This document shows positions 1 to 64,000 of a DNA stretch of 64,000 nucleotides, one piece after another. Below the pieces are notes generated by a model. That model worked only from the letters and a program-made list of their open reading frames with translations, was not told the DNA's origin and did not search any database. Position numbers and translations under genes: made by a program. The stretch spans positions 248,001 through 312,000 of the forward strand of contig WOUP01000003.1 in the NCBI GenBank assembly GCA_009772895.1, in the 5' to 3' direction. Positions within the stretch are counted from its first letter, which is position 1. Every line of letters begins with the position of its first letter. The DNA comes from Puniceicoccaceae bacterium 5H. Its GTDB lineage: Bacteria > Verrucomicrobiota > Verrucomicrobiia > Opitutales > Oceanipulchritudinaceae.

Positions 1-1
1 C

Positions 2-415
2 GCCATCGCGCTCTTCTTCTTCGCCTTCACCACGATGATGGCCTACTACTACTACGCCGAGACCAACATCGCCTACCTGATCAAGAACCCCGCGGTGCGC
101 AAGGTCGCGATCCTGGCGACGCGTTTCGTTTTCCTCGGCATCATCGTCTACAGCTCCACCCGTACCGCCGCGACGGCCTGGGCGATGGGCGATGTCGGCG
201 TCGGCCTCACGGCGTGGCTCAACTTCATCGCCATCCTGCTCTTGCGCAAGCCGGCCCTCGAGTGTCTGAAGGATTACGAGCGCCAGCGGGCCGCAGGCCA
301 GGAACCCGTCTACAGCCCAACAGCGCTCGGCCACCACAACGCCACCTACTGGGTCGAACTGGAAGCCAGCGAAGCCGACGACACCGCGGTCGAAGAAGCG
401 TCGGCGGCGGGCTGA
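2..415 (+). CDS. Sodium:alanine/glycine symporter (AGCS family), C-terminal part
   Basis: The reading frame is open from base 2, so only the last 137 residues of a longer membrane protein are present. It begins in a hydrophobic helix ending in MAYYYYAETN, continues through a second helix (FVFLGIIVYSS) and a third around GDVGVGLTAWLNFIAILLL, and ends in a polar tail with KPALECLKDYERQ. This pattern, including the GD-GVGL-AWLN and KPAL-LKDYE blocks, is the usual C-terminus of AGCS sodium-coupled alanine/glycine importers of the inner membrane. The remainder lies upstream of the window. Its last 70 bases overlap the end of the convergent GH2 gene. The family call rests only on the C-terminal fragment. 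Confidence 0.8.
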   Translation, partial: AIALFFFAFTTMMAYYYYAETNIAYLIKNPAVRKVAILATRFVFLGIIVYSSTRTAATAWAMGDVGVGLTAWLNFIAILLLRKPALECLKDYERQRAAGQEPVYSPTALGHHNATYWVELEASEADDTAVEEASAAG

Positions 416-3387
416 TCCGCCGCCATCGTCCGGCTTTCGGCGTTGTAGGCCTGCACGGCCAGGGCGGGCTTTGCGGGCAGGTCGGCGGGGGCAACTCTGG
501 CCGTGACGGTCACCGTCTCGCCGGGCAGCAGGTGCAGGTAGTTGTCGCTCCAGTAGGTGGGCAGCACCTCCAGCTGCGTGGCGGCGTCGATCAGCTTCAG
601 GCGGGTGAGCAGGGCGACGTTCTGGCCCTGGTTGCGCACCGTCACCGCAAAGGTGCCGTCGCCGGTCGGCTGCCAGGAGAGATCGAGTTCGGCCGGAGGC
701 AGCTGGTTCAGCACCGTGTAATCGCTGTCGGGGTGGACCCAGTAGACGTTGCGGGACAAGATCTGCCCATCGCTGTCCACCAGCTTCAACGCGACAAAGC
801 GGAAGCCTTCGCCCAGCGCGAGCGGTTCGGTCTGCAGCTTGCTCTCCGGTGCGACGGATACGGTGCGTTTGAGGGAGCCGGCGCTGCTGGCGTCCGCCTT
901 CAAGACCTCCGCCTCGAGGTGCACGTCTTGCAGGGCCGCATCGGTGCGATTGAGCACGGTGAGGGTCAAGTCGTCGCGGTTCAGCTGGATGTGCACCGGC
1001 TCTGCGGCCTTGCGCACCGCATAAAGGCCCGCATTGGGCTGCAGATACCAGTCGGTGAGCTGCCAGACGAGGCTCGGCCAACTGGAGTTGTATTTCCAGA
1101 GCGAAAAGCCCGTCACGCCGTCCCATAACTGCTTGTTCAAGGCCTCGATGGCCGCCCGGTAGACGTCGTAGTTCACCAGTTGGGCCTTTTGGGCGTATGC
1201 GCGCACGCCCTCCACGCCGGTGGCTTCGAGCTGGCCGTAGCTGCGGCGCAGGATGTCGTCGTAGTGGGAGAACTTGCGCGTGTCTTCGGTCCGGTCGACC
1301 GCGTCGTGCAGCGCCCAGGCGGTGTCGAGCGGATAGCGACCCTCGGCCCATTCCGTGGGCGGCAGTTGCAGGAATTTCACCATGCTCTCAAACTCCGGCA
1401 CGCCGCTGGGCCCGACCTCGCTGTTGAAGCCGGTCAGCTTTTTGTGGCCGAAGTAGGCCTGCGGATCCAGATTGTCGTAAGGTCCCCCGCCGGTCAGTCC
1501 GTCGTTGTTGGAAGCCGGCAGGTAAAAGCGACCGCCGTGCGGGTCGAACTGCGGCAGGATGGTCTGGGTCAATAGCTCCTCCCGCGGATTGACGCCCTCG
1601 TTGCCGCCACACCAGATAAAGAGCGAGGGGTGGTTGCGGTATTTCTTCACGATGTCGATCGAGGCCGCGCGGAAGAGGTCCTCCGGCGGGCGTAGATCGG
1701 GATCGTTCCTGAAGGTGCCCCAGTAGTCGTTGAGGAAGTCCTGCTGGATCAGCATGCCGTGGCGATCCGCTGCATCGTAAAAGGCCTGGGGCGGGGCGCC
1801 GGTGGGGCCCCAGACGCGCAGGAAGTTGAGCCCGGCCTGTTTGGCCAACAGGATCTCCTGCTCGTAGCGCTCGGCGTTCCAGGTCAGCATCATGTCGATC
1901 ACCCAGTTGCCGCCGCGCGCGTAGATCTCGCGCCCGTTGACCTTGAAGAGGCGGCTGGTCTCGCCCATTTCCGTCTCGATCTTGCGGATGCCGAAGTGCG
2001 TCTGCTCGCGGTCGCCGTTGTCGAGCTGCGCCTGCACGTGATAGAGGTGCTGCGGCCCGTATTCCGCTGGCCACCAGAGCTTCGGATGCGCCAGGTGCAA
2101 CGCTGCCTCGTCGTCGCCCTGCCACACGAGGTGTTGCGTCTGCTCCGGCTCCAGCTTGTAAGGCTGCTCCAGGGTGATCGTTTCGCCGTCGTCGTCTGCG
2201 ATCTCGAGCTGCAGGGTGCCTGCGCGCGTTTCGGCGGCATGGTTGACCAGATCGAGCGCGAGGTAGAGATCCGCCTGCGTGGGCTGCAATTCCAGATCGG
2301 CGGCCGCGTAGAGATCGCGGATTTCCACCTCCGGCGTGGCGCTCAGATAGACGTCTTCCGTCAGGCCGATGTCGCGATCGCGCACCGGGGGCTGCCAGTC
2401 CCAGCCAATCGCGTCCCACTTGGTGTAATTGAGGCTGATCTTGCCGTCCGGCCCCATGTTGGTGCCCGGGTGCCCCAGCGGGCCCTCCGGCTCCAGCGCG
2501 GGCTCGGCCGGGACATCGAGCGGGTGCACCGCGACCGCGATATACGCGGGCTGCCCCGGCTGCACGTAGGGCGTCACGTCGAAGCGGAACTGGCGCTCCA
2601 TGCCCGCTACCTCCTTGGCTTTTCCGATCTGTTGACCATTGATCCAGACATCGGCGCGGTAGTTGAGCTCGTTGAAGGTCAGCCAGATTTGCTGCCCGGC
2701 GTAATCCTGCGGGACCGCCACCTGGGTGCGAAACCAGTAGGGCGCCGCCCATGGGTTTTTGCCTTCGATGTGGCTATACTCCAGCAGGCCGTAATGCTGG
2801 TTGTAGGCGTCGCTGGCATCGGGGATGCGCATGTTGTTGAGCCCGAAATACGGGTTGGGGTAGACGCCGTTGCGCACCAGGGCGCCGAGCACAGTGGTCG
2901 GCAGCGTCGTCTCATGCCAGCCCTCGACGGCAAAATCCGGGCTCGAGATCGCCTGGCCGCCTTCCTTGATCAAGGCCGACGAGCGGACCTGCCACCCGTC
3001 GCGCAGCAATACTGCATGGTCGGGCAGCGGCTCCAACGGCGCGTCCTCAACCGTGAAATACCCTTGCGGGCCCTCGACGCGCTCTTCCCCGCGAATCGCC
3101 ACGACTCGCCACTGGTGCTCGCCAAACCCGAGCGGGAAGGGCACGTATTGGTTGACGTTGCCCGGCAGCACCTCCGCCCGGTGCCCGTCGATCCATACCT
3201 CCAGCTGGTCGGCTTTGATCGGTGCCCAGGAGAGGGTGGGGGCGTTGTTGGCCAGCGTGCGGCCCGCTTCGGGCGCAAGCGGCTGGGCGGGCGTGAGCGC
3301 CGGCAGGTGGAGCGAGCCGGCGAGCAGGCTGAAGGTCAGCGCGGCGTGACGCCACGAAAAGCCACGGAGGGGGAAACGCAGTTCCAT
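346..3387 (-). CDS. Secreted glycoside hydrolase family 2 enzyme (beta-mannosidase / exo-beta-glucosaminidase type)
   Basis: A 1013-residue exo-acting retaining glycosidase. I start it at the ATG at 3387, because the residues that follow (MELRFPL... to LPALTPAQ) form a signal peptide; an upstream in-frame ATG at 3453 would bury it. The order is an N-terminal fibronectin-like stretch, the GH2 sugar-binding fold (WFRTQVAVP, WINGQQIGKA), an immunoglobulin-like domain, and a TIM barrel. The likely acid/base is Glu597 in WCGGNEG and the likely nucleophile Glu657 in FNSEVGPSG. The Ser-Glu form of the nucleophile motif fits the mannosidase/exo-glucosaminidase branch rather than beta-galactosidases. 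The exact sugar cannot be read from sequence. The C-terminus is Ser/Ala-rich and overlaps the convergent symporter gene by 70 bases. Confidence 0.82.
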   Translation of the reverse strand: MELRFPLRGFSWRHAALTFSLLAGSLHLPALTPAQPLAPEAGRTLANNAPTLSWAPIKADQLEVWIDGHRAEVLPGNVNQYVPFPLGFGEHQWRVVAIRGEERVEGPQGYFTVEDAPLEPLPDHAVLLRDGWQVRSSALIKEGGQAISSPDFAVEGWHETTLPTTVLGALVRNGVYPNPYFGLNNMRIPDASDAYNQHYGLLEYSHIEGKNPWAAPYWFRTQVAVPQDYAGQQIWLTFNELNYRADVWINGQQIGKAKEVAGMERQFRFDVTPYVQPGQPAYIAVAVHPLDVPAEPALEPEGPLGHPGTNMGPDGKISLNYTKWDAIGWDWQPPVRDRDIGLTEDVYLSATPEVEIRDLYAAADLELQPTQADLYLALDLVNHAAETRAGTLQLEIADDDGETITLEQPYKLEPEQTQHLVWQGDDEAALHLAHPKLWWPAEYGPQHLYHVQAQLDNGDREQTHFGIRKIETEMGETSRLFKVNGREIYARGGNWVIDMMLTWNAERYEQEILLAKQAGLNFLRVWGPTGAPPQAFYDAADRHGMLIQQDFLNDYWGTFRNDPDLRPPEDLFRAASIDIVKKYRNHPSLFIWCGGNEGVNPREELLTQTILPQFDPHGGRFYLPASNNDGLTGGGPYDNLDPQAYFGHKKLTGFNSEVGPSGVPEFESMVKFLQLPPTEWAEGRYPLDTAWALHDAVDRTEDTRKFSHYDDILRRSYGQLEATGVEGVRAYAQKAQLVNYDVYRAAIEALNKQLWDGVTGFSLWKYNSSWPSLVWQLTDWYLQPNAGLYAVRKAAEPVHIQLNRDDLTLTVLNRTDAALQDVHLEAEVLKADASSAGSLKRTVSVAPESKLQTEPLALGEGFRFVALKLVDSDGQILSRNVYWVHPDSDYTVLNQLPPAELDLSWQPTGDGTFAVTVRNQGQNVALLTRLKLIDAATQLEVLPTYWSDNYLHLLPGETVTVTARVAPADLPAKPALAVQAYNAESRTMAADQPAADASSTAVSSASLASSSTQ

Positions 3388-3583
3388 CAAGGTCGGTTTG
3401 GGTTCTGGAGTTGCAGACCGGGAGGCTGGCGCCCGGTGTAGGGGTCTCGTCACTATACACCCTTCCGCCCTGCCGGGGTATGAGATCGCCGGCCATCGAT
3501 ATAAGACCCCTTGGCGCGAGACGGCACGGTCTACACACTTTGATACTGCAAAGCCGCCCCCGACTGTGCCACAGTGGCGGTTT

Positions 3584-5380
3584 ATGCTCTCAGTCCGGAA
3601 GGTAAAACTCAGCTATGGTGGCCCGCCGCTGCTCGACGAAGTGTCGTTCGAGCTGGGGAAGCAGGAGCGCGTGTGCATCGTCGGCCGCAACGGCACCGGC
3701 AAGTCCACCCTGCTCAAGATCGTCGCTGGACGCGTGCCGCCGGACGCGGGAGAGACCTACCTGCCTACGGGGCGCAATCTCGCCTTTCTCCCGCAGGAGA
3801 TCCCCGACCACCACGGCACGGTGGAGGAGATCGTCACTGGCGGCCTGGACGGCCTCGAATTGCCGGAGTGGGACGTGGCGACCAAGGTCGAGCGCACGCT
3901 GGAACGCATGGAGCTGGACGGCGCAGTGCGCTACGAGCACCTGTCCGCCGGGCTCAAGCGCCGGGTGTTGCTGGCCCGTGGCGTGGTGACCGATCCCGAC
4001 CTGTTGCTGCTCGATGAGCCGACGAATCACCTCGATATCGAGTCGATCGCCTGGCTCGAGCGCTTCCTGCGGGAGTTCCCGGGCGCGCTGCTCTTCATCA
4101 CGCACGATCGCGTGTTTCTGCAAAACGTCGCCACCCGCATCCTGGACCTCGACCGGGGGCAGCTGACGAGCTGGGATTGCGACTACACCACCTACCTGCA
4201 GCGCAAGGAGGAATGGCTGGCGGGCGAAGCGAAGCAGCAGGAGAATTTCGACAAGAAGCTGGCGCAGGAAGAAGCGTGGATCCGCCAGGGCATCCAGGCC
4301 CGCCGCACGCGCAACGAGGGTCGGGTGCGCGCGCTCAAGAAGATGCGCGTGGAGCACCGCGAACGCCGTCAGAAGGCCGGCAACGTGCACCTTGAGATCG
4401 AGCAGGCCCAGCGCTCCGGCATGAAGGTCATCGCTGCGGAGGACGTGACCTACGCCTACGACGGCCTGCCGATCATCATGGACTTCAGCGTCGCGATCTC
4501 GCGCGGGGACCGTATCGGCATTGTCGGGCCCAATGGCGCAGGCAAATCCACTTTGCTCAAGCTGCTACTCGGCCAGCTGTCGCCCGATTCCGGCACGGTC
4601 GAGCACGGCACGTCGCTCCAGGTCGCGTATTTCGACCAGACGCGCGAGATTCTGGACGAAAAGGCCACCGTGCGCGATACCATCGCCCAGGGCCATGAAT
4701 GGGTCGAGATCAACGGCCGCCGCATCCACGTGATGCGCTACCTCAGCGATTTTCTGTTCCCGCCCGACCGCGCACAGAGCCCCGTGGGCATGCTCTCCGG
4801 CGGCGAGCGCAATCGCCTGTTGCTGGCGCGCATCTTCACCCGGCCGTGCAACGTGCTGGTGATGGACGAGCCGACCAACGATCTCGACCTCGAGACGCTG
4901 GAACTGCTCGAAGACATGCTGGCCACCTATGGCGGCACCCTGTTGCTGGTGAGCCACGACCGTGCCTTCCTCGACAACGTCGTGACCGAGCTGCTGGTGC
5001 TCGAGGGCAACGGCATCGTGCAGACGTATGTGGGCGGTTATCAGGACTACCTGCAGCAAAAAGCCGAGGCCCGACGCTGGGAAGCACAGCGTGCGCAGGC
5101 CGCCAAGCCCAAGTCCACCGCCGGCGGCAAGCCGCCCAAGCCACGCAAGTTCCTCAACCGCGAGCGGTGGGAGCTCGAGCGCTTGCCGGGCGAGATCGAG
5201 GCCCTGGAGGACGAACAGGCGCAGTTGACCGAAGAGCTGGGCAACCCGCAGCTCTACACCGACAAGCCCGAGCGCGTGCCCGAGATCCAGGAGCGCATGA
5301 AGGCGATCGAGGCCGAGCTGGCGACCAAATACGCCCGTTGGGAAGAACTGGAGCAGCTGCAGGAAGAGCTCGAAGGCTAG
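3584..5380 (+). CDS. uup: ABC-F family ATPase, Uup type
   Basis: A 598-residue soluble protein with two ABC nucleotide-binding domains and no membrane segment. Domain 1 has Walker A GRNGTGKST, a degenerate signature LSAGLKRR and Walker B LLLLDEPTNHLD. Domain 2 has GPNGAGKST, LSGGERNR and LVMDEPTNDLD. A linker rich in Lys/Arg joins them, and a C-terminal region of about 80 residues (RFLNRERWELERL, then EIQERMKAIEAEL) looks like the coiled coil of Uup. ABC-F proteins act on ribosomes or on DNA rather than in transport; Uup is linked to transposon excision precision and ribosome function in E. coli. The ATG at 3584 is chosen because the conserved fold starts with it. It diverges from the GH2 gene and converges on acr3 with only six bases between. 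Confidence 0.88.
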   Translation: MLSVRKVKLSYGGPPLLDEVSFELGKQERVCIVGRNGTGKSTLLKIVAGRVPPDAGETYLPTGRNLAFLPQEIPDHHGTVEEIVTGGLDGLELPEWDVATKVERTLERMELDGAVRYEHLSAGLKRRVLLARGVVTDPDLLLLDEPTNHLDIESIAWLERFLREFPGALLFITHDRVFLQNVATRILDLDRGQLTSWDCDYTTYLQRKEEWLAGEAKQQENFDKKLAQEEAWIRQGIQARRTRNEGRVRALKKMRVEHRERRQKAGNVHLEIEQAQRSGMKVIAAEDVTYAYDGLPIIMDFSVAISRGDRIGIVGPNGAGKSTLLKLLLGQLSPDSGTVEHGTSLQVAYFDQTREILDEKATVRDTIAQGHEWVEINGRRIHVMRYLSDFLFPPDRAQSPVGMLSGGERNRLLLARIFTRPCNVLVMDEPTNDLDLETLELLEDMLATYGGTLLLVSHDRAFLDNVVTELLVLEGNGIVQTYVGGYQDYLQQKAEARRWEAQRAQAAKPKSTAGGKPPKPRKFLNRERWELERLPGEIEALEDEQAQLTEELGNPQLYTDKPERVPEIQERMKAIEAELATKYARWEELEQLQEELEG

Positions 5381-5386
5381 ACGACG

Positions 5387-6460
5387 TTATGTTGTAAACC
5401 AGCGTCGGCGGAGCCAGAAGGCGGCGTTGACGAGGGCGATCATGACGGGGACTTCGACCAGCGGGCCAATCACCGCGGCAAAGGCGGCGCCGGAGCCGAG
5501 CCCGAAGACGCCGACCGCCACGGCGATGGCCAGCTCGAAGTTGTTGCTGGCTGCCGTGAAGGACAGAGTGGTGCTCTGCCGGTAGTCGGCGCCGACCAGT
5601 CTGCCCATGCCGAAGCTGAGGAAAAACATCAGCAGGAAGTAGATCGTCAGCGGGAGGGCGATACGCAGCACGTCGCCCGGCAGCGAAAGGATGCGGTCGC
5701 CCTTGAGGCTGAACATGAGTACGATCGTGAACAGCAGCGCCACCAGCGTGAGCGGGCTGATGCGGGGGATGAACCGGCTTTCATACCAGTCGCGACCTTT
5801 CAGCTTCAGGCCGATCCAGCGGGTCAGCATGCCGGCGAGGAAGGGGATGCCGAGGTAGATGAAGACGCTCTGCGCCACCTCACCCATCGTGATGGCGACG
5901 ACTTGACCTTCCAGCCCGAGCATGGGCGGCAAAAAGGAGAGAAAGCACCATGCGTAGACGCTGAAAAACAGGATTTGGAAGACGCTGTTGAAGGCGACCA
6001 GGGCCGCCGCGTATTCGTTGTCTCCCTCCGCCAGTTCGTTCCAGACGATGACCATCGCGATGCAGCGGGCGAGGCCGATCAGGATGACGCCCGTCATGTA
6101 TTCCGGGTAGTCGCGCAGGAAGAGCACCGCCAATGCAAACATGAGCACGGGCCCGATCAGCCAGTTTTGCACCAGCGAGAGGGCCAACACGCGCACATTG
6201 CGCAGCACCTTTGGCAGTTCCTCGTAACGCACCTTGGCCAACGGCGGATACATCATCAGGATCAGCCCGATCGCAATCGGCAGATTGGTCGTGCCGACGT
6301 GGGCGGATTCGATGAGGCGCGAGACGCCGGGCGCCAGCGCGCCCAGGACCACGCCCAATGCCATCGCCAGAAAGATCCAGAGCGTAAGGAAACGGTCGAG
6401 CAGTCCCAGCGATTTGCGGCATGGCGCACAAGTGGGATAGGGCGCAGGTTCGTCGCTCAT
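5387..6460 (-). CDS. acr3: Arsenite efflux permease, ACR3 family
   Basis: A 357-residue inner-membrane protein with about ten hydrophobic segments. The ACR3 hallmark [13 protein letters not shown], containing the cysteine essential for arsenite transport in characterised members, is visible about 140 residues in, and [12 protein letters not shown] lies near the end. It expels As(III) using the proton motive force. The start codon overlaps the arsC stop by four bases (ATGA), so the two are translationally coupled and arsC is upstream. The N-terminus carries a Cys-Ala-Pro-Cys stretch that could contact metalloid. No ArsR-type repressor gene lies nearby. Confidence 0.92.
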
Positions 6461-6900
6461 GCCTTTGCCTCCAGCGCCTGGCGATAGCCCGCCGCGTAGG
6501 CCTCGAATACGAGGCGGATCTGGTCACGCACTTCACGAAAAACGTTCATCACGGCCGCATCGTCACCGCTGGCGTGGGCCGGGTCGTCAAAGCCCCAGTG
6601 GTAGCGGTGGGCTTGGCCGGGAAAGGTCGGGCAGGCGGCCTCGGCGTTGCCGCAGACGGTGATGACCGTATCGACGCCTGCGTCGAGGAACTGATCCAGG
6701 TGCTTGGAGCGGTGTTGGCTCACATCGATCCCGACCTCCCGCATCGCCTCGAGGGCTTTGGGGTGGACGTAGCCAGCGGGGTGGGAGCCCGCGCTACGCA
6801 CGTCGAGGATGTCACCGGCGGCGGCGCGCAGGAAGCCTTCCGCCATATGGCTACGGCACGAGTTGCCCGTGCAGAGAATCAGGACCAGCGGACGTTTCAT
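6457..6900 (-). CDS. arsC: Arsenate reductase, thioredoxin-coupled (LMW phosphatase fold)
   Basis: 147 residues, the normal length for the family. The P-loop CTGNSCR (Cys10 to Arg16) is the low-molecular-weight protein tyrosine phosphatase motif. Cys83 and Cys90, in [11 protein letters not shown], match the second and third redox cysteines of the Staphylococcus pI258-type arsenate reductases, so reduction of As(V) to As(III) should run through a Cys10-Cys83-Cys90 relay and thioredoxin. It is the first gene of the arsC-acr3 pair, and its stop overlaps the acr3 start. A phosphatase role is less likely because the redox cysteines are intact. Confidence 0.93.
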
Positions 6901-6948
6901 CGACTCAAGGACTGACGAAAATCCGGCCCAGCGTCAATTGGAATATTC

Positions 6949-6958
6949 ACCTTGAGGT
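6949..6958. promoter_or_regulatory. Palindrome upstream of arsC, candidate operator
   Basis: ACCTTGAGGT is a dyad (ACCT-TG-AGGT) in an A/T-rich stretch 49 bases before the arsC start and 86 bases before the divergent sigma gene. It is the only clear dyad in the arsC promoter region. That ArsR or another repressor binds it is inference only. Confidence 0.25.
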
Positions 6959-7043
6959 ATATTAACTATCCGGAGCTTGGTCGCCCCCTGAATAGGCTTG
7001 TGCAGCCCCTCTCCGATACCTAGGCTCTTGAGTTTAATTCTGG

Positions 7044-7616
7044 ATGGATGCGTTACCGGACATCGAGCTTTGGTCCAGGATCAGGAATGCTGATGCTGCG
7101 GCCCTGGAGCTCCTGTTTACCCGCCACTATGAGCGGCTTTGCGCCTTTGCTACTCGCATTGTGAGAAAACCGGACGTGGCGGAGGAAGTCGTCTCGGATG
7201 TATTTGTAAACGTCTGGGAGAAGAGGCGCAAACTCAACATCCAGACAAATGTGCGCGCCTACCTCTACACTGCCGTGCGCAACCGGTGCCTGAATCAGCT
7301 CGCCAGCCGACGCAACGCCTACGAATCGATCGACGACCAGGCGGAGCAGGTAGTCGACCAACGCCATGATGCGGCGCAAGGCATGGTGCAGAAAGAGGTG
7401 GTGGCCGAGGTGGAAGCCATGATCCAGAGCATGCCGCCCCGACGCCAGCTGATCTTCCGCATGAGCCGGATCGATGGCCTGAAATACAAGGAGATCGCCC
7501 AGATTCTCGAGATCTCGGTCAACACGGTGCAAAACCAGATGGTCGAGGCGGTGCGCCATATCGCCAGTTTTTACGACCCGGATGCGCTGCGCTCGACGGT
7601 GCGCGATTCGGGCTAA
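7044..7616 (+). CDS. ECF-type RNA polymerase sigma factor
   Basis: 190 residues containing sigma region 2 (LFTRHYERLCAFATRIV, then AEEVVSDVFVNVW and the Asn-Arg-Cys-Leu-Asn segment) and sigma region 4 (MPPRRQLIFRMSRIDGLKYKEIAQIL, then SVNTVQNQM). The short linker and lack of regions 1 and 3 make it an extracytoplasmic-function sigma of the FecI-like group that is often controlled by FecR. The gene stands alone between divergent arsC and convergent alkaline phosphatase. The only FecR in the window lies about 15 kb away, at the far end of the phosphatase/TonB locus, so they may be partners, though separated. No Shine-Dalgarno is visible. Confidence 0.9.
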   Translation: MDALPDIELWSRIRNADAAALELLFTRHYERLCAFATRIVRKPDVAEEVVSDVFVNVWEKRRKLNIQTNVRAYLYTAVRNRCLNQLASRRNAYESIDDQAEQVVDQRHDAAQGMVQKEVVAEVEAMIQSMPPRRQLIFRMSRIDGLKYKEIAQILEISVNTVQNQMVEAVRHIASFYDPDALRSTVRDSG

Positions 7617-7620
7617 GGAA

Positions 7621-7642
7621 AAGGCTCCCCGGAGGGAGCCTT
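7621..7642. terminator. Hairpin between convergent sigma and phosphatase genes
   Basis: AAGGCTCCC and GGGAGCCTT form a perfect nine-base stem around a CGGA loop, four bases after the sigma stop and nine bases beyond the phosphatase stop. There is no long T run on either strand, so it is a plausible but not textbook bidirectional terminator. Confidence 0.6.
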
Positions 7643-7651
7643 GAGCGTGGG

Positions 7652-9052
7652 TTAAAGGGCCATTACGTCACGGATGACGTGGTGGAGTTGCCAGTTTTCC
7701 AGGTAGGCGGGGATGGCCTCGCTGCCCGGGCCCCAGGTCGCCAGTTCCACGAGGTCGCCGGTGTGGTTATGCGTGGTCCAGTTGACGGCGTAGTAGTCAT
7801 AGAGCGGGTTGCGCAAGTAGATGCCCAGCAGTTGTGGGTCCCCCTGCCAGGCACGGAACGCTTGCTCCATCTGGTCTTGCAGTTGGTCCGAAGGCTCCAT
7901 GCCCCAGTTCTCGACCAGCTGGCGGCGCAGTTCGCCCGGCGTGGCGTCCTTGGGGGCGTTGTCCGCCAGGTATTCGTAGCTGTGCCGGGTCTTGCCCAGG
8001 CGCATGAACATCGGCGTGGAGAGGTTGTAGTCGTGCCCGTAGCCGTTGACGACAAACCCTCCGGTGCCGTGGTCGGTGGTGACGATGACCAGCGTGTCTT
8101 CGTTTTCTTCGGCAAAGCGGCGACCGAGGGCGATACAGCGGTCGAACTCCATTTGCTCCGGGAGGATCGCGGCCGGGTCGTTGTTGTGGGCGGCGTGGTC
8201 CACCCGGCCCGCTTCGACCTGCAGGAGAAAGCCCTCCTTGCTGCCCTTGAGGCGGTCGAGCGCGACCGTCATCATTTCCTCGAGAGAGGGCGTCACGCGG
8301 TCGATCTCGCTGTCGTGCAGGCGGTCGATCATGTAGGGCACGTGGCTATTGGAGAAGGTGCCGAGCAGCTTGCCCTTGGCCTTGCGCGTTTGGGCCAGTT
8401 CATCGCGCGTGCGCACCACCGTGTAGTCTTGCTTGCGCGCCTGGGCAAACACGTCCTTGCCATCCTTGCGTTTGGCAGGGTCGAAGTGACGCGAACCGCC
8501 ACCGAGCAGCACATCCACCTCGCGCTGCAAGTATTGCTCGGCGATGTCGTCTTCCATGTCGCGGTGGATGACGTTGGTGGCAAAGCCGGCGGGCGTTGCG
8601 TGCGTGATGCGGGCGGTGGTCACCAGGCCCAGCTTCTTGCCGGCCTGGCGCCCGTAGGTGTAGAGCGGTGTGAGCTCCTTGCCGTCGGCGTCGACGTTGA
8701 TGCGGCGGTTCGGGATGCGCTTGCCACCGCCCCAGGAGCTGGAGGCGGCCGCGGAGTCGGTCACGATGCTGCTGGCGGAGTGGGTCTCCATCAGGCTGCG
8801 GCGGGCCACCGCGTCGCTGTAGAGGTGCATCCACTGTGAATCGCGGTCCTGGGTCTTGTTCAGCCAGGTGTTGGTGGCGGCGAGGGTGCCGTTGGTCATG
8901 CCGTCCACGACCAGAAAGATCAGGTTCTTGGCCTTCGCGCGCCCGCTGGTGATGGCGGGGGCGGCACCGAGCCGGGAAGCGCCCAGCAGCAAGCTGCCGA
9001 GCCCGGTGGCCTGGAGAAAGTGGCGGCGGGAGAATTTGTGTGTCTTCGACAT
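7652..9052 (-). CDS. Alkaline phosphatase (PhoA-type), Tat-exported
   Basis: 466 residues from the ATG at 9052, which is chosen because a twin-arginine signal (SRRHFLQATG, then a hydrophobic stretch LGSLLLGASRLGAA) follows directly. A metal-binding VVDGMT motif follows. The nucleophile is Ser100 in VTDSAAAS. Later metal ligands sit in EAGRVDHAAHNND and in VIVTTDHGTGG. The enzyme hydrolyses phosphomonoesters in the periplasm or outside the cell, releasing phosphate. Tat export suggests that it folds with its metals in the cytoplasm. It is the first of four genes in this locus linked to phosphoester breakdown or uptake. Confidence 0.92.
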   Translation of the reverse strand: MSKTHKFSRRHFLQATGLGSLLLGASRLGAAPAITSGRAKAKNLIFLVVDGMTNGTLAATNTWLNKTQDRDSQWMHLYSDAVARRSLMETHSASSIVTDSAAASSSWGGGKRIPNRRINVDADGKELTPLYTYGRQAGKKLGLVTTARITHATPAGFATNVIHRDMEDDIAEQYLQREVDVLLGGGSRHFDPAKRKDGKDVFAQARKQDYTVVRTRDELAQTRKAKGKLLGTFSNSHVPYMIDRLHDSEIDRVTPSLEEMMTVALDRLKGSKEGFLLQVEAGRVDHAAHNNDPAAILPEQMEFDRCIALGRRFAEENEDTLVIVTTDHGTGGFVVNGYGHDYNLSTPMFMRLGKTRHSYEYLADNAPKDATPGELRRQLVENWGMEPSDQLQDQMEQAFRAWQGDPQLLGIYLRNPLYDYYAVNWTTHNHTGDLVELATWGPGSEAIPAYLENWQLHHVIRDVMAL

Positions 9053-9387
9053 CGGGAAGAGGGTGGGGGAGCCATCCGTTCTGATGGCGCGCTCAAGTTC
9101 GTGTTGCTGAGGCCCGGACGCGGAGGGTCGAGCTGCGAGTCGGACCTTCGCGTCATGCTGGGGCCAGAAGAAGTACAGTGGGGATTTTGACGGATCTTCT
9201 GGGTTTAAGACGATCCAGGCTAGAATAGCGAATCGGCCATGTCGAGATGCCCCAGTGGCCACAAATGTTAAATACGCTTAACGTCTTTGTGTCGTTTTTG
9301 TGGCATCGGTGCGGCTGGTGGCACACGGGAGCCCGGCGCCGTGGGCGCGGGCTCCGTGCGGAGGCGACAATCAGGACCGCCAACGTC
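9053..9387. other. Gene-free interval upstream of the alkaline phosphatase
   Basis: 335 bases with no credible gene on either strand. It must hold the phosphatase promoter, but no clear -35/-10 pair or Pho-box repeat stands out. A GC-rich hairpin with a one-base bulge (9324-9335 with 9348-9358) sits about 30 bases after the end of the long phosphoesterase gene and may mark its transcript end, although no T run follows. Confidence 0.5.
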
Positions 9388-12297
9388 TTATTGCGGCGGC
9401 AGGTAATAGGTCCAGCCGGTGGCCTCCGTATACATCCAGGGCCAGTATTCCGGGCAGATGTAATACCAGGCGGCGCTCTCCTGATGGTAAGCCCAGCTGG
9501 TGCCCGGAGCCTGGGTCGGCTCGAACCAGACCCAGCCGCGCCCCTGCACGTTGACCCACGGCCAGTAACCGGCGTAGATCCAGCCCCAGTAATTGCTGTA
9601 GTGCCACGGGGCGGCCACGTAGTCCGCGCCCGGCACGTAGGCGATCAGCTTTTGATCGGCCTCCGGCAGGGGTTCTGCTGCAGGCTGGAAGGCGTCTTCG
9701 TCCAGCACGAGGGCCCAGGCAAAGCTGCCGTCTTCGAGGGTATTGCCCGGCATGTCGTAGCAGTAGACGCGGTACCGGCCTTCGCCGAGCGGCTCGTAAA
9801 CGAGGTGGTTGTCGGCGGCCTCGGTGTAGGTGCCGTCGGAGTCTGGAACGATGGAGTTGAGCAGCAGCGTTGCGGCGTCGGCCACGTCCTCTAGCTCGAT
9901 GAGGTAGGTACCGGTGCCCTCCCGTGTAATGGTGGCACTCTCGTAAGACCGCAGGGACTGGGCCGCGCTGCCGTCGTAGATGCCGCCGGTGAGCCCGGGC
10001 GTGTCGGCCGGCAGGTAGACGAAGCTGAACGGCTGCAGTTCGCTCTGCGACATGTAGTCCATATACGTCGTCTGCGGGAAGAAGTCGGCTTCCCCGGAAG
10101 TATGGTAGCCAACGCTGACGATGGCGGGATCGGTGTTCCCGATGTTGGCGAAGATCAGGCCCGCATTGGCGTCGACCGCCGGAGAGGAGAGGCGCACGAC
10201 ACCGCCGGTGCCCAACGGGGCGGCAGCGTCCGTGGCCAGACCGTTTTCTTCGATCAGCACGCCATCCTTGCCCACGTGACCGGCGACAAAGCCGCTGGCA
10301 AAGGGGAAGTAGGCGTAGCTGATCGAGGTGTTGAGGCCGACGAAGGCGCGGGAGCCCGTGTATTGCACCTCAAAGCTGAGGCCGCTGCGCAGGCCGTGGT
10401 GAAAACCGCTGAAGGCGTCGTAGTAGGCGCGATCGATGCCCACGCTAGCCAGTTTCGTCGCGTCCTGACCGCCGCGCACGGTCGCAAGCAGGACGCCGTC
10501 GCTGTATTGCAGTGGGTCGTCCATCCACGAGACGTTTTCATAGACGCCACCGCCGCCGTAGCGCAGGTAAGAGCGCTCGGTGCGGCGCACGTTCAGGCGG
10601 CCCGTATCGTCCATGTTCTGGCTGATACCGGGCACGCCCATCGCATCGCCCGGGTTCAGCGCGCCCAGGGTGATCTGGCCGGCCTGGACTTCCGTGAAGG
10701 CCGCGAGACGCACCCGCTGGAGTTCGCGCATGCTCAACGCCCGCTGGTAGAGGGAGGCGTCGTGGATCTGGCCGCTGAACTGCACGGAGCCCAGCTTGAG
10801 GATCGAGATGGGCTCGAACGCGACCTGGGCATCGGCCTCGCCCGTCAGCTCGCCGTCGACGTAAAAGTGGATCTGGTCGGCATCCTGGCTGACGCTGAGG
10901 TAATACCAGCGATTGGCTAGCAGCTCGGCCCGGTCCGTTGCCAGCGTTTCGCCGTTTGCGCGCAGCTCCAGACGGCTGCCGTCGCTCGAGGGCGCGGCAA
11001 AGACCTGGAGCGGCCCCAGTTGCAGGGCTTCGACGGCGGCATCGCTGCCCAGCATGCTCGCGTCGAAGCGCAGCCAGGTCGAGAGCGCCCATTCGGCGGA
11101 TGGCGTGGCGACCTGGCCCTTGATGACCTGGCCGTCACGGATCTCGTGGCTCAAGCCTGCCTCGATTCGGGAGACGAGGAAGAGCCCATCGTCCAGGGTG
11201 CCGTCGTTGGGCACCGGGCGCAGCGCGCTGTGGCCATAGAGGTCGAAGTGGTAGGCCGGGGCGGCTTCCTCCAGCGCCTCGCGTCGGCTGGCGGGCAAGA
11301 CGGATTCGAAGAAGGGAAACTGGTAGTTCAGATCCGGATCGAAGATCTCCTCATCGAGGTAGGGGGAGAAGGTCTCGACGGCGGCGAGGTTGCCGTCGGC
11401 GGAAAGGTTCACGGTCTGCATCCAGCCGTTGCCGCTGCCCGTCCAGCCCTGGAAGTCGGTCAGGCGCTCGCGCACCACCTGGCGCTCCGGCCCGATGCTC
11501 ATGCGGCGACCGACGCCGTTGGAGCCCACGTGGCCGCTGTAGACGAGCGCGACCTGCGGGTGCTGCTTGATCACCTTGCGCCACATGTCTTGCCCGTCGT
11601 TGGCGCCCTCGGGATCCGCGGCGATGATGGGGTAGTCCTTGGGGCTGCCCTGCGAGTTGTCCGGGTATTCGTGCGCGAGCAACTGGCTATCGTAACGCGC
11701 GTTGTCGCGGAAGAAATAAGCGTGGGTGATGATGATCGTGCGGTAGGCCGGGTGCTCGGTCAGGACCTGGTCCAGCCAGGTCATGACGGCATCGCGCGGC
11801 GCCCATTCGAGCGTCACCACCATCCAGGTGCGATCGCCGGTGTCGATAAAGTGGTAGGAGTTGGCGAGGTCGCCCGGGGTCATGCTACCGCCCACGGTCG
11901 GCTGCGTGTAATAGGGGCTGCCTTCGCCGAAATACTCGGGCTTGGTGAAGTAGGAGACGCGTCCGTTGTCGTCCCCGTCGTGGTTGCCGACCGCCAGCAC
12001 GTAGGGGACCTTGCCGTTGAGGGCGTCGAAGGCGCCGCGTGCACCGGTCCACTGGTGGTCGTTGTTATCGTTCTGGGTGATGTCGCCGAGCTGAAGGGTC
12101 GCGGCGATGTTGTCGCTCTCGGCGTGGTTGTAGATCCAGCTGATCTGGGCCAGGAGCTTCTGGTAGTTGCCCGGCTCGTAGTTGTTATAGTAATACTGGA
12201 TGTCCGGGAGGATTGCCAGCGAGTACGGCGCTTCGTCTGCAGCGCGGCAGAGCGGGCTGAGCAGGGTCAGCAGGCCGAGGGAAAGGTGCAATTTCAT
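9388..12297 (-). CDS. Secreted calcineurin-like phosphoesterase with LamG-like domain and Trp/Tyr-rich C-terminus
   Basis: 969 residues. A signal peptide (MKLHLSLGLLTLLSPLCRA) is followed by a metallophosphoesterase domain: Asp32 in PDIQYY, Gly-Asp71-72 in QLGDITQND, GNHD at 104-107, His192 in THAYF, and GH at 255-256. Residues about 370-545 look like a LamG/concanavalin-type lectin domain (VEALQLGPLQVFA, WYYLSVSQD, FYVDGELTGEA). Residues about 550-885 are of unknown type. The last 83 residues (887-969) hold 11 Trp and 13 Tyr in loose repeats such as WGWIYAGYWPW. It probably cleaves phosphoesters outside the cell while attached to a polymer or the surface. The tail resembles that of the neighbouring lamin-tail protein. 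Substrate unknown. Confidence 0.85.
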   Translation of the reverse strand: MKLHLSLGLLTLLSPLCRAADEAPYSLAILPDIQYYYNNYEPGNYQKLLAQISWIYNHAESDNIAATLQLGDITQNDNNDHQWTGARGAFDALNGKVPYVLAVGNHDGDDNGRVSYFTKPEYFGEGSPYYTQPTVGGSMTPGDLANSYHFIDTGDRTWMVVTLEWAPRDAVMTWLDQVLTEHPAYRTIIITHAYFFRDNARYDSQLLAHEYPDNSQGSPKDYPIIAADPEGANDGQDMWRKVIKQHPQVALVYSGHVGSNGVGRRMSIGPERQVVRERLTDFQGWTGSGNGWMQTVNLSADGNLAAVETFSPYLDEEIFDPDLNYQFPFFESVLPASRREALEEAAPAYHFDLYGHSALRPVPNDGTLDDGLFLVSRIEAGLSHEIRDGQVIKGQVATPSAEWALSTWLRFDASMLGSDAAVEALQLGPLQVFAAPSSDGSRLELRANGETLATDRAELLANRWYYLSVSQDADQIHFYVDGELTGEADAQVAFEPISILKLGSVQFSGQIHDASLYQRALSMRELQRVRLAAFTEVQAGQITLGALNPGDAMGVPGISQNMDDTGRLNVRRTERSYLRYGGGGVYENVSWMDDPLQYSDGVLLATVRGGQDATKLASVGIDRAYYDAFSGFHHGLRSGLSFEVQYTGSRAFVGLNTSISYAYFPFASGFVAGHVGKDGVLIEENGLATDAAAPLGTGGVVRLSSPAVDANAGLIFANIGNTDPAIVSVGYHTSGEADFFPQTTYMDYMSQSELQPFSFVYLPADTPGLTGGIYDGSAAQSLRSYESATITREGTGTYLIELEDVADAATLLLNSIVPDSDGTYTEAADNHLVYEPLGEGRYRVYCYDMPGNTLEDGSFAWALVLDEDAFQPAAEPLPEADQKLIAYVPGADYVAAPWHYSNYWGWIYAGYWPWVNVQGRGWVWFEPTQAPGTSWAYHQESAAWYYICPEYWPWMYTEATGWTYYLPPQ

Positions 12298-12328
12298 GGA
12301 ATGCGGGTTTCGAAAAAGGGAAAGAAAA

Positions 12329-12371
12329 GGCCCGTTAACGGCCTGGGTCGTAGTGTCTGCGTTAACGGGCC
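12329..12371 (-). terminator. Terminator of the lamin-tail gene
   Basis: GGCCCGTTAACG (12329-12340) and CGTTAACGGGCC (12360-12371) form a perfect 12-base stem with a 19-base loop, downstream of the stop at 12413. On the minus strand a TTTTCTTT tract follows. It ends the TonB receptor/lamin-tail transcript and means that the long phosphoesterase gene (start 12297) probably has its own promoter. Confidence 0.8.
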
Positions 12372-12412
12372 CTTGGAGACTATGAACTATCGATATCTCT
12401 ATGTAAGGTGGC

Positions 12413-15118
12413 TTAGCGCACGGCCATCCAGCTGCTGGTGTTGAAGTTCCAGGCAGTCGGATACCAGCTCAGCTCGGTGTAGAGCCAGGCTTCCATGTCG
12501 TAGCTGTAGACGTAGACCTGCCCGCCGGCGCTGGCATCTTCGGAGATGTAGAGCCAGCTACCGGTGTCATAGCTGTAGACGATCGGGGCGTAGGACGTAT
12601 AGAGCCACTGGAACGAGTTGCTCCAGAAGAGCGTTTCGCTGTATTGGAAGCCGTCGGTCAGGATCGCGGCGAGCCATTCGGGCTGGACGACGCCATTGCC
12701 GGAGAAGGGCGTGCCGTCGGCCATCGTGCCGGGCGAGATGCTGAACATCGTGCCGGAGGCCGGGAAGTGCAGCGAGTTGAATTCGCCCGTGATGTCGGGG
12801 CTACGGGTGATCGACATACCTTGATTGGCCTGGGTGGAGTCGTAGGTCACCTCGTCGATCACGTAGTTGTAGGGGTTCGTCAGGCGAATCGTGCCGTTGG
12901 AGTCCTCGGGCAGATTGACGCCCACGCCCCCGTTGTTGGCCACTTGCAGGATCGCGCCGGCGGTCAGGGTGTCGGCTTCGGCCACCATGTCGGCTTCGGT
13001 GCGCTCGCTGCCGCCGGTGCCGCCAAAGATCACGATCGCGCCCTGGTCGGCCACCAGGGTGCCTTCAGGGAACACGTGCACGAGCTGCTGCCCGTTGGTG
13101 TTGTTCTCGGCAAAGGCGTAGAGCTTCCAGTTGCTGAGGTCGACGGTGCTGCCGGTGTTGTTGACGAGTTCGATGAACTGGTCGTCGATCGCCTGTTCCA
13201 GCACGCCGTCGCCATTCGGGTCGAGGCCGGAGCCCTGGACGCCGCTAAAGGCTTCGTTCACCACCACATCGTAGGGGTCTTCGGCCACGTCGGTGATGGT
13301 CATGTTGACCATACTGGGCACGACTTCTTCGGCACGGACGACCACCGTGATGTTGGCGTCGCCATCGAGCAGACCGTCGTCGTGAGCCGAGATCTCGAAG
13401 GTGCCGGAGGTTTCGCCTTCCGGGATCGTGATCGAGCTGGTGGAGAGGCTGACTTCGTCGGGCTCCAGGCCGTTGGCGCCCTCGGTCATGCCGTTGGTGG
13501 TGATCTCGATGGGCAGACCGCCGGCGGGGGCGGGGTTTTCCAGCGTGACGGTGGCGACGGCGGCGGTCGCGTCGTCTTCAGCCATCGTGTCCTTGTCGAC
13601 GCTCAGGCTGAGGGTGTTGCTGAAGGTGCCGAAAGGGGTGCCGTCGATGTGCGTGCCTGGCGAGAAGAGCACGCCGTTGACGTTTTCGTGCAGCTGATAT
13701 TCGCCCGTGATGTCCGGGTTGCGCGTGACGGCCTGGTAGACGCCCGCGAAGTCGGCCGTGTAGTCGTAGGACAACACTTCGGCCCCGCCGGAGCTCAGGA
13801 TGATCACGTCGCCCGTGTCGGCATAGCCGAAGTTGCCGGCCGTGGCCGTTTGCACCTCGGCGCCGCCAAAGAGGCCGTTCGGGCTACCGCCGGCAAACAC
13901 CACGATCGCGCGGCCCGGCTTGAGGATGGTGCCTTCGGGGAAGACGTGGCGCGGGCCCTTGTCGTCGCTCAGGATCCAGCCGGAGAGGTCGATGTTTTCG
14001 GAGTCGTTGTTCACGAGCTCCACAAACTCTTCCTGGCTGCCGTTGCGGACACCGTCGCCGTTGGCGTCGCCCACCAGATCTTCCGGCAGGGAGCCGGGCA
14101 CGCTCGTCATGAACTCGTTCAGGACGATGTTCGGCTTGGCGTCGACATTGACGACGGTCACCGTCGTCTGGTTGGGCGCAAAACCTTCGGTGTTCAGGCT
14201 GATCACGACTTCCTGGTCCCCGTCGAAGCCGTTGTCCGCGACGATCGTCACGGGCACATCGACGCTGGTGAGGCCTTCCGCGATCGTCGCGGTGGCCGGC
14301 ACCTGCACTTCTTCCGTGTTGCTGCTGCTCAGGTCAAAGGTTTCACCGCCCGCGCCTGCCGGGTTGTTGAGGGTGACGGTCAGCGTCGCGGTGTCGCCTT
14401 CATTGTAGGCATCCTGGCTGAACTTGAGGGTGGCGACCTTCAGGGCGTCGTCGGCGACCACGCGCAGGTTGTCGAAGGCATACTCTTCGTTGCCGCCGTT
14501 CAGGTTCATCTTGATGCGCAGCTGCATGGTGGTGCCGATGCGCGTCACAGGCCATTCGAAGCTAGAGAAATTGTTCGTCAGGCGAGCGTCGTCGAGGCTG
14601 GCGACGGTGTCTTCGTCGCCGATGAAGTAGCGGCCCGGGGAGTTGGTGCCGGTGCCGCGGAAACCGCCGATGGTCTCCCAGGCGCCGTCGTCGATCCTGG
14701 CCTGCAGCAGGAAGGCATTGTCGAACTCGAACTCGTCTTCGCCCTGCGCCGCTTCCATGCGGATCTTGAAGTCGCCCAGCCCGTCGATCGAGAAGGACTC
14801 GAAGGTGATGCGCGCTTCGTCGGACTCCAGTTCGGTGGTGCCGGTGAAGCCTTCGGCATCCAGGTCGCGACCGCCGAAGAAGTAGGAGCCGCTGATGCTG
14901 CCGCCGGTGGTGCGGGTGCCGCTGGAGAGGTCCTGGCGGCGGGCAAAGAAGTCGCTGGCGCCGTCGTCAAAGCCGTTCTCGAGGGTGTAGCGAGCATCGA
15001 GGCCGTCGGTTTCGAAGTCTTCCTGGAAGGCAGTGACTTCTGCCGCGTGCAGGCCGATCGTCGCCAGGAAGAGAGTGGAGAGGGAGCCGAGAGCGGCTCG
15101 GTGGAGATGCTTTTTCAT
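12413..15118 (-). CDS. Secreted two-module Calx-beta/lamin-tail (LTD) protein with aromatic-rich C-terminus
   Basis: 901 residues with a signal peptide to about residue 26. Residues 27-222 are a beta-rich domain seen in accessory regions of extracellular proteins. Two copies of a composite module follow: Calx-beta-like (about 228-325) then lamin-tail (about 329-495, VLNEFMTSV, EEFVELVNN, LSGWILSDD, HVFPEGTIL), and Calx-beta-like (about 503-612) then lamin-tail (about 618-805, VVNEAFSGV, DQFIELVNN, LSNWKLYAF, HVFPEGTLV). Each ends with DITGE and a G-T-DGTPF block. Residues 828-901 are a Trp/Tyr-rich tail with repeated WLY motifs. No catalytic motif is seen. It starts 34 bases after the TonB receptor stop, so it is probably co-transcribed. 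Substrate capture or surface display is inference. Confidence 0.8.
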   Translation of the reverse strand: MKKHLHRAALGSLSTLFLATIGLHAAEVTAFQEDFETDGLDARYTLENGFDDGASDFFARRQDLSSGTRTTGGSISGSYFFGGRDLDAEGFTGTTELESDEARITFESFSIDGLGDFKIRMEAAQGEDEFEFDNAFLLQARIDDGAWETIGGFRGTGTNSPGRYFIGDEDTVASLDDARLTNNFSSFEWPVTRIGTTMQLRIKMNLNGGNEEYAFDNLRVVADDALKVATLKFSQDAYNEGDTATLTVTLNNPAGAGGETFDLSSSNTEEVQVPATATIAEGLTSVDVPVTIVADNGFDGDQEVVISLNTEGFAPNQTTVTVVNVDAKPNIVLNEFMTSVPGSLPEDLVGDANGDGVRNGSQEEFVELVNNDSENIDLSGWILSDDKGPRHVFPEGTILKPGRAIVVFAGGSPNGLFGGAEVQTATAGNFGYADTGDVIILSSGGAEVLSYDYTADFAGVYQAVTRNPDITGEYQLHENVNGVLFSPGTHIDGTPFGTFSNTLSLSVDKDTMAEDDATAAVATVTLENPAPAGGLPIEITTNGMTEGANGLEPDEVSLSTSSITIPEGETSGTFEISAHDDGLLDGDANITVVVRAEEVVPSMVNMTITDVAEDPYDVVVNEAFSGVQGSGLDPNGDGVLEQAIDDQFIELVNNTGSTVDLSNWKLYAFAENNTNGQQLVHVFPEGTLVADQGAIVIFGGTGGSERTEADMVAEADTLTAGAILQVANNGGVGVNLPEDSNGTIRLTNPYNYVIDEVTYDSTQANQGMSITRSPDITGEFNSLHFPASGTMFSISPGTMADGTPFSGNGVVQPEWLAAILTDGFQYSETLFWSNSFQWLYTSYAPIVYSYDTGSWLYISEDASAGGQVYVYSYDMEAWLYTELSWYPTAWNFNTSSWMAVR

Positions 15119-15152
15119 AGCGTAGATATTGCGATAGCAGTTAAAGGGAGGG

Positions 15153-18100
15153 TTAGAGGCGCCAGCTGGCTCCCACGAACCAGAAGGGGCCGGTGTAGCG
15201 GATGTAGTCGATGCGGCTGGCGTCGCCGCGGTAGAAGCGGATCGGCTCGTCCGTCAGGTTGCCGCCCTCGACGAAGACGTTGAAGTTCTGGTTGACGCGG
15301 TAGCGCACCAGCAGGTCGATGCGCTCGTGGTCGTCGGCGTAGGTGTCGAACGAGTCCGTTTCAGCCCCCGCATTCACGAGGTTCTGGATCGCGGAGGGGC
15401 CGGCCTGGACGTCCTCCAGATATTCGCTGCGGTAGACGTAGCTCAGGCGCACGAGCAGGCCGTGCTTCTCGTAGTAAACCGAGAGATTGCCGCTCTGGTC
15501 GGCCTGCTTGAACAGCGGAACCTTTTCGTGGTAGCGCTCTTCCAGCAGCAGCTCGACTTCGGAATCGACCAGGGTGAAGTTGGCATTCACGCCCAGACCG
15601 TCGAGGCCCCATGGCAGGAAGCCCAGTTTGCGGTCGAAGGTAAACTCTGCGCCCATCAGCTTGCCGCTGCCCGAGTTTTCCTTGCGCGAGGTCGACCAGG
15701 TCGTCGACAGCGCGCCGTTACCCGAGACGTATTTCTGCGCGATGGCTTCCATCTCGGGGCTTTCGGTCGCATCGACATCCGTGCGGGTGGCATCGTAGAT
15801 GGCGCCGTCGAGCTGCTTGTAGAACAGGTTGACCGCAAACAGGCCGACGTTCTTCATGTAGCGCTCCAGCGTCACGTCGTAGTTGACCGACGTCATGGGC
15901 TCGAGGTCGGCATTGGGCAGCTCGATGCTGCGCCCGAAGATGCCGCCGTTGATGTCGGGGATCTCGTAGGGCACCAGATCCGTGAAGGTGGGGCGGGTGA
16001 GGGACTTCGTCACCGCCAGGCGCAGGACCCAGTCTTCGCCGATGTCGCGGCGGATGTGCAAGGCCGGCAGCAGGTCGTCGTAGCTGCGTTCGCTGCGCAC
16101 CCAGTCGCTATAGGCGGAGGCATCTTCGTAATACTGCCACAGGGCCGGGCTGACAAACGCGGTCCCGTTCGGGCGCGTGTCGATCACGTTGTTTTCGAAC
16201 GCGTTTTCGGTGTGTTCCCAGCGGGCGCCTGCGAGGAAGTTCCACTTGCGGAACTTCAGCGTCTGCATGAAGTAGGCCGCCGTGATGTCCTCTTCCGCCT
16301 TATAGTTGCGCAAGACGGCGTTGAGCACGTTGTAGGTGATGTCGTCCGGCGACTGGTCCAGCGTGACTTCATCCGGCGTATGGCGCAGGAAGTTGAGCGT
16401 CTTTTCCTGGTCGAAGCGCGGGCCGAACGCGTAGCTCGTATCGGCGCTGCTGAGAAACTCATAGCTCAGGTCGCCCGCGAAATACGCATCGGCCAGGCTC
16501 AGCTGGGGCAGGGGATCCGTATCGACATCGCTGTAGCGGTTATAGTCGCGGCTGTATTCCTTGTCGCGGAAGTCACCGGCGCCACCAAAGGCGGACGTCG
16601 TCTCGAGGCCGAAGAGGTGGTAGTCGAGTTCGGAATTGAGCTCAAAGCCCTGGCGCTTGTCGTTACTGTAGTAGACGTTGTCGTAAATCTGGCCGTGGTC
16701 GCGGTTCAGGATGAAGGTTTCCGGATCCTCCAGCTGATTCAGCGCGTTGTTGATGGTCATCTGCGGGGCATAGCCATCTTCCGGATCGAGCTGCGTGATG
16801 AAGGACAGGTTCTGGGAGTCCAGCAGCACGCCGATGTTCGTCCATTCCTTGTCCGCTTCAGAGGTGTAGAGCTTGTAGTCGAGCGAGATCCAGTCGGCAA
16901 AGAGGTGCTCGCCCCCAAACTGATAGGTTTCGATCTGGTCGTCGGTATCGACTTGCTGGAAGCGCTTTTTCGTGTCGCCGTCCGCGATGTAGCGCTCGTA
17001 GTTGAGCGTCTCCGGGTTGAAGTAGATTTCGCCCAGAGCTTCAGCCTCGGGGTAGTAGAGCGGCTTCGACTCCGCCATGCGCGCTTGCACGAGCGGGTCG
17101 GAGAGGTCGTAGCCGAGCTTTTCTGCCGTCTGTTGGTTGAAAACGAGGGAGCCACGGTAGGCGACGGAGGATCCGGCGCTGGTGTTCAGCTCGAGTTCCT
17201 GCAACGTTTCCGTGTCGTTGTACTTGTTGTAGGAGCCTGAGACATACCAGCGGTGGTTGTCGTTGAGCTGGAACTCCAGACGACCGCCCACAGCCAGACG
17301 CTCCCGCTCGATTTCGTAGTCTTCGAAATCGAGCCCGTTGAGCCCGAAACCGCGCGGGTAGGGGCCGAGGTCCTCGCCGTTGAAGGTGTAGCCCGAGGGG
17401 TTGGAAGAGCGCAGGTTCGGCGTCGCCTGGGTGGTCCAGCCGCCGCTGCGCAGCGTCTCCGAGCCCCGGTTGTCGAGGGACTGGTTGAAGGAGACTTGCA
17501 GGCCGATCTTGCGCTCGCTGTCGCCCAGATCGATGACGTCGCCGTAGACGCCGTTGTAGCGCCAACTGTTGTCGTCGACCAGGTCGTACTTGCCGTAGGC
17601 GCCTTCGAGGGAGGCAAAGCGTTCGCCGCGGTCGAGGGCCGAGCGGGTGACGAGGTTGACCGTGCCGCCGATGCTGCCGGCGGGCTGATCGGGCGTCCAC
17701 GTCTTGGTGACTTCGATGGACTCGAGCTGGTCGGTCGAAATGATGTTGAGCGCGGTGCTGCGGCCGTTCATCTCCGGCGTGGCGACGTTGACGCCGTCGA
17801 TCATCACCTGATTCCAGTCGGGATTGGCCCCGCGGATGACGACGAACTTGCCTTCACCCTGGCTGTCGACGACGGTCACGCCCGGCTGGCGCTGGAGGGC
17901 TTCCGCCGCATTGCGGTCGACGAACTGGCCCATCGCGTCGGCGGAGACCACGTTCACGAGATTCTGCGACGACTTCTGGATGTTGAGCGCCTTGGCGCGA
18001 CCGACGAGGGAGCCCTCGACGGCAAAGTCCTCGAGTTCGAACACCTGCTCGGTGGTGATGGTCAGGTTCAGGTCGACGTCCTGCTCCGCATCGTCGATCG

Positions 18101-18377
18101 TCACCCGCTGGCTCGCATCGGGCAGGCCGACGGCCGAGGCACGGACGGTATAGGTGCCGGGTTCGAGACCGTGCAGGGCATACTCGCCCCCGCGGCTCGT
18201 GAAAGTGGATTGGCCCGTTTCGACCACCGTGACTTCGCCCCCGTTGAGGTAAAGGTCGTTGATGTCGTCGTAGACGGTGCCGCTGATATCGGCGGCAGAA
18301 GCGACCGAGGCGCAGCACAGTCCCAGGGTCGTGCACAGGCCCAGCGAGCGCTGTCGGAGTTTGGTCAAAGCATTCAT
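15153..18377 (-). CDS. TonB-dependent receptor with N-terminal carboxypeptidase-regulatory-like domain
   Basis: 1074 residues. The signal peptide is followed by a domain at about 30-115 (ISGTVYDDINDLYLNGGEVTV, YALHGLEPGTYTVRASAVG) of the carboxypeptidase-regulatory type found on many Bacteroidota and Verrucomicrobiota receptors. A plug follows (AMGQFVDRNAAEALQRQPGV, FVVIRGANPDWNQVMIDG, IGGTVNLVTR), then a 22-strand-type beta barrel ending in FWFVGASWRL with the usual terminal aromatic/Arg-Leu. It imports a ligand across the outer membrane using TonB energy. The lamin-tail gene follows within 34 bases, and phosphoesterase genes lie on both sides, so a phosphorylated ligand or released product is likely. 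No SusD-like lipoprotein is present. Confidence 0.9.
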   Translation of the reverse strand: MNALTKLRQRSLGLCTTLGLCCASVASAADISGTVYDDINDLYLNGGEVTVVETGQSTFTSRGGEYALHGLEPGTYTVRASAVGLPDASQRVTIDDAEQDVDLNLTITTEQVFELEDFAVEGSLVGRAKALNIQKSSQNLVNVVSADAMGQFVDRNAAEALQRQPGVTVVDSQGEGKFVVIRGANPDWNQVMIDGVNVATPEMNGRSTALNIISTDQLESIEVTKTWTPDQPAGSIGGTVNLVTRSALDRGERFASLEGAYGKYDLVDDNSWRYNGVYGDVIDLGDSERKIGLQVSFNQSLDNRGSETLRSGGWTTQATPNLRSSNPSGYTFNGEDLGPYPRGFGLNGLDFEDYEIERERLAVGGRLEFQLNDNHRWYVSGSYNKYNDTETLQELELNTSAGSSVAYRGSLVFNQQTAEKLGYDLSDPLVQARMAESKPLYYPEAEALGEIYFNPETLNYERYIADGDTKKRFQQVDTDDQIETYQFGGEHLFADWISLDYKLYTSEADKEWTNIGVLLDSQNLSFITQLDPEDGYAPQMTINNALNQLEDPETFILNRDHGQIYDNVYYSNDKRQGFELNSELDYHLFGLETTSAFGGAGDFRDKEYSRDYNRYSDVDTDPLPQLSLADAYFAGDLSYEFLSSADTSYAFGPRFDQEKTLNFLRHTPDEVTLDQSPDDITYNVLNAVLRNYKAEEDITAAYFMQTLKFRKWNFLAGARWEHTENAFENNVIDTRPNGTAFVSPALWQYYEDASAYSDWVRSERSYDDLLPALHIRRDIGEDWVLRLAVTKSLTRPTFTDLVPYEIPDINGGIFGRSIELPNADLEPMTSVNYDVTLERYMKNVGLFAVNLFYKQLDGAIYDATRTDVDATESPEMEAIAQKYVSGNGALSTTWSTSRKENSGSGKLMGAEFTFDRKLGFLPWGLDGLGVNANFTLVDSEVELLLEERYHEKVPLFKQADQSGNLSVYYEKHGLLVRLSYVYRSEYLEDVQAGPSAIQNLVNAGAETDSFDTYADDHERIDLLVRYRVNQNFNVFVEGGNLTDEPIRFYRGDASRIDYIRYTGPFWFVGASWRL

Positions 18378-18398
18378 GAGAGAGAGAAAATTCGAAAC

Positions 18399-18422
18399 GG
18401 GCCTTCTCCGGAGAGAAGGCCC
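18399..18422 (-). terminator. Hairpin after the shorter phosphoesterase gene
   Basis: GGGCCTTCTC and GAGAAGGCCC pair perfectly around CGGA, 25 bases after the stop at 18447 and before the TonB receptor start at 18377. On the minus strand an interrupted T-rich tract (ATTTTCTCTCTC) follows at a short distance. It is probably a terminator or a partial one inside the locus. Confidence 0.6.
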
Positions 18423-18446
18423 GGAAACCTCAGGTCGTTTGTTACG

Positions 18447-19568
18447 TTACTTGCGCAACTTGCTGCGCTCTCCGGTGCGAATGTTCACACTGAATTGTTC
18501 CCACTCACCCTCTTGGTAGGGGCTGGTTTCCTCATCCTTGTCCATCGCGTAGAACGGGGAGAAGGTGCGGAACTTGATCGTCTCGCCGTCGGGCTGGAAC
18601 TCCATCAGGCGCATCCAGCCGTGGCCGCCGGCGGCGGTGCCCCAGAGAAACTGCGGGTTGAAGAGGATCTGGTGGACGTAGTTGCCCTCGGCGGTCTGGT
18701 CGACGCGGTAAGAGCTGGCATAGGTCGACTTGCCGTGTTCCTTGCCGTTCTCGTCCACCTGCTTGGCCCCATAGTGGCCGTTAAGGGTGAGGATAAAGTT
18801 GTCGTGCTGGTTGATCAGGTGCTGCCACACCTCCTCGGCGGAGTAGATCTGCTCCTTTTTCGCGATGGGGTAGGCGGCCGCCCAGCCATGCTCCGGCTTG
18901 TGCACCGAGCGAAGGGCCATGCCGTCGTCGGTGATCTGGGAGGTGTAGTAGTCGACGAAATCGTGCGTCGCCAGAATCACTTTGCGGTCGGGATACATCG
19001 AGACGACCTCGTCGGCCCACTCCACGACTTCCGGACGCGTGGCAAACTCGAGCGTGAGCACCATCAGGTGCCACTGGCCGTAGTCGTAAAAGTAGTAGGC
19101 GTTTTCGAGGTGCCCGGCTTCGTAGACGCCACCGAGGGCGTTGGCAGTCAGCGGGTTGTCGCCGGCCTGGAAGTGTTCGTTAAAGTAGGAGAAGTCGCGC
19201 TCGGCTGCCTTGCCGCCCGGGCCCATGTCGTGGTTGCCCACGGCGAGGAAGTAGGGCATCTCGCCGGCGAGAACTTCGATACATTCCTCTGCCCGGCTCC
19301 ACTCGGTCGGCTGATTGTTGTCCGTGATGTCACCGGTATGGACCATGAACTGGATGTTGCGCTCGTCCTGGTAGCGCTTGATCCAGTCGGTCAGTTTGAG
19401 AAAGACACCGATTTCGCCGTGCGGCTCGGTGTAGTACTGCGTGTCGGTCAGCCACGCGACAGAAAAGGCGCCGTCGTCGACGGGGGTCTCGATGGCGTCG
19501 GAAGCCGCGCCCCAGAGCGGGGAAACAGCACTCAAGAGCAAGAAGAGAGAGGTCAGCTTTGTCTTCAT
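18447..19568 (-). CDS. Secreted calcineurin-like metallophosphoesterase
   Basis: 373 residues with a signal peptide (MKTKLTSLFLLLSAVSPLWGA). The metal-binding blocks are Asp42 in LTDTQYY, Gly-Asp79-80 in HTGDITDNN, GNHD at 111-114, a His in ILATHDFVDYY, and Gly-His in LNGHYGAKQ. The D-x-Q-Y-Y first block is shared with the 969-residue protein nearby, so the two belong to one subfamily; this one is the catalytic domain alone. It hydrolyses phosphomono- or diesters outside the cytoplasm. A pair of direct 11-base repeats lies about 95-115 bases before the start. Confidence 0.88.
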   Translation of the reverse strand: MKTKLTSLFLLLSAVSPLWGAASDAIETPVDDGAFSVAWLTDTQYYTEPHGEIGVFLKLTDWIKRYQDERNIQFMVHTGDITDNNQPTEWSRAEECIEVLAGEMPYFLAVGNHDMGPGGKAAERDFSYFNEHFQAGDNPLTANALGGVYEAGHLENAYYFYDYGQWHLMVLTLEFATRPEVVEWADEVVSMYPDRKVILATHDFVDYYTSQITDDGMALRSVHKPEHGWAAAYPIAKKEQIYSAEEVWQHLINQHDNFILTLNGHYGAKQVDENGKEHGKSTYASSYRVDQTAEGNYVHQILFNPQFLWGTAAGGHGWMRLMEFQPDGETIKFRTFSPFYAMDKDEETSPYQEGEWEQFSVNIRTGERSKLRK

Positions 19569-19661
19569 AGGGTCGATATACCCCTTTGGACAAAGCCCCT
19601 GCTAAAAATCTACCCCTCTTCACGCGTGACGTTTAGGTGAACCTCTGTGTCGTCTTTTAAA

Positions 19662-19683
19662 CGTGATTGTTACACGATTGAAA
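19662..19683 (-). promoter_or_regulatory. Two tandem 11-base repeats upstream of the phosphoesterase, Pho-box-like
   Basis: Read on the minus strand, TTTCAATCGTG is followed directly by TAACAATCACG. Seven of eleven positions agree (T..CAATC..G). PhoB is known to bind tandem 11-base direct repeats, so spacing and context in a phosphatase locus suit a phosphate-starvation operator, but the bases do not match the E. coli consensus closely. Confidence 0.3.
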
Positions 19684-19710
19684 CGGTGCTTTTAGGTGTT
19701 CGCAAGGCGC

Positions 19711-22617
19711 TCAATAGTAGTAATTTGCGCCGATCCAAAACGACCTCCCGAAGGCGACGATTTCGTGCAGAAGCTCCTGGTTAGGACCGCGCAACCGCAC
19801 TTTTTTTGAGTTGGTCACATTGCGGACTTCCGCGCGCAGCTCCAGGTGGGAAGAAATTTCATAACGTAGCTGCAGGTCCAGCTGATCAAAGGCGTCCCAA
19901 CTGTAATCATGCCAATACTGGTCCCGGTCGACATAAGCCCGGTACTTACCGGTATAGGTGTAGCCGAGCTGCGCTTCCCAGCGGCCGAGACCGTAAAACA
20001 GCGAGCCGTTCCAAAAGTAGTCGGGCTGCTCCAGCGCGTGGTCGAGGATGCGCTCGCTGCCGTCGTTCATGTTGACGGTCATCTGCCCGTGCAGGAAGGT
20101 CGCGTTGGCGCTTACCCCCAGATGTGCGAGCGGGCCCGGCAGGAAGGTCAGCCGGTTTTGCACGTAACTCAGCTCCAGCCCATAGAGGTGCGTCGACTCG
20201 CCGTTGACCGGCTCCGTGATGGTGTAGTCGATCCCGTTTTCGGTGAACGAGCGCGTGGTGATGTAGATTTCGCCGTCGATCTGCTTTTGAAAGAAGCCCA
20301 CCGAAACCATGGCGTTCGGGCGATCGAAGTAATACTCGAATGCGAGGTCCGCGTTCACTGCTTCGCTCGGCTCCAGCTCTGGGTTGCCGCGCGAGATCGT
20401 CACGCTGCTGCTGCTCGTCTGCTCGATTTGCTGGACGACGAGGTCTTCGATCTGGGGATGCCCAACGGCCTGGCTGACGGCGGCCCGCATGATGAAATGG
20501 GGCGAGATCTCATAGCGGAGGGAGGCGGCGGGCAGCACGCGGCTGTAGTCGTTGCGTGTCACGACCTGCTCGAACCGGCTGTTAGAGCGCTTGAAATTGA
20601 AGACCTCTGTGGTGTTGCCCTCGTATTGGGCGCTGAGCAAAAACGAGGCGCGCCCGAGACCGTAGCGCGCCATCGCGATGCCAGTATCGAGGTCTTCTTC
20701 ATAGACGAAGTCATTCAGCAACGAGTCGATCGCGCTGGTGCCGGCGATGTATTGGAAGCGCTCCGGTTCGGCTGCGAAGAGTTGCTGAAAGGCGGCGAAA
20801 TCGAGAAAGATGAACGGCTCGTCGCGATTGGGCGGCACGTAATAAGTCGGATCGTAGGCATCGGCCACGGTCACCGGGTTGGACGATGTCGTGTAATAAA
20901 GGTCGCGATCGTAAGCATAGTCTCGATGCGTCTTTTCGCGGGTCACGCCCAGATAAAAACCCCAACCCCGGTGTTGCGGCTCCATGTGGTAACTGAGCTT
21001 CAGCTGCCCCGTGTAGATGTCTTCATCGCTGTCGCGCTGGAGGGATTCGAAGGTATCGAGCTGGTAGTTGGCCGGTTCGAGGAAGTAATCGGGGTGCTCC
21101 AGCTCGTAGCGCGCGATCTGGTGCGACATGTCGTAGCGGTAGGCCAGCTGAGTCGTGGAGGGCGTCGAAAAGCGCGCCGTATCGTTGTCGGTAAAGTTTT
21201 CTTCCGCCGCCGAATAGCCGACCGCCGTACGGATCTCGAGGTCGAAGGGGGTGGTATAGCGGGCGTGCAGGCTGGTGCCGTAGTTGGCGCGAAAGATGGG
21301 GTAGTCGGTGAACTGGACCACCGCTTCCCCCTCCGCGATACGGCCCGTGGTGGGCGTTTGCTCGCTGACGGTCCCTCGATTGTAGAGGTGGTGCACGAAG
21401 CGGTCCTCGTCGTCGAACTGCGAGAAGTAATACCCGGTGAGCTTGGCCTCGAAGTTGGGGTGGGGCCGCGACTCCAGCTTCAGCAAGTGCCCCCGGCGCG
21501 TGACCGTGTTGTTGTAGACGAACCAGTCGTAGTGGTGGGTGACGGGGTAGCCGTTGCCCTGGTCGGGATTCTCGACGCGAAAGCCGCCATCGTTGTACCA
21601 GCGGTAGGAGTTCTGGTTGGTCTTCTCCTCGTCGCGGACTTTCTGGTAGTAGGTGAAGCCGTAGAGCAGGCCGAACATGTCGCGCGGCCCGAAGCGCTCC
21701 GTCACGGTCATCTCCGTCCGCCACGAAAGGCCCGTATTGCCCGGGACGGCCTGGGAATCGAAGTAGCCGCCCATGCCCAGGATGCTGAGCTGTGGCAGGT
21801 CGGTATCGAAGGGGCTGCGCGTGACGAGGTTGACGTTGCCGCTGATGCTGGCGTCGGTCTGGTCGGGCTGCACGCTTTTGGTCACCTCGAGGCGCAACAC
21901 GGCGTTGGTGGGGATCGCTTCGAGGTTCACGCGCCGGCGGGAGTAGTCCTGCGCGGCAATCGGGATCCCGTCGATCGTGGCGTTGAGGTAGTCCGGCTGC
22001 ACGGCCCGGATCGAGACGTAACGCGACTCGTCTTCGTCGAGGATCGACATCACGCCGGGCACGCGTTTGAGGGCATCGGCCACGTTGAGGTCGGGCAACT
22101 GTCCGATTTCGTCTGCCGAGATGGTCTCCATCAAGCCGAGCGCCTGGTGCTTGCGTTGCATGGAGACCGCGTTGGCGTAGGCGAAGCTGTTGACGGGAAA
22201 CGGCGCGAGCTCGATCACTGATGGCGCCCGCAGTCGGAGCTTCGGCGGCTCGGGGGCCGCGGCCTGATCCGGGTGGTAACACTCCGGGTCGATCACTTCT
22301 GGAGCGCCCGGGCGGATGGCGATCTGGTTGCCGATGCGCTTGAACTGGAGCTGCCCGAATTCCGCGAGCGCCTCGAGCACGTCGGCGACGGTAGCGGCGT
22401 GCGCGGGCAGCTCGATGGGCGCATCCAGGTCGATCTCTTCCTCTACGTAGGAAAAGTGGTAGTGGGTCTGGGCCTCGATTTCACGCAATGCTTTCCCCAG
22501 GCGTTCATATTCCGGCGGAACATAAACGGGGGTGTCGCAGACGGAGGCATACAAGGCTCCCGCAAAGGGAACATGCGCCACCGCAATGAGAGAGAGAAGG
22601 CCAGCGATAGACTTCAT
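19711..22617 (-). CDS. TonB-dependent receptor with N-terminal STN (signal-transducing) domain
   Basis: 968 residues from the ATG at 22617. The frame stays open to a GTG at 22638, but MKSIAGLLSLIAVAHVPFAGA makes the better signal peptide. An STN domain follows (YERLGKALREIEAQTHYHFSY, VADVLEALAEFGQLQFK), which in FecA-like transducers contacts a FecR anti-sigma factor. The plug has IGQLPDLNVADALKRVPGV, DAS-ISGNVNLVTR and similar blocks, and the barrel ends in SFWIGANYYY. The FecR gene lies 55 bases upstream, so this is the signalling receptor of a cell-surface regulation system. The ligand is unknown; the context suggests a phosphorus compound. Confidence 0.9.
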   Translation of the reverse strand: MKSIAGLLSLIAVAHVPFAGALYASVCDTPVYVPPEYERLGKALREIEAQTHYHFSYVEEEIDLDAPIELPAHAATVADVLEALAEFGQLQFKRIGNQIAIRPGAPEVIDPECYHPDQAAAPEPPKLRLRAPSVIELAPFPVNSFAYANAVSMQRKHQALGLMETISADEIGQLPDLNVADALKRVPGVMSILDEDESRYVSIRAVQPDYLNATIDGIPIAAQDYSRRRVNLEAIPTNAVLRLEVTKSVQPDQTDASISGNVNLVTRSPFDTDLPQLSILGMGGYFDSQAVPGNTGLSWRTEMTVTERFGPRDMFGLLYGFTYYQKVRDEEKTNQNSYRWYNDGGFRVENPDQGNGYPVTHHYDWFVYNNTVTRRGHLLKLESRPHPNFEAKLTGYYFSQFDDEDRFVHHLYNRGTVSEQTPTTGRIAEGEAVVQFTDYPIFRANYGTSLHARYTTPFDLEIRTAVGYSAAEENFTDNDTARFSTPSTTQLAYRYDMSHQIARYELEHPDYFLEPANYQLDTFESLQRDSDEDIYTGQLKLSYHMEPQHRGWGFYLGVTREKTHRDYAYDRDLYYTTSSNPVTVADAYDPTYYVPPNRDEPFIFLDFAAFQQLFAAEPERFQYIAGTSAIDSLLNDFVYEEDLDTGIAMARYGLGRASFLLSAQYEGNTTEVFNFKRSNSRFEQVVTRNDYSRVLPAASLRYEISPHFIMRAAVSQAVGHPQIEDLVVQQIEQTSSSSVTISRGNPELEPSEAVNADLAFEYYFDRPNAMVSVGFFQKQIDGEIYITTRSFTENGIDYTITEPVNGESTHLYGLELSYVQNRLTFLPGPLAHLGVSANATFLHGQMTVNMNDGSERILDHALEQPDYFWNGSLFYGLGRWEAQLGYTYTGKYRAYVDRDQYWHDYSWDAFDQLDLQLRYEISSHLELRAEVRNVTNSKKVRLRGPNQELLHEIVAFGRSFWIGANYYY

Positions 22618-22672
22618 GCGAAGCGCGTTCAGAAACACTCTGAAAGCACTTCAGCCGACAAGGTCAAGCAGA

Positions 22673-23692
22673 TCAGCGTACCAGATGGATCGCGGTGACG
22701 TCGTCCGCGTCGCGTTCCACCTCATACTGGGCGTTGGCCGAATAAGTCAGCGCCTCCAGGATCACCCAGATGTCGTCCTGCCCGAATTTGCCAGTGATGC
22801 GGCGTCGCGCGAGGTCCGGATCGTCGACTGAGACGTCGATCCCGTAAAACCGGCTGAGTTCGCGGGCCACTTGAGAGAGGGGAGTGTTGCGGAAGACGAA
22901 ATCGCCGTCCTTCCAGGCCAGGATCTCGGTGGATTCAAAGCTGCCGATGGAAGCTTGGCCTGCCGTCTTTTCGAGCTTCAGCTGCTGCTCGGGCTTCAGA
23001 TACGTGGACACCGCCGCGCCCTCCGCGTGGGATTTCACTTCCACCTTGCCCTCGAGCAGGGAGACTTCGGCCCTGCCTTCATCGTCGTAGTTGCGCACGT
23101 TGAAGACCGTGCCGGTCACCACGACGTCCAGATCGTCCGTCTGCACGATAAAGGGGTGCGCGGCATCGGAGACGACCTCGAAGAAGGCCTCGCCATCCAG
23201 CTCGACCCGGCGCACGCCGGACTCGAATTGCTGGGGATAGCTGAGGGTCGAGCCTGCATTCAACGTCACCCGCGTACCGTCGGCCAGCGAGAGCGCGCGA
23301 TAGCCCTTTTGCAGGTGGACTTCGCGCCAGGCGGTGTCGGTGGCGCTGGAGGGTTGCGCTCTGGTATAGATAAAGTAGCTACCAATGCCCAGGACGGCGA
23401 CGGCCGCCAGTTGGGCCACACGGCGCCAGGGGACCAGGATGAAGGGCACGAGCTTCCGGCGATGCGTAGCTGAGGTGTCGGTACGGTTGCGTAGCTTCTC
23501 CAGCCCGGCGTGGGAATCAAAGTGACCCTCGGGCGGCAGCGCGTCCATCTGGCGCCATCGTTCTTGCAGCCACTCGTATTGGGCGCGGTTTTCGGGGATG
23601 GACAGCAGGGCGTTCAGCTGCGAAATCTCTTCCGAGCTGGCCTCTCCCGAGAAGCGCTTGGCTACCAACGCTGCAAGTTCAGCATCCTTCAT
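22673..23692 (-). CDS. FecR-type anti-sigma factor / periplasmic signal transducer
   Basis: 339 residues. The N-terminal 80 residues are a cytoplasmic anti-sigma region (AALVAKRFSGEASSEEISQLNALL, WLQERWRQMDAL). One membrane helix follows at about 90-110 (VAQLAAVAVLGIGSYFIYT). The periplasmic FecR domain has LADGTRVTLNAGSTLSYPQQF, VELDGEAFFEV, FIVQTDDLDVVVTGTVFNVR. The C-terminal DUF4974-like region (LSQVARELSRFYGIDVSV, ITGKF) is typical of Bacteroidota/Verrucomicrobiota FecR proteins. It would sequester an ECF sigma until the STN receptor just downstream signals. No sigma gene adjoins it, which is unusual; the gene upstream is a divergent LacI regulator. Confidence 0.9.
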   Translation of the reverse strand: MKDAELAALVAKRFSGEASSEEISQLNALLSIPENRAQYEWLQERWRQMDALPPEGHFDSHAGLEKLRNRTDTSATHRRKLVPFILVPWRRVAQLAAVAVLGIGSYFIYTRAQPSSATDTAWREVHLQKGYRALSLADGTRVTLNAGSTLSYPQQFESGVRRVELDGEAFFEVVSDAAHPFIVQTDDLDVVVTGTVFNVRNYDDEGRAEVSLLEGKVEVKSHAEGAAVSTYLKPEQQLKLEKTAGQASIGSFESTEILAWKDGDFVFRNTPLSQVARELSRFYGIDVSVDDPDLARRRITGKFGQDDIWVILEALTYSANAQYEVERDADDVTAIHLVR

Positions 23693-23803
23693 TCACTTAT
23701 AGGACACGAGAAAAGCCGAATACCTACTATTGTGTCACGCAAAAATCAAAAGAGAGATGAGATGAAGGCGAAGCTGCAAGCATGGGATTGTTAAAATCAT
23801 GAA

Positions 23804-23826
23804 AACGCGCTCGAATCCGACGCGTT
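23804..23826. promoter_or_regulatory. Inverted repeat before the LacI-type gene
   Basis: AACGCG and CGCGTT are separated by 11 bases and end eight bases before the ATG. The position suits autorepression, but there is no independent support. Confidence 0.25.
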
Positions 23827-23833
23827 CCGCCAT

Positions 23834-24868
23834 ATGGGTAGGGGAGTGAAGAAACGGGTAGTGATGCGCGATATTGCAGAGCGGGCCGGGGTGCACCCCT
23901 CCACGGTCTCGTTGGCCTTGCGGGAGCATCCCAGCATCCCCAAGGAAACGCGCGAGCGCATCCAGCGACTGGCCGCAGAGATGGGCTACCGACCCGACCC
24001 CGCGATGTCGGCTCTGGCGTCTTACCGCAAGGCACACAGCCCGCACCCGGCCGCGGCGCCCATCGCCTTTGTCATCAACGCCCGTAACGAGGCTGAGCTG
24101 CACGAATCGCACGTGCACCCCCAGCTGATCCAGTCGGCGCGTGAGCGGGCGGAAGAACTGGGCTACAAGCTGGAGGTATTCGGGCTCGAGAGCGAGTACC
24201 CGCACAGTGCGGCGTTGGACCGCGTGTTGCAGGCGCGCGGCATCCAGGGCGTCATCCTGGGCGCGCTCTGGCACCGGCAGGAAATGGTCCAGCTCGACTG
24301 GGATCGTTACGCGGTGGTGAAGATCAACCAGGAACCCCGTGAATTACCGTTAGATACGGTCGCCAGCAACCAGATGCGTGCCGTGCGACTGGCTATGCAA
24401 CGAATGCGTGACAAAGGACTGCGGCGGATCGGGCTCGCGGTGGCGGCGTTGGATGAGTTGCACAACAATCAGCTGTTTACGGCTGGTTATTTCGTGGAAG
24501 AAAACGATCCGCGGGCGCCTGATTTCGTGCCGCCGCTGGTCTTTGAGCGTCGCCCGTGGCCGGACATCCGGCAAGAGGCGGTGGATTGGGCGCTGCGGCA
24601 CCAGCTCGATGCGGTGTTGTGCAACTGGAACAATTTCGACCAGGTGGCCGCGCGCGCGGCCGAAGCCCTGGGCCGACCCTGCCGCTACGTACCGCTCGAT
24701 GCCGATGCGCACACCATCCGCTTCGGCGGAGTGGAGCAGAACCACCGGGAGGTGAGCCGCCGGGCCGTCAACATGATCATCGGGCAGCTCAACACATTCC
24801 GCAAGGGGCGACCGGGTTCGCCCATGTTGTCGCTGGTGGAGCCGCTTTGGGTGGACTCAACTGAATGA
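23834..24868 (+). CDS. LacI-family transcriptional regulator
   Basis: 344 residues. The helix-turn-helix is RDIAERAGVHPSTVSLALREHPSIPKETRERI, followed by the hinge (MGYRPDPAMSALASY) and a periplasmic-binding-protein-like sensor domain (IQGVILGALW, VNMIIGQL). It binds a sugar and controls nearby genes. The GH1 gene begins 48 bases downstream on the same strand and is probably in the same transcript. A six-base inverted repeat (AACGCG at 23804-23809, CGCGTT at 23821-23826) just upstream could be an autoregulatory site. The ATG at 23834 is used; an internal ATG at 23864 would remove only a basic lead. Confidence 0.88.
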   Translation: MGRGVKKRVVMRDIAERAGVHPSTVSLALREHPSIPKETRERIQRLAAEMGYRPDPAMSALASYRKAHSPHPAAAPIAFVINARNEAELHESHVHPQLIQSARERAEELGYKLEVFGLESEYPHSAALDRVLQARGIQGVILGALWHRQEMVQLDWDRYAVVKINQEPRELPLDTVASNQMRAVRLAMQRMRDKGLRRIGLAVAALDELHNNQLFTAGYFVEENDPRAPDFVPPLVFERRPWPDIRQEAVDWALRHQLDAVLCNWNNFDQVAARAAEALGRPCRYVPLDADAHTIRFGGVEQNHREVSRRAVNMIIGQLNTFRKGRPGSPMLSLVEPLWVDSTE

Positions 24869-24916
24869 GTAGACGGCGTATTGTGCCGCGCTGAATGTCG
24901 TCTTAGCGTGGCGGCG

Positions 24917-26299
24917 ATGACATTTCCTACTCACTTTCGTTGGGGAGCGGCAACCTCCTCGTATCAGATCGAAGGTGCCTGGAACGAGGACGGCAAGGGT
25001 CTCTCGATCTGGGATACTTTCACTGAGATGCCCGGCAAGGTTTTTCGTGGCCACGATGGCAAGGACGCTTGCGACCACTACCACCGTATCGATGAGGACG
25101 TGAAGATCATGTCCGACATCGGGCTGCAGATGTATCGTTTTTCGCTCAGCTGGCCCCGCATTCTGCCCCAGGGGACCGGTAAGGTGGAGACGCGTGGCCT
25201 GGACTTTTACGACCGTCTGGTCGATGCCCTGTTGAAGGCCAACATCGAGCCCTGGATCACGCTCTATCACTGGGATCTGCCCTGGGCGCTGCAACTGCGC
25301 GGCGGCTGGATGAATCCGGAGATCAGCGACCAGTTCCAGAACTACACCGAGGTCGTGGCCCAGCGCCTCGGCGACCGCGTGAAGCACTGGTTTACGCTCA
25401 ACGAGCCGCAAGTCTTCATCGGCCTCGCCTATGCCCTCGGCGCGCACGCCCCGGGCTGGAAGCTCTCGCTGCAGGAAAACCTCGTGGCTGGTCACAATGC
25501 GCTGCTGGCCCACGGCAAGGCCGTGCAGGCTTTGCGCGCAAACGTGCAGGACAGCAAGGTCGGCGCGGCCCCGGTCGGCATCTGCTTCCGCCCCGCCACC
25601 GAGTCCGCCGAAGACATCGAGGCCGCCCGCCGAGCGACCTTTAACGTCAAGGCGCCGGCCAACTCCACCCCCGAGGGCATTTTCGATTCGCTCTGGAACT
25701 CCGCCTGGTGGATGGAGCCGATGTTCAACGGTCGTTACCCGGAAGAGGGCCTCGAGCGCTACGGCGACGCTATGCCGGCGTTCGACGAGGCGGATCTCAA
25801 GATCATCCAGCAGCCGCTCGACTTCTTTGGCGCCAACATCTATCACGCGCAGACCGTGGTGGCCGCCGACAACGAAGACGGTTACAAGATCGTCAACCCG
25901 CCGGCCGGCAACCCGCGCAACACCATGAACTGGGACATCGTGCCCGACGCACTCTACTGGGGCGGCAAGTTCTACCACGAGCGCTACGGCCTGCCGATCT
26001 TCGTGACCGAAAACGGCATCCCCTGCGTCGATATGGTGTCTCCGGACAAGAAAGTCGAAGACGGCTCCCGCAAGGAATTCATCCGCGGCTATGTCGGTGG
26101 CGTGAAGCGTGCCCTCTCCGAAGGGGTGAACTTCGCCGGCTATTTCTACTGGTCGCTGATGGACAACTTCGAGTGGGCAGAAGGCTATTCCCAGCGCTTC
26201 GGCCTCGTGCACGTCAACTACCAGACTTTCGAACGTATCCCCAAGGAGTCCTCCAAGTTCTACTCGGAGATCATCCGCACCAACGGTGCCATCCTTTAG
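24917..26299 (+). CDS. Glycoside hydrolase family 1 (beta-glucosidase/beta-mannosidase type)
   Basis: 460 residues, the usual GH1 length, from the ATG at 24917 (MTFPTHFRWGAATSSYQIEG). The upstream in-frame ATG at 24881 adds an unlikely 12 residues. Acid/base Glu163 lies in TLNEPQ and nucleophile Glu365 in FVTENGI. The substrate-binding blocks QIEGAW, YHWDLP and NFEWAEGY are intact. There is no signal peptide, so it hydrolyses imported beta-glucosides or manno/gluco-oligosaccharides in the cytoplasm. It follows the LacI gene, which probably responds to the same sugar. Confidence 0.93.
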   Translation: MTFPTHFRWGAATSSYQIEGAWNEDGKGLSIWDTFTEMPGKVFRGHDGKDACDHYHRIDEDVKIMSDIGLQMYRFSLSWPRILPQGTGKVETRGLDFYDRLVDALLKANIEPWITLYHWDLPWALQLRGGWMNPEISDQFQNYTEVVAQRLGDRVKHWFTLNEPQVFIGLAYALGAHAPGWKLSLQENLVAGHNALLAHGKAVQALRANVQDSKVGAAPVGICFRPATESAEDIEAARRATFNVKAPANSTPEGIFDSLWNSAWWMEPMFNGRYPEEGLERYGDAMPAFDEADLKIIQQPLDFFGANIYHAQTVVAADNEDGYKIVNPPAGNPRNTMNWDIVPDALYWGGKFYHERYGLPIFVTENGIPCVDMVSPDKKVEDGSRKEFIRGYVGGVKRALSEGVNFAGYFYWSLMDNFEWAEGYSQRFGLVHVNYQTFERIPKESSKFYSEIIRTNGAIL

Positions 26300-26345
26300 C
26301 CTCAAGGCTCGTTAGCCCGCTTAGTCTCTTAACTCCCCTAAAAAA

Positions 26346-26373
26346 GAGGCCTTGTCCGTTTGGACAAGGCCTC
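26346..26373. terminator. Bidirectional terminator between GH1 and beta-mannosidase genes
   Basis: GAGGCCTTGTCC and GGACAAGGCCTC pair perfectly around GTTT. Six A residues on the left give a T tract on the minus strand, so it is strongest for the beta-mannosidase gene; on the plus strand only AACTTTA follows. Confidence 0.85.
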
Positions 26374-26401
26374 AACTTTATACGGAAATGGGGATCCGCG
26401 G

Positions 26402-28867
26402 CTATGCCTGATAGGTCTGCCAGAGGCTGGAGACGCTCAGCTTTTGCGGGTCCACCTGACCCTCTGGCGGCAGCTTGGCGCGCAGGGTGCGGGTTTCGCC
26501 GGCGGCGAGATGGAAGAAGTTGTCGCTCCAGCGGAAATCGGCGTCCGGATGCGTCAGCCAGGCCCAGAGGGCCGGGCGCTTGGCGCTGACCGTGGCCACG
26601 ATCTCGTCGCCCTCGATCTTCGCCTCCAGGCTCAGCTCGGGATCGCGGAAGTTCATGTGCTTCGGACGCTCGAAGAGCACGAGGCTTTCGGAGGTCGCGC
26701 CTTCGCCCTTGTCTAGGCGGGCAAACACCAGCAGGCCGCGCGGGCCGTATTGGTCCAGCAGGTCCTTGAGTTCGACTGTGCCGACGCAGTTGGACGTGCC
26801 GGCGGCGGCGCTGGCGGGCACCACGCCTTCGCGCAGCTGCTCGCCCTCGGGCGTCGTCACCATCCAGTTGATCTGGCCGGAGAAGTCTTCCCGCAGATCG
26901 TTGCTGACAAAGAGCTCGAAGCTGCCCTTTTCGGCATCTTCGACGGTGGAGAGCATTACCGGGTCGAAGAAGCGACGGGCCGCGTAGTGCAGCGCCTTCC
27001 AGCGGTGGAAGTAGTCGATCGAGGCCCAGCTGGCGATCGGCCAGCAATCGTTGAGCTGCCAGTAGAGTGCGCCCATGCAGCGCGGCATGTTGCGGCGCCA
27101 GTGCTCGACGGCGTACTGGATGCCCAGCACCTGCAGGATCTGCGAAAGCCAGACTTGCTGCTCGAAGGAGGCGGGCACCTGAAACCAGCTCAGCATGTAG
27201 TGGAAGATCAGCTCGTTGCCATTGGGGCTGCGCTGGTGCTTCTCCATCACAAAGCTGGTGAGGTTGCGGTCTTCCTCGTTGGTGAAGGTTTCGATCGTCT
27301 TGGGCTCGGGAAAGCTCTGGAAGCCGAACTCGCTGCAGAAGCGGTGCAGCGCCGTGCGATACCACTCGAAGGGCTGCTTGCCGTGCCAGACGGACCACAG
27401 GTGGGCGTCGCCCCAGCGTGCATCGCCGGAGGCCGGCTTCATGCGGTCGCCGATCGGGCTGTGCTCGCTGGAGGGCCAGTAGGCAATGTCGGGGCAAAGC
27501 TCTGCGCACACCTCGGCGAGCAAGTCGTCGAACAGGGCGCAGTAGTGGTGCCAGCTCATCGTGCCGGGCGTGTCGCCGATGAAGCCGTAGAGGTGTTCCA
27601 GCTCATTGTTGCCGCACCACAGGACCATCGAGGCGTGGTGGTGCAGGCGGCGCACGTTTTCCTCGGCCTCGATGCGCACGTTGTCCATAAAGGACTTCAG
27701 GTGGGCAGGGTAGGCGGAGCAGGCAAACATGAAGTCTTGCCACACGCACAGGCCAAGCTGGTCGCAGATCTCGTAAAAATCGTCGCTCTCATACTTGCCG
27801 CCGCCCCAGACGCGCACGCAGTTCATGTTGGCGTCGGCGGCGCTTTGCAGCAGGTCCTGCAGCGTTTCGCGCGTGATGCGGCCATCGAAGGAGTCGGCGG
27901 GGATCCAGTTGGCGCCCTTGGCAAAGAAGCGCACGCCGTTGGCGGCAAAACAGAACGATTCGCCCACGTCGTCCTTCTCGCGGATCAGTTCCAGGCGGCG
28001 CAGGCCGATCTGGCGGGTCGTGCGGTCTTGATCTTCGCCGCCTGACTTCAAGGTCACTGCCAGATCGTAGAGGGTTTGCTCACCCAGGCCGTTCGGCCAC
28101 CAGAGCTCCGGCTTTTCAACCCGTAGGGCGGTTTCCTGGCCGTTTTCGAGTTGCGCGGTGACGACTTCCTGGCCGTCGAGGCTCAGGCTGGCTTCCACCG
28201 TGTGTTCGCCTTCGGCTTCGATCGCCGGCTTGACGAACAGTGTGGCGGAGCCGTCGGCATGGTGTTCCTGGCGCGTAAGCAGGTGCAGGATGCGGCTCGC
28301 GTAACCGACGATCTGGATCGAGCGCCAGATGCCGGAGCTGGGCATCATCGGGCCCCAGTCCCAGCCAAAGGAGCACAGCTCCTTGCGCAGCCAGTTGCCA
28401 CCGCTGATGCGGTGCTTGTGCTGGTCAATGCCGGTGTGCCAGAGGAAGTGCTCGTTCTGGCGCTCGGTCGCGTAGCGCACGGGGGAGTCGAAGTAGACTT
28501 CGATCGTGTTTTCGCCGGCCTTGAGCAGGCGCTTCACGTCCCACTCCCACACGCGGAACATATTGTCCGCCTTGCCGACCTCCTGGCCGTTGATCTTGAC
28601 CGTGGCCAAGGTGTCGAGGCCGTCGGCCCGCAGGCGCACCTGCGGTTGCTCGAGCAGATCGGCCGGCACGGTAAAGGAGCGCTGGTAGCTCCAGTCGCTT
28701 TCGCCGATCCAGAAAAGGTCGCTTTCGTGGTCGCGGTAAAAGGGATCGGGGATCGCCTTTTCGCGTTCGAGATCCAGGTGGACGCAACCGGGCACCTGAC
28801 CGGCATAGTGCTTGCCGGTCTCGATGTGGGTCAGTTGCCACGCTCCGTTCAGGGATTGAACTTTCAC
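26402..28867 (-). CDS. Glycoside hydrolase family 2 beta-mannosidase, cytoplasmic
   Basis: 821 residues, starting with GTG at 28867 (then KVQSLNGAWQL, the normal beta-mannosidase beginning). The sugar-binding domain shows PGCVHLDL, DLFWIGESDW and FSYQR-like strands; the barrel has GANWIPADSF and NCVRVWGGG. Acid/base Glu422 lies in WCGNNELEH and nucleophile Glu513 in FCSEFGFQSFP. It removes terminal beta-1,4-mannose from manno-oligosaccharides. There is no signal peptide, so it acts on imported products of the GH26 enzyme encoded just upstream. Confidence 0.93.
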   Translation of the reverse strand: MKVQSLNGAWQLTHIETGKHYAGQVPGCVHLDLEREKAIPDPFYRDHESDLFWIGESDWSYQRSFTVPADLLEQPQVRLRADGLDTLATVKINGQEVGKADNMFRVWEWDVKRLLKAGENTIEVYFDSPVRYATERQNEHFLWHTGIDQHKHRISGGNWLRKELCSFGWDWGPMMPSSGIWRSIQIVGYASRILHLLTRQEHHADGSATLFVKPAIEAEGEHTVEASLSLDGQEVVTAQLENGQETALRVEKPELWWPNGLGEQTLYDLAVTLKSGGEDQDRTTRQIGLRRLELIREKDDVGESFCFAANGVRFFAKGANWIPADSFDGRITRETLQDLLQSAADANMNCVRVWGGGKYESDDFYEICDQLGLCVWQDFMFACSAYPAHLKSFMDNVRIEAEENVRRLHHHASMVLWCGNNELEHLYGFIGDTPGTMSWHHYCALFDDLLAEVCAELCPDIAYWPSSEHSPIGDRMKPASGDARWGDAHLWSVWHGKQPFEWYRTALHRFCSEFGFQSFPEPKTIETFTNEEDRNLTSFVMEKHQRSPNGNELIFHYMLSWFQVPASFEQQVWLSQILQVLGIQYAVEHWRRNMPRCMGALYWQLNDCWPIASWASIDYFHRWKALHYAARRFFDPVMLSTVEDAEKGSFELFVSNDLREDFSGQINWMVTTPEGEQLREGVVPASAAAGTSNCVGTVELKDLLDQYGPRGLLVFARLDKGEGATSESLVLFERPKHMNFRDPELSLEAKIEGDEIVATVSAKRPALWAWLTHPDADFRWSDNFFHLAAGETRTLRAKLPPEGQVDPQKLSVSSLWQTYQA

Positions 28868-28903
28868 AGGTCTATGAGAAATGCAGTGGGTTATAAAAAG
28901 GGG

Positions 28904-28923
28904 AGGGAGCCCTGGAGGCCCCT
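28904..28923 (-). terminator. Imperfect hairpin with T tract after the mannanase gene
   Basis: AGGGAGCC and GGCCCCT pair with one bulged A and overlap the mannanase stop codon; on the minus strand CCTTTTTATA follows shortly after. It may attenuate transcription into the beta-mannosidase gene. Confidence 0.4.
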
Positions 28924-30061
28924 ATGGCTGATGATATAAGTCGGGCAGTTCGTTTTCGAACAGGATGAGGTCGCTGTTCATGAACTCGATGAAGTCGTCG
29001 GCCTGCGATTGGCCGGGGTAGGGGGCGTAGAAGTGCTCCTTGCCCTCCAGCTCGCGGTTGGCGTTGCGCCAGACTTGCACGTAGGCGATGCGACGCGTCT
29101 TCTCGTTGGCATCGAGGCCGGCGAGGAGGATGTCGGTGTACCAGTTGTCGACCTTCAGGGTATCGTTCCCGGTTTCGGTCAGGGCAGGCACCTTGTGCTT
29201 TGCGTCCGCGATGTCCACGATCAGCTCCAGGCTTTCGACGAAGAGCGCGCGGCTGTCGTCAGCGCTCTTTTCGTTGGCCGGGTGACCGACGTCCCAGTAG
29301 TTGTCCAGGCCGATGATGTCGACGTAGTCGTCGCCCGGATAACCCCAGAAGTAGCCGTCCTTGGCGTCTTCCATGCCCAGGCGGCTGCGGTCGGGCGAAA
29401 AGGCGTAGATCACGTTGTGCACGCCCTTTTCGTGGCGCAGGTAGTCGATGGTGAAGCGCCAGAGGGCAATGTAATCCTCTTCGCTCGTGCTGCCTTTGCA
29501 CCACCAGAACCAGTCGCCATTGTGCTCGTGGAAGGGGCGGAAAATGATGGGCACCGGCTCGACGGAATGGAAGAACTCGGCCACATCGTCGAGGTCATGC
29601 TTGAAGCCTTCGTGGTTTTCCCCGCCGGGCAGGATGGTGGAGACCGCCGGCGTGGTGTCGTAAAAGGACTCGCCGGTGACGGGGTTGGGCATGTGCCAGG
29701 AAAAGGTGGACACGCCGCCGCGTTCGTAGGCTTCGGTTACCCACCGCTTCAAGTCCTTGCGATTGTAGCCGTAGGTGGCATCGCCCGCGCGGTCGAGGTC
29801 CATGATATCCCAGCCATAGACGGCAGGGTAGGAGCCCGTGACGGCCTTGACGTCCGAAGTGCCTTCGTCGCCGACCCAGTCGTGGCCATAGGCGGTCGTG
29901 TTCTGGTGGCCGAAGAGCACATGCTCCTGACCGACTTCATACAGGTTTTGGTACAGGTTCCGCGTCTGTGGATTGGCGTGGGTATCGATCAGTTGGAGAT
30001 CCGCTGCCTGCAAGGACGCGACGCTACAGATAGATAGGGCTATAAACGAAGTTCGATTCAT
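28922..30061 (-). CDS. Glycoside hydrolase family 26 endo-beta-1,4-mannanase, secreted
   Basis: 379 residues with a signal peptide (MNRTSFIALSICSVASLQAA). GH26 motifs are GHQNTTAYGHDW, YPAVYGWDIMDL, acid/base Glu179 in RPFHEHNGDWFWW, and nucleophile Glu296 in ALTETGND. It cuts the backbone of mannan or galacto(gluco)mannan in the periplasm or at the surface. It sits between the acetylesterase gene upstream and the beta-mannosidase gene downstream, 60-70 bases apart, so the three are probably one transcript with partial termination. Confidence 0.95.
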   Translation of the reverse strand: MNRTSFIALSICSVASLQAADLQLIDTHANPQTRNLYQNLYEVGQEHVLFGHQNTTAYGHDWVGDEGTSDVKAVTGSYPAVYGWDIMDLDRAGDATYGYNRKDLKRWVTEAYERGGVSTFSWHMPNPVTGESFYDTTPAVSTILPGGENHEGFKHDLDDVAEFFHSVEPVPIIFRPFHEHNGDWFWWCKGSTSEEDYIALWRFTIDYLRHEKGVHNVIYAFSPDRSRLGMEDAKDGYFWGYPGDDYVDIIGLDNYWDVGHPANEKSADDSRALFVESLELIVDIADAKHKVPALTETGNDTLKVDNWYTDILLAGLDANEKTRRIAYVQVWRNANRELEGKEHFYAPYPGQSQADDFIEFMNSDLILFENELPDLYHQP

Positions 30062-30096
30062 GTGGGTCTCTGCTCTGTCGTAGAAATGGGAGTTTG

Positions 30097-30120
30097 CGCC
30101 CGCCGGGGAGGATGCGGGCG
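30097..30120 (-). repeat. Intergenic GC hairpin between esterase and mannanase genes
   Basis: CGCCCGC and GCGGGCG pair around ten bases just after the esterase stop. No T tract follows, so transcript protection or processing is more likely than termination. Confidence 0.45.
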
Positions 30121-30127
30121 ACGGGGA

Positions 30128-31525
30128 TTATGGACGCGGTGCGGATTGGAAAGTGGGGGCGGGCAGGTCGTCGCCATTGAACAGCGTGACGACATCGGTG
30201 TTGCCCCAGGCGTAGCGCACGCCGGTCGGGTGTTCGACCTGGGGGGAGCTCAGCACGACGGTGTCACCGTCGATTTCGGCTTGGGCGGGGTAGAATTCAC
30301 CGTCCTCGCCGGCGATTTCGAAGAGATCGACCGACTTGCCGTCGGTGTGCAGACCGTCGGCGTGGCGGAAGTAGATGCGCGCCTTGGAGCCCTCGGCCTC
30401 CCAGTGGTCGTACATCGGGCCGGAGTAGGCGACATCCAGGCCGTAGTGCTGGGCCAGGGCCAGCTTGGCAAAGCGCTGGCCGACGGGCACCTTGTTCGTC
30501 GGGTGGATGTTGGTGGTGTCGGTGACGGTATCGCTCGTCACGACCAACCCGCTGTTCGGGATCTGTTCGGCCGCTCGGCGTTGGTCGTCACGCATTTTCG
30601 CCCCGGCATGGCCTTCTTCGCCGTAGGTCCACGGCGCGATTTGGGCGAGATAAAAGGAAAAGTCGTCGTCCCAGGCATTGCGCCAGGTGGAGACAAGGGT
30701 GCCGATCAGCTCGGCATAATCGCGAGACATGCCCACATTGGATTCGCCCTGGTACCAGATGGCCCCCGCAATGTTGTAGGGGATCAGCGGCGCGATCATG
30801 GCGTTGTAGAGGCTGCCGGGTGCGATCGGGCCCCATTCGACCGGCGTGAACTTCGCCTGGTCTTCCCGGAGTTGCGGGTTGATCTTGATCGCTTCGGCCG
30901 GGATCCACACCTCGGCGCTGGTGCCGCCCCAGTTGGTGCTCACGAGGCCGATCGGCACGTCCAGCTCCTGGTTGAGCTCGCGGCCGAAAATATAGCCGAT
31001 GGCGCTGAAATAGGGCACGGAATCCGGCGTGCAGGGCTGCCACTGGCCGTAGAGGTCGATCTGCGGATCTTCCGCCGACACGTGTTCGACGGTGAAAAGG
31101 CGGATGTTGGGATGATCGGCGGCCGCAACGATCTGGTCGCCGTCGTCGATATCCTTGGTGTTCCACTGCATGTTGGACTGACCGGTGCAGAGCCAGACTT
31201 CCCCGATCAGCACGTCGGCCAACTCAACTTCGTTGTAGCCCTTCAAGTGGATCGTGTAGGGCCCGCCGGCGTCCGGCGTTTGCAGGTGGACCGACCAGTG
31301 CCCCGTCGGCGGCGTCTTCACGGTGGCCACGGCATCGTCAGCCCAACTGGCGGTGACGGTCACCTCTTCGCCGGCATTGGCGAAGCCCCAGATTTCGACT
31401 GCCTCGTTGCGCTGCAGGACCATGTGGTCGCCGAATATGCGCGGGAGGATGACGTTGGCTTGAGATAGCGGGGCGAGCGAGGCAAACAGGCCGCCCAAAG
31501 TGGCTGCGAAGTGAAGTGCTTTCAT
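30128..31525 (-). CDS. SGNH-type sialate O-acetylesterase-family carbohydrate deacetylase, secreted
   Basis: 465 residues with a signal peptide (MKALHFAATLGGLFASLAPLSQA). The family opening LPRIFGDHMVLQRNEAVEIWG is clear. Catalytic Ser117 lies in CTGQSNMQW; WGGTSAEVW and IWYQGESN form the oxyanion region; the Asp/His block is TTNIHPTNK, where the usual Asp two residues before His is Asn, although a nearby Asp (VTDTTN) may serve. Named for sialate, this family also contains hemicellulose deacetylases. Between a mannanase and an alpha-galactosidase gene, acetylated mannan is the likelier substrate. This is inference. Confidence 0.87.
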   Translation of the reverse strand: MKALHFAATLGGLFASLAPLSQANVILPRIFGDHMVLQRNEAVEIWGFANAGEEVTVTASWADDAVATVKTPPTGHWSVHLQTPDAGGPYTIHLKGYNEVELADVLIGEVWLCTGQSNMQWNTKDIDDGDQIVAAADHPNIRLFTVEHVSAEDPQIDLYGQWQPCTPDSVPYFSAIGYIFGRELNQELDVPIGLVSTNWGGTSAEVWIPAEAIKINPQLREDQAKFTPVEWGPIAPGSLYNAMIAPLIPYNIAGAIWYQGESNVGMSRDYAELIGTLVSTWRNAWDDDFSFYLAQIAPWTYGEEGHAGAKMRDDQRRAAEQIPNSGLVVTSDTVTDTTNIHPTNKVPVGQRFAKLALAQHYGLDVAYSGPMYDHWEAEGSKARIYFRHADGLHTDGKSVDLFEIAGEDGEFYPAQAEIDGDTVVLSSPQVEHPTGVRYAWGNTDVVTLFNGDDLPAPTFQSAPRP

Positions 31526-31557
31526 CGACGGGGTAAGTGGTAAGTGAAAAGAAAACA

Positions 31558-31581
31558 GCCCCGGGCGCGACGGCCCGGGGC
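31558..31581 (-). terminator. Terminator of the alpha-galactosidase gene
   Basis: GCCCCGGGC and GCCCGGGGC pair perfectly around six bases, 17 bases past the stop at 31598. On the minus strand TGTTTTCTTTTC follows. Strong rho-independent terminator form. Confidence 0.85.
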
Positions 31582-31597
31582 GAAAGGGAAAAGGTGC

Positions 31598-32818
31598 TTA
31601 ACCTTCGACCGGGCTGAGGCGGAAGAACATCACGTCGTGGGCCTCGAGCGGGCGCTTCACGACCGGTGTGTCATCGGTGTTGCCGAGGTTTTCCTTCTGC
31701 CAGATGTCACGGATCGACATGTTTTCCACGCCGTCCTGGAACATGAAATAGAGGCGGGAGAAATCGACCTCGGTTTCGCGCATTTCGTCGGAGGCATTGA
31801 GCACGCAGACGGCCCAGTCGCCTCCAGAGAGCTCGCGCACCCAGATTTCGCGCTCATCGTCCTGATAGTAGCGGAAGCCCTGTTTGCCCAGCTTGTCCTG
31901 GTCGATGGCGATCGCTTCCTTGTCCGTCAGCAGTTGGGTGATCTCCGGGGACATGTCGCGCACGTCGTTGCCGGCGATCAGCGGAGCGGCGATCACGCAC
32001 CAGAGGCTGAAGTGGGCGCGGGATTCGGCGAAGGTGAGGCCGGGGTTGCCGACTTCCATCATGTCCGGGTCGTTCCAGTGGCCGGGACCGGCGAACGGCC
32101 CGAGACCCTGGTGGTCTTCGGCCTGATCCATCTGCATGTCGAGGATCACCTTCCAGCCGTGCGACCACTGCTGCACGCAGTCGTAGCAGTCGATGATGTC
32201 ACCGGTGGTGCGCCAGAGGTGGCCCACATCTTCGGCCCAGGTCCAAGGCTCGGAGTGGCCCCATTCGCACATGCTGAAGACGACCGGGCGGCCGGCAGCG
32301 TAGAGGGCGTCGCGCATCGTGGTATAGGCTTCCTGCGCGTCGCGGGTGCCGGTGTTGCACCAGTCGTACTTCAGGTAGTCGATGCCGTAGGAGGCGTAGG
32401 TCAGGGCGTCCTGATATTCGTGGCCCATGCTGCCCGGGTAGCCGGCACAGGTGTCGTAGCCGGCGCAATTGTAGAGGCCAAACTTGAAACCGTGCTCGTG
32501 CAGATAGTCGGCCAGGGCCTTCATGCCGTTGGGGAACTTCTCCGGATCGGCCACCAGATTGCCGTCTGCGTCACGTTCCTTCGTCATCCAGCCATCGTCG
32601 AGGACGATGTAATTGTAGCCGGCATCGCGCATGCCGTTGTCGATCATGGCTTGGGCGACGCCCTTCACCAGCTCTTCGTCGATATGTGTCTCGAAGGTGT
32701 TCCAGGAGTTCCAGCCCATGGGGGGCGTCTCCGCGAGACCTTCGAATTTTTGGGCGGAAGCGATAGAGCCCAGCGCAAGTGCTGCCGTAACCGCGGCAAG
32801 AGTCTTTTTTGCTAGCAT
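31598..32818 (-). CDS. Glycoside hydrolase family 27 alpha-galactosidase, secreted
   Basis: 406 residues from the ATG at 32818, chosen because a signal peptide (MLAKKTLAAVTAALALGSIASAQ) follows; an upstream open stretch to 33010 lacks one. GH27 blocks are TPPMGWNSWNTF, nucleophile Asp152 in YLKYDWCNTG, likely acid/base Asp207 in WRTTGDI, and GPGHWNDPDMMEVGN. It removes alpha-1,6-galactose side chains from galactomannan. A strong terminator separates it from the esterase gene, so it has its own transcript. Confidence 0.95.
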   Translation of the reverse strand: MLAKKTLAAVTAALALGSIASAQKFEGLAETPPMGWNSWNTFETHIDEELVKGVAQAMIDNGMRDAGYNYIVLDDGWMTKERDADGNLVADPEKFPNGMKALADYLHEHGFKFGLYNCAGYDTCAGYPGSMGHEYQDALTYASYGIDYLKYDWCNTGTRDAQEAYTTMRDALYAAGRPVVFSMCEWGHSEPWTWAEDVGHLWRTTGDIIDCYDCVQQWSHGWKVILDMQMDQAEDHQGLGPFAGPGHWNDPDMMEVGNPGLTFAESRAHFSLWCVIAAPLIAGNDVRDMSPEITQLLTDKEAIAIDQDKLGKQGFRYYQDDEREIWVRELSGGDWAVCVLNASDEMRETEVDFSRLYFMFQDGVENMSIRDIWQKENLGNTDDTPVVKRPLEAHDVMFFRLSPVEG

Positions 32819-33237
32819 GTTCTTGATTGGGGGATTTTGGGATTTTCGGGCGCCCGCTGTCTCGTCGGGGCAACCGGGGCATGACGTAGCGCATCCAGAC
32901 GTCATACCTGCGCCTTTAGCATATTCCGTCGGAGAAAAATCGTCGATGAGAATGCACGTCAGCCAGATGAGGAAGGATGTTACCCTATCGGTCGACCTCC
33001 CACCGCGCATCGAAGAACAGTGCCATCGCTACGCCATTTTTTGGATGCGTTGCCGTGAAAAAAACTCAGCGAAACATCGCCAAAAGAATAGCGTTGGCAT
33101 GTTTCTGTAACCGTCGTTTTTTTTACTTCTGCACGCCAAAATAATCCCGCGAGTAGTACATGTCTTACACGCGTTATTGAGAAATGGCGGCAGTCGCGAA
33201 GAGGTGTGCTTCGGCTGCCCTTTAAAGTACCCGGTGG
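32819..33237. other. Gene-free interval between the XylR-like regulator and alpha-galactosidase genes
   Basis: 419 bases without a convincing gene; overlapping short frames show no conserved start or motif. It contains the promoter of the alpha-galactosidase gene, several A/T-rich stretches (such as eight T at about 33117), and a hairpin at 33189-33219 (GGCAG/CTGCC and CGAAG/CTTCG arms) lying 19 bases past the end of the regulator gene, possibly its terminator. Confidence 0.5.
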
Positions 33238-34410
33238 CTAGGCCCGGTGAATGGCGCGGTGACGCTGCCGGTACTCGCTCGGGCTCTCTCCCGTCAACCG
33301 CTTGAACATCACACTGCAATACTCGGGGTGCTCAAATCCGACAATCTCCGCAATATCGGCCAGTGTCTTGTCCGTATCGCTCAGCAAGCCCTTCATACGG
33401 TTGATGCGGGCGTGGCGTATTTCTTCCTGCGGGGTGCGGCGCAACACCTTGCGGAACCGCCGTTCGAGCAGGCTGCGGCTGACGCTCACCCGCTTGACGA
33501 GGTCGTCTACTCGCAGCCCGGCGCAGGCCTCCTGCTGAATGATTTTCAGCGCCTTCACAACGGTAGGGTCCTCGATCGCGAGTGCGTCCGTCGAGCGGCG
33601 GACGATGACGTTCAAGGGCTCGATGAACGTGTCTTCCGGCACTTCCTTGCCCTCGATCATGTCGTTGAGCACCGAGGCGGCCTGAAAGCCCCATTCGTAG
33701 CTGTTCACAGGGATGCTCGAGAGCGGTGGGTTGGAAAGTTCGGCCCGCACCACATCGTTGTTGGCCCCCAGGATCGCGACTTCTTCGGGCACTTTCAGGC
33801 CGGCCTCCTGGGCGGCATGGATCAGCTGCAAGCCACGCATGTCGTTGCAGGTCATGATGCCTATCGGGTAGGGGAGGCTCTTCAGCCATTTTTTGAGCGA
33901 CTCCTGCTCTTCCTGGTCCCACTCGGGGTTGACCTCGTTGGGGTAAAAACTCTCAAATAAGTGGCACTCATAGCCCATGGCCTGGATGCTCTCCTTGAAG
34001 CTGTCGCGGCGTTCCAGCGACCAGTCTTCATTGCTGAAGCCGGAGAAGGCAAAATGGCGAAATCCGCGCTCGAGAAAGTGCTCGGCGGCCAGATGCCCCA
34101 TCGCGCGATTGTCGGGGCGGACCTTGGGCACCCCCGGCTTCGACCACTCGGTGTCGTCGATGTTGACGCAAGGGATGCCGAGACGGTGAAACTCCTCTAC
34201 AATGGTAGGATAGCGATGTCGGCAGATCAGGCCGTCCCATTTCTTACGCAGCAGCCAGGCGGGGTTGTTGACCGAGCGGGCCTGGTCGTCGAGGAAGAAA
34301 TTCCAGGCAGCATTCTGGCGTTCGAATGCGGCAATGCCTTGGAGAATGCTGTTGTTTTCGTAAATGCGGGTCTGGATTACCAGCGCAATCTGTTTGGGAG
34401 CTTTGATCAT
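33238..34410 (-). CDS. XylR-like regulator: LacI-type sensor domain plus AraC-type helix-turn-helix
   Basis: 390 residues from the ATG at 34410; the frame extends to a TTG at 34470 but nothing conserved lies there. Residues about 5-270 form a periplasmic-binding-protein fold (QIALVIQTRIYENNSILQGI, WDGLICRH, AILGANNDVVRAEL). The C-terminal hundred residues are two AraC helix-turn-helix motifs (LRVDDLVKRVSVSRSLLERRF and LADIAEIVGFEHPEYCSVMFKRLTG). This layout, as in E. coli XylR, senses a sugar directly and usually activates. It is divergent from the TonB receptor gene and probably controls that gene and the mannan enzymes. Confidence 0.9.
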   Translation of the reverse strand: MIKAPKQIALVIQTRIYENNSILQGIAAFERQNAAWNFFLDDQARSVNNPAWLLRKKWDGLICRHRYPTIVEEFHRLGIPCVNIDDTEWSKPGVPKVRPDNRAMGHLAAEHFLERGFRHFAFSGFSNEDWSLERRDSFKESIQAMGYECHLFESFYPNEVNPEWDQEEQESLKKWLKSLPYPIGIMTCNDMRGLQLIHAAQEAGLKVPEEVAILGANNDVVRAELSNPPLSSIPVNSYEWGFQAASVLNDMIEGKEVPEDTFIEPLNVIVRRSTDALAIEDPTVVKALKIIQQEACAGLRVDDLVKRVSVSRSLLERRFRKVLRRTPQEEIRHARINRMKGLLSDTDKTLADIAEIVGFEHPEYCSVMFKRLTGESPSEYRQRHRAIHRA

Positions 34411-34628
34411 GGGAACCGGGGGAATCTGGGGATAGAGAAGATACGCGGGGGAAGCGAAATAGTTCTCCAAGAGTAAACGCCAAAGAGGCGCGGGTGTTGA
34501 TAAAAAAACTCCTGTTCAGGCTAAAGAATGAAAGCCGATAGGTAAATCAGGAAAATTCGCACCCGGTAGCGCAGCGGAAAATCAACAGCATGACGAGCGT
34601 TCACATTCCTCCATTGCCATTTCCGGGC

Positions 34629-34634
34629 TATAAT
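34629..34634 (+). promoter_or_regulatory. Candidate -10 element of the mannan-locus TonB receptor
   Basis: A perfect TATAAT lies 53 bases before the ATG in the 277-base divergent region. Only a weak -35 (TTCCTC at 34606) is at the right spacing, which fits an activator-dependent promoter. No Shine-Dalgarno precedes the ATG. Confidence 0.45.
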
Positions 34635-34687
34635 TCTTTCCGATCTTAGAATCAATCTTCCTCAAGTAGTTACCCAAATAGACCCCT

Positions 34688-37600
34688 ATGAATTACAAGT
34701 CACGTCTCGCGTGCCGTGCGTCCGTGCTGGCCGCGTCGATGCTATACGCTTCCCTTGTCTACGCGCAAGATAGCGGTGCTGACGAAGATGAGGTGTTCAA
34801 CCTGTCACCCTTCGAAGTCACTGTCTCCAGCAATACTGGTTACCAAGAAACCGACACCCTCGCCGGTACCCGTATCCGTACGGACCTCCGCGACGTGGGT
34901 TCCGCGGTTTCCGTCGTCAACGAGCAGTTCCTCGATGACACCGGTGCCACCGACAACGCTTCCTTGCTCACCTATGTGACCAACACGGAAGTCGGCGGTA
35001 TCTCCGGCAACTTCGTGGGTGCAGGTAATGGTGCGGTGGTCGACACTGCAGATCAGCGTCTGAACCCGAACAACAATACGCGTGTTCGCGGCCTTACTGC
35101 GGCTGACAACACCCGTAACTTCTTCCTCACGAATATCCCGTGGGACTCCTACAACACCAGCCGTATCGACCTCCAACGCGGTCCGAACGCGGTGCTCTTC
35201 GGTGTGGGTAGCCCGGCCGGTATCATCAATGCCAATGTCGACGCCGCCACGATCGGCGCCGATTCCACGGACATTGATGCTCGCTACGGCAGCTACGGCA
35301 GCTACCGCGGCTCGTTGAATCACAACCAGACGATTCTCGATGACGAGTTGGCGGTGCGTGTGGCCCTGTTGCACGATCAGCAGTACTACCGCCAGGATCC
35401 GGCATACGAAAAGGACAGCCGCCAGTTTGTGGCTTTTCGCTACGATCCGAAATGGCTGCGCTTTGATGGAGCCCGCACGACGATCAAGTTTTCGTACGAA
35501 AACGGCGAAATCGATGCGAATCGCCCGCGCACCACGCCTCCGCTAGACGCGATCACGCCGTGGTTCACGGACTTGAACCAGATCACGGCAGACCCCTCGC
35601 ACCTTGGCGTGACGGATCCTGAGATCGTCGCGGCCCATCCGAACAGCGACTACGGCATGCGTCAGGCAAGCCTGGATGATGGCAGCCCCAGCCCGAACTA
35701 CAGCCCGTGGATCGGTGCTGCCGGTCGTCTCTACGATAACCCGGCGGCCGTTTTCCCCTACGCCAATTCGAGCCAGATGAATGGCGCCTTCGACGGGCGT
35801 GGCGGTTGGGACTATTTCGCTCCTAATGCCAATACCTATGGCGCGCTCGGGGTGGATTCCAGCGGAAACCTCGTTCAGGACGACGCGATCGACAGCATGC
35901 CCTGGAGCCCGTATTCCGGTATCGTCACGTATGACACCTATGCGGTCAATGCGGCCCTGCCGTATTCGGACATGGGTGCCTACAAGGCCAAGTCGTTGAC
36001 GGATACCTCGATTTTCGATTTCAAGAACAAGCTGCTGGAAGGGCCCAACAAGCACGAGTGGCAGGACTTCGACGTCCACACCGTTCAGTTGACGCAGACC
36101 TTCATGGACAACCTGTTCGGTTTCGATGTAGCCTGGGATAGCCAGAACTACACGCAAGGCCGTCAGGATATGCTCAGCGGCTTTGCCCAGGCGCTCACGG
36201 TCGACATCAACGCCTTCTATCCGGATGGTACGCCCAACCCGAACGTGGGACGTCCGATGGTGGTGAGCGACTCGATCAGCAACGTCGAGCAGATCATCGA
36301 GCGGGATACGATCCGTGTCCAGGCCTTTGCCGATGTGGACCTGAAGAACTATCTGGACCCGGAAAGTACGCTGACCAAGATCCTCGGTCGGCACACCTTT
36401 ACCGCGCTTTATAACCGCAGCCAAAATGACGAAGACAACTACACCTGGTGGCGCTACATCGCCGACGACAGCTATGGTGTCTTTGCCAATGCGGAACAGC
36501 GCAACAGCGGTGAACGTGCGATCGCCACGGTCAGCTACCTCGGCGACAGCCTGGTGGGCGCCGACAGCGCTTCCGGTGCCCACATCTCCAACATCACCGC
36601 GCGCCAGGTCCCCTCGAGCGGTTCGTTGAACGCGTTCATTCCGGATTACGATTTCATCAACGGCGCGAATCCCACGTCCTACATGGTCGACGACAGTGGA
36701 GACGTGACGGACATGTATGAGACCGAGAATCCGGCCAACTACGTCGGCTGGACGAATAATTACAACCTCGGCATCATCTCCGACACCACCGACCGCGATG
36801 GTGTGACGACCAATCACAACACGAAGCGTCAGGTTATCGATTCCAAGGCCTTCGTCTGGCAGGGTTACCTCTTCGGTGGTAACGTGGTCCCGCTGCTCGG
36901 TTACCGCGAAGACACGGTTGAGTCCTATAACATGGGCTACACCGGCGAAGCGGGCAACTATCAGCAAACCGGCTGGAACAAATTGGCCGAATTCGAAGAC
37001 GACAGCCTCACGAAGAGCCTGATGGTTCACTCTCCGGAGTTCGTGAATAAGTATCTGCCGTTCAACAGCACGATCAGCGTCTTCTGGAACGAGTCGGAGA
37101 ACTTCAACCCGGCGGGTGTCCGCCAGGATGTGGTGGGTAGGGATCTGCCGCCGCCCACCGGCGAAACCCAGGACTACGGTTTCCTCCTCTCCTCGTTCGA
37201 CAATCGCGTGTCGTTCAAGGTGACCTGGTATGAAACGGACGTGAGCAACGCGACCATCGAAGGCTTTAATGGCATGTATATGCTGGGTGCCGCCGAGGCG
37301 TGGGGCTATATGTTCGCCAAGCAAGCTCAGGAAGGCGTGGGTAGTTTCGCCGGTGACAACCAGGATTACATCCCGGGCCCGGATCAAACTGAAGCCGAAG
37401 CGATTGCCGAACAGGAGAGTGCCATCGCGGCCTTCATGGACAACCTGCCGGACCAGGCCTTCTACGACTACTGGGATATCAATCTGGATGACTACGCCAC
37501 CTGGATCAACTACACCCAGCAGTCCACCTTGGCGGTGACGGGCGACACCCACTCCGAAGGTGTGGAATTCGAGCTCTTCCTCCAGCCGACGGACAATTGG

Positions 37601-38227
37601 AACATCACGGTGAATGCCGCCAAGACCACCGCCAGCCGCACGAACCTTGCCGGTTCGCTGGTCGACTGGGTCGAGGAACGTTACGACGTCTACAACAATA
37701 CCGACGCGGGTCTCGTCCGTATGTGGGGTCCCTGGTATAACCCGGGTGAGACCGTTCGCGGCAAGTTCAACCGCGAGTTCATGTCTCAGTACAACCTCTA
37801 TCGCCAGCTGGAAGGCAGCGATGTGGCCGAACTCCGTCCCTGGCGCTTCAACATCGTCACCAACTACAACTTCTCGGGCGATTCGTTCCTGAAGGGTGTG
37901 AACATTGGCGGTGCCTACCGCTGGCAGGACAAGATCGTGCTCGGCTACCCGATCATTGACGAAGACGGTGATCCCTCCACCTCGGAGGATAACTACTACG
38001 ACATCGACAATCCCTGGAAGGGCGATGCCGAATACCACATCGACCTGTGGGTGGGCTACTCGCGCACCATCTTCGACGATGTCGAATGGCGCCTGCAGCT
38101 GAACGTGCGCAACGCCTTCGGTGAAGACGATCTGATCCCGATCAACGTCCAGTACGACGGCAGCCCGGCTCAATACCGCATTCCGGAAAGCACGACCTGG
38201 ACGCTCAGCAGCTCGTTCAAGTTCTAG
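34688..38227 (+). CDS. Large TonB-dependent receptor of the mannan locus
   Basis: 1179 residues. The signal peptide (to VYAQ) is followed by the acidic DEDEVFNLSPFEV motif that commonly opens Opitutae receptors and probably serves as TonB box. The plug has TLAGTRIRTDLRDVGSAVSVV, a variable glycine-rich insert, TRVRGL, RIDLQRGPNAVLFGVGSPAGIIN, and the barrel ends WTLSSSFKF. There is no carboxypeptidase-like or STN extension, so it is a transporter rather than a transducer. Position between a sugar-sensing regulator and the GH9 gene suggests uptake of manno- or gluco-oligosaccharides. No SusD partner gene follows. A strong terminator separates it from GH9. Confidence 0.9.
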   Translation: MNYKSRLACRASVLAASMLYASLVYAQDSGADEDEVFNLSPFEVTVSSNTGYQETDTLAGTRIRTDLRDVGSAVSVVNEQFLDDTGATDNASLLTYVTNTEVGGISGNFVGAGNGAVVDTADQRLNPNNNTRVRGLTAADNTRNFFLTNIPWDSYNTSRIDLQRGPNAVLFGVGSPAGIINANVDAATIGADSTDIDARYGSYGSYRGSLNHNQTILDDELAVRVALLHDQQYYRQDPAYEKDSRQFVAFRYDPKWLRFDGARTTIKFSYENGEIDANRPRTTPPLDAITPWFTDLNQITADPSHLGVTDPEIVAAHPNSDYGMRQASLDDGSPSPNYSPWIGAAGRLYDNPAAVFPYANSSQMNGAFDGRGGWDYFAPNANTYGALGVDSSGNLVQDDAIDSMPWSPYSGIVTYDTYAVNAALPYSDMGAYKAKSLTDTSIFDFKNKLLEGPNKHEWQDFDVHTVQLTQTFMDNLFGFDVAWDSQNYTQGRQDMLSGFAQALTVDINAFYPDGTPNPNVGRPMVVSDSISNVEQIIERDTIRVQAFADVDLKNYLDPESTLTKILGRHTFTALYNRSQNDEDNYTWWRYIADDSYGVFANAEQRNSGERAIATVSYLGDSLVGADSASGAHISNITARQVPSSGSLNAFIPDYDFINGANPTSYMVDDSGDVTDMYETENPANYVGWTNNYNLGIISDTTDRDGVTTNHNTKRQVIDSKAFVWQGYLFGGNVVPLLGYREDTVESYNMGYTGEAGNYQQTGWNKLAEFEDDSLTKSLMVHSPEFVNKYLPFNSTISVFWNESENFNPAGVRQDVVGRDLPPPTGETQDYGFLLSSFDNRVSFKVTWYETDVSNATIEGFNGMYMLGAAEAWGYMFAKQAQEGVGSFAGDNQDYIPGPDQTEAEAIAEQESAIAAFMDNLPDQAFYDYWDINLDDYATWINYTQQSTLAVTGDTHSEGVEFELFLQPTDNWNITVNAAKTTASRTNLAGSLVDWVEERYDVYNNTDAGLVRMWGPWYNPGETVRGKFNREFMSQYNLYRQLEGSDVAELRPWRFNIVTNYNFSGDSFLKGVNIGGAYRWQDKIVLGYPIIDEDGDPSTSEDNYYDIDNPWKGDAEYHIDLWVGYSRTIFDDVEWRLQLNVRNAFGEDDLIPINVQYDGSPAQYRIPESTTWTLSSSFKF

Positions 38228-38284
38228 ACATCGTAGCTGCCCTATAGCAGCCGCGATTGTAACGGAGGCACAACCTCGCGTTGC

Positions 38285-38310
38285 CGCAGGGCGGCGGTCC
38301 CCGCCCTGCG
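38285..38310 (+). repeat. GC-rich hairpin after the TonB receptor
   Basis: CGCAGGGCGG and CCGCCCTGCG pair perfectly around six bases, 57 bases after the receptor stop and 50 bases before the terminator. No T tract follows; it may protect the mRNA 3' end. Confidence 0.6.
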
Positions 38311-38359
38311 ATGCCCTCCGCGAAATTTCAGGATAATCAACAGGGGACCGGTTAGAAGT

Positions 38360-38396
38360 AATCGAAGCCATGACATCTCATGGCTTCGATTCTTTT
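38360..38396 (+). terminator. Strong terminator of the TonB receptor gene
   Basis: AATCGAAGCCATGA and TCATGGCTTCGATT pair over 14 bases around CATC, and CTTTTT follows. Textbook rho-independent form. Confidence 0.92.
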
Positions 38397-38513
38397 TGTA
38401 CGCGTAATAGGGCACACGGACGGCTCAGGCCTACTCGTGATTGGCTCAACTGAGTGAGTGGAGCCTGGGTTGCGAAGGTGCCTGCGCCGGGATACGATGC
38501 TCGTCGAAACCCT

Positions 38514-40199
38514 ATGCCGTTACCCAAAACACTCCTCTCCCTTGGGCTGTGTGCTGCATTATCCGCCGCCCATGCCACCGAATCCACTTCCCTCATCCGC
38601 CTCAACCAGGTCGGCTACCCCGAAGACGGGGAAAAAATCGCCAGTGTGGTCGGCGGTGGATTCGAAACCTTCCGCGTGATCGACCTCGATACCGGTGAAT
38701 CGGTGCTCGAGGGCAAGCTCACGTCTGCCGTCGATTGGCCCCTCTCGGGCGAAACGCTGCAACAGGCTGATTTCTCCAAGCTGGACGACGCCGGTCATTA
38801 CCGCCTGCTGGTTGACGACCTCGGCCTCTCACATGACTTCGATGTGGGCGGTAAAGAGCGCCGAGACTTGCTGATCAGCACCATTCGCGGCTTCTACTTG
38901 CACCGCGTTTCGACCGCACTCGAGCCCGAGTACGCGGGCAAGTTTGCGCGTCCGCTGGGCCATCCGGACATGGACGTCGTCGTGCACAAATCGGCCGCGA
39001 CCGAAGCGCGCCCGGCCGGCTCCACTTATGCCGCGCCCAAAGGCTGGTACGATGCCGGCGATTACAATAAGTATGTCGTGAACTCCGGCATCACCTGCTA
39101 CACCATGATGCTGGCCTACGAGCTTTACGGCGATTATCTGGACGAAGTGCCGCTCAACATCCCCGAAAGCGGCAACACGGTGCCGGACCTGCTGGACGAA
39201 ATCCGGTGGAACCTGGACTGGATGCTGAATATGCAGGAGCCGGAGAGCGGCGCCGTGTATCACAAGTTGACGCACCTCAACTTCCAGGGCTTTGTCATGC
39301 CGCAGGAGGTGACGGCCAAGCGCTACTTCGTGGGCAAATCGACCTCTGCGGCCTATTGTTTTGCCGCGACGATGGCCCGTGCGAGCGTGGTTTATCAGGA
39401 TTTCGATCCTGCCTACGCTCATCAATGCCTCGAGGCGGCCCAAAAGGCCTTCGCCTGGGCTAACAAGCGTGAAGACGTGCCCTTCAAGAACCCCTCGGAT
39501 GTGGTGACCGGTGAATACGGCTACTCCGAAGGTGCGCGCGACTGGGCGGCGGCCGAACTGGCCGAAGTCACCGGCGAGGCGCTCTACCGCGACGTGCTGG
39601 CCGAGTCCAGCCACGACGCCTACGGCAAGCCCTCCTGGGCCGATTCGCGCGCGCTGGTCTTCTGGAGTCAACTGGTGCACGAAAAAGACAAGGCGGCCCG
39701 CAAGATGGTCGTTTCAGAAGCGGACAGGCTGCTGCAGATCGCCGAGGACAACCCCTACGGCGTGCCGATGCTGGAGGAAGACTTCATCTGGGGCAGTAAC
39801 GGCGAGTTGGCCAACAGGGGCGTTACGCTGCTGCTGGCTTACAAGGCGACCGGCAAGGATGCCTACTACCATGCCGCCGAGCAATGCCTCGACTACATCC
39901 TGGGCCGCAACGCGCTCGGTTACAGCTTCCTCATGGGGTGGGGCGACCTGCAGGTGGAGCATCCCCACCACCGCATCTCGTCGGCTGACGGCATCGACCA
40001 ACCCTACCCGGGCTGGGTCGTGGGTGGCCCCAATGCCATTGCGGCCGATCAGGAGCCGGCCGGCGGCATTTACTTTGGTCATCTACCCGCCAACACGTAT
40101 ATCGACGGCAAAGCCAGTTACGCGACCAACGAGGTGGCGCTGAACTGGAACGCGCCGCTGGTCTTCCTGCTGAGCGGTCTAGCCGCTGAAGAGGAATAG
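38514..40199 (+). CDS. Glycoside hydrolase family 9 enzyme with N-terminal immunoglobulin-like domain, secreted
   Basis: 561 residues from the ATG at 38514 (MPLPKTLLSLGLCAALSAAHA is the signal peptide). The cellulase N-terminal immunoglobulin-like domain runs to about residue 110 (LIRLNQVGYPEDGEKIASVV). The (alpha/alpha)6 domain shows Asp180 and Asp183 in GWYDAGDYNKYV (catalytic base and water positioning), the HPHHRIS block, and acid Glu540 in ATNEVALNWN. GH9 enzymes invert beta-1,4-glucan linkages; several with this layout are exo-acting or act on short oligosaccharides and glucomannan. Position in a mannan locus suggests glucomannan. Confidence 0.92.
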   Translation: MPLPKTLLSLGLCAALSAAHATESTSLIRLNQVGYPEDGEKIASVVGGGFETFRVIDLDTGESVLEGKLTSAVDWPLSGETLQQADFSKLDDAGHYRLLVDDLGLSHDFDVGGKERRDLLISTIRGFYLHRVSTALEPEYAGKFARPLGHPDMDVVVHKSAATEARPAGSTYAAPKGWYDAGDYNKYVVNSGITCYTMMLAYELYGDYLDEVPLNIPESGNTVPDLLDEIRWNLDWMLNMQEPESGAVYHKLTHLNFQGFVMPQEVTAKRYFVGKSTSAAYCFAATMARASVVYQDFDPAYAHQCLEAAQKAFAWANKREDVPFKNPSDVVTGEYGYSEGARDWAAAELAEVTGEALYRDVLAESSHDAYGKPSWADSRALVFWSQLVHEKDKAARKMVVSEADRLLQIAEDNPYGVPMLEEDFIWGSNGELANRGVTLLLAYKATGKDAYYHAAEQCLDYILGRNALGYSFLMGWGDLQVEHPHHRISSADGIDQPYPGWVVGGPNAIAADQEPAGGIYFGHLPANTYIDGKASYATNEVALNWNAPLVFLLSGLAAEEE

Positions 40200-40225
40200 A
40201 CGGTTGCCTCCCATTTTAACTGAAA

Positions 40226-40262
40226 AAAGGTGGCTCCCGTTGTCGGAGCCACCTTTCGTTTT
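40226..40262. terminator. Bidirectional terminator between GH9 and aldo/keto reductase genes
   Basis: AAAGGTGGCTCC and GGAGCCACCTTT pair perfectly around seven bases. CGTTTTAT follows on the plus strand and six A residues precede it, giving a T tract on the minus strand. Confidence 0.88.
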
Positions 40263-40285
40263 ATCCAAGTGAATGAGGCGGGGAA

Positions 40286-41260
40286 CTACAACCCGCCATA
40301 CCAGAAGGCGCGGCGCCACTGGTGCTTTTGCAGGCGCTTGATCTGTTCCGGGTTCAGGTCCGCCAGGTCGCTGACGGCGCAGTTGGCTTCCGCCTGGCCC
40401 ACGTTGCGAATGCCGGGGATGACGTTGCTCACCGCGGGGTGGGAGAGGGCAAACTTCAGGGCGAGTTGCGGCATGGTGTAGCCGCTGTCCTTGAAGTCGT
40501 CCTTGATTTTTTCCACGCGCTGCACCGTGCGCTCGAGGCGGTTTCCGGCGAAGAAATTGCGCCGGAAATCGTCTTCGGCAAAGGTATGATCCGCCGTGAA
40601 TTTGCCCGTCAGTGAGCCCTCGTCCAAGGCCACGCGCACGATCACGGCCACTCCATGGTCATGGGCGATAGGCAAAAGATCGGCTGCGGGCTCCTGCTCA
40701 AAGATATTGTAGATCAGCTGCACGGAGTCGATCCAGCCACCGCGGATGAGGTCGATCACGCTGTTCTGGTCATGCTCGGGCGTCGAGATGCCGATGTGGC
40801 GGATCTTGCCCTCCTGCTGGAGCTTGCGCAGGATGGCGAAAGGCTGCGGGTCGCGGTTCCAGGCGCGCGTCCAGGTGTGCAATTGCAGCAGGTCGATCGT
40901 GTCGGTGCCCAGGTTGCGCAGGCGTTCTTCCACATTTTTGCGCAAGTGGGCTTCGCTGTAGCGGTCCTCCCAGTTTTCGAAGTAGGAGGGCGGCCAGTCA
41001 CCCGGGGCGGGGGCGGTCTTGGTCGCGACGAAAATCTCTTCCTTGCGCTCCTTCAGCACCTGGCCGATCACACGCTCCGAGCGGCCTTCGCCATACCCTT
41101 CTGCGGTGTCGATGAAGTTGACGCCCATATCGAGCGCGCGGTGCAGGGCAGCGACGGAATCCTTGTCGTTCTGCGGGCCCCAACTGCCGCCAATGGCCCA
41201 GCCGCCGAAGCCGATTTCCGAAGTTTCAAAGCCGGTTTTTCCAAAAGCACGGTATTTCAT
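40286..41260 (-). CDS. Aldo/keto reductase
   Basis: 324 residues, full length. The catalytic tetrad is visible: Asp51 in NFIDTAEGYGEG, Tyr56, Lys81 in VATKTA, and His in DLLQLHTW. NADPH-binding features include GNVIPG-like VIPGIRNVGQAEAN near the C-terminus. Cytoplasmic NAD(P)H-dependent reductase or dehydrogenase of a sugar or aldehyde. It converges on the GH9 gene, so its link to the mannan locus is by position only. The substrate is not predictable. Confidence 0.88.
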   Translation of the reverse strand: MKYRAFGKTGFETSEIGFGGWAIGGSWGPQNDKDSVAALHRALDMGVNFIDTAEGYGEGRSERVIGQVLKERKEEIFVATKTAPAPGDWPPSYFENWEDRYSEAHLRKNVEERLRNLGTDTIDLLQLHTWTRAWNRDPQPFAILRKLQQEGKIRHIGISTPEHDQNSVIDLIRGGWIDSVQLIYNIFEQEPAADLLPIAHDHGVAVIVRVALDEGSLTGKFTADHTFAEDDFRRNFFAGNRLERTVQRVEKIKDDFKDSGYTMPQLALKFALSHPAVSNVIPGIRNVGQAEANCAVSDLADLNPEQIKRLQKHQWRRAFWYGGL

Positions 41261-41399
41261 GAGGTAGGTAAGATAAGGTAGATTGCAGGGGGAGACTGAA
41301 CTGTCTGTTCAGGCTGCGTGTGCCTGGCAGCAGAGGCAACGGTAAAGCAGCCCTCTCTTACTCACACAGATGAATGCCGCGTTGCCGAGGAGGAGGGCG

Positions 41400-44315
41400 C
41401 TACCTCTGCCTTAAGAGTGCATCCAGCGTCTTGAGCAGCTCGCGTGACTGGAGGGGCTTGGCGAGGTAGGCATCGCAACCCGCCTTGAGGCAGCGGTCAC
41501 GGTCCTCCTTCATGGCGTGGGCGGTCATGGCAATGACGGGCAGGAGCAGGCCGCGCTGGCGGATGGCGGCCGCCGTGGAGTAGCCATCCAGCCCCGGCAT
41601 GCGCATGTCGAGCAGGACGGCGTCGATCGAGCGGTCGGCATCGAGCTTGTCCAGCGCCTGATGGCCGTCGTTCGCCGTATCGACCTTCGCGTGGCGATCC
41701 TGGAGCAAACGCACCGCCAGGCGCCGGATCTCCTCATTGTCGTCGACCACCAACACATAGGCGCCGGCGAGGTCTACTTCGGTCGACAGGGTGTGCTGTG
41801 CTTCGGGGGCGTCGGGTACGACCGGCAGAGGGTGCCGCAAGTCGGCTACCGGTTGTTCTCCGGCCGCGATCCGTAAGCGGAAGATACTGCCTTTGCCCTC
41901 TTCGCTCTCCAAAGAGATGCCGCCTCCCAGCATTCTGGACAACCGCTGGCTGATGGTAAGGCCCAGCCCCGCACCGCTGGTATCGCCACGATGTGTCTGG
42001 AAGAACGGGTCGAACAGGCGTGCCTGATCTTCCTGGCGGATGCCAATGCCGGTGTCTTCCACCGCAAACTCGAGCTGTGCTTTTTCTGGCAGATATTTCA
42101 GGGCCACCCGGACTTCGCCCTGGCGGGTAAACTTGACCGCGTTGCCGATCAGGTTGATCAGGATCTGCCGTAGACGGGTGGGATCGGTCGAGATAGCGGC
42201 CGGCAAAGGGCTCTCTGCACGTAGGAGCAGGCGGGTTTCGGACTCGTCCGCGCGCACCTGCATCAGGGCGAGGACTTCGCGGGCCAACTCCCACGGATCG
42301 ACCGGCTGGAAGTTCAGCTCCAGGCGGCCGGCCTCGATGCGCGAAAGGTCCAGGATCTCGTTGATCAGTTCGAGCAGGTGGTCACCGTTGCGCAGGATGG
42401 TTTCGACACAGTCCACGGAAAGCTCGTCCTGCACCTGTTGGGAGAGGATTTCGGCAAAGCCGATGATGGCCGTCATCGGCGTGCGGATCTCGTGGCTCAC
42501 GTGGGCCAGAAATTCGCTTTTGGCGTGGCTGGCCGCATCGGCGGCGCGCTTGGCCTCTTTCAGGGCTTCTTCCATGCGGGTCCGCTCGGTGAGGTCGAGC
42601 ATCGAGCCGATCATGCGGTAGGGCTTGCCCGAGGCGTCACGCGCGATGTAGCCGCGATCGAGGAAGACCGCATAGGTGTTGTCGTTCTTGCGGAAGCGGT
42701 ATTCGTGGCTCCAGGTGTCGGTGGCGGAATTGATCGCCGCCCGGACGTCGTTCCAGACGCGTTGGCAGTCTTCCGGGTGAATACGGTCCATCCAATGCTT
42801 CGAGGTACTGCCGAGGGCATTGGGAGGGCAGCCGAAGTGCTGGAGCGTGGCCGCATTCCAGGAGACTTCATCGGACTGTAAATCCCAGTCCCAGATCACG
42901 TCGTTGGTGGCCAGGTTCACCAGTCGGTAGCGTTCTTCGCTTTCGTGGAGGGCTTCCTGGGTAGACTTCAGGTCGTGGATATCGGTGCAGGTGCCGAACC
43001 AGCGCACGATCTCCCCTTCGGCGTTACGGGAGGGCAGGGCGCGTCCAACGAACCAGCGATAGGTCCCGGTCGAGATGTCCTTGAAGCGGTATTCGACGCT
43101 GTAAGGCTCGCCGGTGCGCAGTGAGCGCCTCCAGATCCGCATCGTTGGCTCCACGTCGTCCGGATGCAGGTAATCCGCCCAGTTCCAGCCCCGATTTTCG
43201 TCGCGAGGCATGCCGGTAAATTCATACCAGCGTCGGTTGAAGTATTCGTGGTAGCCGTCCGCATTGGTCGTCCAGACGAGTTGGGGCATGGCATCGGCCA
43301 GCGCGCGGAATTGTGCTTCGCTTTGACGCAACTGCTCCTCTGCCTCGAGCCGGTCCGTGATGTCGGTATTGCTGCCAAACCAGCGGATTACGTTGCCGCT
43401 TTGGTCGCGGACGGGCACCGCGCGTGAGAGAAACCAGCGGTATGAACCATCCGCCGCCCGGAGTGGGAAGGTGTCTTCCCATTTTTCTCCTGTGGCGAAA
43501 CACTGCGAGATGCGTTCCACCACTCGGTCGACGTGGTCGGGATGATGCACCTGACGCCAGCCCCAGCCCTGCATTTGCTCTAAAGTGGTGCCGGTATAGT
43601 CGAACCACCGCTGGTTATACCAGAAAATCCAGCCGTTGGCGTCGGCCATCCAGGCCAACTGGCTGATGTTGTCTGCCAGGGTTCGAAAGCGGGATTCGCT
43701 CAGCGAGAGCTCTGCCTCATGGGGGTGAGGAGACTCTGGCGGCCGTGCGGCTGCCCGGTAAAGGTCTGCGGCATAGCCGCTCAGGTCGCCGAACAGCCGC
43801 GCTTCTTCTTGTGAAAACGGGCGGGCGCCGGTGGAACGGAAGGCCCACGTGAGACCGAAGACGCCCTCGCCGCCTGCGAAAAGCGTGACCAGCGCCCAGC
43901 CGATGGGGGCCTGCGCGTCATCCAGAGAGGGAAGGACACGCCCAGGGCGCTCCAGTAAAAGGCTCTCACCAGGCTTGAGGTGGGCAGTCAGTTCGGCAAC
44001 TTCTCCCTGCAACGGTTGCTTCACCAGGGTGGCTAGTTCGCCCACTGCCGCTTCCCAGCGAAACTGGGCTCCGCAGAGGCTGATGGCAGCAGATCCGGCA
44101 CGGCAGAGTCGGGCGACCTGTTCCAGCGCAGCATTCAGCAATCCGTTGGGCTCATGTGCGACGAGTTTGGCTAAGCTCCGATAGGCCTCCGCCTCGCTGA
44201 AATAGTCTGGGTGGGGACCATCTTCAGGAATCGGCACCAACACCTTATCCCAGCTACGGGAGCGCAGCTCTGTCTTCTTGCTTAGGCCGTTTGGCATATG
44301 GCCCCCGGTATCCAT
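41400..44315 (-). CDS. Multi-PAS hybrid sensor histidine kinase with C-terminal receiver
   Basis: 971 residues, soluble (no membrane segments). An N-terminal GAF-like region (about 45-190) precedes three PAS/PAC units, each with FDYTG/WYEFTG-like starts and RWFGS/RWFGT ends. HisKA follows with phospho-acceptor His608 in AHVSHEIRTPM, then the ATPase domain (LINLIGNAVKFT, DTGIGI, GAGLGL) and a receiver with Asp903 in VLLDMRMPGLDG and Lys in LAKPL. It senses a cytoplasmic or diffusible signal. A second in-frame ATG at 44297 has a G-rich stretch before it and could be the true start. No partner regulator adjoins it. Confidence 0.92.
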   Translation of the reverse strand: MDTGGHMPNGLSKKTELRSRSWDKVLVPIPEDGPHPDYFSEAEAYRSLAKLVAHEPNGLLNAALEQVARLCRAGSAAISLCGAQFRWEAAVGELATLVKQPLQGEVAELTAHLKPGESLLLERPGRVLPSLDDAQAPIGWALVTLFAGGEGVFGLTWAFRSTGARPFSQEEARLFGDLSGYAADLYRAAARPPESPHPHEAELSLSESRFRTLADNISQLAWMADANGWIFWYNQRWFDYTGTTLEQMQGWGWRQVHHPDHVDRVVERISQCFATGEKWEDTFPLRAADGSYRWFLSRAVPVRDQSGNVIRWFGSNTDITDRLEAEEQLRQSEAQFRALADAMPQLVWTTNADGYHEYFNRRWYEFTGMPRDENRGWNWADYLHPDDVEPTMRIWRRSLRTGEPYSVEYRFKDISTGTYRWFVGRALPSRNAEGEIVRWFGTCTDIHDLKSTQEALHESEERYRLVNLATNDVIWDWDLQSDEVSWNAATLQHFGCPPNALGSTSKHWMDRIHPEDCQRVWNDVRAAINSATDTWSHEYRFRKNDNTYAVFLDRGYIARDASGKPYRMIGSMLDLTERTRMEEALKEAKRAADAASHAKSEFLAHVSHEIRTPMTAIIGFAEILSQQVQDELSVDCVETILRNGDHLLELINEILDLSRIEAGRLELNFQPVDPWELAREVLALMQVRADESETRLLLRAESPLPAAISTDPTRLRQILINLIGNAVKFTRQGEVRVALKYLPEKAQLEFAVEDTGIGIRQEDQARLFDPFFQTHRGDTSGAGLGLTISQRLSRMLGGGISLESEEGKGSIFRLRIAAGEQPVADLRHPLPVVPDAPEAQHTLSTEVDLAGAYVLVVDDNEEIRRLAVRLLQDRHAKVDTANDGHQALDKLDADRSIDAVLLDMRMPGLDGYSTAAAIRQRGLLLPVIAMTAHAMKEDRDRCLKAGCDAYLAKPLQSRELLKTLDALLRQR

Positions 44316-44418
44316 GGATATTGGTATGCGGAGCGTTACTAGGTGTCAATCTAGAGCCAGGCTTCTTTTCCCCGCCATGGAGCCGCTGACGTGTCTTTTC
44401 TCCTACAGGCGGTTATAA

Positions 44419-44451
44419 AAAATGACCTGCAGCGAGGCCACAGGTCATTTT
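44419..44451 (-). terminator. Terminator of the SYLF-domain gene
   Basis: An 11-base arm AAAATGACCTG (44419-44429) pairs with CAGGTCATTTT (44441-44451) around 11 bases. On the minus strand the T tract TTTTTTATAACC follows. It lies 28 bases past the stop. Confidence 0.82.
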
Positions 44452-44478
44452 GCAGATCAGGAAAAAGCGTGCGGTTGC

Positions 44479-45150
44479 TTAGGAACCGATCGCCTGACGC
44501 AGCGGGTTGTTGTGCGGATTCTTCACGTCACCGCTGAGAATCTCGCGAGCCGAAACCTGCTGGCCGTAAAAGGCGGCGTTCTCTTCGTCGTCCCAGGTGA
44601 TGTCGGAGATACCGATGGAGGCTTCACCGAAGAGACCTTCGGTATCCGTCCAGGCAATCACGTCGTCGGCGCGACCGGCTTCACCGTGGCCACGCTCGGA
44701 CCAGTTGACGATGGAGAGGCCGGCTTCAGCGTTCAGGGCAAAGTTGTTGTCGTCCTTGAAGGTGTCGACGGCTTCCTGGCTGTTCAGAATGAACACCATG
44801 GAGCCTGCGGAAACACCGGCCTGGAGGCCAATGCTGCCTTCACCCAGATCGTAAAAGACCGGGTTGCTCCACTCGCCGTTGTCGTTTTCGAGCAGCACGC
44901 CTTCGCCGCCCGAGCCGCCAGCGATCAGCGCCGCGGTCACGTAGTCGGGGATGACGAGCACACCCTTGGCGTGTTCGAGCGTCTGGGCGAGATCCGGATC
45001 GATGCGTTGCATCTGGTTGATCACGCGGGCGGCGTCGCGGGTGTCTTCCATCGCGCTCTTCATGTCCTCGCGATCAGGCTCGGCGAAGGCCGAGGAAGCG
45101 AGCAGGGCGAGAGAGGAAATGGTGGCGAATGATTTGATAAGCGTCTTCAT
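44479..45150 (-). CDS. Secreted SYLF (YSC84-like) domain protein
   Basis: 223 residues with a signal peptide (MKTLIKSFATISSLALLASSAFA). The SYLF region shows AKGVLVIPDYVTAALIAGGSGGEGVL, IGLQAGVSAGSMVFIL and a following AEAGLSIVNWSERGHG and GLFGEASI. The eukaryotic SYLF domain binds phosphoinositides; bacterial secreted homologues are common but of unknown function, perhaps lipid binding in the periplasm. It is transcribed alone, with its own terminator. Confidence 0.85.
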   Translation of the reverse strand: MKTLIKSFATISSLALLASSAFAEPDREDMKSAMEDTRDAARVINQMQRIDPDLAQTLEHAKGVLVIPDYVTAALIAGGSGGEGVLLENDNGEWSNPVFYDLGEGSIGLQAGVSAGSMVFILNSQEAVDTFKDDNNFALNAEAGLSIVNWSERGHGEAGRADDVIAWTDTEGLFGEASIGISDITWDDEENAAFYGQQVSAREILSGDVKNPHNNPLRQAIGS

Positions 45151-45389
45151 AGGTAGTTTCGAGTTGGTGTTTTTCCACTGAGGGAGGTCCCGGCGGCTGG
45201 GCCGCGGCAGGACGCCCTTGTTTTACGCTTTCCCTTTATCGCACCGTCCATGCCAATCCGATCGTTGGGAGCTCGGAGGCCTGAACACCGGGGACTTACG
45301 TAATGGCGCGCATCGGTCCAGGGTGCGCTTTGCTTGCCGAATGGCGCAACCTGCAACGCAACTGCTTCTTCTATAATGAGATCTGGATG

Positions 45390-46496
45390 CTAGGCCGACT
45401 TGTTGCGAAAGAGCCAGCTGGCAGCGAGCAACGTTACGGTCGCAATCAGAGCCAGCGGCCAGAGGTGCGGCCAGGCCAGCTCGAGCGGCAGGTCCTTGAG
45501 AAAGGCGCCCTTGGAAATGGGGAAGAAATGCCGCAGGGGGTTGGCCAGCGCGATGATCTGTAGCCAGCGCGGCATGTTGTCGACCGGGCTGGCAAAGCCG
45601 GAGAGCAGCACCGAGGGCAGCAGGAAGCAGAAAACGCCGAGAATGGCTTGTTGCTGCGTCTCGCACAGGGATGAGATGAACAGCCCGACCCCGATCAGCG
45701 AGAGCAGGTAAAAGGACAGCTCCAGGAAGAGCTGCAGCAGGGAGCCCTCGAAGGGCACGCCGTAAAAGGTGGTCGTCACCAACACGATGAACGAACCTTC
45801 CGCCAGTGCCACGACATAGGCGGGGATCGCCTTGCCGATCAGGATCTCCGTGGCGGAGTAGGGCGACACCAGCAGCTGGTCGAAGGTCCCGAGTTCGCGT
45901 TCGCGCGCGACCGACAGGGCCGTCACGATCATGGTGATCATGGTCGTGAGGATCATCAGCAGGCCGGGAATCGTGAAGAAGATGTAGTGCAGGTTGGGGT
46001 TGAACCAGTTGCGTGTGATGACCTCTACCTCGGGCTTTTGCGCTGCGGCGGTGGGGGCAATTTCGGCCGTGTAGCCCTGCAGGATCTCGTTCACGTAGCC
46101 CATTGCGATCTGGCCGCTGTTGGAGCGTCGCCCGTCGATGATCGCCTGGATCTCACCCGTTTCGCCGCGCTCGATCGAAGCCGAGAAATCCGGGGCGAAA
46201 CGCAGGGCGATCAGGCTGCGCTGCTGGTTGATGTCGGCGGTCACCTCCGCGCCGCTGTGGGCATAGTGGATCTCGCTGAACGCGGCGGTGCGCGTCAGGC
46301 GGCTGACAACCTCCATCGAGTGCGGCCCCTGGTCCTGATTGAAGACCGTGATCGCGTTGTCCTTTACCTCCAGGGTGGCAGCGAAGGAAAAGATGAAGAG
46401 CTGCAACAGCGGCGGCATGATCAGGACCATGCGGCTGCGGGGATCGCGCAGCAGCGCCAGAAATTCCTTGCGGATAAGCGTCAGAAGCCGGCCCAT
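45390..46496 (-). CDS. ybhR: ABC-2 type export permease (YbhR-like)
   Basis: 368 residues. One N-terminal helix (MVLIMPPLLQLFIFSFAAT), a large extracytoplasmic domain, then five helices near residues 170-360 (GLLMILTTMITMIVTALSVARERELGTFDQLLVSP is the ABC-2 motif). Last gene of the five-gene operon in the order of E. coli cecR-ybhGFSR. It should pair with the other permease and the double ATPase for efflux; in E. coli the system exports some antibiotics and has sodium/proton antiport activity. Confidence 0.88.
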   Translation of the reverse strand: MGRLLTLIRKEFLALLRDPRSRMVLIMPPLLQLFIFSFAATLEVKDNAITVFNQDQGPHSMEVVSRLTRTAAFSEIHYAHSGAEVTADINQQRSLIALRFAPDFSASIERGETGEIQAIIDGRRSNSGQIAMGYVNEILQGYTAEIAPTAAAQKPEVEVITRNWFNPNLHYIFFTIPGLLMILTTMITMIVTALSVARERELGTFDQLLVSPYSATEILIGKAIPAYVVALAEGSFIVLVTTTFYGVPFEGSLLQLFLELSFYLLSLIGVGLFISSLCETQQQAILGVFCFLLPSVLLSGFASPVDNMPRWLQIIALANPLRHFFPISKGAFLKDLPLELAWPHLWPLALIATVTLLAASWLFRNKSA

Positions 46497-46499
46497 GCG

Positions 46500-47612
46500 T
46501 CAGTCCAGGTGGCGTTTGAGGTTCTTGGCGGTCAAGGCGAGCAGGAAGACCGCGATGACGGTCAGCGCGATGATGCGCGGTAGTAGGTAGCCCCACAAGT
46601 CGCCGGCAAGAAAGAGCGTCTTTAGGCAATCCACGTAATAGCGCGCGGGAACGAGGCGGGAGATATACTGGATCCAGGTCGGCATGCTGCGGATCTCGAA
46701 GATGAAGCCCGAGAGCATGAAGGCGGGCAGGAATGCCGCGTTGATCGCCACCTGGGAGGCCAGAAACTGGTTCTTGGCCGCTGCGGAGATCGCCAAGCCG
46801 AGGCCCAGGCCGCCCAATAGAAATATGCCGCTGACGGTGTAGAGTGCCAACAGGCTGCCCCGCAGCGGGACTTGAAAGAGAAATACGGCCACCACCACGC
46901 ACAGCGTCAGCGACGCCAGCCCCAGCAGAAAGTAGGGGATGACCTTGCCCAGCAGCAGCTCCATGCGCGTGACGGGCGAAGCCAGCAGCGCCTCCATCGT
47001 GCCGCGCTCCCACTCCCGGGCGATCACGAGCGCCGTCAGCAGGGCACCGACCACGGTCAGGATGATCGCAATCGAGCCGGGCACGAGAAAGTGGCGGCTG
47101 GTGACGCTCGGGTTGAACCACACGCGCTGGTCGACCGTAATGGCGGGGGTGATCTGGATGCCGTGCTCGACCGCCTCCATCTCCTGCCAGTGCTGCAGGG
47201 CGCCGCGCAGGTAGGCGTCGACGAAGCTCGCGATGTTGGGCTCTGAACCGTCGGCGATCAGACGGATCTCGGCGTGACCGGCTGCGAGGTTACGCGCAAA
47301 GTCTTCCGGTACGATCACGATGCCCCGTAACTCGCCCTCGATCAGGTCCGCTTCCAACGTGCGCGTATCGTGGGCCAGGTGCACCTCCAGGTAATCCGAG
47401 CCGTCCAGTGCGCTGACGAATTCGCTGGCGTCGGCGGACGGCTGCTCGACCACCACGCCGATGGGCACGTTTTTGGAGTCGAGCGACAGGCCGTAGCCGA
47501 AAATGAACAGCAGCACGAGCGGCAGCACAAAGGCGATGAGCACACTGCTCGGGTCGCGGCCGACTTGCAGCAGTTCCTTCCACACCAGCGCACGTAGGCG
47601 TTGCAGGTTCAT
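46500..47612 (-). CDS. ybhS: ABC-2 type export permease (YbhS-like)
   Basis: 370 residues from the ATG at 47612 (MNLQRLRALVWKELLQ); the frame continues further upstream but only through the ATPase gene. It has the same plan as its neighbour: first helix VLIAFVLPLVLLFIFGYGLS, a large external domain, and five C-terminal helices with VIAREWERGTMEALLASPV. Its start overlaps the ATPase stop by four bases (ATGA) and its stop is three bases from the next start, so the genes are tightly coupled. Confidence 0.88.
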   Translation of the reverse strand: MNLQRLRALVWKELLQVGRDPSSVLIAFVLPLVLLFIFGYGLSLDSKNVPIGVVVEQPSADASEFVSALDGSDYLEVHLAHDTRTLEADLIEGELRGIVIVPEDFARNLAAGHAEIRLIADGSEPNIASFVDAYLRGALQHWQEMEAVEHGIQITPAITVDQRVWFNPSVTSRHFLVPGSIAIILTVVGALLTALVIAREWERGTMEALLASPVTRMELLLGKVIPYFLLGLASLTLCVVVAVFLFQVPLRGSLLALYTVSGIFLLGGLGLGLAISAAAKNQFLASQVAINAAFLPAFMLSGFIFEIRSMPTWIQYISRLVPARYYVDCLKTLFLAGDLWGYLLPRIIALTVIAVFLLALTAKNLKRHLD

Positions 47613-49348
47613 GACGCGGCCTCCTGTTGCTGCTCCTGGCGGTGGATCAGCTCCACGAAGGTATCCTCCATCGTGGGAGAGGGGTGCGCATCCGTCGCCG
47701 CCTGCTTTTTGAGCGCGTCCGGCTCGCCGAGGGCGATCAATTGCCCGCGGTAGATAAAGCCGATGCGATCGCAATACTCGGCCTCGTCCATGAAGTGCGT
47801 CGTCACCATCACGGTCACGCCCTTGGCCGTCAGCCCGTAGATGTGGGTCCAGAACTCCCGCCGCGTGACCGGGTCGACGCCAGAGGTGGGTTCATCGAGG
47901 AAGAGGATTTCCGGCTCGTGCATCACCGCGCAGGCGAGCGCGAGCCGCTGTTTGAAGCCGAGCGGCAGGCCGTCTGGCGACGCCTTTAGGTAGCGATCTA
48001 GGTCGAAGAGGTCGATCATCAGCTCCACCTGCTTGCGCTGGTGCTTGCCGGAGAGGCCGTAGGCGCCGGAGAAGAAGTCGAGGTTTTGCCGCACGGAGAG
48101 GTTGCCGTAGAGCGAGAACTTTTGCGCCATGTAGCCGATGCGCCGCCGCGCCTTGCCGCCCGCGTGCTGCAGGCTCATGCCCATGACGAGCGCCTGCCCT
48201 TCGGTAGGCTGGGAGAGGCCGCACATCATCTTGAAGGTGGTGGACTTGCCCGCGCCGTTGGGCCCCAGCAGGCCAAAGATCTCCCCCGGCTTGATCGCAA
48301 AGGACACCTCTTTGGTCGCGTAAAAATCGCCGTAGCGCTTCGACAGGTCCTTGGCCTCGACTACCGCATCGTGGCCCATGTCCTTGGCCTCCATCTGTTC
48401 GGCCAGCACGGACTTGCCGCCCGGGCCGCCGCCCAGACGGTCGATAAAAGCGTCTTCGAAGCGGGGCTGGATCGACTCGATTTCGGCCGACTCGGGCAGT
48501 GCGTCCTGCAGCTCCTGTTGGTCGTGGTCTTCTCGCAAGACCACCCGCAGGTTGGCCCCTTCGATCACGCCATCGGAGACGGCGGGGTGATCGAGCAGCT
48601 TGCTGAGCGTCCGCCGGCGGCGTTGCGCCACGCCCTTGATGCGAAAGGCGCGGTCGGCCACGGTGTCGGCGAGTTCCTTCGGCGGGCCTTGGAAAAGCGC
48701 TTCGCCCTTGTTGAGCAGCAGCACTTCTTCGCACACTTCGGCTTCATCCAGGTAGGCTGTGCTCCAGACGACGCCCATGCCGCCCTCCACCAGTTGGTCG
48801 ACCATTTTCCACAGCTCGCGCCGGGAGATGGGGTCGACGCCGACGCTCGGCTCGTCGAGCAGCAGCAGCTTGGGCTTGGAAAGCAGGGCGCAGGCGAGGC
48901 CCAGTTTTTGCTTCATGCCGCCCGAAAGCGCGCCTGCGCGCCGCGACTTGAAGCGGGCCAGGTCCGTGAATTCGAGCAGTTGGGAAAACGATTCGCGCCG
49001 CTGCTCGCCGTTGATCCCGCGCAGGTCCGCGTTGAGGTTCAGGTTTTCGATGACGGAAAGGTCTTCGTAGAGCCCGAATTTCTGCGGCATGTAGCCCAGA
49101 ACGTCCCGGACTTTGGGCCCCTCCTTGATCGGATCGTGTCCCAAGACGCGCACGCTGCCTTCGGTCGGGTGCATGAGGCCGGCGATGATGCGCAGCAGGG
49201 TCGTCTTGCCCGCGCCGTCGGGACCGACCAGGCCGAGAAAGATGCCCTTGTCCATCCGCCACGAGACGTCCTGCAGCGCGGCGATGTCTTCCTTGGCAAA
49301 GCGTTTGCCCAGGCCCTGCACGTCCAGAATGGGAGCGTCTTGCGCCAC
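47609..49348 (-). CDS. ybhF: Double-domain ABC exporter ATPase (YbhF-like)
   Basis: 579 residues, close to the 578 of E. coli YbhF. The most likely start is GTG at 49348, seven bases after the HlyD stop; no in-frame ATG lies between there and the first domain. Domain 1: GPDGAGKTT, LSGGMKQKL, LLLLDEPSVGVDP. Domain 2: GPNGAGKST, a degenerate signature LPLGFKQRL, and ILFLDEPTSGVDP. It powers the two permeases. The tandem ATPase in one chain is characteristic of the YbhF/RbbA-like group. Confidence 0.9.
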   Translation of the reverse strand: MAQDAPILDVQGLGKRFAKEDIAALQDVSWRMDKGIFLGLVGPDGAGKTTLLRIIAGLMHPTEGSVRVLGHDPIKEGPKVRDVLGYMPQKFGLYEDLSVIENLNLNADLRGINGEQRRESFSQLLEFTDLARFKSRRAGALSGGMKQKLGLACALLSKPKLLLLDEPSVGVDPISRRELWKMVDQLVEGGMGVVWSTAYLDEAEVCEEVLLLNKGEALFQGPPKELADTVADRAFRIKGVAQRRRRTLSKLLDHPAVSDGVIEGANLRVVLREDHDQQELQDALPESAEIESIQPRFEDAFIDRLGGGPGGKSVLAEQMEAKDMGHDAVVEAKDLSKRYGDFYATKEVSFAIKPGEIFGLLGPNGAGKSTTFKMMCGLSQPTEGQALVMGMSLQHAGGKARRRIGYMAQKFSLYGNLSVRQNLDFFSGAYGLSGKHQRKQVELMIDLFDLDRYLKASPDGLPLGFKQRLALACAVMHEPEILFLDEPTSGVDPVTRREFWTHIYGLTAKGVTVMVTTHFMDEAEYCDRIGFIYRGQLIALGEPDALKKQAATDAHPSPTMEDTFVELIHRQEQQQEAAS

Positions 49349-49355
49349 GGCAAAA

Positions 49356-50339
49356 TTAGGGGTGGAGGACGACGGTGACGGGCATGCCTTGCCGCAACGC
49401 CTCGTCGGGATGGTCAAGCACAACGCGGAAGCGGAACACGAGATCCGTGCGCAACTCTTCGGTCTCGACGTTTTTGGGGGTAAATTCCGCCCGCGACGCG
49501 ATGAAGCCGATCTGCCCGGAATAGGGCTCGGTGCGGGCATCGGTGTAGACCTGCACCGGCATGCCCGGATGGATTTCGCCCAGCTCCGGCTCCGGAACAT
49601 AGGCGCGTACCCACGTGCGGTCCTGCAGGGAAAGGGTCAAGACCGTCTGTCCCGCGCTGGCCATGGAGCCCGGCTCGAGCGCGCGGACCAGCACCGTGCC
49701 ACGGCTGGGGGTGTGCAATTCCGTGTCCTCGAGTTCGAGTTCGATCTGGTCCAGCTTGGCGCGCGCCTGCTCCAGCTCCGCGCGGGCGGCGGCGACGTCT
49801 TCATCGCGGTAGCCGGCCTGCGTCAGGTCGAGGTTGGCTTCGGCCAGCGCGACCGCGGCCTTGGCTTCGTCGTAGGCGCTGGCGGCCTGGTCGAAGGCCT
49901 GTTGACTGGTCGCGCCCGAGGCCTGCAGCGACTTCTGGCGGTTGTAGGCGCGCTCGGCATTGCGCAACACGGCCTCGCGTTGGGCGACTTGCGCCCTGGC
50001 CTGCGCGAGTTCCTCGGGCCGGAAGCCGTTCTGCAGCTTCTCCAGATTGGCCTCGGCCGCCTGTACGCTGGCCTCGGCGGCACGGCGCTGTCGCTGCAGC
50101 GGCTCGCGGTCGAGTTGCGCGACCAGTTGGCCGGCTTCGACCGCATCGCCTTCTTCGACGTTGACCGCGGCGAGGCGGCCGCCGACGCGAAAGGCCAGGT
50201 TGACCTCGCGGATCTCGACGTTGCCGTAGGCCCTCAAGGTGCCGTCATCGTCCTGGGTTTCAGACCGGTAGAACCAGTAGCCGATGCCGGCAGCGACGCC
50301 GAGCACGATGAGGCCGAGAATGATCAGGCGCTTTTTCAT
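49356..50339 (-). CDS. ybhG: HlyD-family periplasmic adaptor (YbhG-like)
   Basis: 327 residues from the ATG at 50339, which gives a signal anchor (MKKRLIILGLIVLGVAAGIGYWFY). A lipoyl half-motif (AVNVEEGDAVEAGQLVAQLDREPL) precedes a long alpha-hairpin (AEASVQAAEANLEKL through AKLDQIELELED), then the second lipoyl half (TPSRGTVLVRALEPGSM) and beta barrel (WVRAYVPEPELGEIHPGM). It links an inner-membrane exporter to the outer membrane. Its start overlaps the TetR stop by four bases. Confidence 0.9.
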   Translation of the reverse strand: MKKRLIILGLIVLGVAAGIGYWFYRSETQDDDGTLRAYGNVEIREVNLAFRVGGRLAAVNVEEGDAVEAGQLVAQLDREPLQRQRRAAEASVQAAEANLEKLQNGFRPEELAQARAQVAQREAVLRNAERAYNRQKSLQASGATSQQAFDQAASAYDEAKAAVALAEANLDLTQAGYRDEDVAAARAELEQARAKLDQIELELEDTELHTPSRGTVLVRALEPGSMASAGQTVLTLSLQDRTWVRAYVPEPELGEIHPGMPVQVYTDARTEPYSGQIGFIASRAEFTPKNVETEELRTDLVFRFRVVLDHPDEALRQGMPVTVVLHP

Positions 50340-51055
50340 GATTGCGAACGGGGGGAGGAATGGGCGTCGAAGCCCCGCATGGTGGCTTCGACGCTGGCGC
50401 GGATGCTGGCGTAGACGATTTCGCGTTGTGCGCCGTCGATCGATGCCCATCCGGTGCGGCGACACAGGGCAGCCTGGGCGTTGCGGAAGATCAGCACCTG
50501 CCCGACGATAGCATGCGCCCGCGCCATGGCCTGCGCCGAGGTAGGGTCGTCTCCGGCACAGCGGGCGAGAAAGTGGGTGAGGTAGGTGTGCAGTGGTCGC
50601 ACCAGGCGCTCGTAATAAAGATCGAAAATCTGCGTCGGGCGCATTTGTTCGCGCATGATGATCAGGCTCAGCGCGGCCATGCGCTCACTACCCAGCAGGG
50701 CCTGCATCATGGGTTCGACCAGCTTCAGCACCATCTGCAGACAGTCGTCGAAGCTCAACGGCTGCTCCGCTTCACGCGCGATGAGGGCATCGGCCTGCTC
50801 GAAAACTGGCTGCATCAGCGTGCGCATCATGCCGGTCGTGGTCTCGGCGACCGCGTAGTAGAGCCCTTCCTTGTTTTTGAAGTAGTAGGCGATGGAGCCG
50901 AGGTTTTGCTGGGCCTTCTCCGCGATGGCTCGGGTCCGGGCTCCCTCCACGCCGCGGAGGCCGAATTCCTCGATCGCGGCCTCCAGCAGCGCCAGACGCG
51001 CCAGTTCGGCCTTGCTGGGGTTGGCATCCAGGTGCGCCCGGAGTAAATCGATCAT
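50336..51055 (-). CDS. cecR: TetR-family repressor (CecR-like)
   Basis: 239 residues from the ATG at 51055. The N-terminal helix-turn-helix is ALLEAAIEEFGLRGVEGARTRAIAEKAQQNLGSIAYYFKNKEGLYYAVAE. The long C-terminal domain matches the layout of CecR (YbiH). It heads the exporter operon, coupled to the HlyD gene, and so should repress its own operon. A short dyad lies just upstream of its start. E. coli CecR responds to antibiotics such as chloramphenicol and cefoperazone; the inducer here is unknown. Confidence 0.88.
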   Translation of the reverse strand: MIDLLRAHLDANPSKAELARLALLEAAIEEFGLRGVEGARTRAIAEKAQQNLGSIAYYFKNKEGLYYAVAETTTGMMRTLMQPVFEQADALIAREAEQPLSFDDCLQMVLKLVEPMMQALLGSERMAALSLIIMREQMRPTQIFDLYYERLVRPLHTYLTHFLARCAGDDPTSAQAMARAHAIVGQVLIFRNAQAALCRRTGWASIDGAQREIVYASIRASVEATMRGFDAHSSPRSQS

Positions 51056-51060
51056 GTGAC

Positions 51061-51071
51061 TGATTAAATCA
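51061..51071. promoter_or_regulatory. Dyad upstream of the TetR/exporter operon
   Basis: TGATTAAATCA (TGATT-A-AATCA) lies five bases before the TetR ATG in an A/T-rich stretch, where a repressor could block initiation. TGACT also occurs on both sides (51057-51061 and 51078-51082). Operator function is inference. Confidence 0.4.
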
Positions 51072-51128
51072 TACAAATGACTAAAAGCAAGCCACACGAT
51101 GGAAAATCAGTGCTTCTTCCACGGCCTC

Positions 51129-52016
51129 TTAGCGCACCAACTGTTCCCTCAAGGGGATTGACGGCGCGGCGCCGGCCTGCTGCACACACCAGGCCGCTGC
51201 GGCGGTGGCCTGCTTCAGGCTGTCCGCGAGGCTGCGTCCGCTGGCCATTGCCGCCAGAAAGTAGCCGATGAAGGTGTCGCCGGCGGCGGTGGTGTCGACC
51301 ACGTGTTCCACCGGTGCGGCCGGTAGCTGGTAAGCACCGTCGGGCCCATCGGTGATGACGCCGCGTGCGCCCAGGGTCATCACCACCTGCAGTTGGGGTG
51401 CGCGTGAGTGCAGGACCGACAGCATGGCATCGGGTTCCGCATCGAAGCCGCACAGGCCGGTGGCCTCGACCTCGTTGACGATCAGGTAATCCACGGACGT
51501 CAGCGGGATCTGCCGACAGGCATCGGTGATGGGGGCGGGGTTCCAGACCACGCGGAATCCCCGGCGCCGGGCCTCGTGGATCACGTGCTCGGTCAGGTTC
51601 GTCTCGTTTTGGGTCAGCACGTAGGCGTCTTCTGGCAGGGCGAGCCAGGCGGCCTCCAGCTGCTCGGGCGTCAACGTGTGATTGGCCCCGCCATACAGCA
51701 AGATCGCATTCTCGCCCCCGTCGTCGACCTGAATGACCGCCTGTCCGGTTGCGGCGGCACCTTCTTCGAGGTAGCGCGTATCGACGCCGGCATCCTGCAG
51801 CAAGACCTTGAGCGAAGCCCCGTCCGGGCCGATCGCGCCGGCGTGGAAGACCCGCCCGCCCGCCCGGGCCAGGGCGAGCGACTGGTTCAGGCCCTTGCCG
51901 CCGGGGCTGTGGGCGTAATCTCGCGCCGCCAGCGTTTCACCGGGGCGCACGAAGTGTTCCAGTCGAAAGATGTGATCGAGATTGAGCGAGCCGACGTTGA
52001 GGACGGGCAGGGGCAT
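51129..52016 (-). CDS. rbsK: PfkB-family sugar kinase, ribokinase-like
   Basis: 295 residues from the ATG at 52016 (MPLPVLNVGSLNLDH). PfkB signatures are the N-terminal SPGGKGLNQSLALARAGG and the C-terminal DTTAAGDTFIGYF with catalytic Asp247. N-x-x-E (NEVEA, around residue 181) is present, as in ribokinases. It phosphorylates ribose or a related sugar in the cytoplasm. There is no ribose transporter or isomerase nearby, so the substrate is likely but not certain. Confidence 0.83.
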   Translation of the reverse strand: MPLPVLNVGSLNLDHIFRLEHFVRPGETLAARDYAHSPGGKGLNQSLALARAGGRVFHAGAIGPDGASLKVLLQDAGVDTRYLEEGAAATGQAVIQVDDGGENAILLYGGANHTLTPEQLEAAWLALPEDAYVLTQNETNLTEHVIHEARRRGFRVVWNPAPITDACRQIPLTSVDYLIVNEVEATGLCGFDAEPDAMLSVLHSRAPQLQVVMTLGARGVITDGPDGAYQLPAAPVEHVVDTTAAGDTFIGYFLAAMASGRSLADSLKQATAAAAWCVQQAGAAPSIPLREQLVR

Positions 52017-52082
52017 AGGTAAAGGGGCAGGTTTCTCCACCCATTACAGCGTAGGTGACAGGGTGGAGCAAGCGCCGTTGGC

Positions 52083-52550
52083 TCAAGCGTTCGGCTTTTC
52101 CGCCGTGGCGGGCGGGGCCATCAGGGCGTCGCACAGGGGGCGGGACTGCGCGTTTTCCTCGATCAGCTCGGCGATGGTGGTGTCGCCAAAGCTTTGCTCG
52201 ATACTGGCCATGGCGTCGTCGATGCGGCGGTGCATGGGGCAGAGGCACGTGCCGTGCGACTCGATCCCGAGCGGGCAGGTGCGGATGCGCTGGATGGGAT
52301 CCACCGCGTTGATGACTTCCAGCGCGGTCAGGGTTTTGGGATCGCGCAGCAGTGAAAAGCCCCCGTTGCTCCCGCGCTGAGTCGAAAAGATGCCTGCCCG
52401 CGCCAGACTCTGCAGCACCTTGATCAGGTAGCCTGGCGTCGCCTTGGTGCCCTCGGCGATCTCCCGCAGCTTGTGCGTCTCTCCCGGCCGCTGGGAAAGC
52501 CACACCGTCGCCCGCAAGGCGTATTCGGATGCATCGGAAAGCAGTTTCAT
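52083..52550 (-). CDS. nsrR: Rrf2-family regulator, NsrR/IscR-like iron-sulfur sensor
   Basis: 155 residues from the ATG at 52550 (MKLLSDASEYALRA, the normal Rrf2 start). The winged helix-turn-helix shows KLREIAEGTKATPGYLIKVLQSLARAGI and STQRGSNGGFSL. Cys92, Cys102 and Cys104 in TCPLGIESHGTCLCP match the three-cysteine cluster-binding pattern of NsrR and IscR. It is divergent from the RIC di-iron repair gene, a known NsrR target in other bacteria, so a nitric-oxide-sensing repressor is the best reading. Other Rrf2 roles cannot be excluded. Confidence 0.85.
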   Translation of the reverse strand: MKLLSDASEYALRATVWLSQRPGETHKLREIAEGTKATPGYLIKVLQSLARAGIFSTQRGSNGGFSLLRDPKTLTALEVINAVDPIQRIRTCPLGIESHGTCLCPMHRRIDDAMASIEQSFGDTTIAELIEENAQSRPLCDALMAPPATAEKPNA

Positions 52551-52572
52551 CTTTACCAAAAAGATTGACGCG

Positions 52573-52630
52573 CTGGACCGCGATGTCCAGAAAGAACGCA
52601 ACATAGCATTAAAGCCTTTAAGCGTTCTTT
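52573..52630. promoter_or_regulatory. Three inverted repeats in the nsrR-ric divergent promoter region
   Basis: Within 58 bases: CTGGAC/GTCCAG (52573-52590), the outer pair AAAGAACGC/GCGTTCTTT (52591-52630, 22-base gap), and inside it TTAAAG-C-CTTTAA (52609-52621). The inner A/T-rich dyad resembles the general form of NsrR sites, with an A/T-rich centre. Binding is inference. Confidence 0.5.
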
Positions 52631-52658
52631 AGCGTAAATTCCAAACCAGAGCTGCATC

Positions 52659-53381
52659 ATGATCCCACTGAATGCCCAAACCACCGTCGGCGAACTCGTC
52701 AAAGACAAGCCCGCCCGTTCCCGCATCTTCGAGCAACTGAAGATCGACTACTGCTGCGGCGGCAAGCTACCGCTGTCCGAAGCCTGCGCCAAGCGCGGCA
52801 TCGAGGTGGACGCCGTGCTGTATCAGCTGGAAATGCTGGACGCGCAAGATGCCCAGTTGGTGGATGCCGACGCGATGGGGTTGACCGAGCTCGCGGACCA
52901 CATTGTGGATACCCACCACGCCTACCTGCGCGTGGAATTGCCGCGGCTGGACTTCATGACACGCAAGGTGGCGGCCGTACACGGGCAGGGTGAACCACGC
53001 CTGCTCGAGATCCGGCATACCTTTGAAGCCCTGCAGGAGGAGTTGGCCAGCCACATCCTGAAGGAGGAGAACATGCTGTTTCCGATGGTGCGCAAAATCG
53101 ACGCGGCGGTCGAAAAGCCCCATTTTGCCTGCGGCTCCCTGGCCAATCCGATCCAGCAGATGGAGCGCGAGCATGACAATGCGGGCGGCGCGCTGGAGCA
53201 GCTGCGCGAGCTGACCGACGACTATACCCCGCCCGAGTGGGCCTGCAATACCTACCGCGCGATGTTCCAGGCACTGTACGCGCTGGAGCTGGATATGCAC
53301 CAGCACGTGCACAAGGAGAATAACGTGTTGTTCCCCAAGGCGCTGCAGCGCGAAGCGCAGCTCGCCGAGCGGGCTTCCTGA
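52659..53381 (+). CDS. ytfE: Iron-sulfur cluster repair di-iron protein (RIC, YtfE/ScdA)
   Basis: 240 residues. The N-terminal ScdA domain holds TVGELVKDKPARSRIFEQ and Cys32-Cys33 in DYCCGG. The hemerythrin-like domain carries the di-iron ligands in DTHHAYL, ASHILKEENMLFP, REHDNAGG and HQHVHKENNVLFP. It repairs iron-sulfur clusters damaged by nitric oxide or oxidation in the cytoplasm. It is divergent from the NsrR-like gene with 108 bases between, and ends in a strong terminator. Confidence 0.94.
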   Translation: MIPLNAQTTVGELVKDKPARSRIFEQLKIDYCCGGKLPLSEACAKRGIEVDAVLYQLEMLDAQDAQLVDADAMGLTELADHIVDTHHAYLRVELPRLDFMTRKVAAVHGQGEPRLLEIRHTFEALQEELASHILKEENMLFPMVRKIDAAVEKPHFACGSLANPIQQMEREHDNAGGALEQLRELTDDYTPPEWACNTYRAMFQALYALELDMHQHVHKENNVLFPKALQREAQLAERAS

Positions 53382-53414
53382 TTTTTAGAGCGTTTGCAGT
53401 CGAGATAACGTGGG

Positions 53415-53447
53415 GCGGAAGCGAGCATGGCTCGCTTCCGCTTTTTT
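53415..53447 (+). terminator. Strong terminator of the RIC gene
   Basis: GCGGAAGCGAG and CTCGCTTCCGC pair perfectly around CATGG, and TTTTTT follows. The KaiC-like gene downstream must have its own promoter in the next 170 bases. Confidence 0.93.
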
Positions 53448-53616
53448 GTGCTTTGTCCGATCCTCAGGCCTGCCAGGCGAAAATCGTTTCGCATGTTACG
53501 GACATATCGGCACGGATCTTTCTCATCTATGGGTGCAAGAACAGGCGGCGGGCTGCATTAAGCTACCACGTTGTATGTGCTGTTACATCAGAACACCTTA
53601 TGGCAAAAGCGCACGA

Positions 53617-55149
53617 ATGACTGAAAAAGAGGGCTTCGACACCGCACCCTTTGGGGTCCAGGGATTAGATCAACTTTTGGGCGGCGGCCTTTGGCGTGGC
53701 CGGCCTTACATTATTTATGGCGGGCCGGGCACGTGTAAAACGACCCTTTCACTGCATTTTGCAATGGATGGGGCTCAGCGAGGCGAAAGTGTGCTGTATG
53801 TGACCTTTTCCGAGTCGCGGACGGACCTCAACCTCGTTGCCAAATCACACGAATGGGATCTTGGCGGGATCGACGTGATGGATCTCACCGAAGAGATCGC
53901 GACCCAGCATACGGAAAAACAGCAGACCGTGCTTTCTTCGGACGAGGTCGAATTCAATGAGCTGGTAGAATCCGTGCTGCAGAGCATCCGGGAGAAAAAG
54001 CCCCAGCGCCTCGTGATCGACTCCATGACCGATCTGCGGGTGCTGGCCAACAATCCGATCCTCTTTCGCCGCCAAATTTTCGCGCTCAAGCGCCTCAGTC
54101 GCGAGCTCGGCTCTACCATGTTGCTGATCGACTTGCCGACGGGCGGCGTGCAGCAAAGCGAGATCCTGGATTTGGCCCACGGGGTGATCTTGCTGGAAGA
54201 ACGGATGGCGGCGTATGGACGCTCGCGCCGACGCTTGCAGATCGAGAAGATGCGGGCCAAGTCGTTCCCCACCGGCTACCACGATATGACGATCGACGCC
54301 GGCGGCTTGCAAGTCCATCCGCGCCTGGAGCCGCAACACCGCAAGGCGGAGTTGAGCGAGGTGATGAGCAGCGGCATTCAAGGGCTGGACGACCTGTTCG
54401 GTGGCGGATTGGTCAGCGGCACTTCCTCGCTGTTCCTCGGGCCCGCTGGTTCCGGTAAAACCTCTCTTTCCACGCTCTACGTGCATACGGCCGCCCGACG
54501 GGGCGAGCGATCCTCCGTCTATCTCTTCGACGAAACCACCGCCACTTTTGAGCGCCGGGCCGAAGGCCTGGGCGTGCCGGTGAAGGACTTCGTGGACCAA
54601 GGCCTGATCCTGGAGCGGCAACTGGCGGCGGGCGAGATCTCCCCCGGCGAATTTTCCAACCTCGTGAAGCAGGATGTGGAGGAACACGGCAGCAAGATCG
54701 TCATCATCGACAGCCTGACCGGCTACGCCTTCACCATGCTCGAAGAGTCCCTCCTGATCGTGCACCTGCACGAGCTCGTGAACTACCTCAGCAGCCGCGG
54801 TGTGCTCACCCTGATGGTCAGCACCGAGCACGGCCTGCTCTCGCCCATCGGCTATCGGGAAAAGGTGGAGCTGAGCTATCTGGCAGACTCGGTGCTGCTC
54901 AGCCGCCACTTCGAGGCAGAAGGCGTCGTGCGCCAGGCGATTAGCGTGATCAAGAAACGCTACGGCAGTCACGAGCATTCGATCCGGGAGCTGCAGTTTG
55001 GTCGCGGGCGCATTGAAATTGGCCCCCCGCTCAAGGAGTTCGGCGCCGTGCTCTCCGGTTCGCCCCGCTTTGAGGGCAATCGTGATCAGTTGCTGGCGAG
55101 CTTTGAAGGTGAGCGTGGTCGCTCCGAGAAAGGAGAAACGAATCAGTGA
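53617..55149 (+). CDS. KaiC-like double RecA-domain ATPase
   Basis: 510 residues from the ATG at 53617; the frame is open further upstream, but only through a terminator. Two KaiC/RecA domains: the first with Walker A GGPGTCKTT (Lys41), FSES (Glu66) and RLVIDSMTDL; the second with GPAGSGKTS (Lys281), Asp305-Glu306 in LFDETT and KIVIIDSLTGYA. KaiC has Glu-Glu pairs at those two places; here they are Ser-Glu and Asp-Glu. At the position of the phosphorylated Ser-Thr of KaiC, by-eye alignment gives Ser420-Tyr421 (ELSYLADSVLL). It should be a hexameric ATPase. No kaiA or kaiB is present. It overlaps the next gene by four bases, so it probably works with that kinase. Confidence 0.9.
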   Translation: MTEKEGFDTAPFGVQGLDQLLGGGLWRGRPYIIYGGPGTCKTTLSLHFAMDGAQRGESVLYVTFSESRTDLNLVAKSHEWDLGGIDVMDLTEEIATQHTEKQQTVLSSDEVEFNELVESVLQSIREKKPQRLVIDSMTDLRVLANNPILFRRQIFALKRLSRELGSTMLLIDLPTGGVQQSEILDLAHGVILLEERMAAYGRSRRRLQIEKMRAKSFPTGYHDMTIDAGGLQVHPRLEPQHRKAELSEVMSSGIQGLDDLFGGGLVSGTSSLFLGPAGSGKTSLSTLYVHTAARRGERSSVYLFDETTATFERRAEGLGVPVKDFVDQGLILERQLAAGEISPGEFSNLVKQDVEEHGSKIVIIDSLTGYAFTMLEESLLIVHLHELVNYLSSRGVLTLMVSTEHGLLSPIGYREKVELSYLADSVLLSRHFEAEGVVRQAISVIKKRYGSHEHSIRELQFGRGRIEIGPPLKEFGAVLSGSPRFEGNRDQLLASFEGERGRSEKGETNQ

Positions 55150-56696
55150 CGCCGAGCGAGCTTAGCTTTCTCATTTGTGCCCCCCACGGCCGAAATGCGT
55201 TGGTGTTCGAAGAGTTGGTCCGGGAAATGGGATTCCCGACCGAGACCAAGGACGATCTGGCGGCGACATTGGAGGCGGTTACGGATGGTACGACCGGTCT
55301 CATCGTCGAACAGGAGGCGCTGCAGCGTGACGGCCTGGATCGGTTGACGGCCTTTCTGGAAGGCCAGCCCGAGTGGGCCGACATGATGTGCTTGCTCGTG
55401 CTGGACCGCCATGCACGCATCCCCCGTCAGCTCCACGAGATGACGGTCCGGTGGGATGTCGTTCTCCATCATCGCCCGTTGCGCCGGGCTCAGTTTGCCA
55501 ACTCGCTCCAGAGTGCCCTCAATAGCCGCCGACGGCAGCTCGAGCTGAAGCAGCTGCTCGATAACCTGCGGGATGAAAAAGAAAAGGCCAAGGCGGCCTA
55601 CCGCGTGAAGAGCGTGTTTCTCTCGCAGCTCAGCCACGACATCCGCACCCCGCTCACCGCCATCCTCGGCTTCACCGAAGTGCTCAGCGATCGGGAGGAC
55701 GATCCCGATAAACAGGAAATCATGGACGGCATTCTCGAGAGCAGCACCCGTCTGCTCGAGACGCTCGATGGCGTGCTCGAGCTGAGCAAGCTGGAGGGCC
55801 GCGAACAGATGGCGGATCCCGAGAGCGTAAACGTTGCGAGCGAGCTGCGGGCGATCGGCAAGATCTTCCAGCAGGAGGCTATCAGCGGCGACATCACGTT
55901 TACCATCGGCTGTGACGAGGCCCTCTACATCCGCGGCAACCGCAACGGCTTGCACCGGATTTTGCTCAACCTTGTCGGCAATGCGATCAAGTTCACCCCC
56001 GCCGGGGGAGAAGTGAAGGTGGGCGCGCATCGTGACGGCGAGCTCGCGTGCGTCACGATCGACGACGACGGTCCCGGTATTTCCGAGAATTTCATGCCTC
56101 AACTCTTCCAGCCCTTCCAACAAGACAAGAGCCTCAAGCAGGCGATGGGTGGTTCCGGCCTCGGCCTGGCCATCAGTCAACAACTCGCCCGCTTGATGGG
56201 CGGAGAGCTTCAGGCCGAGAACCGGGTCGGGGGCGGCAGCCGTTTCGTCTGCTGCCTGCCGACCGATCAAAGCAAAGGCCCGGCTTCCATGGAGGCATTG
56301 GATGGCGAGGCCGACGCCAAGGCGCTGCAGATGCTGGTCGTCGAAGACGCGGAGCACACCCGTCGCGTCCTGCGCTTCATGTTGCCGCCCACGGTGGAAG
56401 CCGAATTGGTGGGCACCTACGATGATGCAGTGGGGCTGGCCCAAAAACAGAGATTCGACCTCGTCTTTCTCGATATCGACCTGGGCGAAACGCGCACGGG
56501 GCGCGACCTGTTGCGTGAATTGAAGCAGCATCCCAACGCTGCTGACGCCCACTTCGTCGCCTTCACGGCTTTCGCCTCCAGTAATGACAAGGACAGCTAT
56601 TACGAGGAAGGCTTCGACGGCGTTTTGCCCAAGCCCTTTACCCGCAAATCCCTCCAGGAAGCCATTAATCAGGGAGCTGAGAAAAGACGCGCGTAG
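55146..56696 (+). CDS. Hybrid histidine kinase coupled to the KaiC-like ATPase
   Basis: 516 residues, GTG start overlapping the upstream TGA (GTGA). Residues 1-115 resemble a receiver fold without a clear phospho-acceptor Asp (SFLICAPHGRNALVFEEL), probably a sensor or docking domain. A coiled coil (about 118-155) leads to HisKA with His164 in SQLSHDIRTPL, an ATPase domain (LLNLVGNAIKFTPAGG, DDGPGIS, SGLGLAISQQ) and a C-terminal receiver with Asp443 in VFLDIDLG and Lys496 in LPKPF. There is no membrane segment. The input presumably comes from the KaiC-like protein. Confidence 0.9.
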   Translation: MTPSELSFLICAPHGRNALVFEELVREMGFPTETKDDLAATLEAVTDGTTGLIVEQEALQRDGLDRLTAFLEGQPEWADMMCLLVLDRHARIPRQLHEMTVRWDVVLHHRPLRRAQFANSLQSALNSRRRQLELKQLLDNLRDEKEKAKAAYRVKSVFLSQLSHDIRTPLTAILGFTEVLSDREDDPDKQEIMDGILESSTRLLETLDGVLELSKLEGREQMADPESVNVASELRAIGKIFQQEAISGDITFTIGCDEALYIRGNRNGLHRILLNLVGNAIKFTPAGGEVKVGAHRDGELACVTIDDDGPGISENFMPQLFQPFQQDKSLKQAMGGSGLGLAISQQLARLMGGELQAENRVGGGSRFVCCLPTDQSKGPASMEALDGEADAKALQMLVVEDAEHTRRVLRFMLPPTVEAELVGTYDDAVGLAQKQRFDLVFLDIDLGETRTGRDLLRELKQHPNAADAHFVAFTAFASSNDKDSYYEEGFDGVLPKPFTRKSLQEAINQGAEKRRA

Positions 56697-56729
56697 GGAA
56701 GAGCGCGCGCGGCAAAGCACCGTCGTCCG

Positions 56730-57596
56730 CTATTTCTCGGAGGTTTGCAAATGGCCCCTCAAGGCGCGCAGGATGTGATCCCATGTCTCTGCGTTGAAGA
56801 ACATGTGCCCCGCTTTTTTCAGCGGGAAGAAGCTGGAAGCGCGGGCGACGGAGGCGAGGGCCTTCCCATGATCAAAGGGGACGAGCGGATCTTCCTCACC
56901 ATGGAGCACACACAGCGGGGTCTGCGAGCGCGCCAGTTTTTCTGGCAGGTCATTGGGCAACGTCCCCATGGCATGAATGTGATGGGTTGCGACCTGGGCG
57001 TTCCGCGGATCTCCTCGATAGAGCGCCTCCGTATAGGCTCTCGCCCTGTTTTCGTCGAAGGCACACGAGCCGTTGAGAAACCTCCAGCTCTTCATCCAGC
57101 CAGCCAAATCCTGCTCGAATTGACCGGTGGGGGCGTTTTCCATCAGGATTTGCCAGGTCTCCGGCGCAGGAAGGCTCATCCCGAGCTCCGCATAGCGTGC
57201 GGGCGTCGCACTGGGGCCCGAGGAGATCGCTGCGACGCTGGCAAGACGCTCAGGATGCCCCGTCATGGCCAGCAGCCCCATGTAGCCGCCCATCGAATGG
57301 CCCACCAGATGAACCGGAGTTTCGCCGTTTATTTGCTTCAGCAGCGCCCATAAGTCGTCAAGCAAGGCGTCGATGGGGTAGGGGGCGTCAAAGTGGTCGG
57401 ACAAGCCCGTATCGCGGTGGCAGTAGCGCAGGGTACTGTAGCCCGATTCAGACAAAGCCCGACAAAACGCGGCAGGCCAGAACTCCAGGGGCGCGCCGGC
57501 GCCGGGGATCAGCACCACGAGCGGGGCGCCGGGTCGCTCGGTGTGATCGACCTCGAGCTGAATGCCGCTGCTCAGTTTGATGCGTTCGCTGGGCAT
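56730..57596 (-). CDS. Alpha/beta hydrolase
   Basis: 288 residues. Nucleophile elbow VGHSMGGYMG with Ser101, acid in LHGEEDPLVPFD and His in KKAGHMFF make the catalytic triad. Oxyanion region IPGAGAPLEFW. A soluble esterase, lipase or haloperoxidase-like enzyme of unknown substrate. It begins 17 bases after the methyltransferase stop, so the two form an operon. It has one of the few convincing Shine-Dalgarno-like stretches in the window (GGAGG about 11 bases before the ATG). Confidence 0.85.
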   Translation of the reverse strand: MPSERIKLSSGIQLEVDHTERPGAPLVVLIPGAGAPLEFWPAAFCRALSESGYSTLRYCHRDTGLSDHFDAPYPIDALLDDLWALLKQINGETPVHLVGHSMGGYMGLLAMTGHPERLASVAAISSGPSATPARYAELGMSLPAPETWQILMENAPTGQFEQDLAGWMKSWRFLNGSCAFDENRARAYTEALYRGDPRNAQVATHHIHAMGTLPNDLPEKLARSQTPLCVLHGEEDPLVPFDHGKALASVARASSFFPLKKAGHMFFNAETWDHILRALRGHLQTSEK

Positions 57597-57613
57597 GGTG
57601 TTCGCTCCCTCCG

Positions 57614-58333
57614 CTAGCCTCGGACGCGCCGGGTATGCCAGGCGCCCCAGAAGAGGCTGGAGAAGAATTTCTGGGGCGTCTCGAAGCCGGCATCCGTGAG
57701 CAGGCTTGCCACCTTGGCTTCCGATTCCGGAGGGGCGGCCCCGCTCATGATCTTGTTGAGCTTTACCTGGACCTCATCGGGATCAGCTCCGCCCATGCGC
57801 CAACGATTCGCCCAGGCCGCCAGCAACAAGGGTTCGGAAGCGTAGCTGCGGTAGTTTCCCGCCAGAATCAGCGATGCACCCGGGTTCAAACGCGTGGCGA
57901 CTGCGCGCAGGAGTGCTGCCTTGTCGGCGTCATTCGCGATGTGATGCAGCACGCCGAGCATGAGCGCCGCATCAAACGCGGCTTCCTGAGGCACTGCCGA
58001 TAAGTCTCCTTCAACGAAAGTCACTCGGGGGGCGAGCCCCTCCGCCTCGATCTGCGCTCTGGCCAGGTCGAGCATCGGAGCTGAGGGATCGACTGCGACA
58101 AAGCTCCAGTCGGGCTCAAGACGGGCCGCCGCAATCACCTCTCCGCCCGTCCCGCCCGCGCCGACGACCAGCACGTTTGCATTCTTCCGCTCGGGAAGCG
58201 CGGCGGCGAGAATGCAGGCCGAGAGTTCATGACAGGCATCGTAGCCGGCCAGCCCGATCCGCGCCTGGTGTGCATACTCCTCTGCCCGGGACGTATCGAA
58301 TTTCAAATGTGAGTTCTGATCTACCGCGATCAT
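57614..58333 (-). CDS. Class I SAM-dependent methyltransferase
   Basis: 239 residues. Motif I VLVVGAGGTGGE (about 54-65), acidic motif II VAVDPSAPM, EGDLSAVP, and post-motif LMLGVLHHI define a Rossmann-fold methyltransferase. The acceptor is unknown. First gene of the pair with the alpha/beta hydrolase. The gene-free stretch upstream contains a 20-base inverted repeat that may be an operator. Confidence 0.87.
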   Translation of the reverse strand: MIAVDQNSHLKFDTSRAEEYAHQARIGLAGYDACHELSACILAAALPERKNANVLVVGAGGTGGEVIAAARLEPDWSFVAVDPSAPMLDLARAQIEAEGLAPRVTFVEGDLSAVPQEAAFDAALMLGVLHHIANDADKAALLRAVATRLNPGASLILAGNYRSYASEPLLLAAWANRWRMGGADPDEVQVKLNKIMSGAAPPESEAKVASLLTDAGFETPQKFFSSLFWGAWHTRRVRG

Positions 58334-58686
58334 TGCCTTTCCGGTATGAAGTGACTGTCCGCGTCAGGGCATGACAGGTGACATTGGGGATGCGATAGAT
58401 CACCATGCTCGAACTGGGACAAAGTGGCGAGGTCGTTTGCCAAAATCGTGGCAAATCCCGCTGGAAAAACGGCTGCACTATCGCAGGGAAGGCGGCTCTT
58501 GCCCTTCGTTCGTGCTCCGCTCACGAGGTCGGACCTTTGCGCTTTTCACCCTCAAGAAGGCCCTCGGTGAAATCAGACTGTATCGCCTCGGAAATGGTCG
58601 ATGAGGATTGCAGCCATCCGGACAATCGACACCCCGTCGCAGGCAGTTGGCGGTTACGGAGATTGCAAAATGGCTTGGTCATTCGC
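58334..58686. other. Gene-free interval with an inverted repeat, upstream of the methyltransferase
   Basis: 353 bases between the methyltransferase start and the SDR stop. Several short overlapping frames exist, the longest plus-strand one running 58405-58755 into the SDR gene, but none shows a conserved motif. The clearest structure is TTTGCCA-AAATCG-TGGCAAA at 58436-58455, about 103 bases before the methyltransferase ATG, a good operator form. Confidence 0.5.
58436..58455. promoter_or_regulatory. Inverted repeat, candidate operator for the methyltransferase-hydrolase pair
   Basis: TTTGCCA and TGGCAAA are perfect seven-base arms with a six-base centre, a spacing usual for dimeric repressors. 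No regulator gene adjoins. Confidence 0.4.
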
Positions 58687-59493
58687 TCAGATGGTGGGGG
58701 TAGTGCCGCCGTCAATGACGTAGTCGGCGCCATGGATGGAGGCGGCACGTGGTGAAGCGAGGAAAGCGATCAGCTCCGCGATCTCCCACGGCCAGACGGG
58801 TCGGCCGATGGGAATGCCACCCAACGACTTCAGGATACCTTGGCGTGCAGTCTCCTCATCTGTGGATCCGTGCTTGGCCAGGCGCTTCACCATCGCCTGC
58901 GACGCAGTGGTGTAGATCCAGCCGGGAGAGACGGATGTGACTCTAACGCCTTTGGGACCCACTTCCTTTGATAGAGCTTTGCTATATGTCGTAAGCGCTG
59001 CCTTTGCTGCGGCATAGGCGGTGGTTGATTCCGGAAGGGGCAGATGCCTCTGGATGGATGAAATGTGCACCACCACGCCGGACCGACGTCTCACCATCGT
59101 GGGGAGGACAACCCTGTCGATGCGCACGGCCGTCAGCAGGTTCAGGTTTAACTCCTTGATCCACTCTTCATCGTCGAGTGCCGCAAATCCTCCGCCTGGC
59201 GCACTCGAACCGCCGAGATTGTGGACGACGATGTCCGGCACTCCAAACGTTTCCAGGAGCGCGGAGGTTACTTTATTTACCCCTTCGGCTGAAGATAGAT
59301 CCCCGGGGATGAAAACGCCGGGGAGGTCGGATTCAGCCGGCGCCTGACGTGCACTGGTGACCACAGATGCGCCTCCGGCCGCAAACCGTCGGACCATCGC
59401 TTCACCCGCACCTTTTGTCCCTCCAGTGACGAAAACCCGCTGTCCGGCGAACTCATCTACTGCAATGGGTAAATCTGGTGGTTCGATCTTCAT
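58687..59493 (-). CDS. Short-chain dehydrogenase/reductase
   Basis: 268 residues. Cofactor loop TGGTKGAG (23-30), HNLGG (NNAG position, varied), catalytic Ser145 or Ser146 in HISSIQ, Tyr160 and Lys164 in YAAAK, and the PG-I motif VSPGWIYT. Arg in the loop after strand 2 (TSARQ) suggests NADP(H). It reduces or oxidises an unknown ketone or alcohol in the cytoplasm. Its start overlaps the SnoaL gene stop by four bases. Confidence 0.9.
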   Translation of the reverse strand: MKIEPPDLPIAVDEFAGQRVFVTGGTKGAGEAMVRRFAAGGASVVTSARQAPAESDLPGVFIPGDLSSAEGVNKVTSALLETFGVPDIVVHNLGGSSAPGGGFAALDDEEWIKELNLNLLTAVRIDRVVLPTMVRRRSGVVVHISSIQRHLPLPESTTAYAAAKAALTTYSKALSKEVGPKGVRVTSVSPGWIYTTASQAMVKRLAKHGSTDEETARQGILKSLGGIPIGRPVWPWEIAELIAFLASPRAASIHGADYVIDGGTTPTI

Positions 59494-59828
59494 CGGATAT
59501 TCAGTTGCGCGATTTTTCCGTCCTGCAGGCGGAGTTCATAGTCGAGTTTGATCGGACTGCCGGGAAATTTGCCGGTTACGGAGACGACCATCTGCACCGC
59601 ATCTGCGATCGTCTGCGCGCTGGTCACTGTTGCGTGCGGTCGATACTCGCGACTTGTCTGAGAAACCCAGCGCTCTATGGCAGAGGAGCCGACATGGTCT
59701 TTCTGCTCGTCGCGGACGGTGGCGTTAGGAGTGAAGCACGCGGCCGCGCCTGCGGCGTCAAACCGGTTGACGGCATTGAGATACCTGACGACTGCGGTGG
59801 GGAGTCGATTTGTGTTGTTCGTATTCAT
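59490..59828 (-). CDS. SnoaL-like / NTF2-fold small protein
   Basis: 112 residues of the cone-shaped NTF2/SnoaL fold: VVRYLNAVNRFDAAGAAACFTPNATVRDE, and a C-terminal sheet PIKLDYELRLQDGKIAQLNI. Members are polyketide cyclases, dehydratases or binding proteins. It leads the pair with the SDR and is divergent from a LysR regulator, a cassette arrangement often seen for LysR-controlled SDR enzymes. Confidence 0.8.
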   Translation of the reverse strand: MNTNNTNRLPTAVVRYLNAVNRFDAAGAAACFTPNATVRDEQKDHVGSSAIERWVSQTSREYRPHATVTSAQTIADAVQMVVSVTGKFPGSPIKLDYELRLQDGKIAQLNIR

Positions 59829-59853
59829 CGCTTGGAAGTTGCTGCAGGATATC

Positions 59854-59878
59854 GCATTGACTGCGTAGCGTCCAATGC
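59854..59878. promoter_or_regulatory. Inverted repeat in the LysR/SnoaL divergent region
   Basis: GCATTG and CAATGC are separated by 13 bases, midway in the 80-base divergent region, and contain the T-N11-A form expected for LysR-type binding sites. Binding is inference. Confidence 0.45.
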
Positions 59879-59908
59879 CGTGTTTTTGGGCTCGCTAATA
59901 CTTTTAGT

Positions 59909-60832
59909 ATGAGTCACCCATGGAGGGTGGAACTTCGACACCTCCGCTACTTTGTCGGTGTGGCGGCGCACGGATCCTTCAATCGTGCGGCACAGATACT
60001 GCACCTCACCCAGCCGGCTCTCAGCCGTCAGGTGAGAGATCTGGAGGATGAACTGAGCGTGCCGTTGTTCGTCCGCGGGAAGAATGCGGTGAAGCTCACT
60101 GACGCTGGCGAACGCTTTTACGACGAAGCGCGCGAAGTGCTTGCCCGCGCGGAACTGGCCGTGCAGCGGGTGCGGGACGAGACGCGCTGCGAAGTATTAC
60201 GCGTCGGCTACTCCCCTTCGGCGACGGCCGGCATTCTTCCCCGCGCGCTGCAGAGGTTCCAGACGGAGAACCCGAAGGTGCAGATCGAGCTCGCGGACGT
60301 TTCTCCCCCTGAGATGATCCGCATGGCGGTTGAAGGCCGATTGGACCTTGTTATCGCGCTGGAGCCGTCGGTGACGACCACCGTCGGATTTCAATGGACC
60401 GAACTGCATCGTGTAACGCACGTCCTGGTGATGCGGGCGGATCACCCGCTGGCGAAATTGAAGCGCATCGCGCCCAGGCGTCTACGCGAAGTCCCGCTTG
60501 TGGGGCTGGCGCGGGCGAATTTTCCCGACTACGTTCCCCATGTTCGAAGGATCTTGAAGCCCTTTGGTTTCGAGCCGCGCTTCGTCGCTTTGGAGATGGA
60601 TGGCGTCTCGACGCTTTTCGCCAGTCTGGAGGCGTATCACGCTGCAGCCATTCTCGCCGATGGCGTCATTGAATTCATGCCGCGCTCGCTGGTGTGCCGG
60701 CCGTTCCTTCCGAAGTTCGATTCCGTTGTGGCGAAAATCGGTCTGTCTTCAACGTCTCCTAACCCGCATGCCGAGTTATTTGCGGAGCTTTTGAGAAGGG
60801 AAGCTCGACGGGCTGAAAGCTCGGGAGCGTGA
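59909..60832 (+). CDS. LysR-type transcriptional regulator
   Basis: 307 residues. Helix-turn-helix: LRHLRYFVGVAAHGSFNRAAQILHLTQPALSRQVRDLEDEL, the classic LysR beginning. The co-inducer-binding domain follows (VLRVGYSPSATAGILPRAL, GRLDLVIALEPS, VLVMRADHPLA). It is divergent from the SnoaL-SDR pair and probably controls it and itself. Confidence 0.93.
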   Translation: MSHPWRVELRHLRYFVGVAAHGSFNRAAQILHLTQPALSRQVRDLEDELSVPLFVRGKNAVKLTDAGERFYDEAREVLARAELAVQRVRDETRCEVLRVGYSPSATAGILPRALQRFQTENPKVQIELADVSPPEMIRMAVEGRLDLVIALEPSVTTTVGFQWTELHRVTHVLVMRADHPLAKLKRIAPRRLREVPLVGLARANFPDYVPHVRRILKPFGFEPRFVALEMDGVSTLFASLEAYHAAAILADGVIEFMPRSLVCRPFLPKFDSVVAKIGLSSTSPNPHAELFAELLRREARRAESSGA

Positions 60833-60951
60833 GAATGGACCGGTAGGAGGGGGGGGCATCACAATTCGTTTGAACCTGCCGAAAATAAACGGCACGGGTC
60901 GCAAGCAATGTCAGCTCTCCAAATCCCCTCTTTTCAAGGCGAACCGGAAAA

Positions 60952-61041
60952 TGGCGGAGAGAGAGGGATTCGAACCCTCGGTGCCATTTCTGGCACACAC
61001 GATTTCCAATCGTGCACATTCGGCCACTCTGTCACCTCTCC
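60952..61041 (-). tRNA. tRNA-Ser(GGA)
   Basis: 90 bases including the encoded CCA. Acceptor GGAGAGG pairs with TCTCTCC, discriminator G, D arm with GACAGAGTGGCC, anticodon stem CACGA/TCGTG with loop TTGGAAA (anticodon GGA at 61005-61007), a long variable arm (GTGCCA...TGGCAC) typical of tRNA-Ser, and T arm GAGGG-TTCGAAT-CCCTC. It reads UCC and UCU. Confidence 0.96.
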
Positions 61042-61055
61042 GAACGAAAAGTTGA

Positions 61056-61084
61056 ATAACAGGGGTTTTCGGGCGGACCGTCAA
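61056..61084 (-). promoter_or_regulatory. Candidate promoter of tRNA-Ser
   Basis: On the minus strand TTGACG and TGTTAT are separated by 18 bases, ending 14 bases before the tRNA 5' end, a good sigma-70-type arrangement. Confidence 0.5.
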
Positions 61085-61265
61085 GCGTTAACGCGCGGGA
61101 AAGTTGTCCACAAAAAGGTGTAAAAATGTAAGCTGCTGAATTTCAGCGACATTATAAGCCGTTGAACAGCGTTTTCTGAGGGGTGGTCCTGTTAGGTACT
61201 TGCAATCGCGTCAGGCGACCTCCACTCTGGCGGTTGCTTCGTTCATCTCGGACTCTTTTGGACTG

Positions 61266-61802
61266 ATGGTTACCGCTAAAGATTATACCTACGACAGCCG
61301 GATTGAGGGCGATGTGGTGGTGACGCAACTGGATGCGGCCATTAACTGGATCCGCAGTCATTCGGTCTGGCCAATGCCCATGGGCCTCGCCTGTTGCGCC
61401 ATCGAGCTGATGGGGGTGGGCGCGTCCCGCTTCGACATCTCCCGCTTCGGCATGGAGGTCATGCGTTTCAGTCCCCGCCAGTGCGACTGCATGATCGTCG
61501 CCGGCACGGTGACATACAAGATGGCAGAGGCCGTGCGCCGCATTTACGACCAGATGCCCGAGCCCAAATGGGTGGTGGCAATGGGGGCGTGCGCTTCGTC
61601 TGGCGGCATGTATCGCAGCTATGCCGTGCTGCAGGGGGTCGACCGCATCGTGCCGGTCGACGTTTACGTTTCCGGCTGCCCGCCGCGCCCGGAAGCCCTG
61701 CTCGACGCCATGATGAAGCTGCAGGCGAAGATCCAGAAGGAAGACTCCAGCAAAACCTTGCTGAAAAACCGCGAGTCTCGCGAGCTCGCCTATAAATCTT
61801 GA
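61266..61802 (+). CDS. nuoB: NADH-quinone oxidoreductase subunit B
   Basis: 178 residues from the ATG at 61266; the open frame reaches a TTG at 61200 without conserved residues. The four N2 iron-sulfur cluster ligands are visible: Cys43-Cys44 in GLACCAIE, Cys109 in GACASSGG and Cys138 in SGCPPRPE. Two extra cysteines (Cys73, Cys75 in [10 protein letters not shown]) sit where Ala/Asp-Leu is more usual. It carries electrons to quinone in the peripheral arm of complex I. It starts the cluster here; no nuoA precedes it. Confidence 0.95.
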
Positions 61803-61851
61803 ACAACACCGGGCGGGTTAGCATCCTCCTGACTTTTCACGAAGCTTCGCT

Positions 61852-62517
61852 ATGTCTGAACTGACTGACGATTTGCTCCAGGCTTTTTCTTACCTGACCA
61901 AGCGGGCCAGCCGTGACTGGCCGGCCTTTGACTGCCCTCCGGAGCACCTGATCGAATTCCTCCAGGCCCTGCGCCAGGAATACGGTTACGACTTCCTCAC
62001 GGACGTGACCGCGATCGACTGGTACGAGGAGTCGCCGCGCTTCGTGGTGGTCTATCACCTCTTTTCGACCCAACAGGCGCGCTACATCCGTGTCGCGACG
62101 CCCTGCCTCGACGACAACGAGCCGAGCGTGCCGACCGTTTCCGGTATCTGGCCCACGGCGGACTGGCACGAGCGCGAGACCTACGACATGTTCGGCATCC
62201 AGTTCGAGGGCCACCCCGACTTGCGCCGTATCCTGATGTGGGAGGAGTATCCCTACTTCCCGCTGCGCAAGGAATTCCCGCTGGCCGGCCACGAGGTGGA
62301 CCTGCCGGCCGAGGACATCGCCGAGCGCACGGGCGTGAAGGCCCAGCCAGCCCCGATGATGGGCGGGCCCTTCCACTCCGGCCAGACCGGCCCGATGTCC
62401 CGCCGCGAACCCCGCGCCGACGACGAGTCCTGGACCGAAGTCAAGCGCCGCCCGGAAGAGCTCGACAGCTTCGACCAGCCGCGCGAGTTCCGCGAATCCG
62501 CCCGACGAGAGCAGTAA
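61852..62517 (+). CDS. nuoC: NADH-quinone oxidoreductase subunit C
   Basis: 221 residues. The 30-kDa subunit signature is [40 protein letters not shown]. The C-terminal 60 residues ([11 protein letters not shown], then charged) extend past the usual core. It is a structural part of the peripheral arm with NuoD and follows nuoB by 49 bases. Confidence 0.94.
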
Positions 62518-62538
62518 CCGACCCAATCCCTTTCTTCC

Positions 62539-63774
62539 ATGGCCATCAAAGAAGTCAGCATCGGTGACATCAGCGCACGTGGCGCCGCCGCCGAACAAGA
62601 GTTCCAGGGCGAGCACCTCGTGGTCAACATGGGCCCGTCTCACCCGGCGACGCACGGCGTCTTGCGCCTCAAGCTCGAGCTCGACGGGGAGACCGTCACC
62701 AAGTGCGAGCCGGTCGTCGGCTACCTCCACCGCGGGGATGAGAAGATCGCCGAGAACATGACCTACAACCAGTTCGTGCCCTACACGGACCGGTTGGACT
62801 ACCTCGGGCCGATCCACAACAACGTCACCTTCGCCATGGCGGTCGAAAAGCTCGCCGGGCTGGAAGTGCCGCCGCGCTGCCAGGCGATCCGCCTGTTATG
62901 CTGTGAGCTCGCCCGGGTGCAGAGCCACCTCCTCGGGGTCGGCGTATATGCGATGGACTGCGGTTCCATCACCGCCTTCATGTATACCTTTACCGAGCGC
63001 GAAAAGATCTACAGCCTGCTCGAGCAGCTCTGTGGTGCGCGCTTCACCACCAGCTATACCCGCATCGGCGGCCTCCAGCGCGACATCCCGGATGGCTGGC
63101 TCGGCAATGTGCGCAAGGTGGTGGACGAGATGGAGCCGGTGCTCGACGAGCTCGACGCCCTCATCACCCGCAACCGCATTTTTTACGACCGCACGGTCGG
63201 CCTCGGCGTCATCTCCAAGGAAGACGCCATCGCCTACGGGCTGACAGGGCCGAATCTGCGCGGCAGCGGTGTTGCGCTCGACCTGCGCAAGGACGATCCC
63301 TACCTCGGCTACGAAAACTACGAGTTCGATGTGCCGATCGGTTCCACCGGTGACTGTTACGACCGCTGGCTCGTGCGCATGGTGGAGCTGCGCGAGTCGC
63401 TCAAGATCATCAAGCAGGTGATCGACAGTATGCCCGACGGCCCCTGGTATGCCGAAGAGGCCAAGAAGATTTTCGCCCCCCGCAAGGACAAGGTGATGAC
63501 GAGCATGGAGGAGCTGATCCAGAACTTCATGATCGTGACCGAAGGCCCGCAGATCCCCGAGGGCGAAGTCTACTTCGAGGCCGAAAACCCCAAGGGCCTG
63601 CTCGGCTTCTACATCGTTTCCAAGGGCGGCGGCGTGCCTTACCGCATGAAGATCCGCTCCCCCTCGTTCTGTAACCTTTCCATCCTGCCCAAGCTCGTCC
63701 CGGGCCACATGGTGGCAGACATTCCCGTGATCCTCGGCTCGTTCGACTTCGTGATGGGCGAGTGCGACCGTTAA
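62539..63774 (+). CDS. nuoD: NADH-quinone oxidoreductase subunit D
   Basis: 411 residues, full length. The 49-kDa signatures are MGPSHPATHGVLRLKLELDGE, YLHRGDEKIAENMTYNQFVPYTDRLDYL and, at the end, PSFCNLSILPKLVPGHMVADIPVILGSFDFVMGECDR. It forms the quinone cavity with NuoB. It begins 21 bases after nuoC, so it is in the same operon; nuoC and nuoD are separate, not fused. Confidence 0.96.
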   Translation: MAIKEVSIGDISARGAAAEQEFQGEHLVVNMGPSHPATHGVLRLKLELDGETVTKCEPVVGYLHRGDEKIAENMTYNQFVPYTDRLDYLGPIHNNVTFAMAVEKLAGLEVPPRCQAIRLLCCELARVQSHLLGVGVYAMDCGSITAFMYTFTEREKIYSLLEQLCGARFTTSYTRIGGLQRDIPDGWLGNVRKVVDEMEPVLDELDALITRNRIFYDRTVGLGVISKEDAIAYGLTGPNLRGSGVALDLRKDDPYLGYENYEFDVPIGSTGDCYDRWLVRMVELRESLKIIKQVIDSMPDGPWYAEEAKKIFAPRKDKVMTSMEELIQNFMIVTEGPQIPEGEVYFEAENPKGLLGFYIVSKGGGVPYRMKIRSPSFCNLSILPKLVPGHMVADIPVILGSFDFVMGECDR

Positions 63775-63802
63775 TACGCTGAACCAAGCGCCGAAAAACC
63801 TC

Positions 63803-64000
63803 ATGGCTTTTGAACCGTCCCAGCCGCTTCGCGACTACACCGAGAAGGTGATCCCGCGCTACCCGCAGAAGCGCAGTGCCATCATGATGATCCTGCACGC
63901 CATCCAGCGCGAGCAGGGCTACATCTCGCTCGAAGCACAAGAGTGGGTCGCCGCTCAGGTCGAGATCGAACCGATTCAGGTGCGCGAGGTGGTGACCTTC
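63803..64000 (+). CDS. nuoE: NADH-quinone oxidoreductase subunit E, N-terminal part
   Basis: The ATG at 63803 opens a frame that runs off the window after 66 residues. MAFEPSQPLRD, then SAIMMILHAIQREQGYIS, WVAAQVEIEPIQVREVVTF match the helical N-terminal region of the 24-kDa subunit, whose 2Fe-2S cysteines would lie beyond the edge. It follows nuoD by 28 bases. Confidence 0.92.
   Translation, partial: MAFEPSQPLRDYTEKVIPRYPQKRSAIMMILHAIQREQGYISLEAQEWVAAQVEIEPIQVREVVTF

Follow-up and report, generated by a model that had tools for sequence, protein, structure and literature searches.

The stretch of DNA analysed here, a 64-kb window (G000:C13:248001-312000) within a 4.1-Mb genome, carries between positions 7044 and 23692 seven genes on the minus strand and one convergent gene on the plus strand, which codes for an ECF sigma factor. 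In the order of transcription, the minus-strand genes code for a FecR-like regulator, TonB receptor 1, a calcineurin-like phosphoesterase (MPE), TonB receptor 2 (TBDT2), a lamin-tail domain (LTD) protein, an MPE with a LamG domain (MPE-LamG) and the alkaline phosphatase PhoA. A previous sequence-only reading had named these families, and profile matches find every one of them in its place, with the exception of the STN domain attributed to receptor 1 (see below).

In the congener G001 all eight genes are present at 49–73% identity, with order and orientation unchanged, and the 48 kb read around them gave no homologues of the mannan, LacI or arsenic neighbours of the window. In G012, a relative from the same family, a four-gene core (MPE-TBDT2-LTD-MPE_LamG) is retained and is followed by a GDPD gene; a search of genome contigs with the MPE as query returned a single close locus, and this one corresponds to the genome of G012. 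The conserved co-occurrence in relatives that the sequence-only reading had proposed as a check is thus borne out, and since the eight-gene block is kept in G001 with different flanks, and its core also in G012, it is a real unit and goes beyond a chance neighbourhood.

On one side (5387-6900, minus strand), the phosphorus block is adjoined by an ACR3 arsenite efflux gene and a gene for a low-molecular-weight phosphatase, possibly an arsenate reductase, an adjacency that is not kept in G001. On the other side (23834-30061) there is a mannan-type locus, comprising a LacI regulator, a 482-aa protein, a GH2 mannosidase-like gene and a GH26 gene.

Putative surface-signalling genes

The first gene of the operon, fecR (22673..23692, minus strand), codes for a FecR-like anti-sigma regulator (PF04773, 9e-18; PF16344, 2e-16) sharing 49% identity with its G001 orthologue. 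It is followed by the gene for receptor 1 (19711..22638, minus strand; TIGR01782, 427.5 bits; 66% identity in G001), in which the Plug and barrel domains are recognised, and the possible STN signalling N-terminus is below the cut-off (best Pfam E 0.055). The ECF sigma factor gene (7044..7616, plus strand; TIGR02985, 158.6 bits, above the cut-off) has an equal convergent position in G001, with 67% identity, and its product would be the partner of FecR. As in Fec-type systems and PUMA3, an ECF sigma factor, a FecR-like anti-sigma factor and a TonB receptor are found in one block. The STN domain of the Fec type is only suggested in receptor 1, and the locus differs from that type in that the sigma gene lies at the opposite, convergent end of the operon instead of adjoining fecR, a split also observed in G001. 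The Pseudomonas aeruginosa PUMA3 (VreAIR) system depends on PhoB and is therefore a precedent for PhoB control of cell-surface signalling (PMC4971064). Its VreA has no barrel, whereas receptor 1 has one.

Sets of sigma, FecR and TonB genes are common in glycan loci, and with the mannan-type genes placed just upstream, FecR and receptor 1 might belong to the LacI, GH2 and GH26 locus, with the phosphoesterase genes as an unrelated neighbour. G001, however, keeps FecR and receptor 1 together with the phosphoesterase block, and homologues of the LacI, GH2 and GH26 genes were not found in the 48 kb read. Because the G001 block stands without mannan genes, we rejected this membership as highly improbable.

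Phosphoesterases

The MPE (18447..19568, minus strand; PF00149, 7e-10) is predicted to be secreted. Its structural model (pLDDT 84) matches Lmo2642, GpdQ, a zebrafish dimetal phosphatase, purple acid phosphatases and SMPDL3A with Z scores of 20–22, over 226–277 residues with rmsd 2.7–4.0 and about 14% identity, the differences in Z being too small for a ranking. A sequence search of the PDB with the MPE and receptor 2 gave no match. D42, D80, N112, H113, H202 and H265 are conserved in the MPE family, providing the D, GD, GNHD, H and GH motifs of the class III metallophosphoesterases, to which GpdQ, Lmo2642, the purple acid phosphatases and SMPDL3A belong. In contrast to these, and besides the low identity, Q44 replaces the histidine of the DxH motif (DxQ) throughout the family, and GHxH lacks its second histidine, leaving a single GH histidine. 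The modelled fold thus supports a class III phosphoesterase and hydrolysis of phosphoesters, in terms that do not distinguish a monoesterase from a diesterase.

The second secreted enzyme, MPE-LamG (9388..12297, minus strand; PF00149, 4e-6; PF13385, 5e-11), has orthologues in G001 and G012. PhoA (7652..9052, minus strand, in an ORF open to 9262; PF00245, 6e-71) belongs to the PhoA alkaline phosphatases, with the motifs of the catalytic serine and metal ligands intact (TDSA, EAGRVDHAAH, TTDHGTGG and THNHTG), and an orthologue is present in G001. The ATG at 9052 is the likely start, since it precedes the Tat-like signal (SRRHFLQ). Elsewhere on the same contig, at G000:C13:19757-20611 on the minus strand (L012, L027), there is another MPE-type gene for a secreted protein, with an ORF of 935 aa and likewise an orthologue in G001.

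The receptor 2–LTD pair

Receptor 2 (15153..18377, minus strand; TIGR01782, 481.9 bits) has a CarboxypepD_reg N-terminal domain, and its gene is separated by 34 bp from that of the LTD protein (12413..15118, minus strand; PF00932, 4.6e-29), a secreted, putatively all-beta protein with two LTD domains (12842-13225 and 13757-14140, minus strand) and a C-terminus rich in tryptophan and tyrosine. A profile of the LTD protein gave 13 full-length matches in the 373 genomes of the order that were searched, to which reading of the loci added one tandem copy in G427, making 14 copies in 11 genomes from four families (f1, f4, f5 and f14). A receptor-2 homologue is found directly upstream on the same strand in all 14 cases; in both G437 copies the receptor gene is truncated by the end of its contig. 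In 12 complete pairs the gap between the two genes ranges from −13 to 86 bp. In these pairs, the receptor and LTD distance matrices are correlated (r 0.91, permutation p 0.0001), which partly reflects shared genome ancestry, and the two trees largely agree, with the main groups common to both. In G427 the whole pair was duplicated as a unit, and two pairs in tandem (G427:C46; L171 6095-18624) are 75–77% identical. Receptor 2 and the LTD protein are the core of the locus, and this fixed pair is its most distinctive part; the sequence-only reading had correctly listed the LTD protein and the receptors, without singling out the pair.

The two genes have the arrangement of a SusC/SusD pair, but receptor 2 matches TIGR01782 and none of the SusC models, and its partner matches LTD only. 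SusD is helical; the model of the LTD protein is nearly all beta, at low confidence (mean pLDDT 60.7), and a fold search with it was ruled out because it is too uncertain. By-eye inspection indicates an ordinary signal peptide in which a lipobox is absent. We found no described pairing of an LTD protein with a TonB receptor in the open-access literature searched, and one may exist elsewhere. The C-terminal tryptophan/tyrosine-rich repeats are present on both the LTD (12413-15118) and MPE-LamG (9388-12297) proteins, and are possibly an anchoring or sorting module; the C-terminus of the LTD orthologue of G251 differs at this region.

Genes beside the pair in other genomes

As a raw count, uncorrected for their frequency beside TonB receptors in general, phosphoesterases (MPE, GDPD, EEP, PhoA or PhoD) are present at 11 of the 12 loci with readable flanks. 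In G003 the pair is preceded by genes for PhnD, PhnC, two permeases, a HAD hydrolase, an MPE and a GDPD, and is followed by LamG and endonuclease/exonuclease/phosphatase (EEP) genes. The same PhnDCE-HAD-MPE set is found in G007, in divergent orientation and with a PLD-like gene, whereas in G012 the pair adjoins PhnDCE, a gene that its sequence marks as PhnM-like, and a dehydrogenase whose closest model is the phosphonate-associated TIGR03366, with a score below the cut-off. An MPE-CBM9 gene is located beside the pair in both G251 and G661, the latter also having a GDPD homologue. GDPD homologues, a glycerol-3-phosphate dehydrogenase-like gene and an EEP gene are found in G427 (C18) and G011, a GDSL lipase and an EEP in G437, and a PhoD-EEP fusion, a second EEP, a GDSL lipase and an ECF sigma/FecR pair in G417. 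At the tandem locus of G427 (C46), no phosphoesterase was recognised among the neighbouring ORFs scanned.

The phosphorus role of the locus is thus supported by gene context. Since the neighbours include GDPDs, glycerol-3-phosphate dehydrogenase and lipases, the substrates are most likely glycerophosphodiesters or phospholipid fragments, and these genes point more to such compounds than to DNA or teichoic acid, two of the polymers that the sequence-only reading had put forward. A nucleic-acid substrate deserves attention because LTD domains have been linked to phosphoesterases and to extracellular nucleases such as ExeM (PMC6085458), and a Flavobacterium nuclease with PF00932 is Pi-induced (PMC8115612). 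The LTD protein could then bind nucleic acid, or the membrane near secreted nucleases, in a module that scavenges extracellular DNA or RNA and imports nucleotides through the receptors, and the EEP-family genes that adjoin the pair in G003, G011, G417, G427 and G437 would fit such a role. The LTD protein resembles ExeM in that secreted LTD domains are tied to phosphoester chemistry, but it has no fused nuclease domain and is paired with a TonB receptor instead. In addition, no EndA/YhcR-type nuclease domain turned up in the genes scanned, nucleic acids are not substrates of GDPD, glycerol-3-phosphate dehydrogenase or GDSL lipases, and EEP proteins, of which the window has none, can also be sphingomyelinase-like. 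We therefore consider nucleic-acid scavenging unlikely, and favour glycerophosphodiesters or phospholipid fragments.

Promoter motif

Around the locus, the E. coli-type Pho box (TGTCAY-N5-TGTCAY) was matched by a single weak site, upstream of phoA, and for this reason pstS promoters were used to build a motif for the lineage. The regions upstream of pstS in G251 and G012 contain YGTMAC units every 11 bp, the periodicity of PhoB boxes, and a score built from these units was applied to 196 upstream regions. Four 11-bp tandem, Pho-box-like units precede the MPE gene (CGTTTC TGTAAC CGTTTA CGACAC; 19642..19685, minus strand), ranking 4th of 196 with p about 0.001 for the region, and four others precede phoA (TGCCAC CGACAC CGTTAA TTTAAC; 9262..9305, minus strand), ranking 1st of 196 with the four-unit score and 5th with the three-unit score. 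Taking both scores, the top five regions are those of G003 TBDT2, G001 MPE, the G012 dehydrogenase, window MPE and window PhoA, the G012 gene having proved to be the phosphonate-associated-type dehydrogenase. The probability that four of the top five fall among the roughly 12 locus regions is about 4e-5, in a set that is not fully independent, because the scoring was settled after visual inspection had already revealed repeats in some of the locus promoters. The loci added later are a cleaner test: TBDT2 and phnD of G007 rank 1st and 2nd of 44, the TBDT2 score exceeding those of all 764,508 background positions, while no clear motif was found in the TBDT2 promoters of G011, G417, G427 and G661. 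Nor was there a clear copy upstream of the pstS-like genes of the window's own genome.

In whole-genome scans, the motif is enriched relative to the reversed pattern in G000 (8 versus 1 sites) and G001 (14 versus 2), but not in G012 (5 versus 4), and few of the sites precede recognisable phosphate genes. The best exact site of the window's genome, and its sole exact triple YGTMAC-N5 site (G000:C15:66233-66260; L122), adjoins a small gene with a TonB_C domain, and a counterpart (G001:C17:29753-29802; L126) adjoins the same gene in G001, with 59% identity between the two genomes, which suggests that a TonB transducer is under the same regulator as the motif-bearing genes. On the basis of these promoter sequences, the locus would be subject to PhoB-like control by phosphate starvation.

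The distribution of the motif also bears on whether the receptor–LTD pair mainly supplies glycerol or carbon from glycerophospho-compounds, the link to phosphorus being secondary. In G427 and G011 the pair is accompanied by glycerol-3-phosphate dehydrogenase-like genes with TrmB or Sugar-bind regulators, and TBDT2 has no Pho-like motif, both of which speak for a carbon role. Against this, in the window's own family the pair is found with PhoA, PhnDCE or PhnM and the pstS-type motif in five genomes, the motif of G012 being weaker (p about 0.001). A primary role in carbon supply is thus very unlikely in our view, and a role in phosphorus acquisition is preferred.

Discussion

We propose that the locus forms a module that acquires phosphorus from phosphodiesters, combining capture by the LTD protein and receptor 2, cleavage by the MPEs and PhoA, and a surface-signalling branch, a reading that we regard as probable. 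The LTD protein would be located outside the outer membrane as the binding partner of receptor 2, in the role that SusD has towards SusC, and together they would catch a phosphodiester at the cell surface. Both of the secreted calcineurin-like enzymes would split this diester, and Tat-exported PhoA would free phosphate from the monoester so formed. The compound or its pieces would cross the outer membrane through receptor 2, perhaps also through receptor 1. The branch that reports the substrate would consist of receptor 1 together with FecR and the ECF sigma factor, layered on phosphate-starvation control via PhoB-like boxes. What we infer in this scheme, from the genes and promoters, is the location at the surface, the physical contact between the partners, the nature of the substrate, the sequence of the steps and the way the genes are regulated. 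The scheme retains the outline of capture, cutting and import given in the sequence-only reading, to which conservation, the phosphorus genes beside homologous pairs and the pstS-derived motif before MPE and PhoA now lend partial support.

The closest comparison is with the phosphate utilisation system (PUS) loci of Flavobacterium, which are controlled by low phosphate and in which SusCD-like receptors (PusCD) are accompanied by PF00149 phosphodiesterases in PUSI or by a PF00245 phosphatase in PUSII; some of these clusters also contain phosphonate genes and transporters that move organophosphorus compounds across the inner membrane (PMC8115612). Here too, a TonB receptor is followed by the gene of a secreted partner with PF00149 or PF00245 enzymes alongside, phosphodiesterase and phosphomonoesterase are co-located (two MPEs and PhoA), and transporter or phosphonate genes are present in G003, G007 and G012. 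In contrast, the partner is an LTD protein and not SusD, the receptor matches TIGR01782 and not a SusC model, ECF sigma and FecR are present, the phylum is different, and for phosphate control the analysis covers a promoter motif, whereas PUS loci are induced by phosphate depletion. In our judgement, the locus works like a PUS locus yet falls outside the SusCD systems, and the LTD–receptor pair is what sets it apart.

More tentatively, the secreted LTD proteins may form a class of their own among the proteins dedicated to partnering TonB receptors, equivalent to SusD in function but built on an unrelated, all-beta plan, and so allow Verrucomicrobiota to capture phosphodiesters, probably glycerophosphodiesters or phospholipid fragments, at the surface; we see this as a real possibility, somewhat short of an even chance. 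PUL-like phosphorus loci have been reported from Bacteroidetes, as SusCD systems, and the role of bacterial LTD proteins has been described as not yet elucidated (PMC6085458). If the proposal is true, the receptor–LTD pair would mean that another phylum has arrived at a like form of scavenging at the cell surface by way of another partner protein, and bacterial LTD proteins would gain a directly testable function in nutrient capture.
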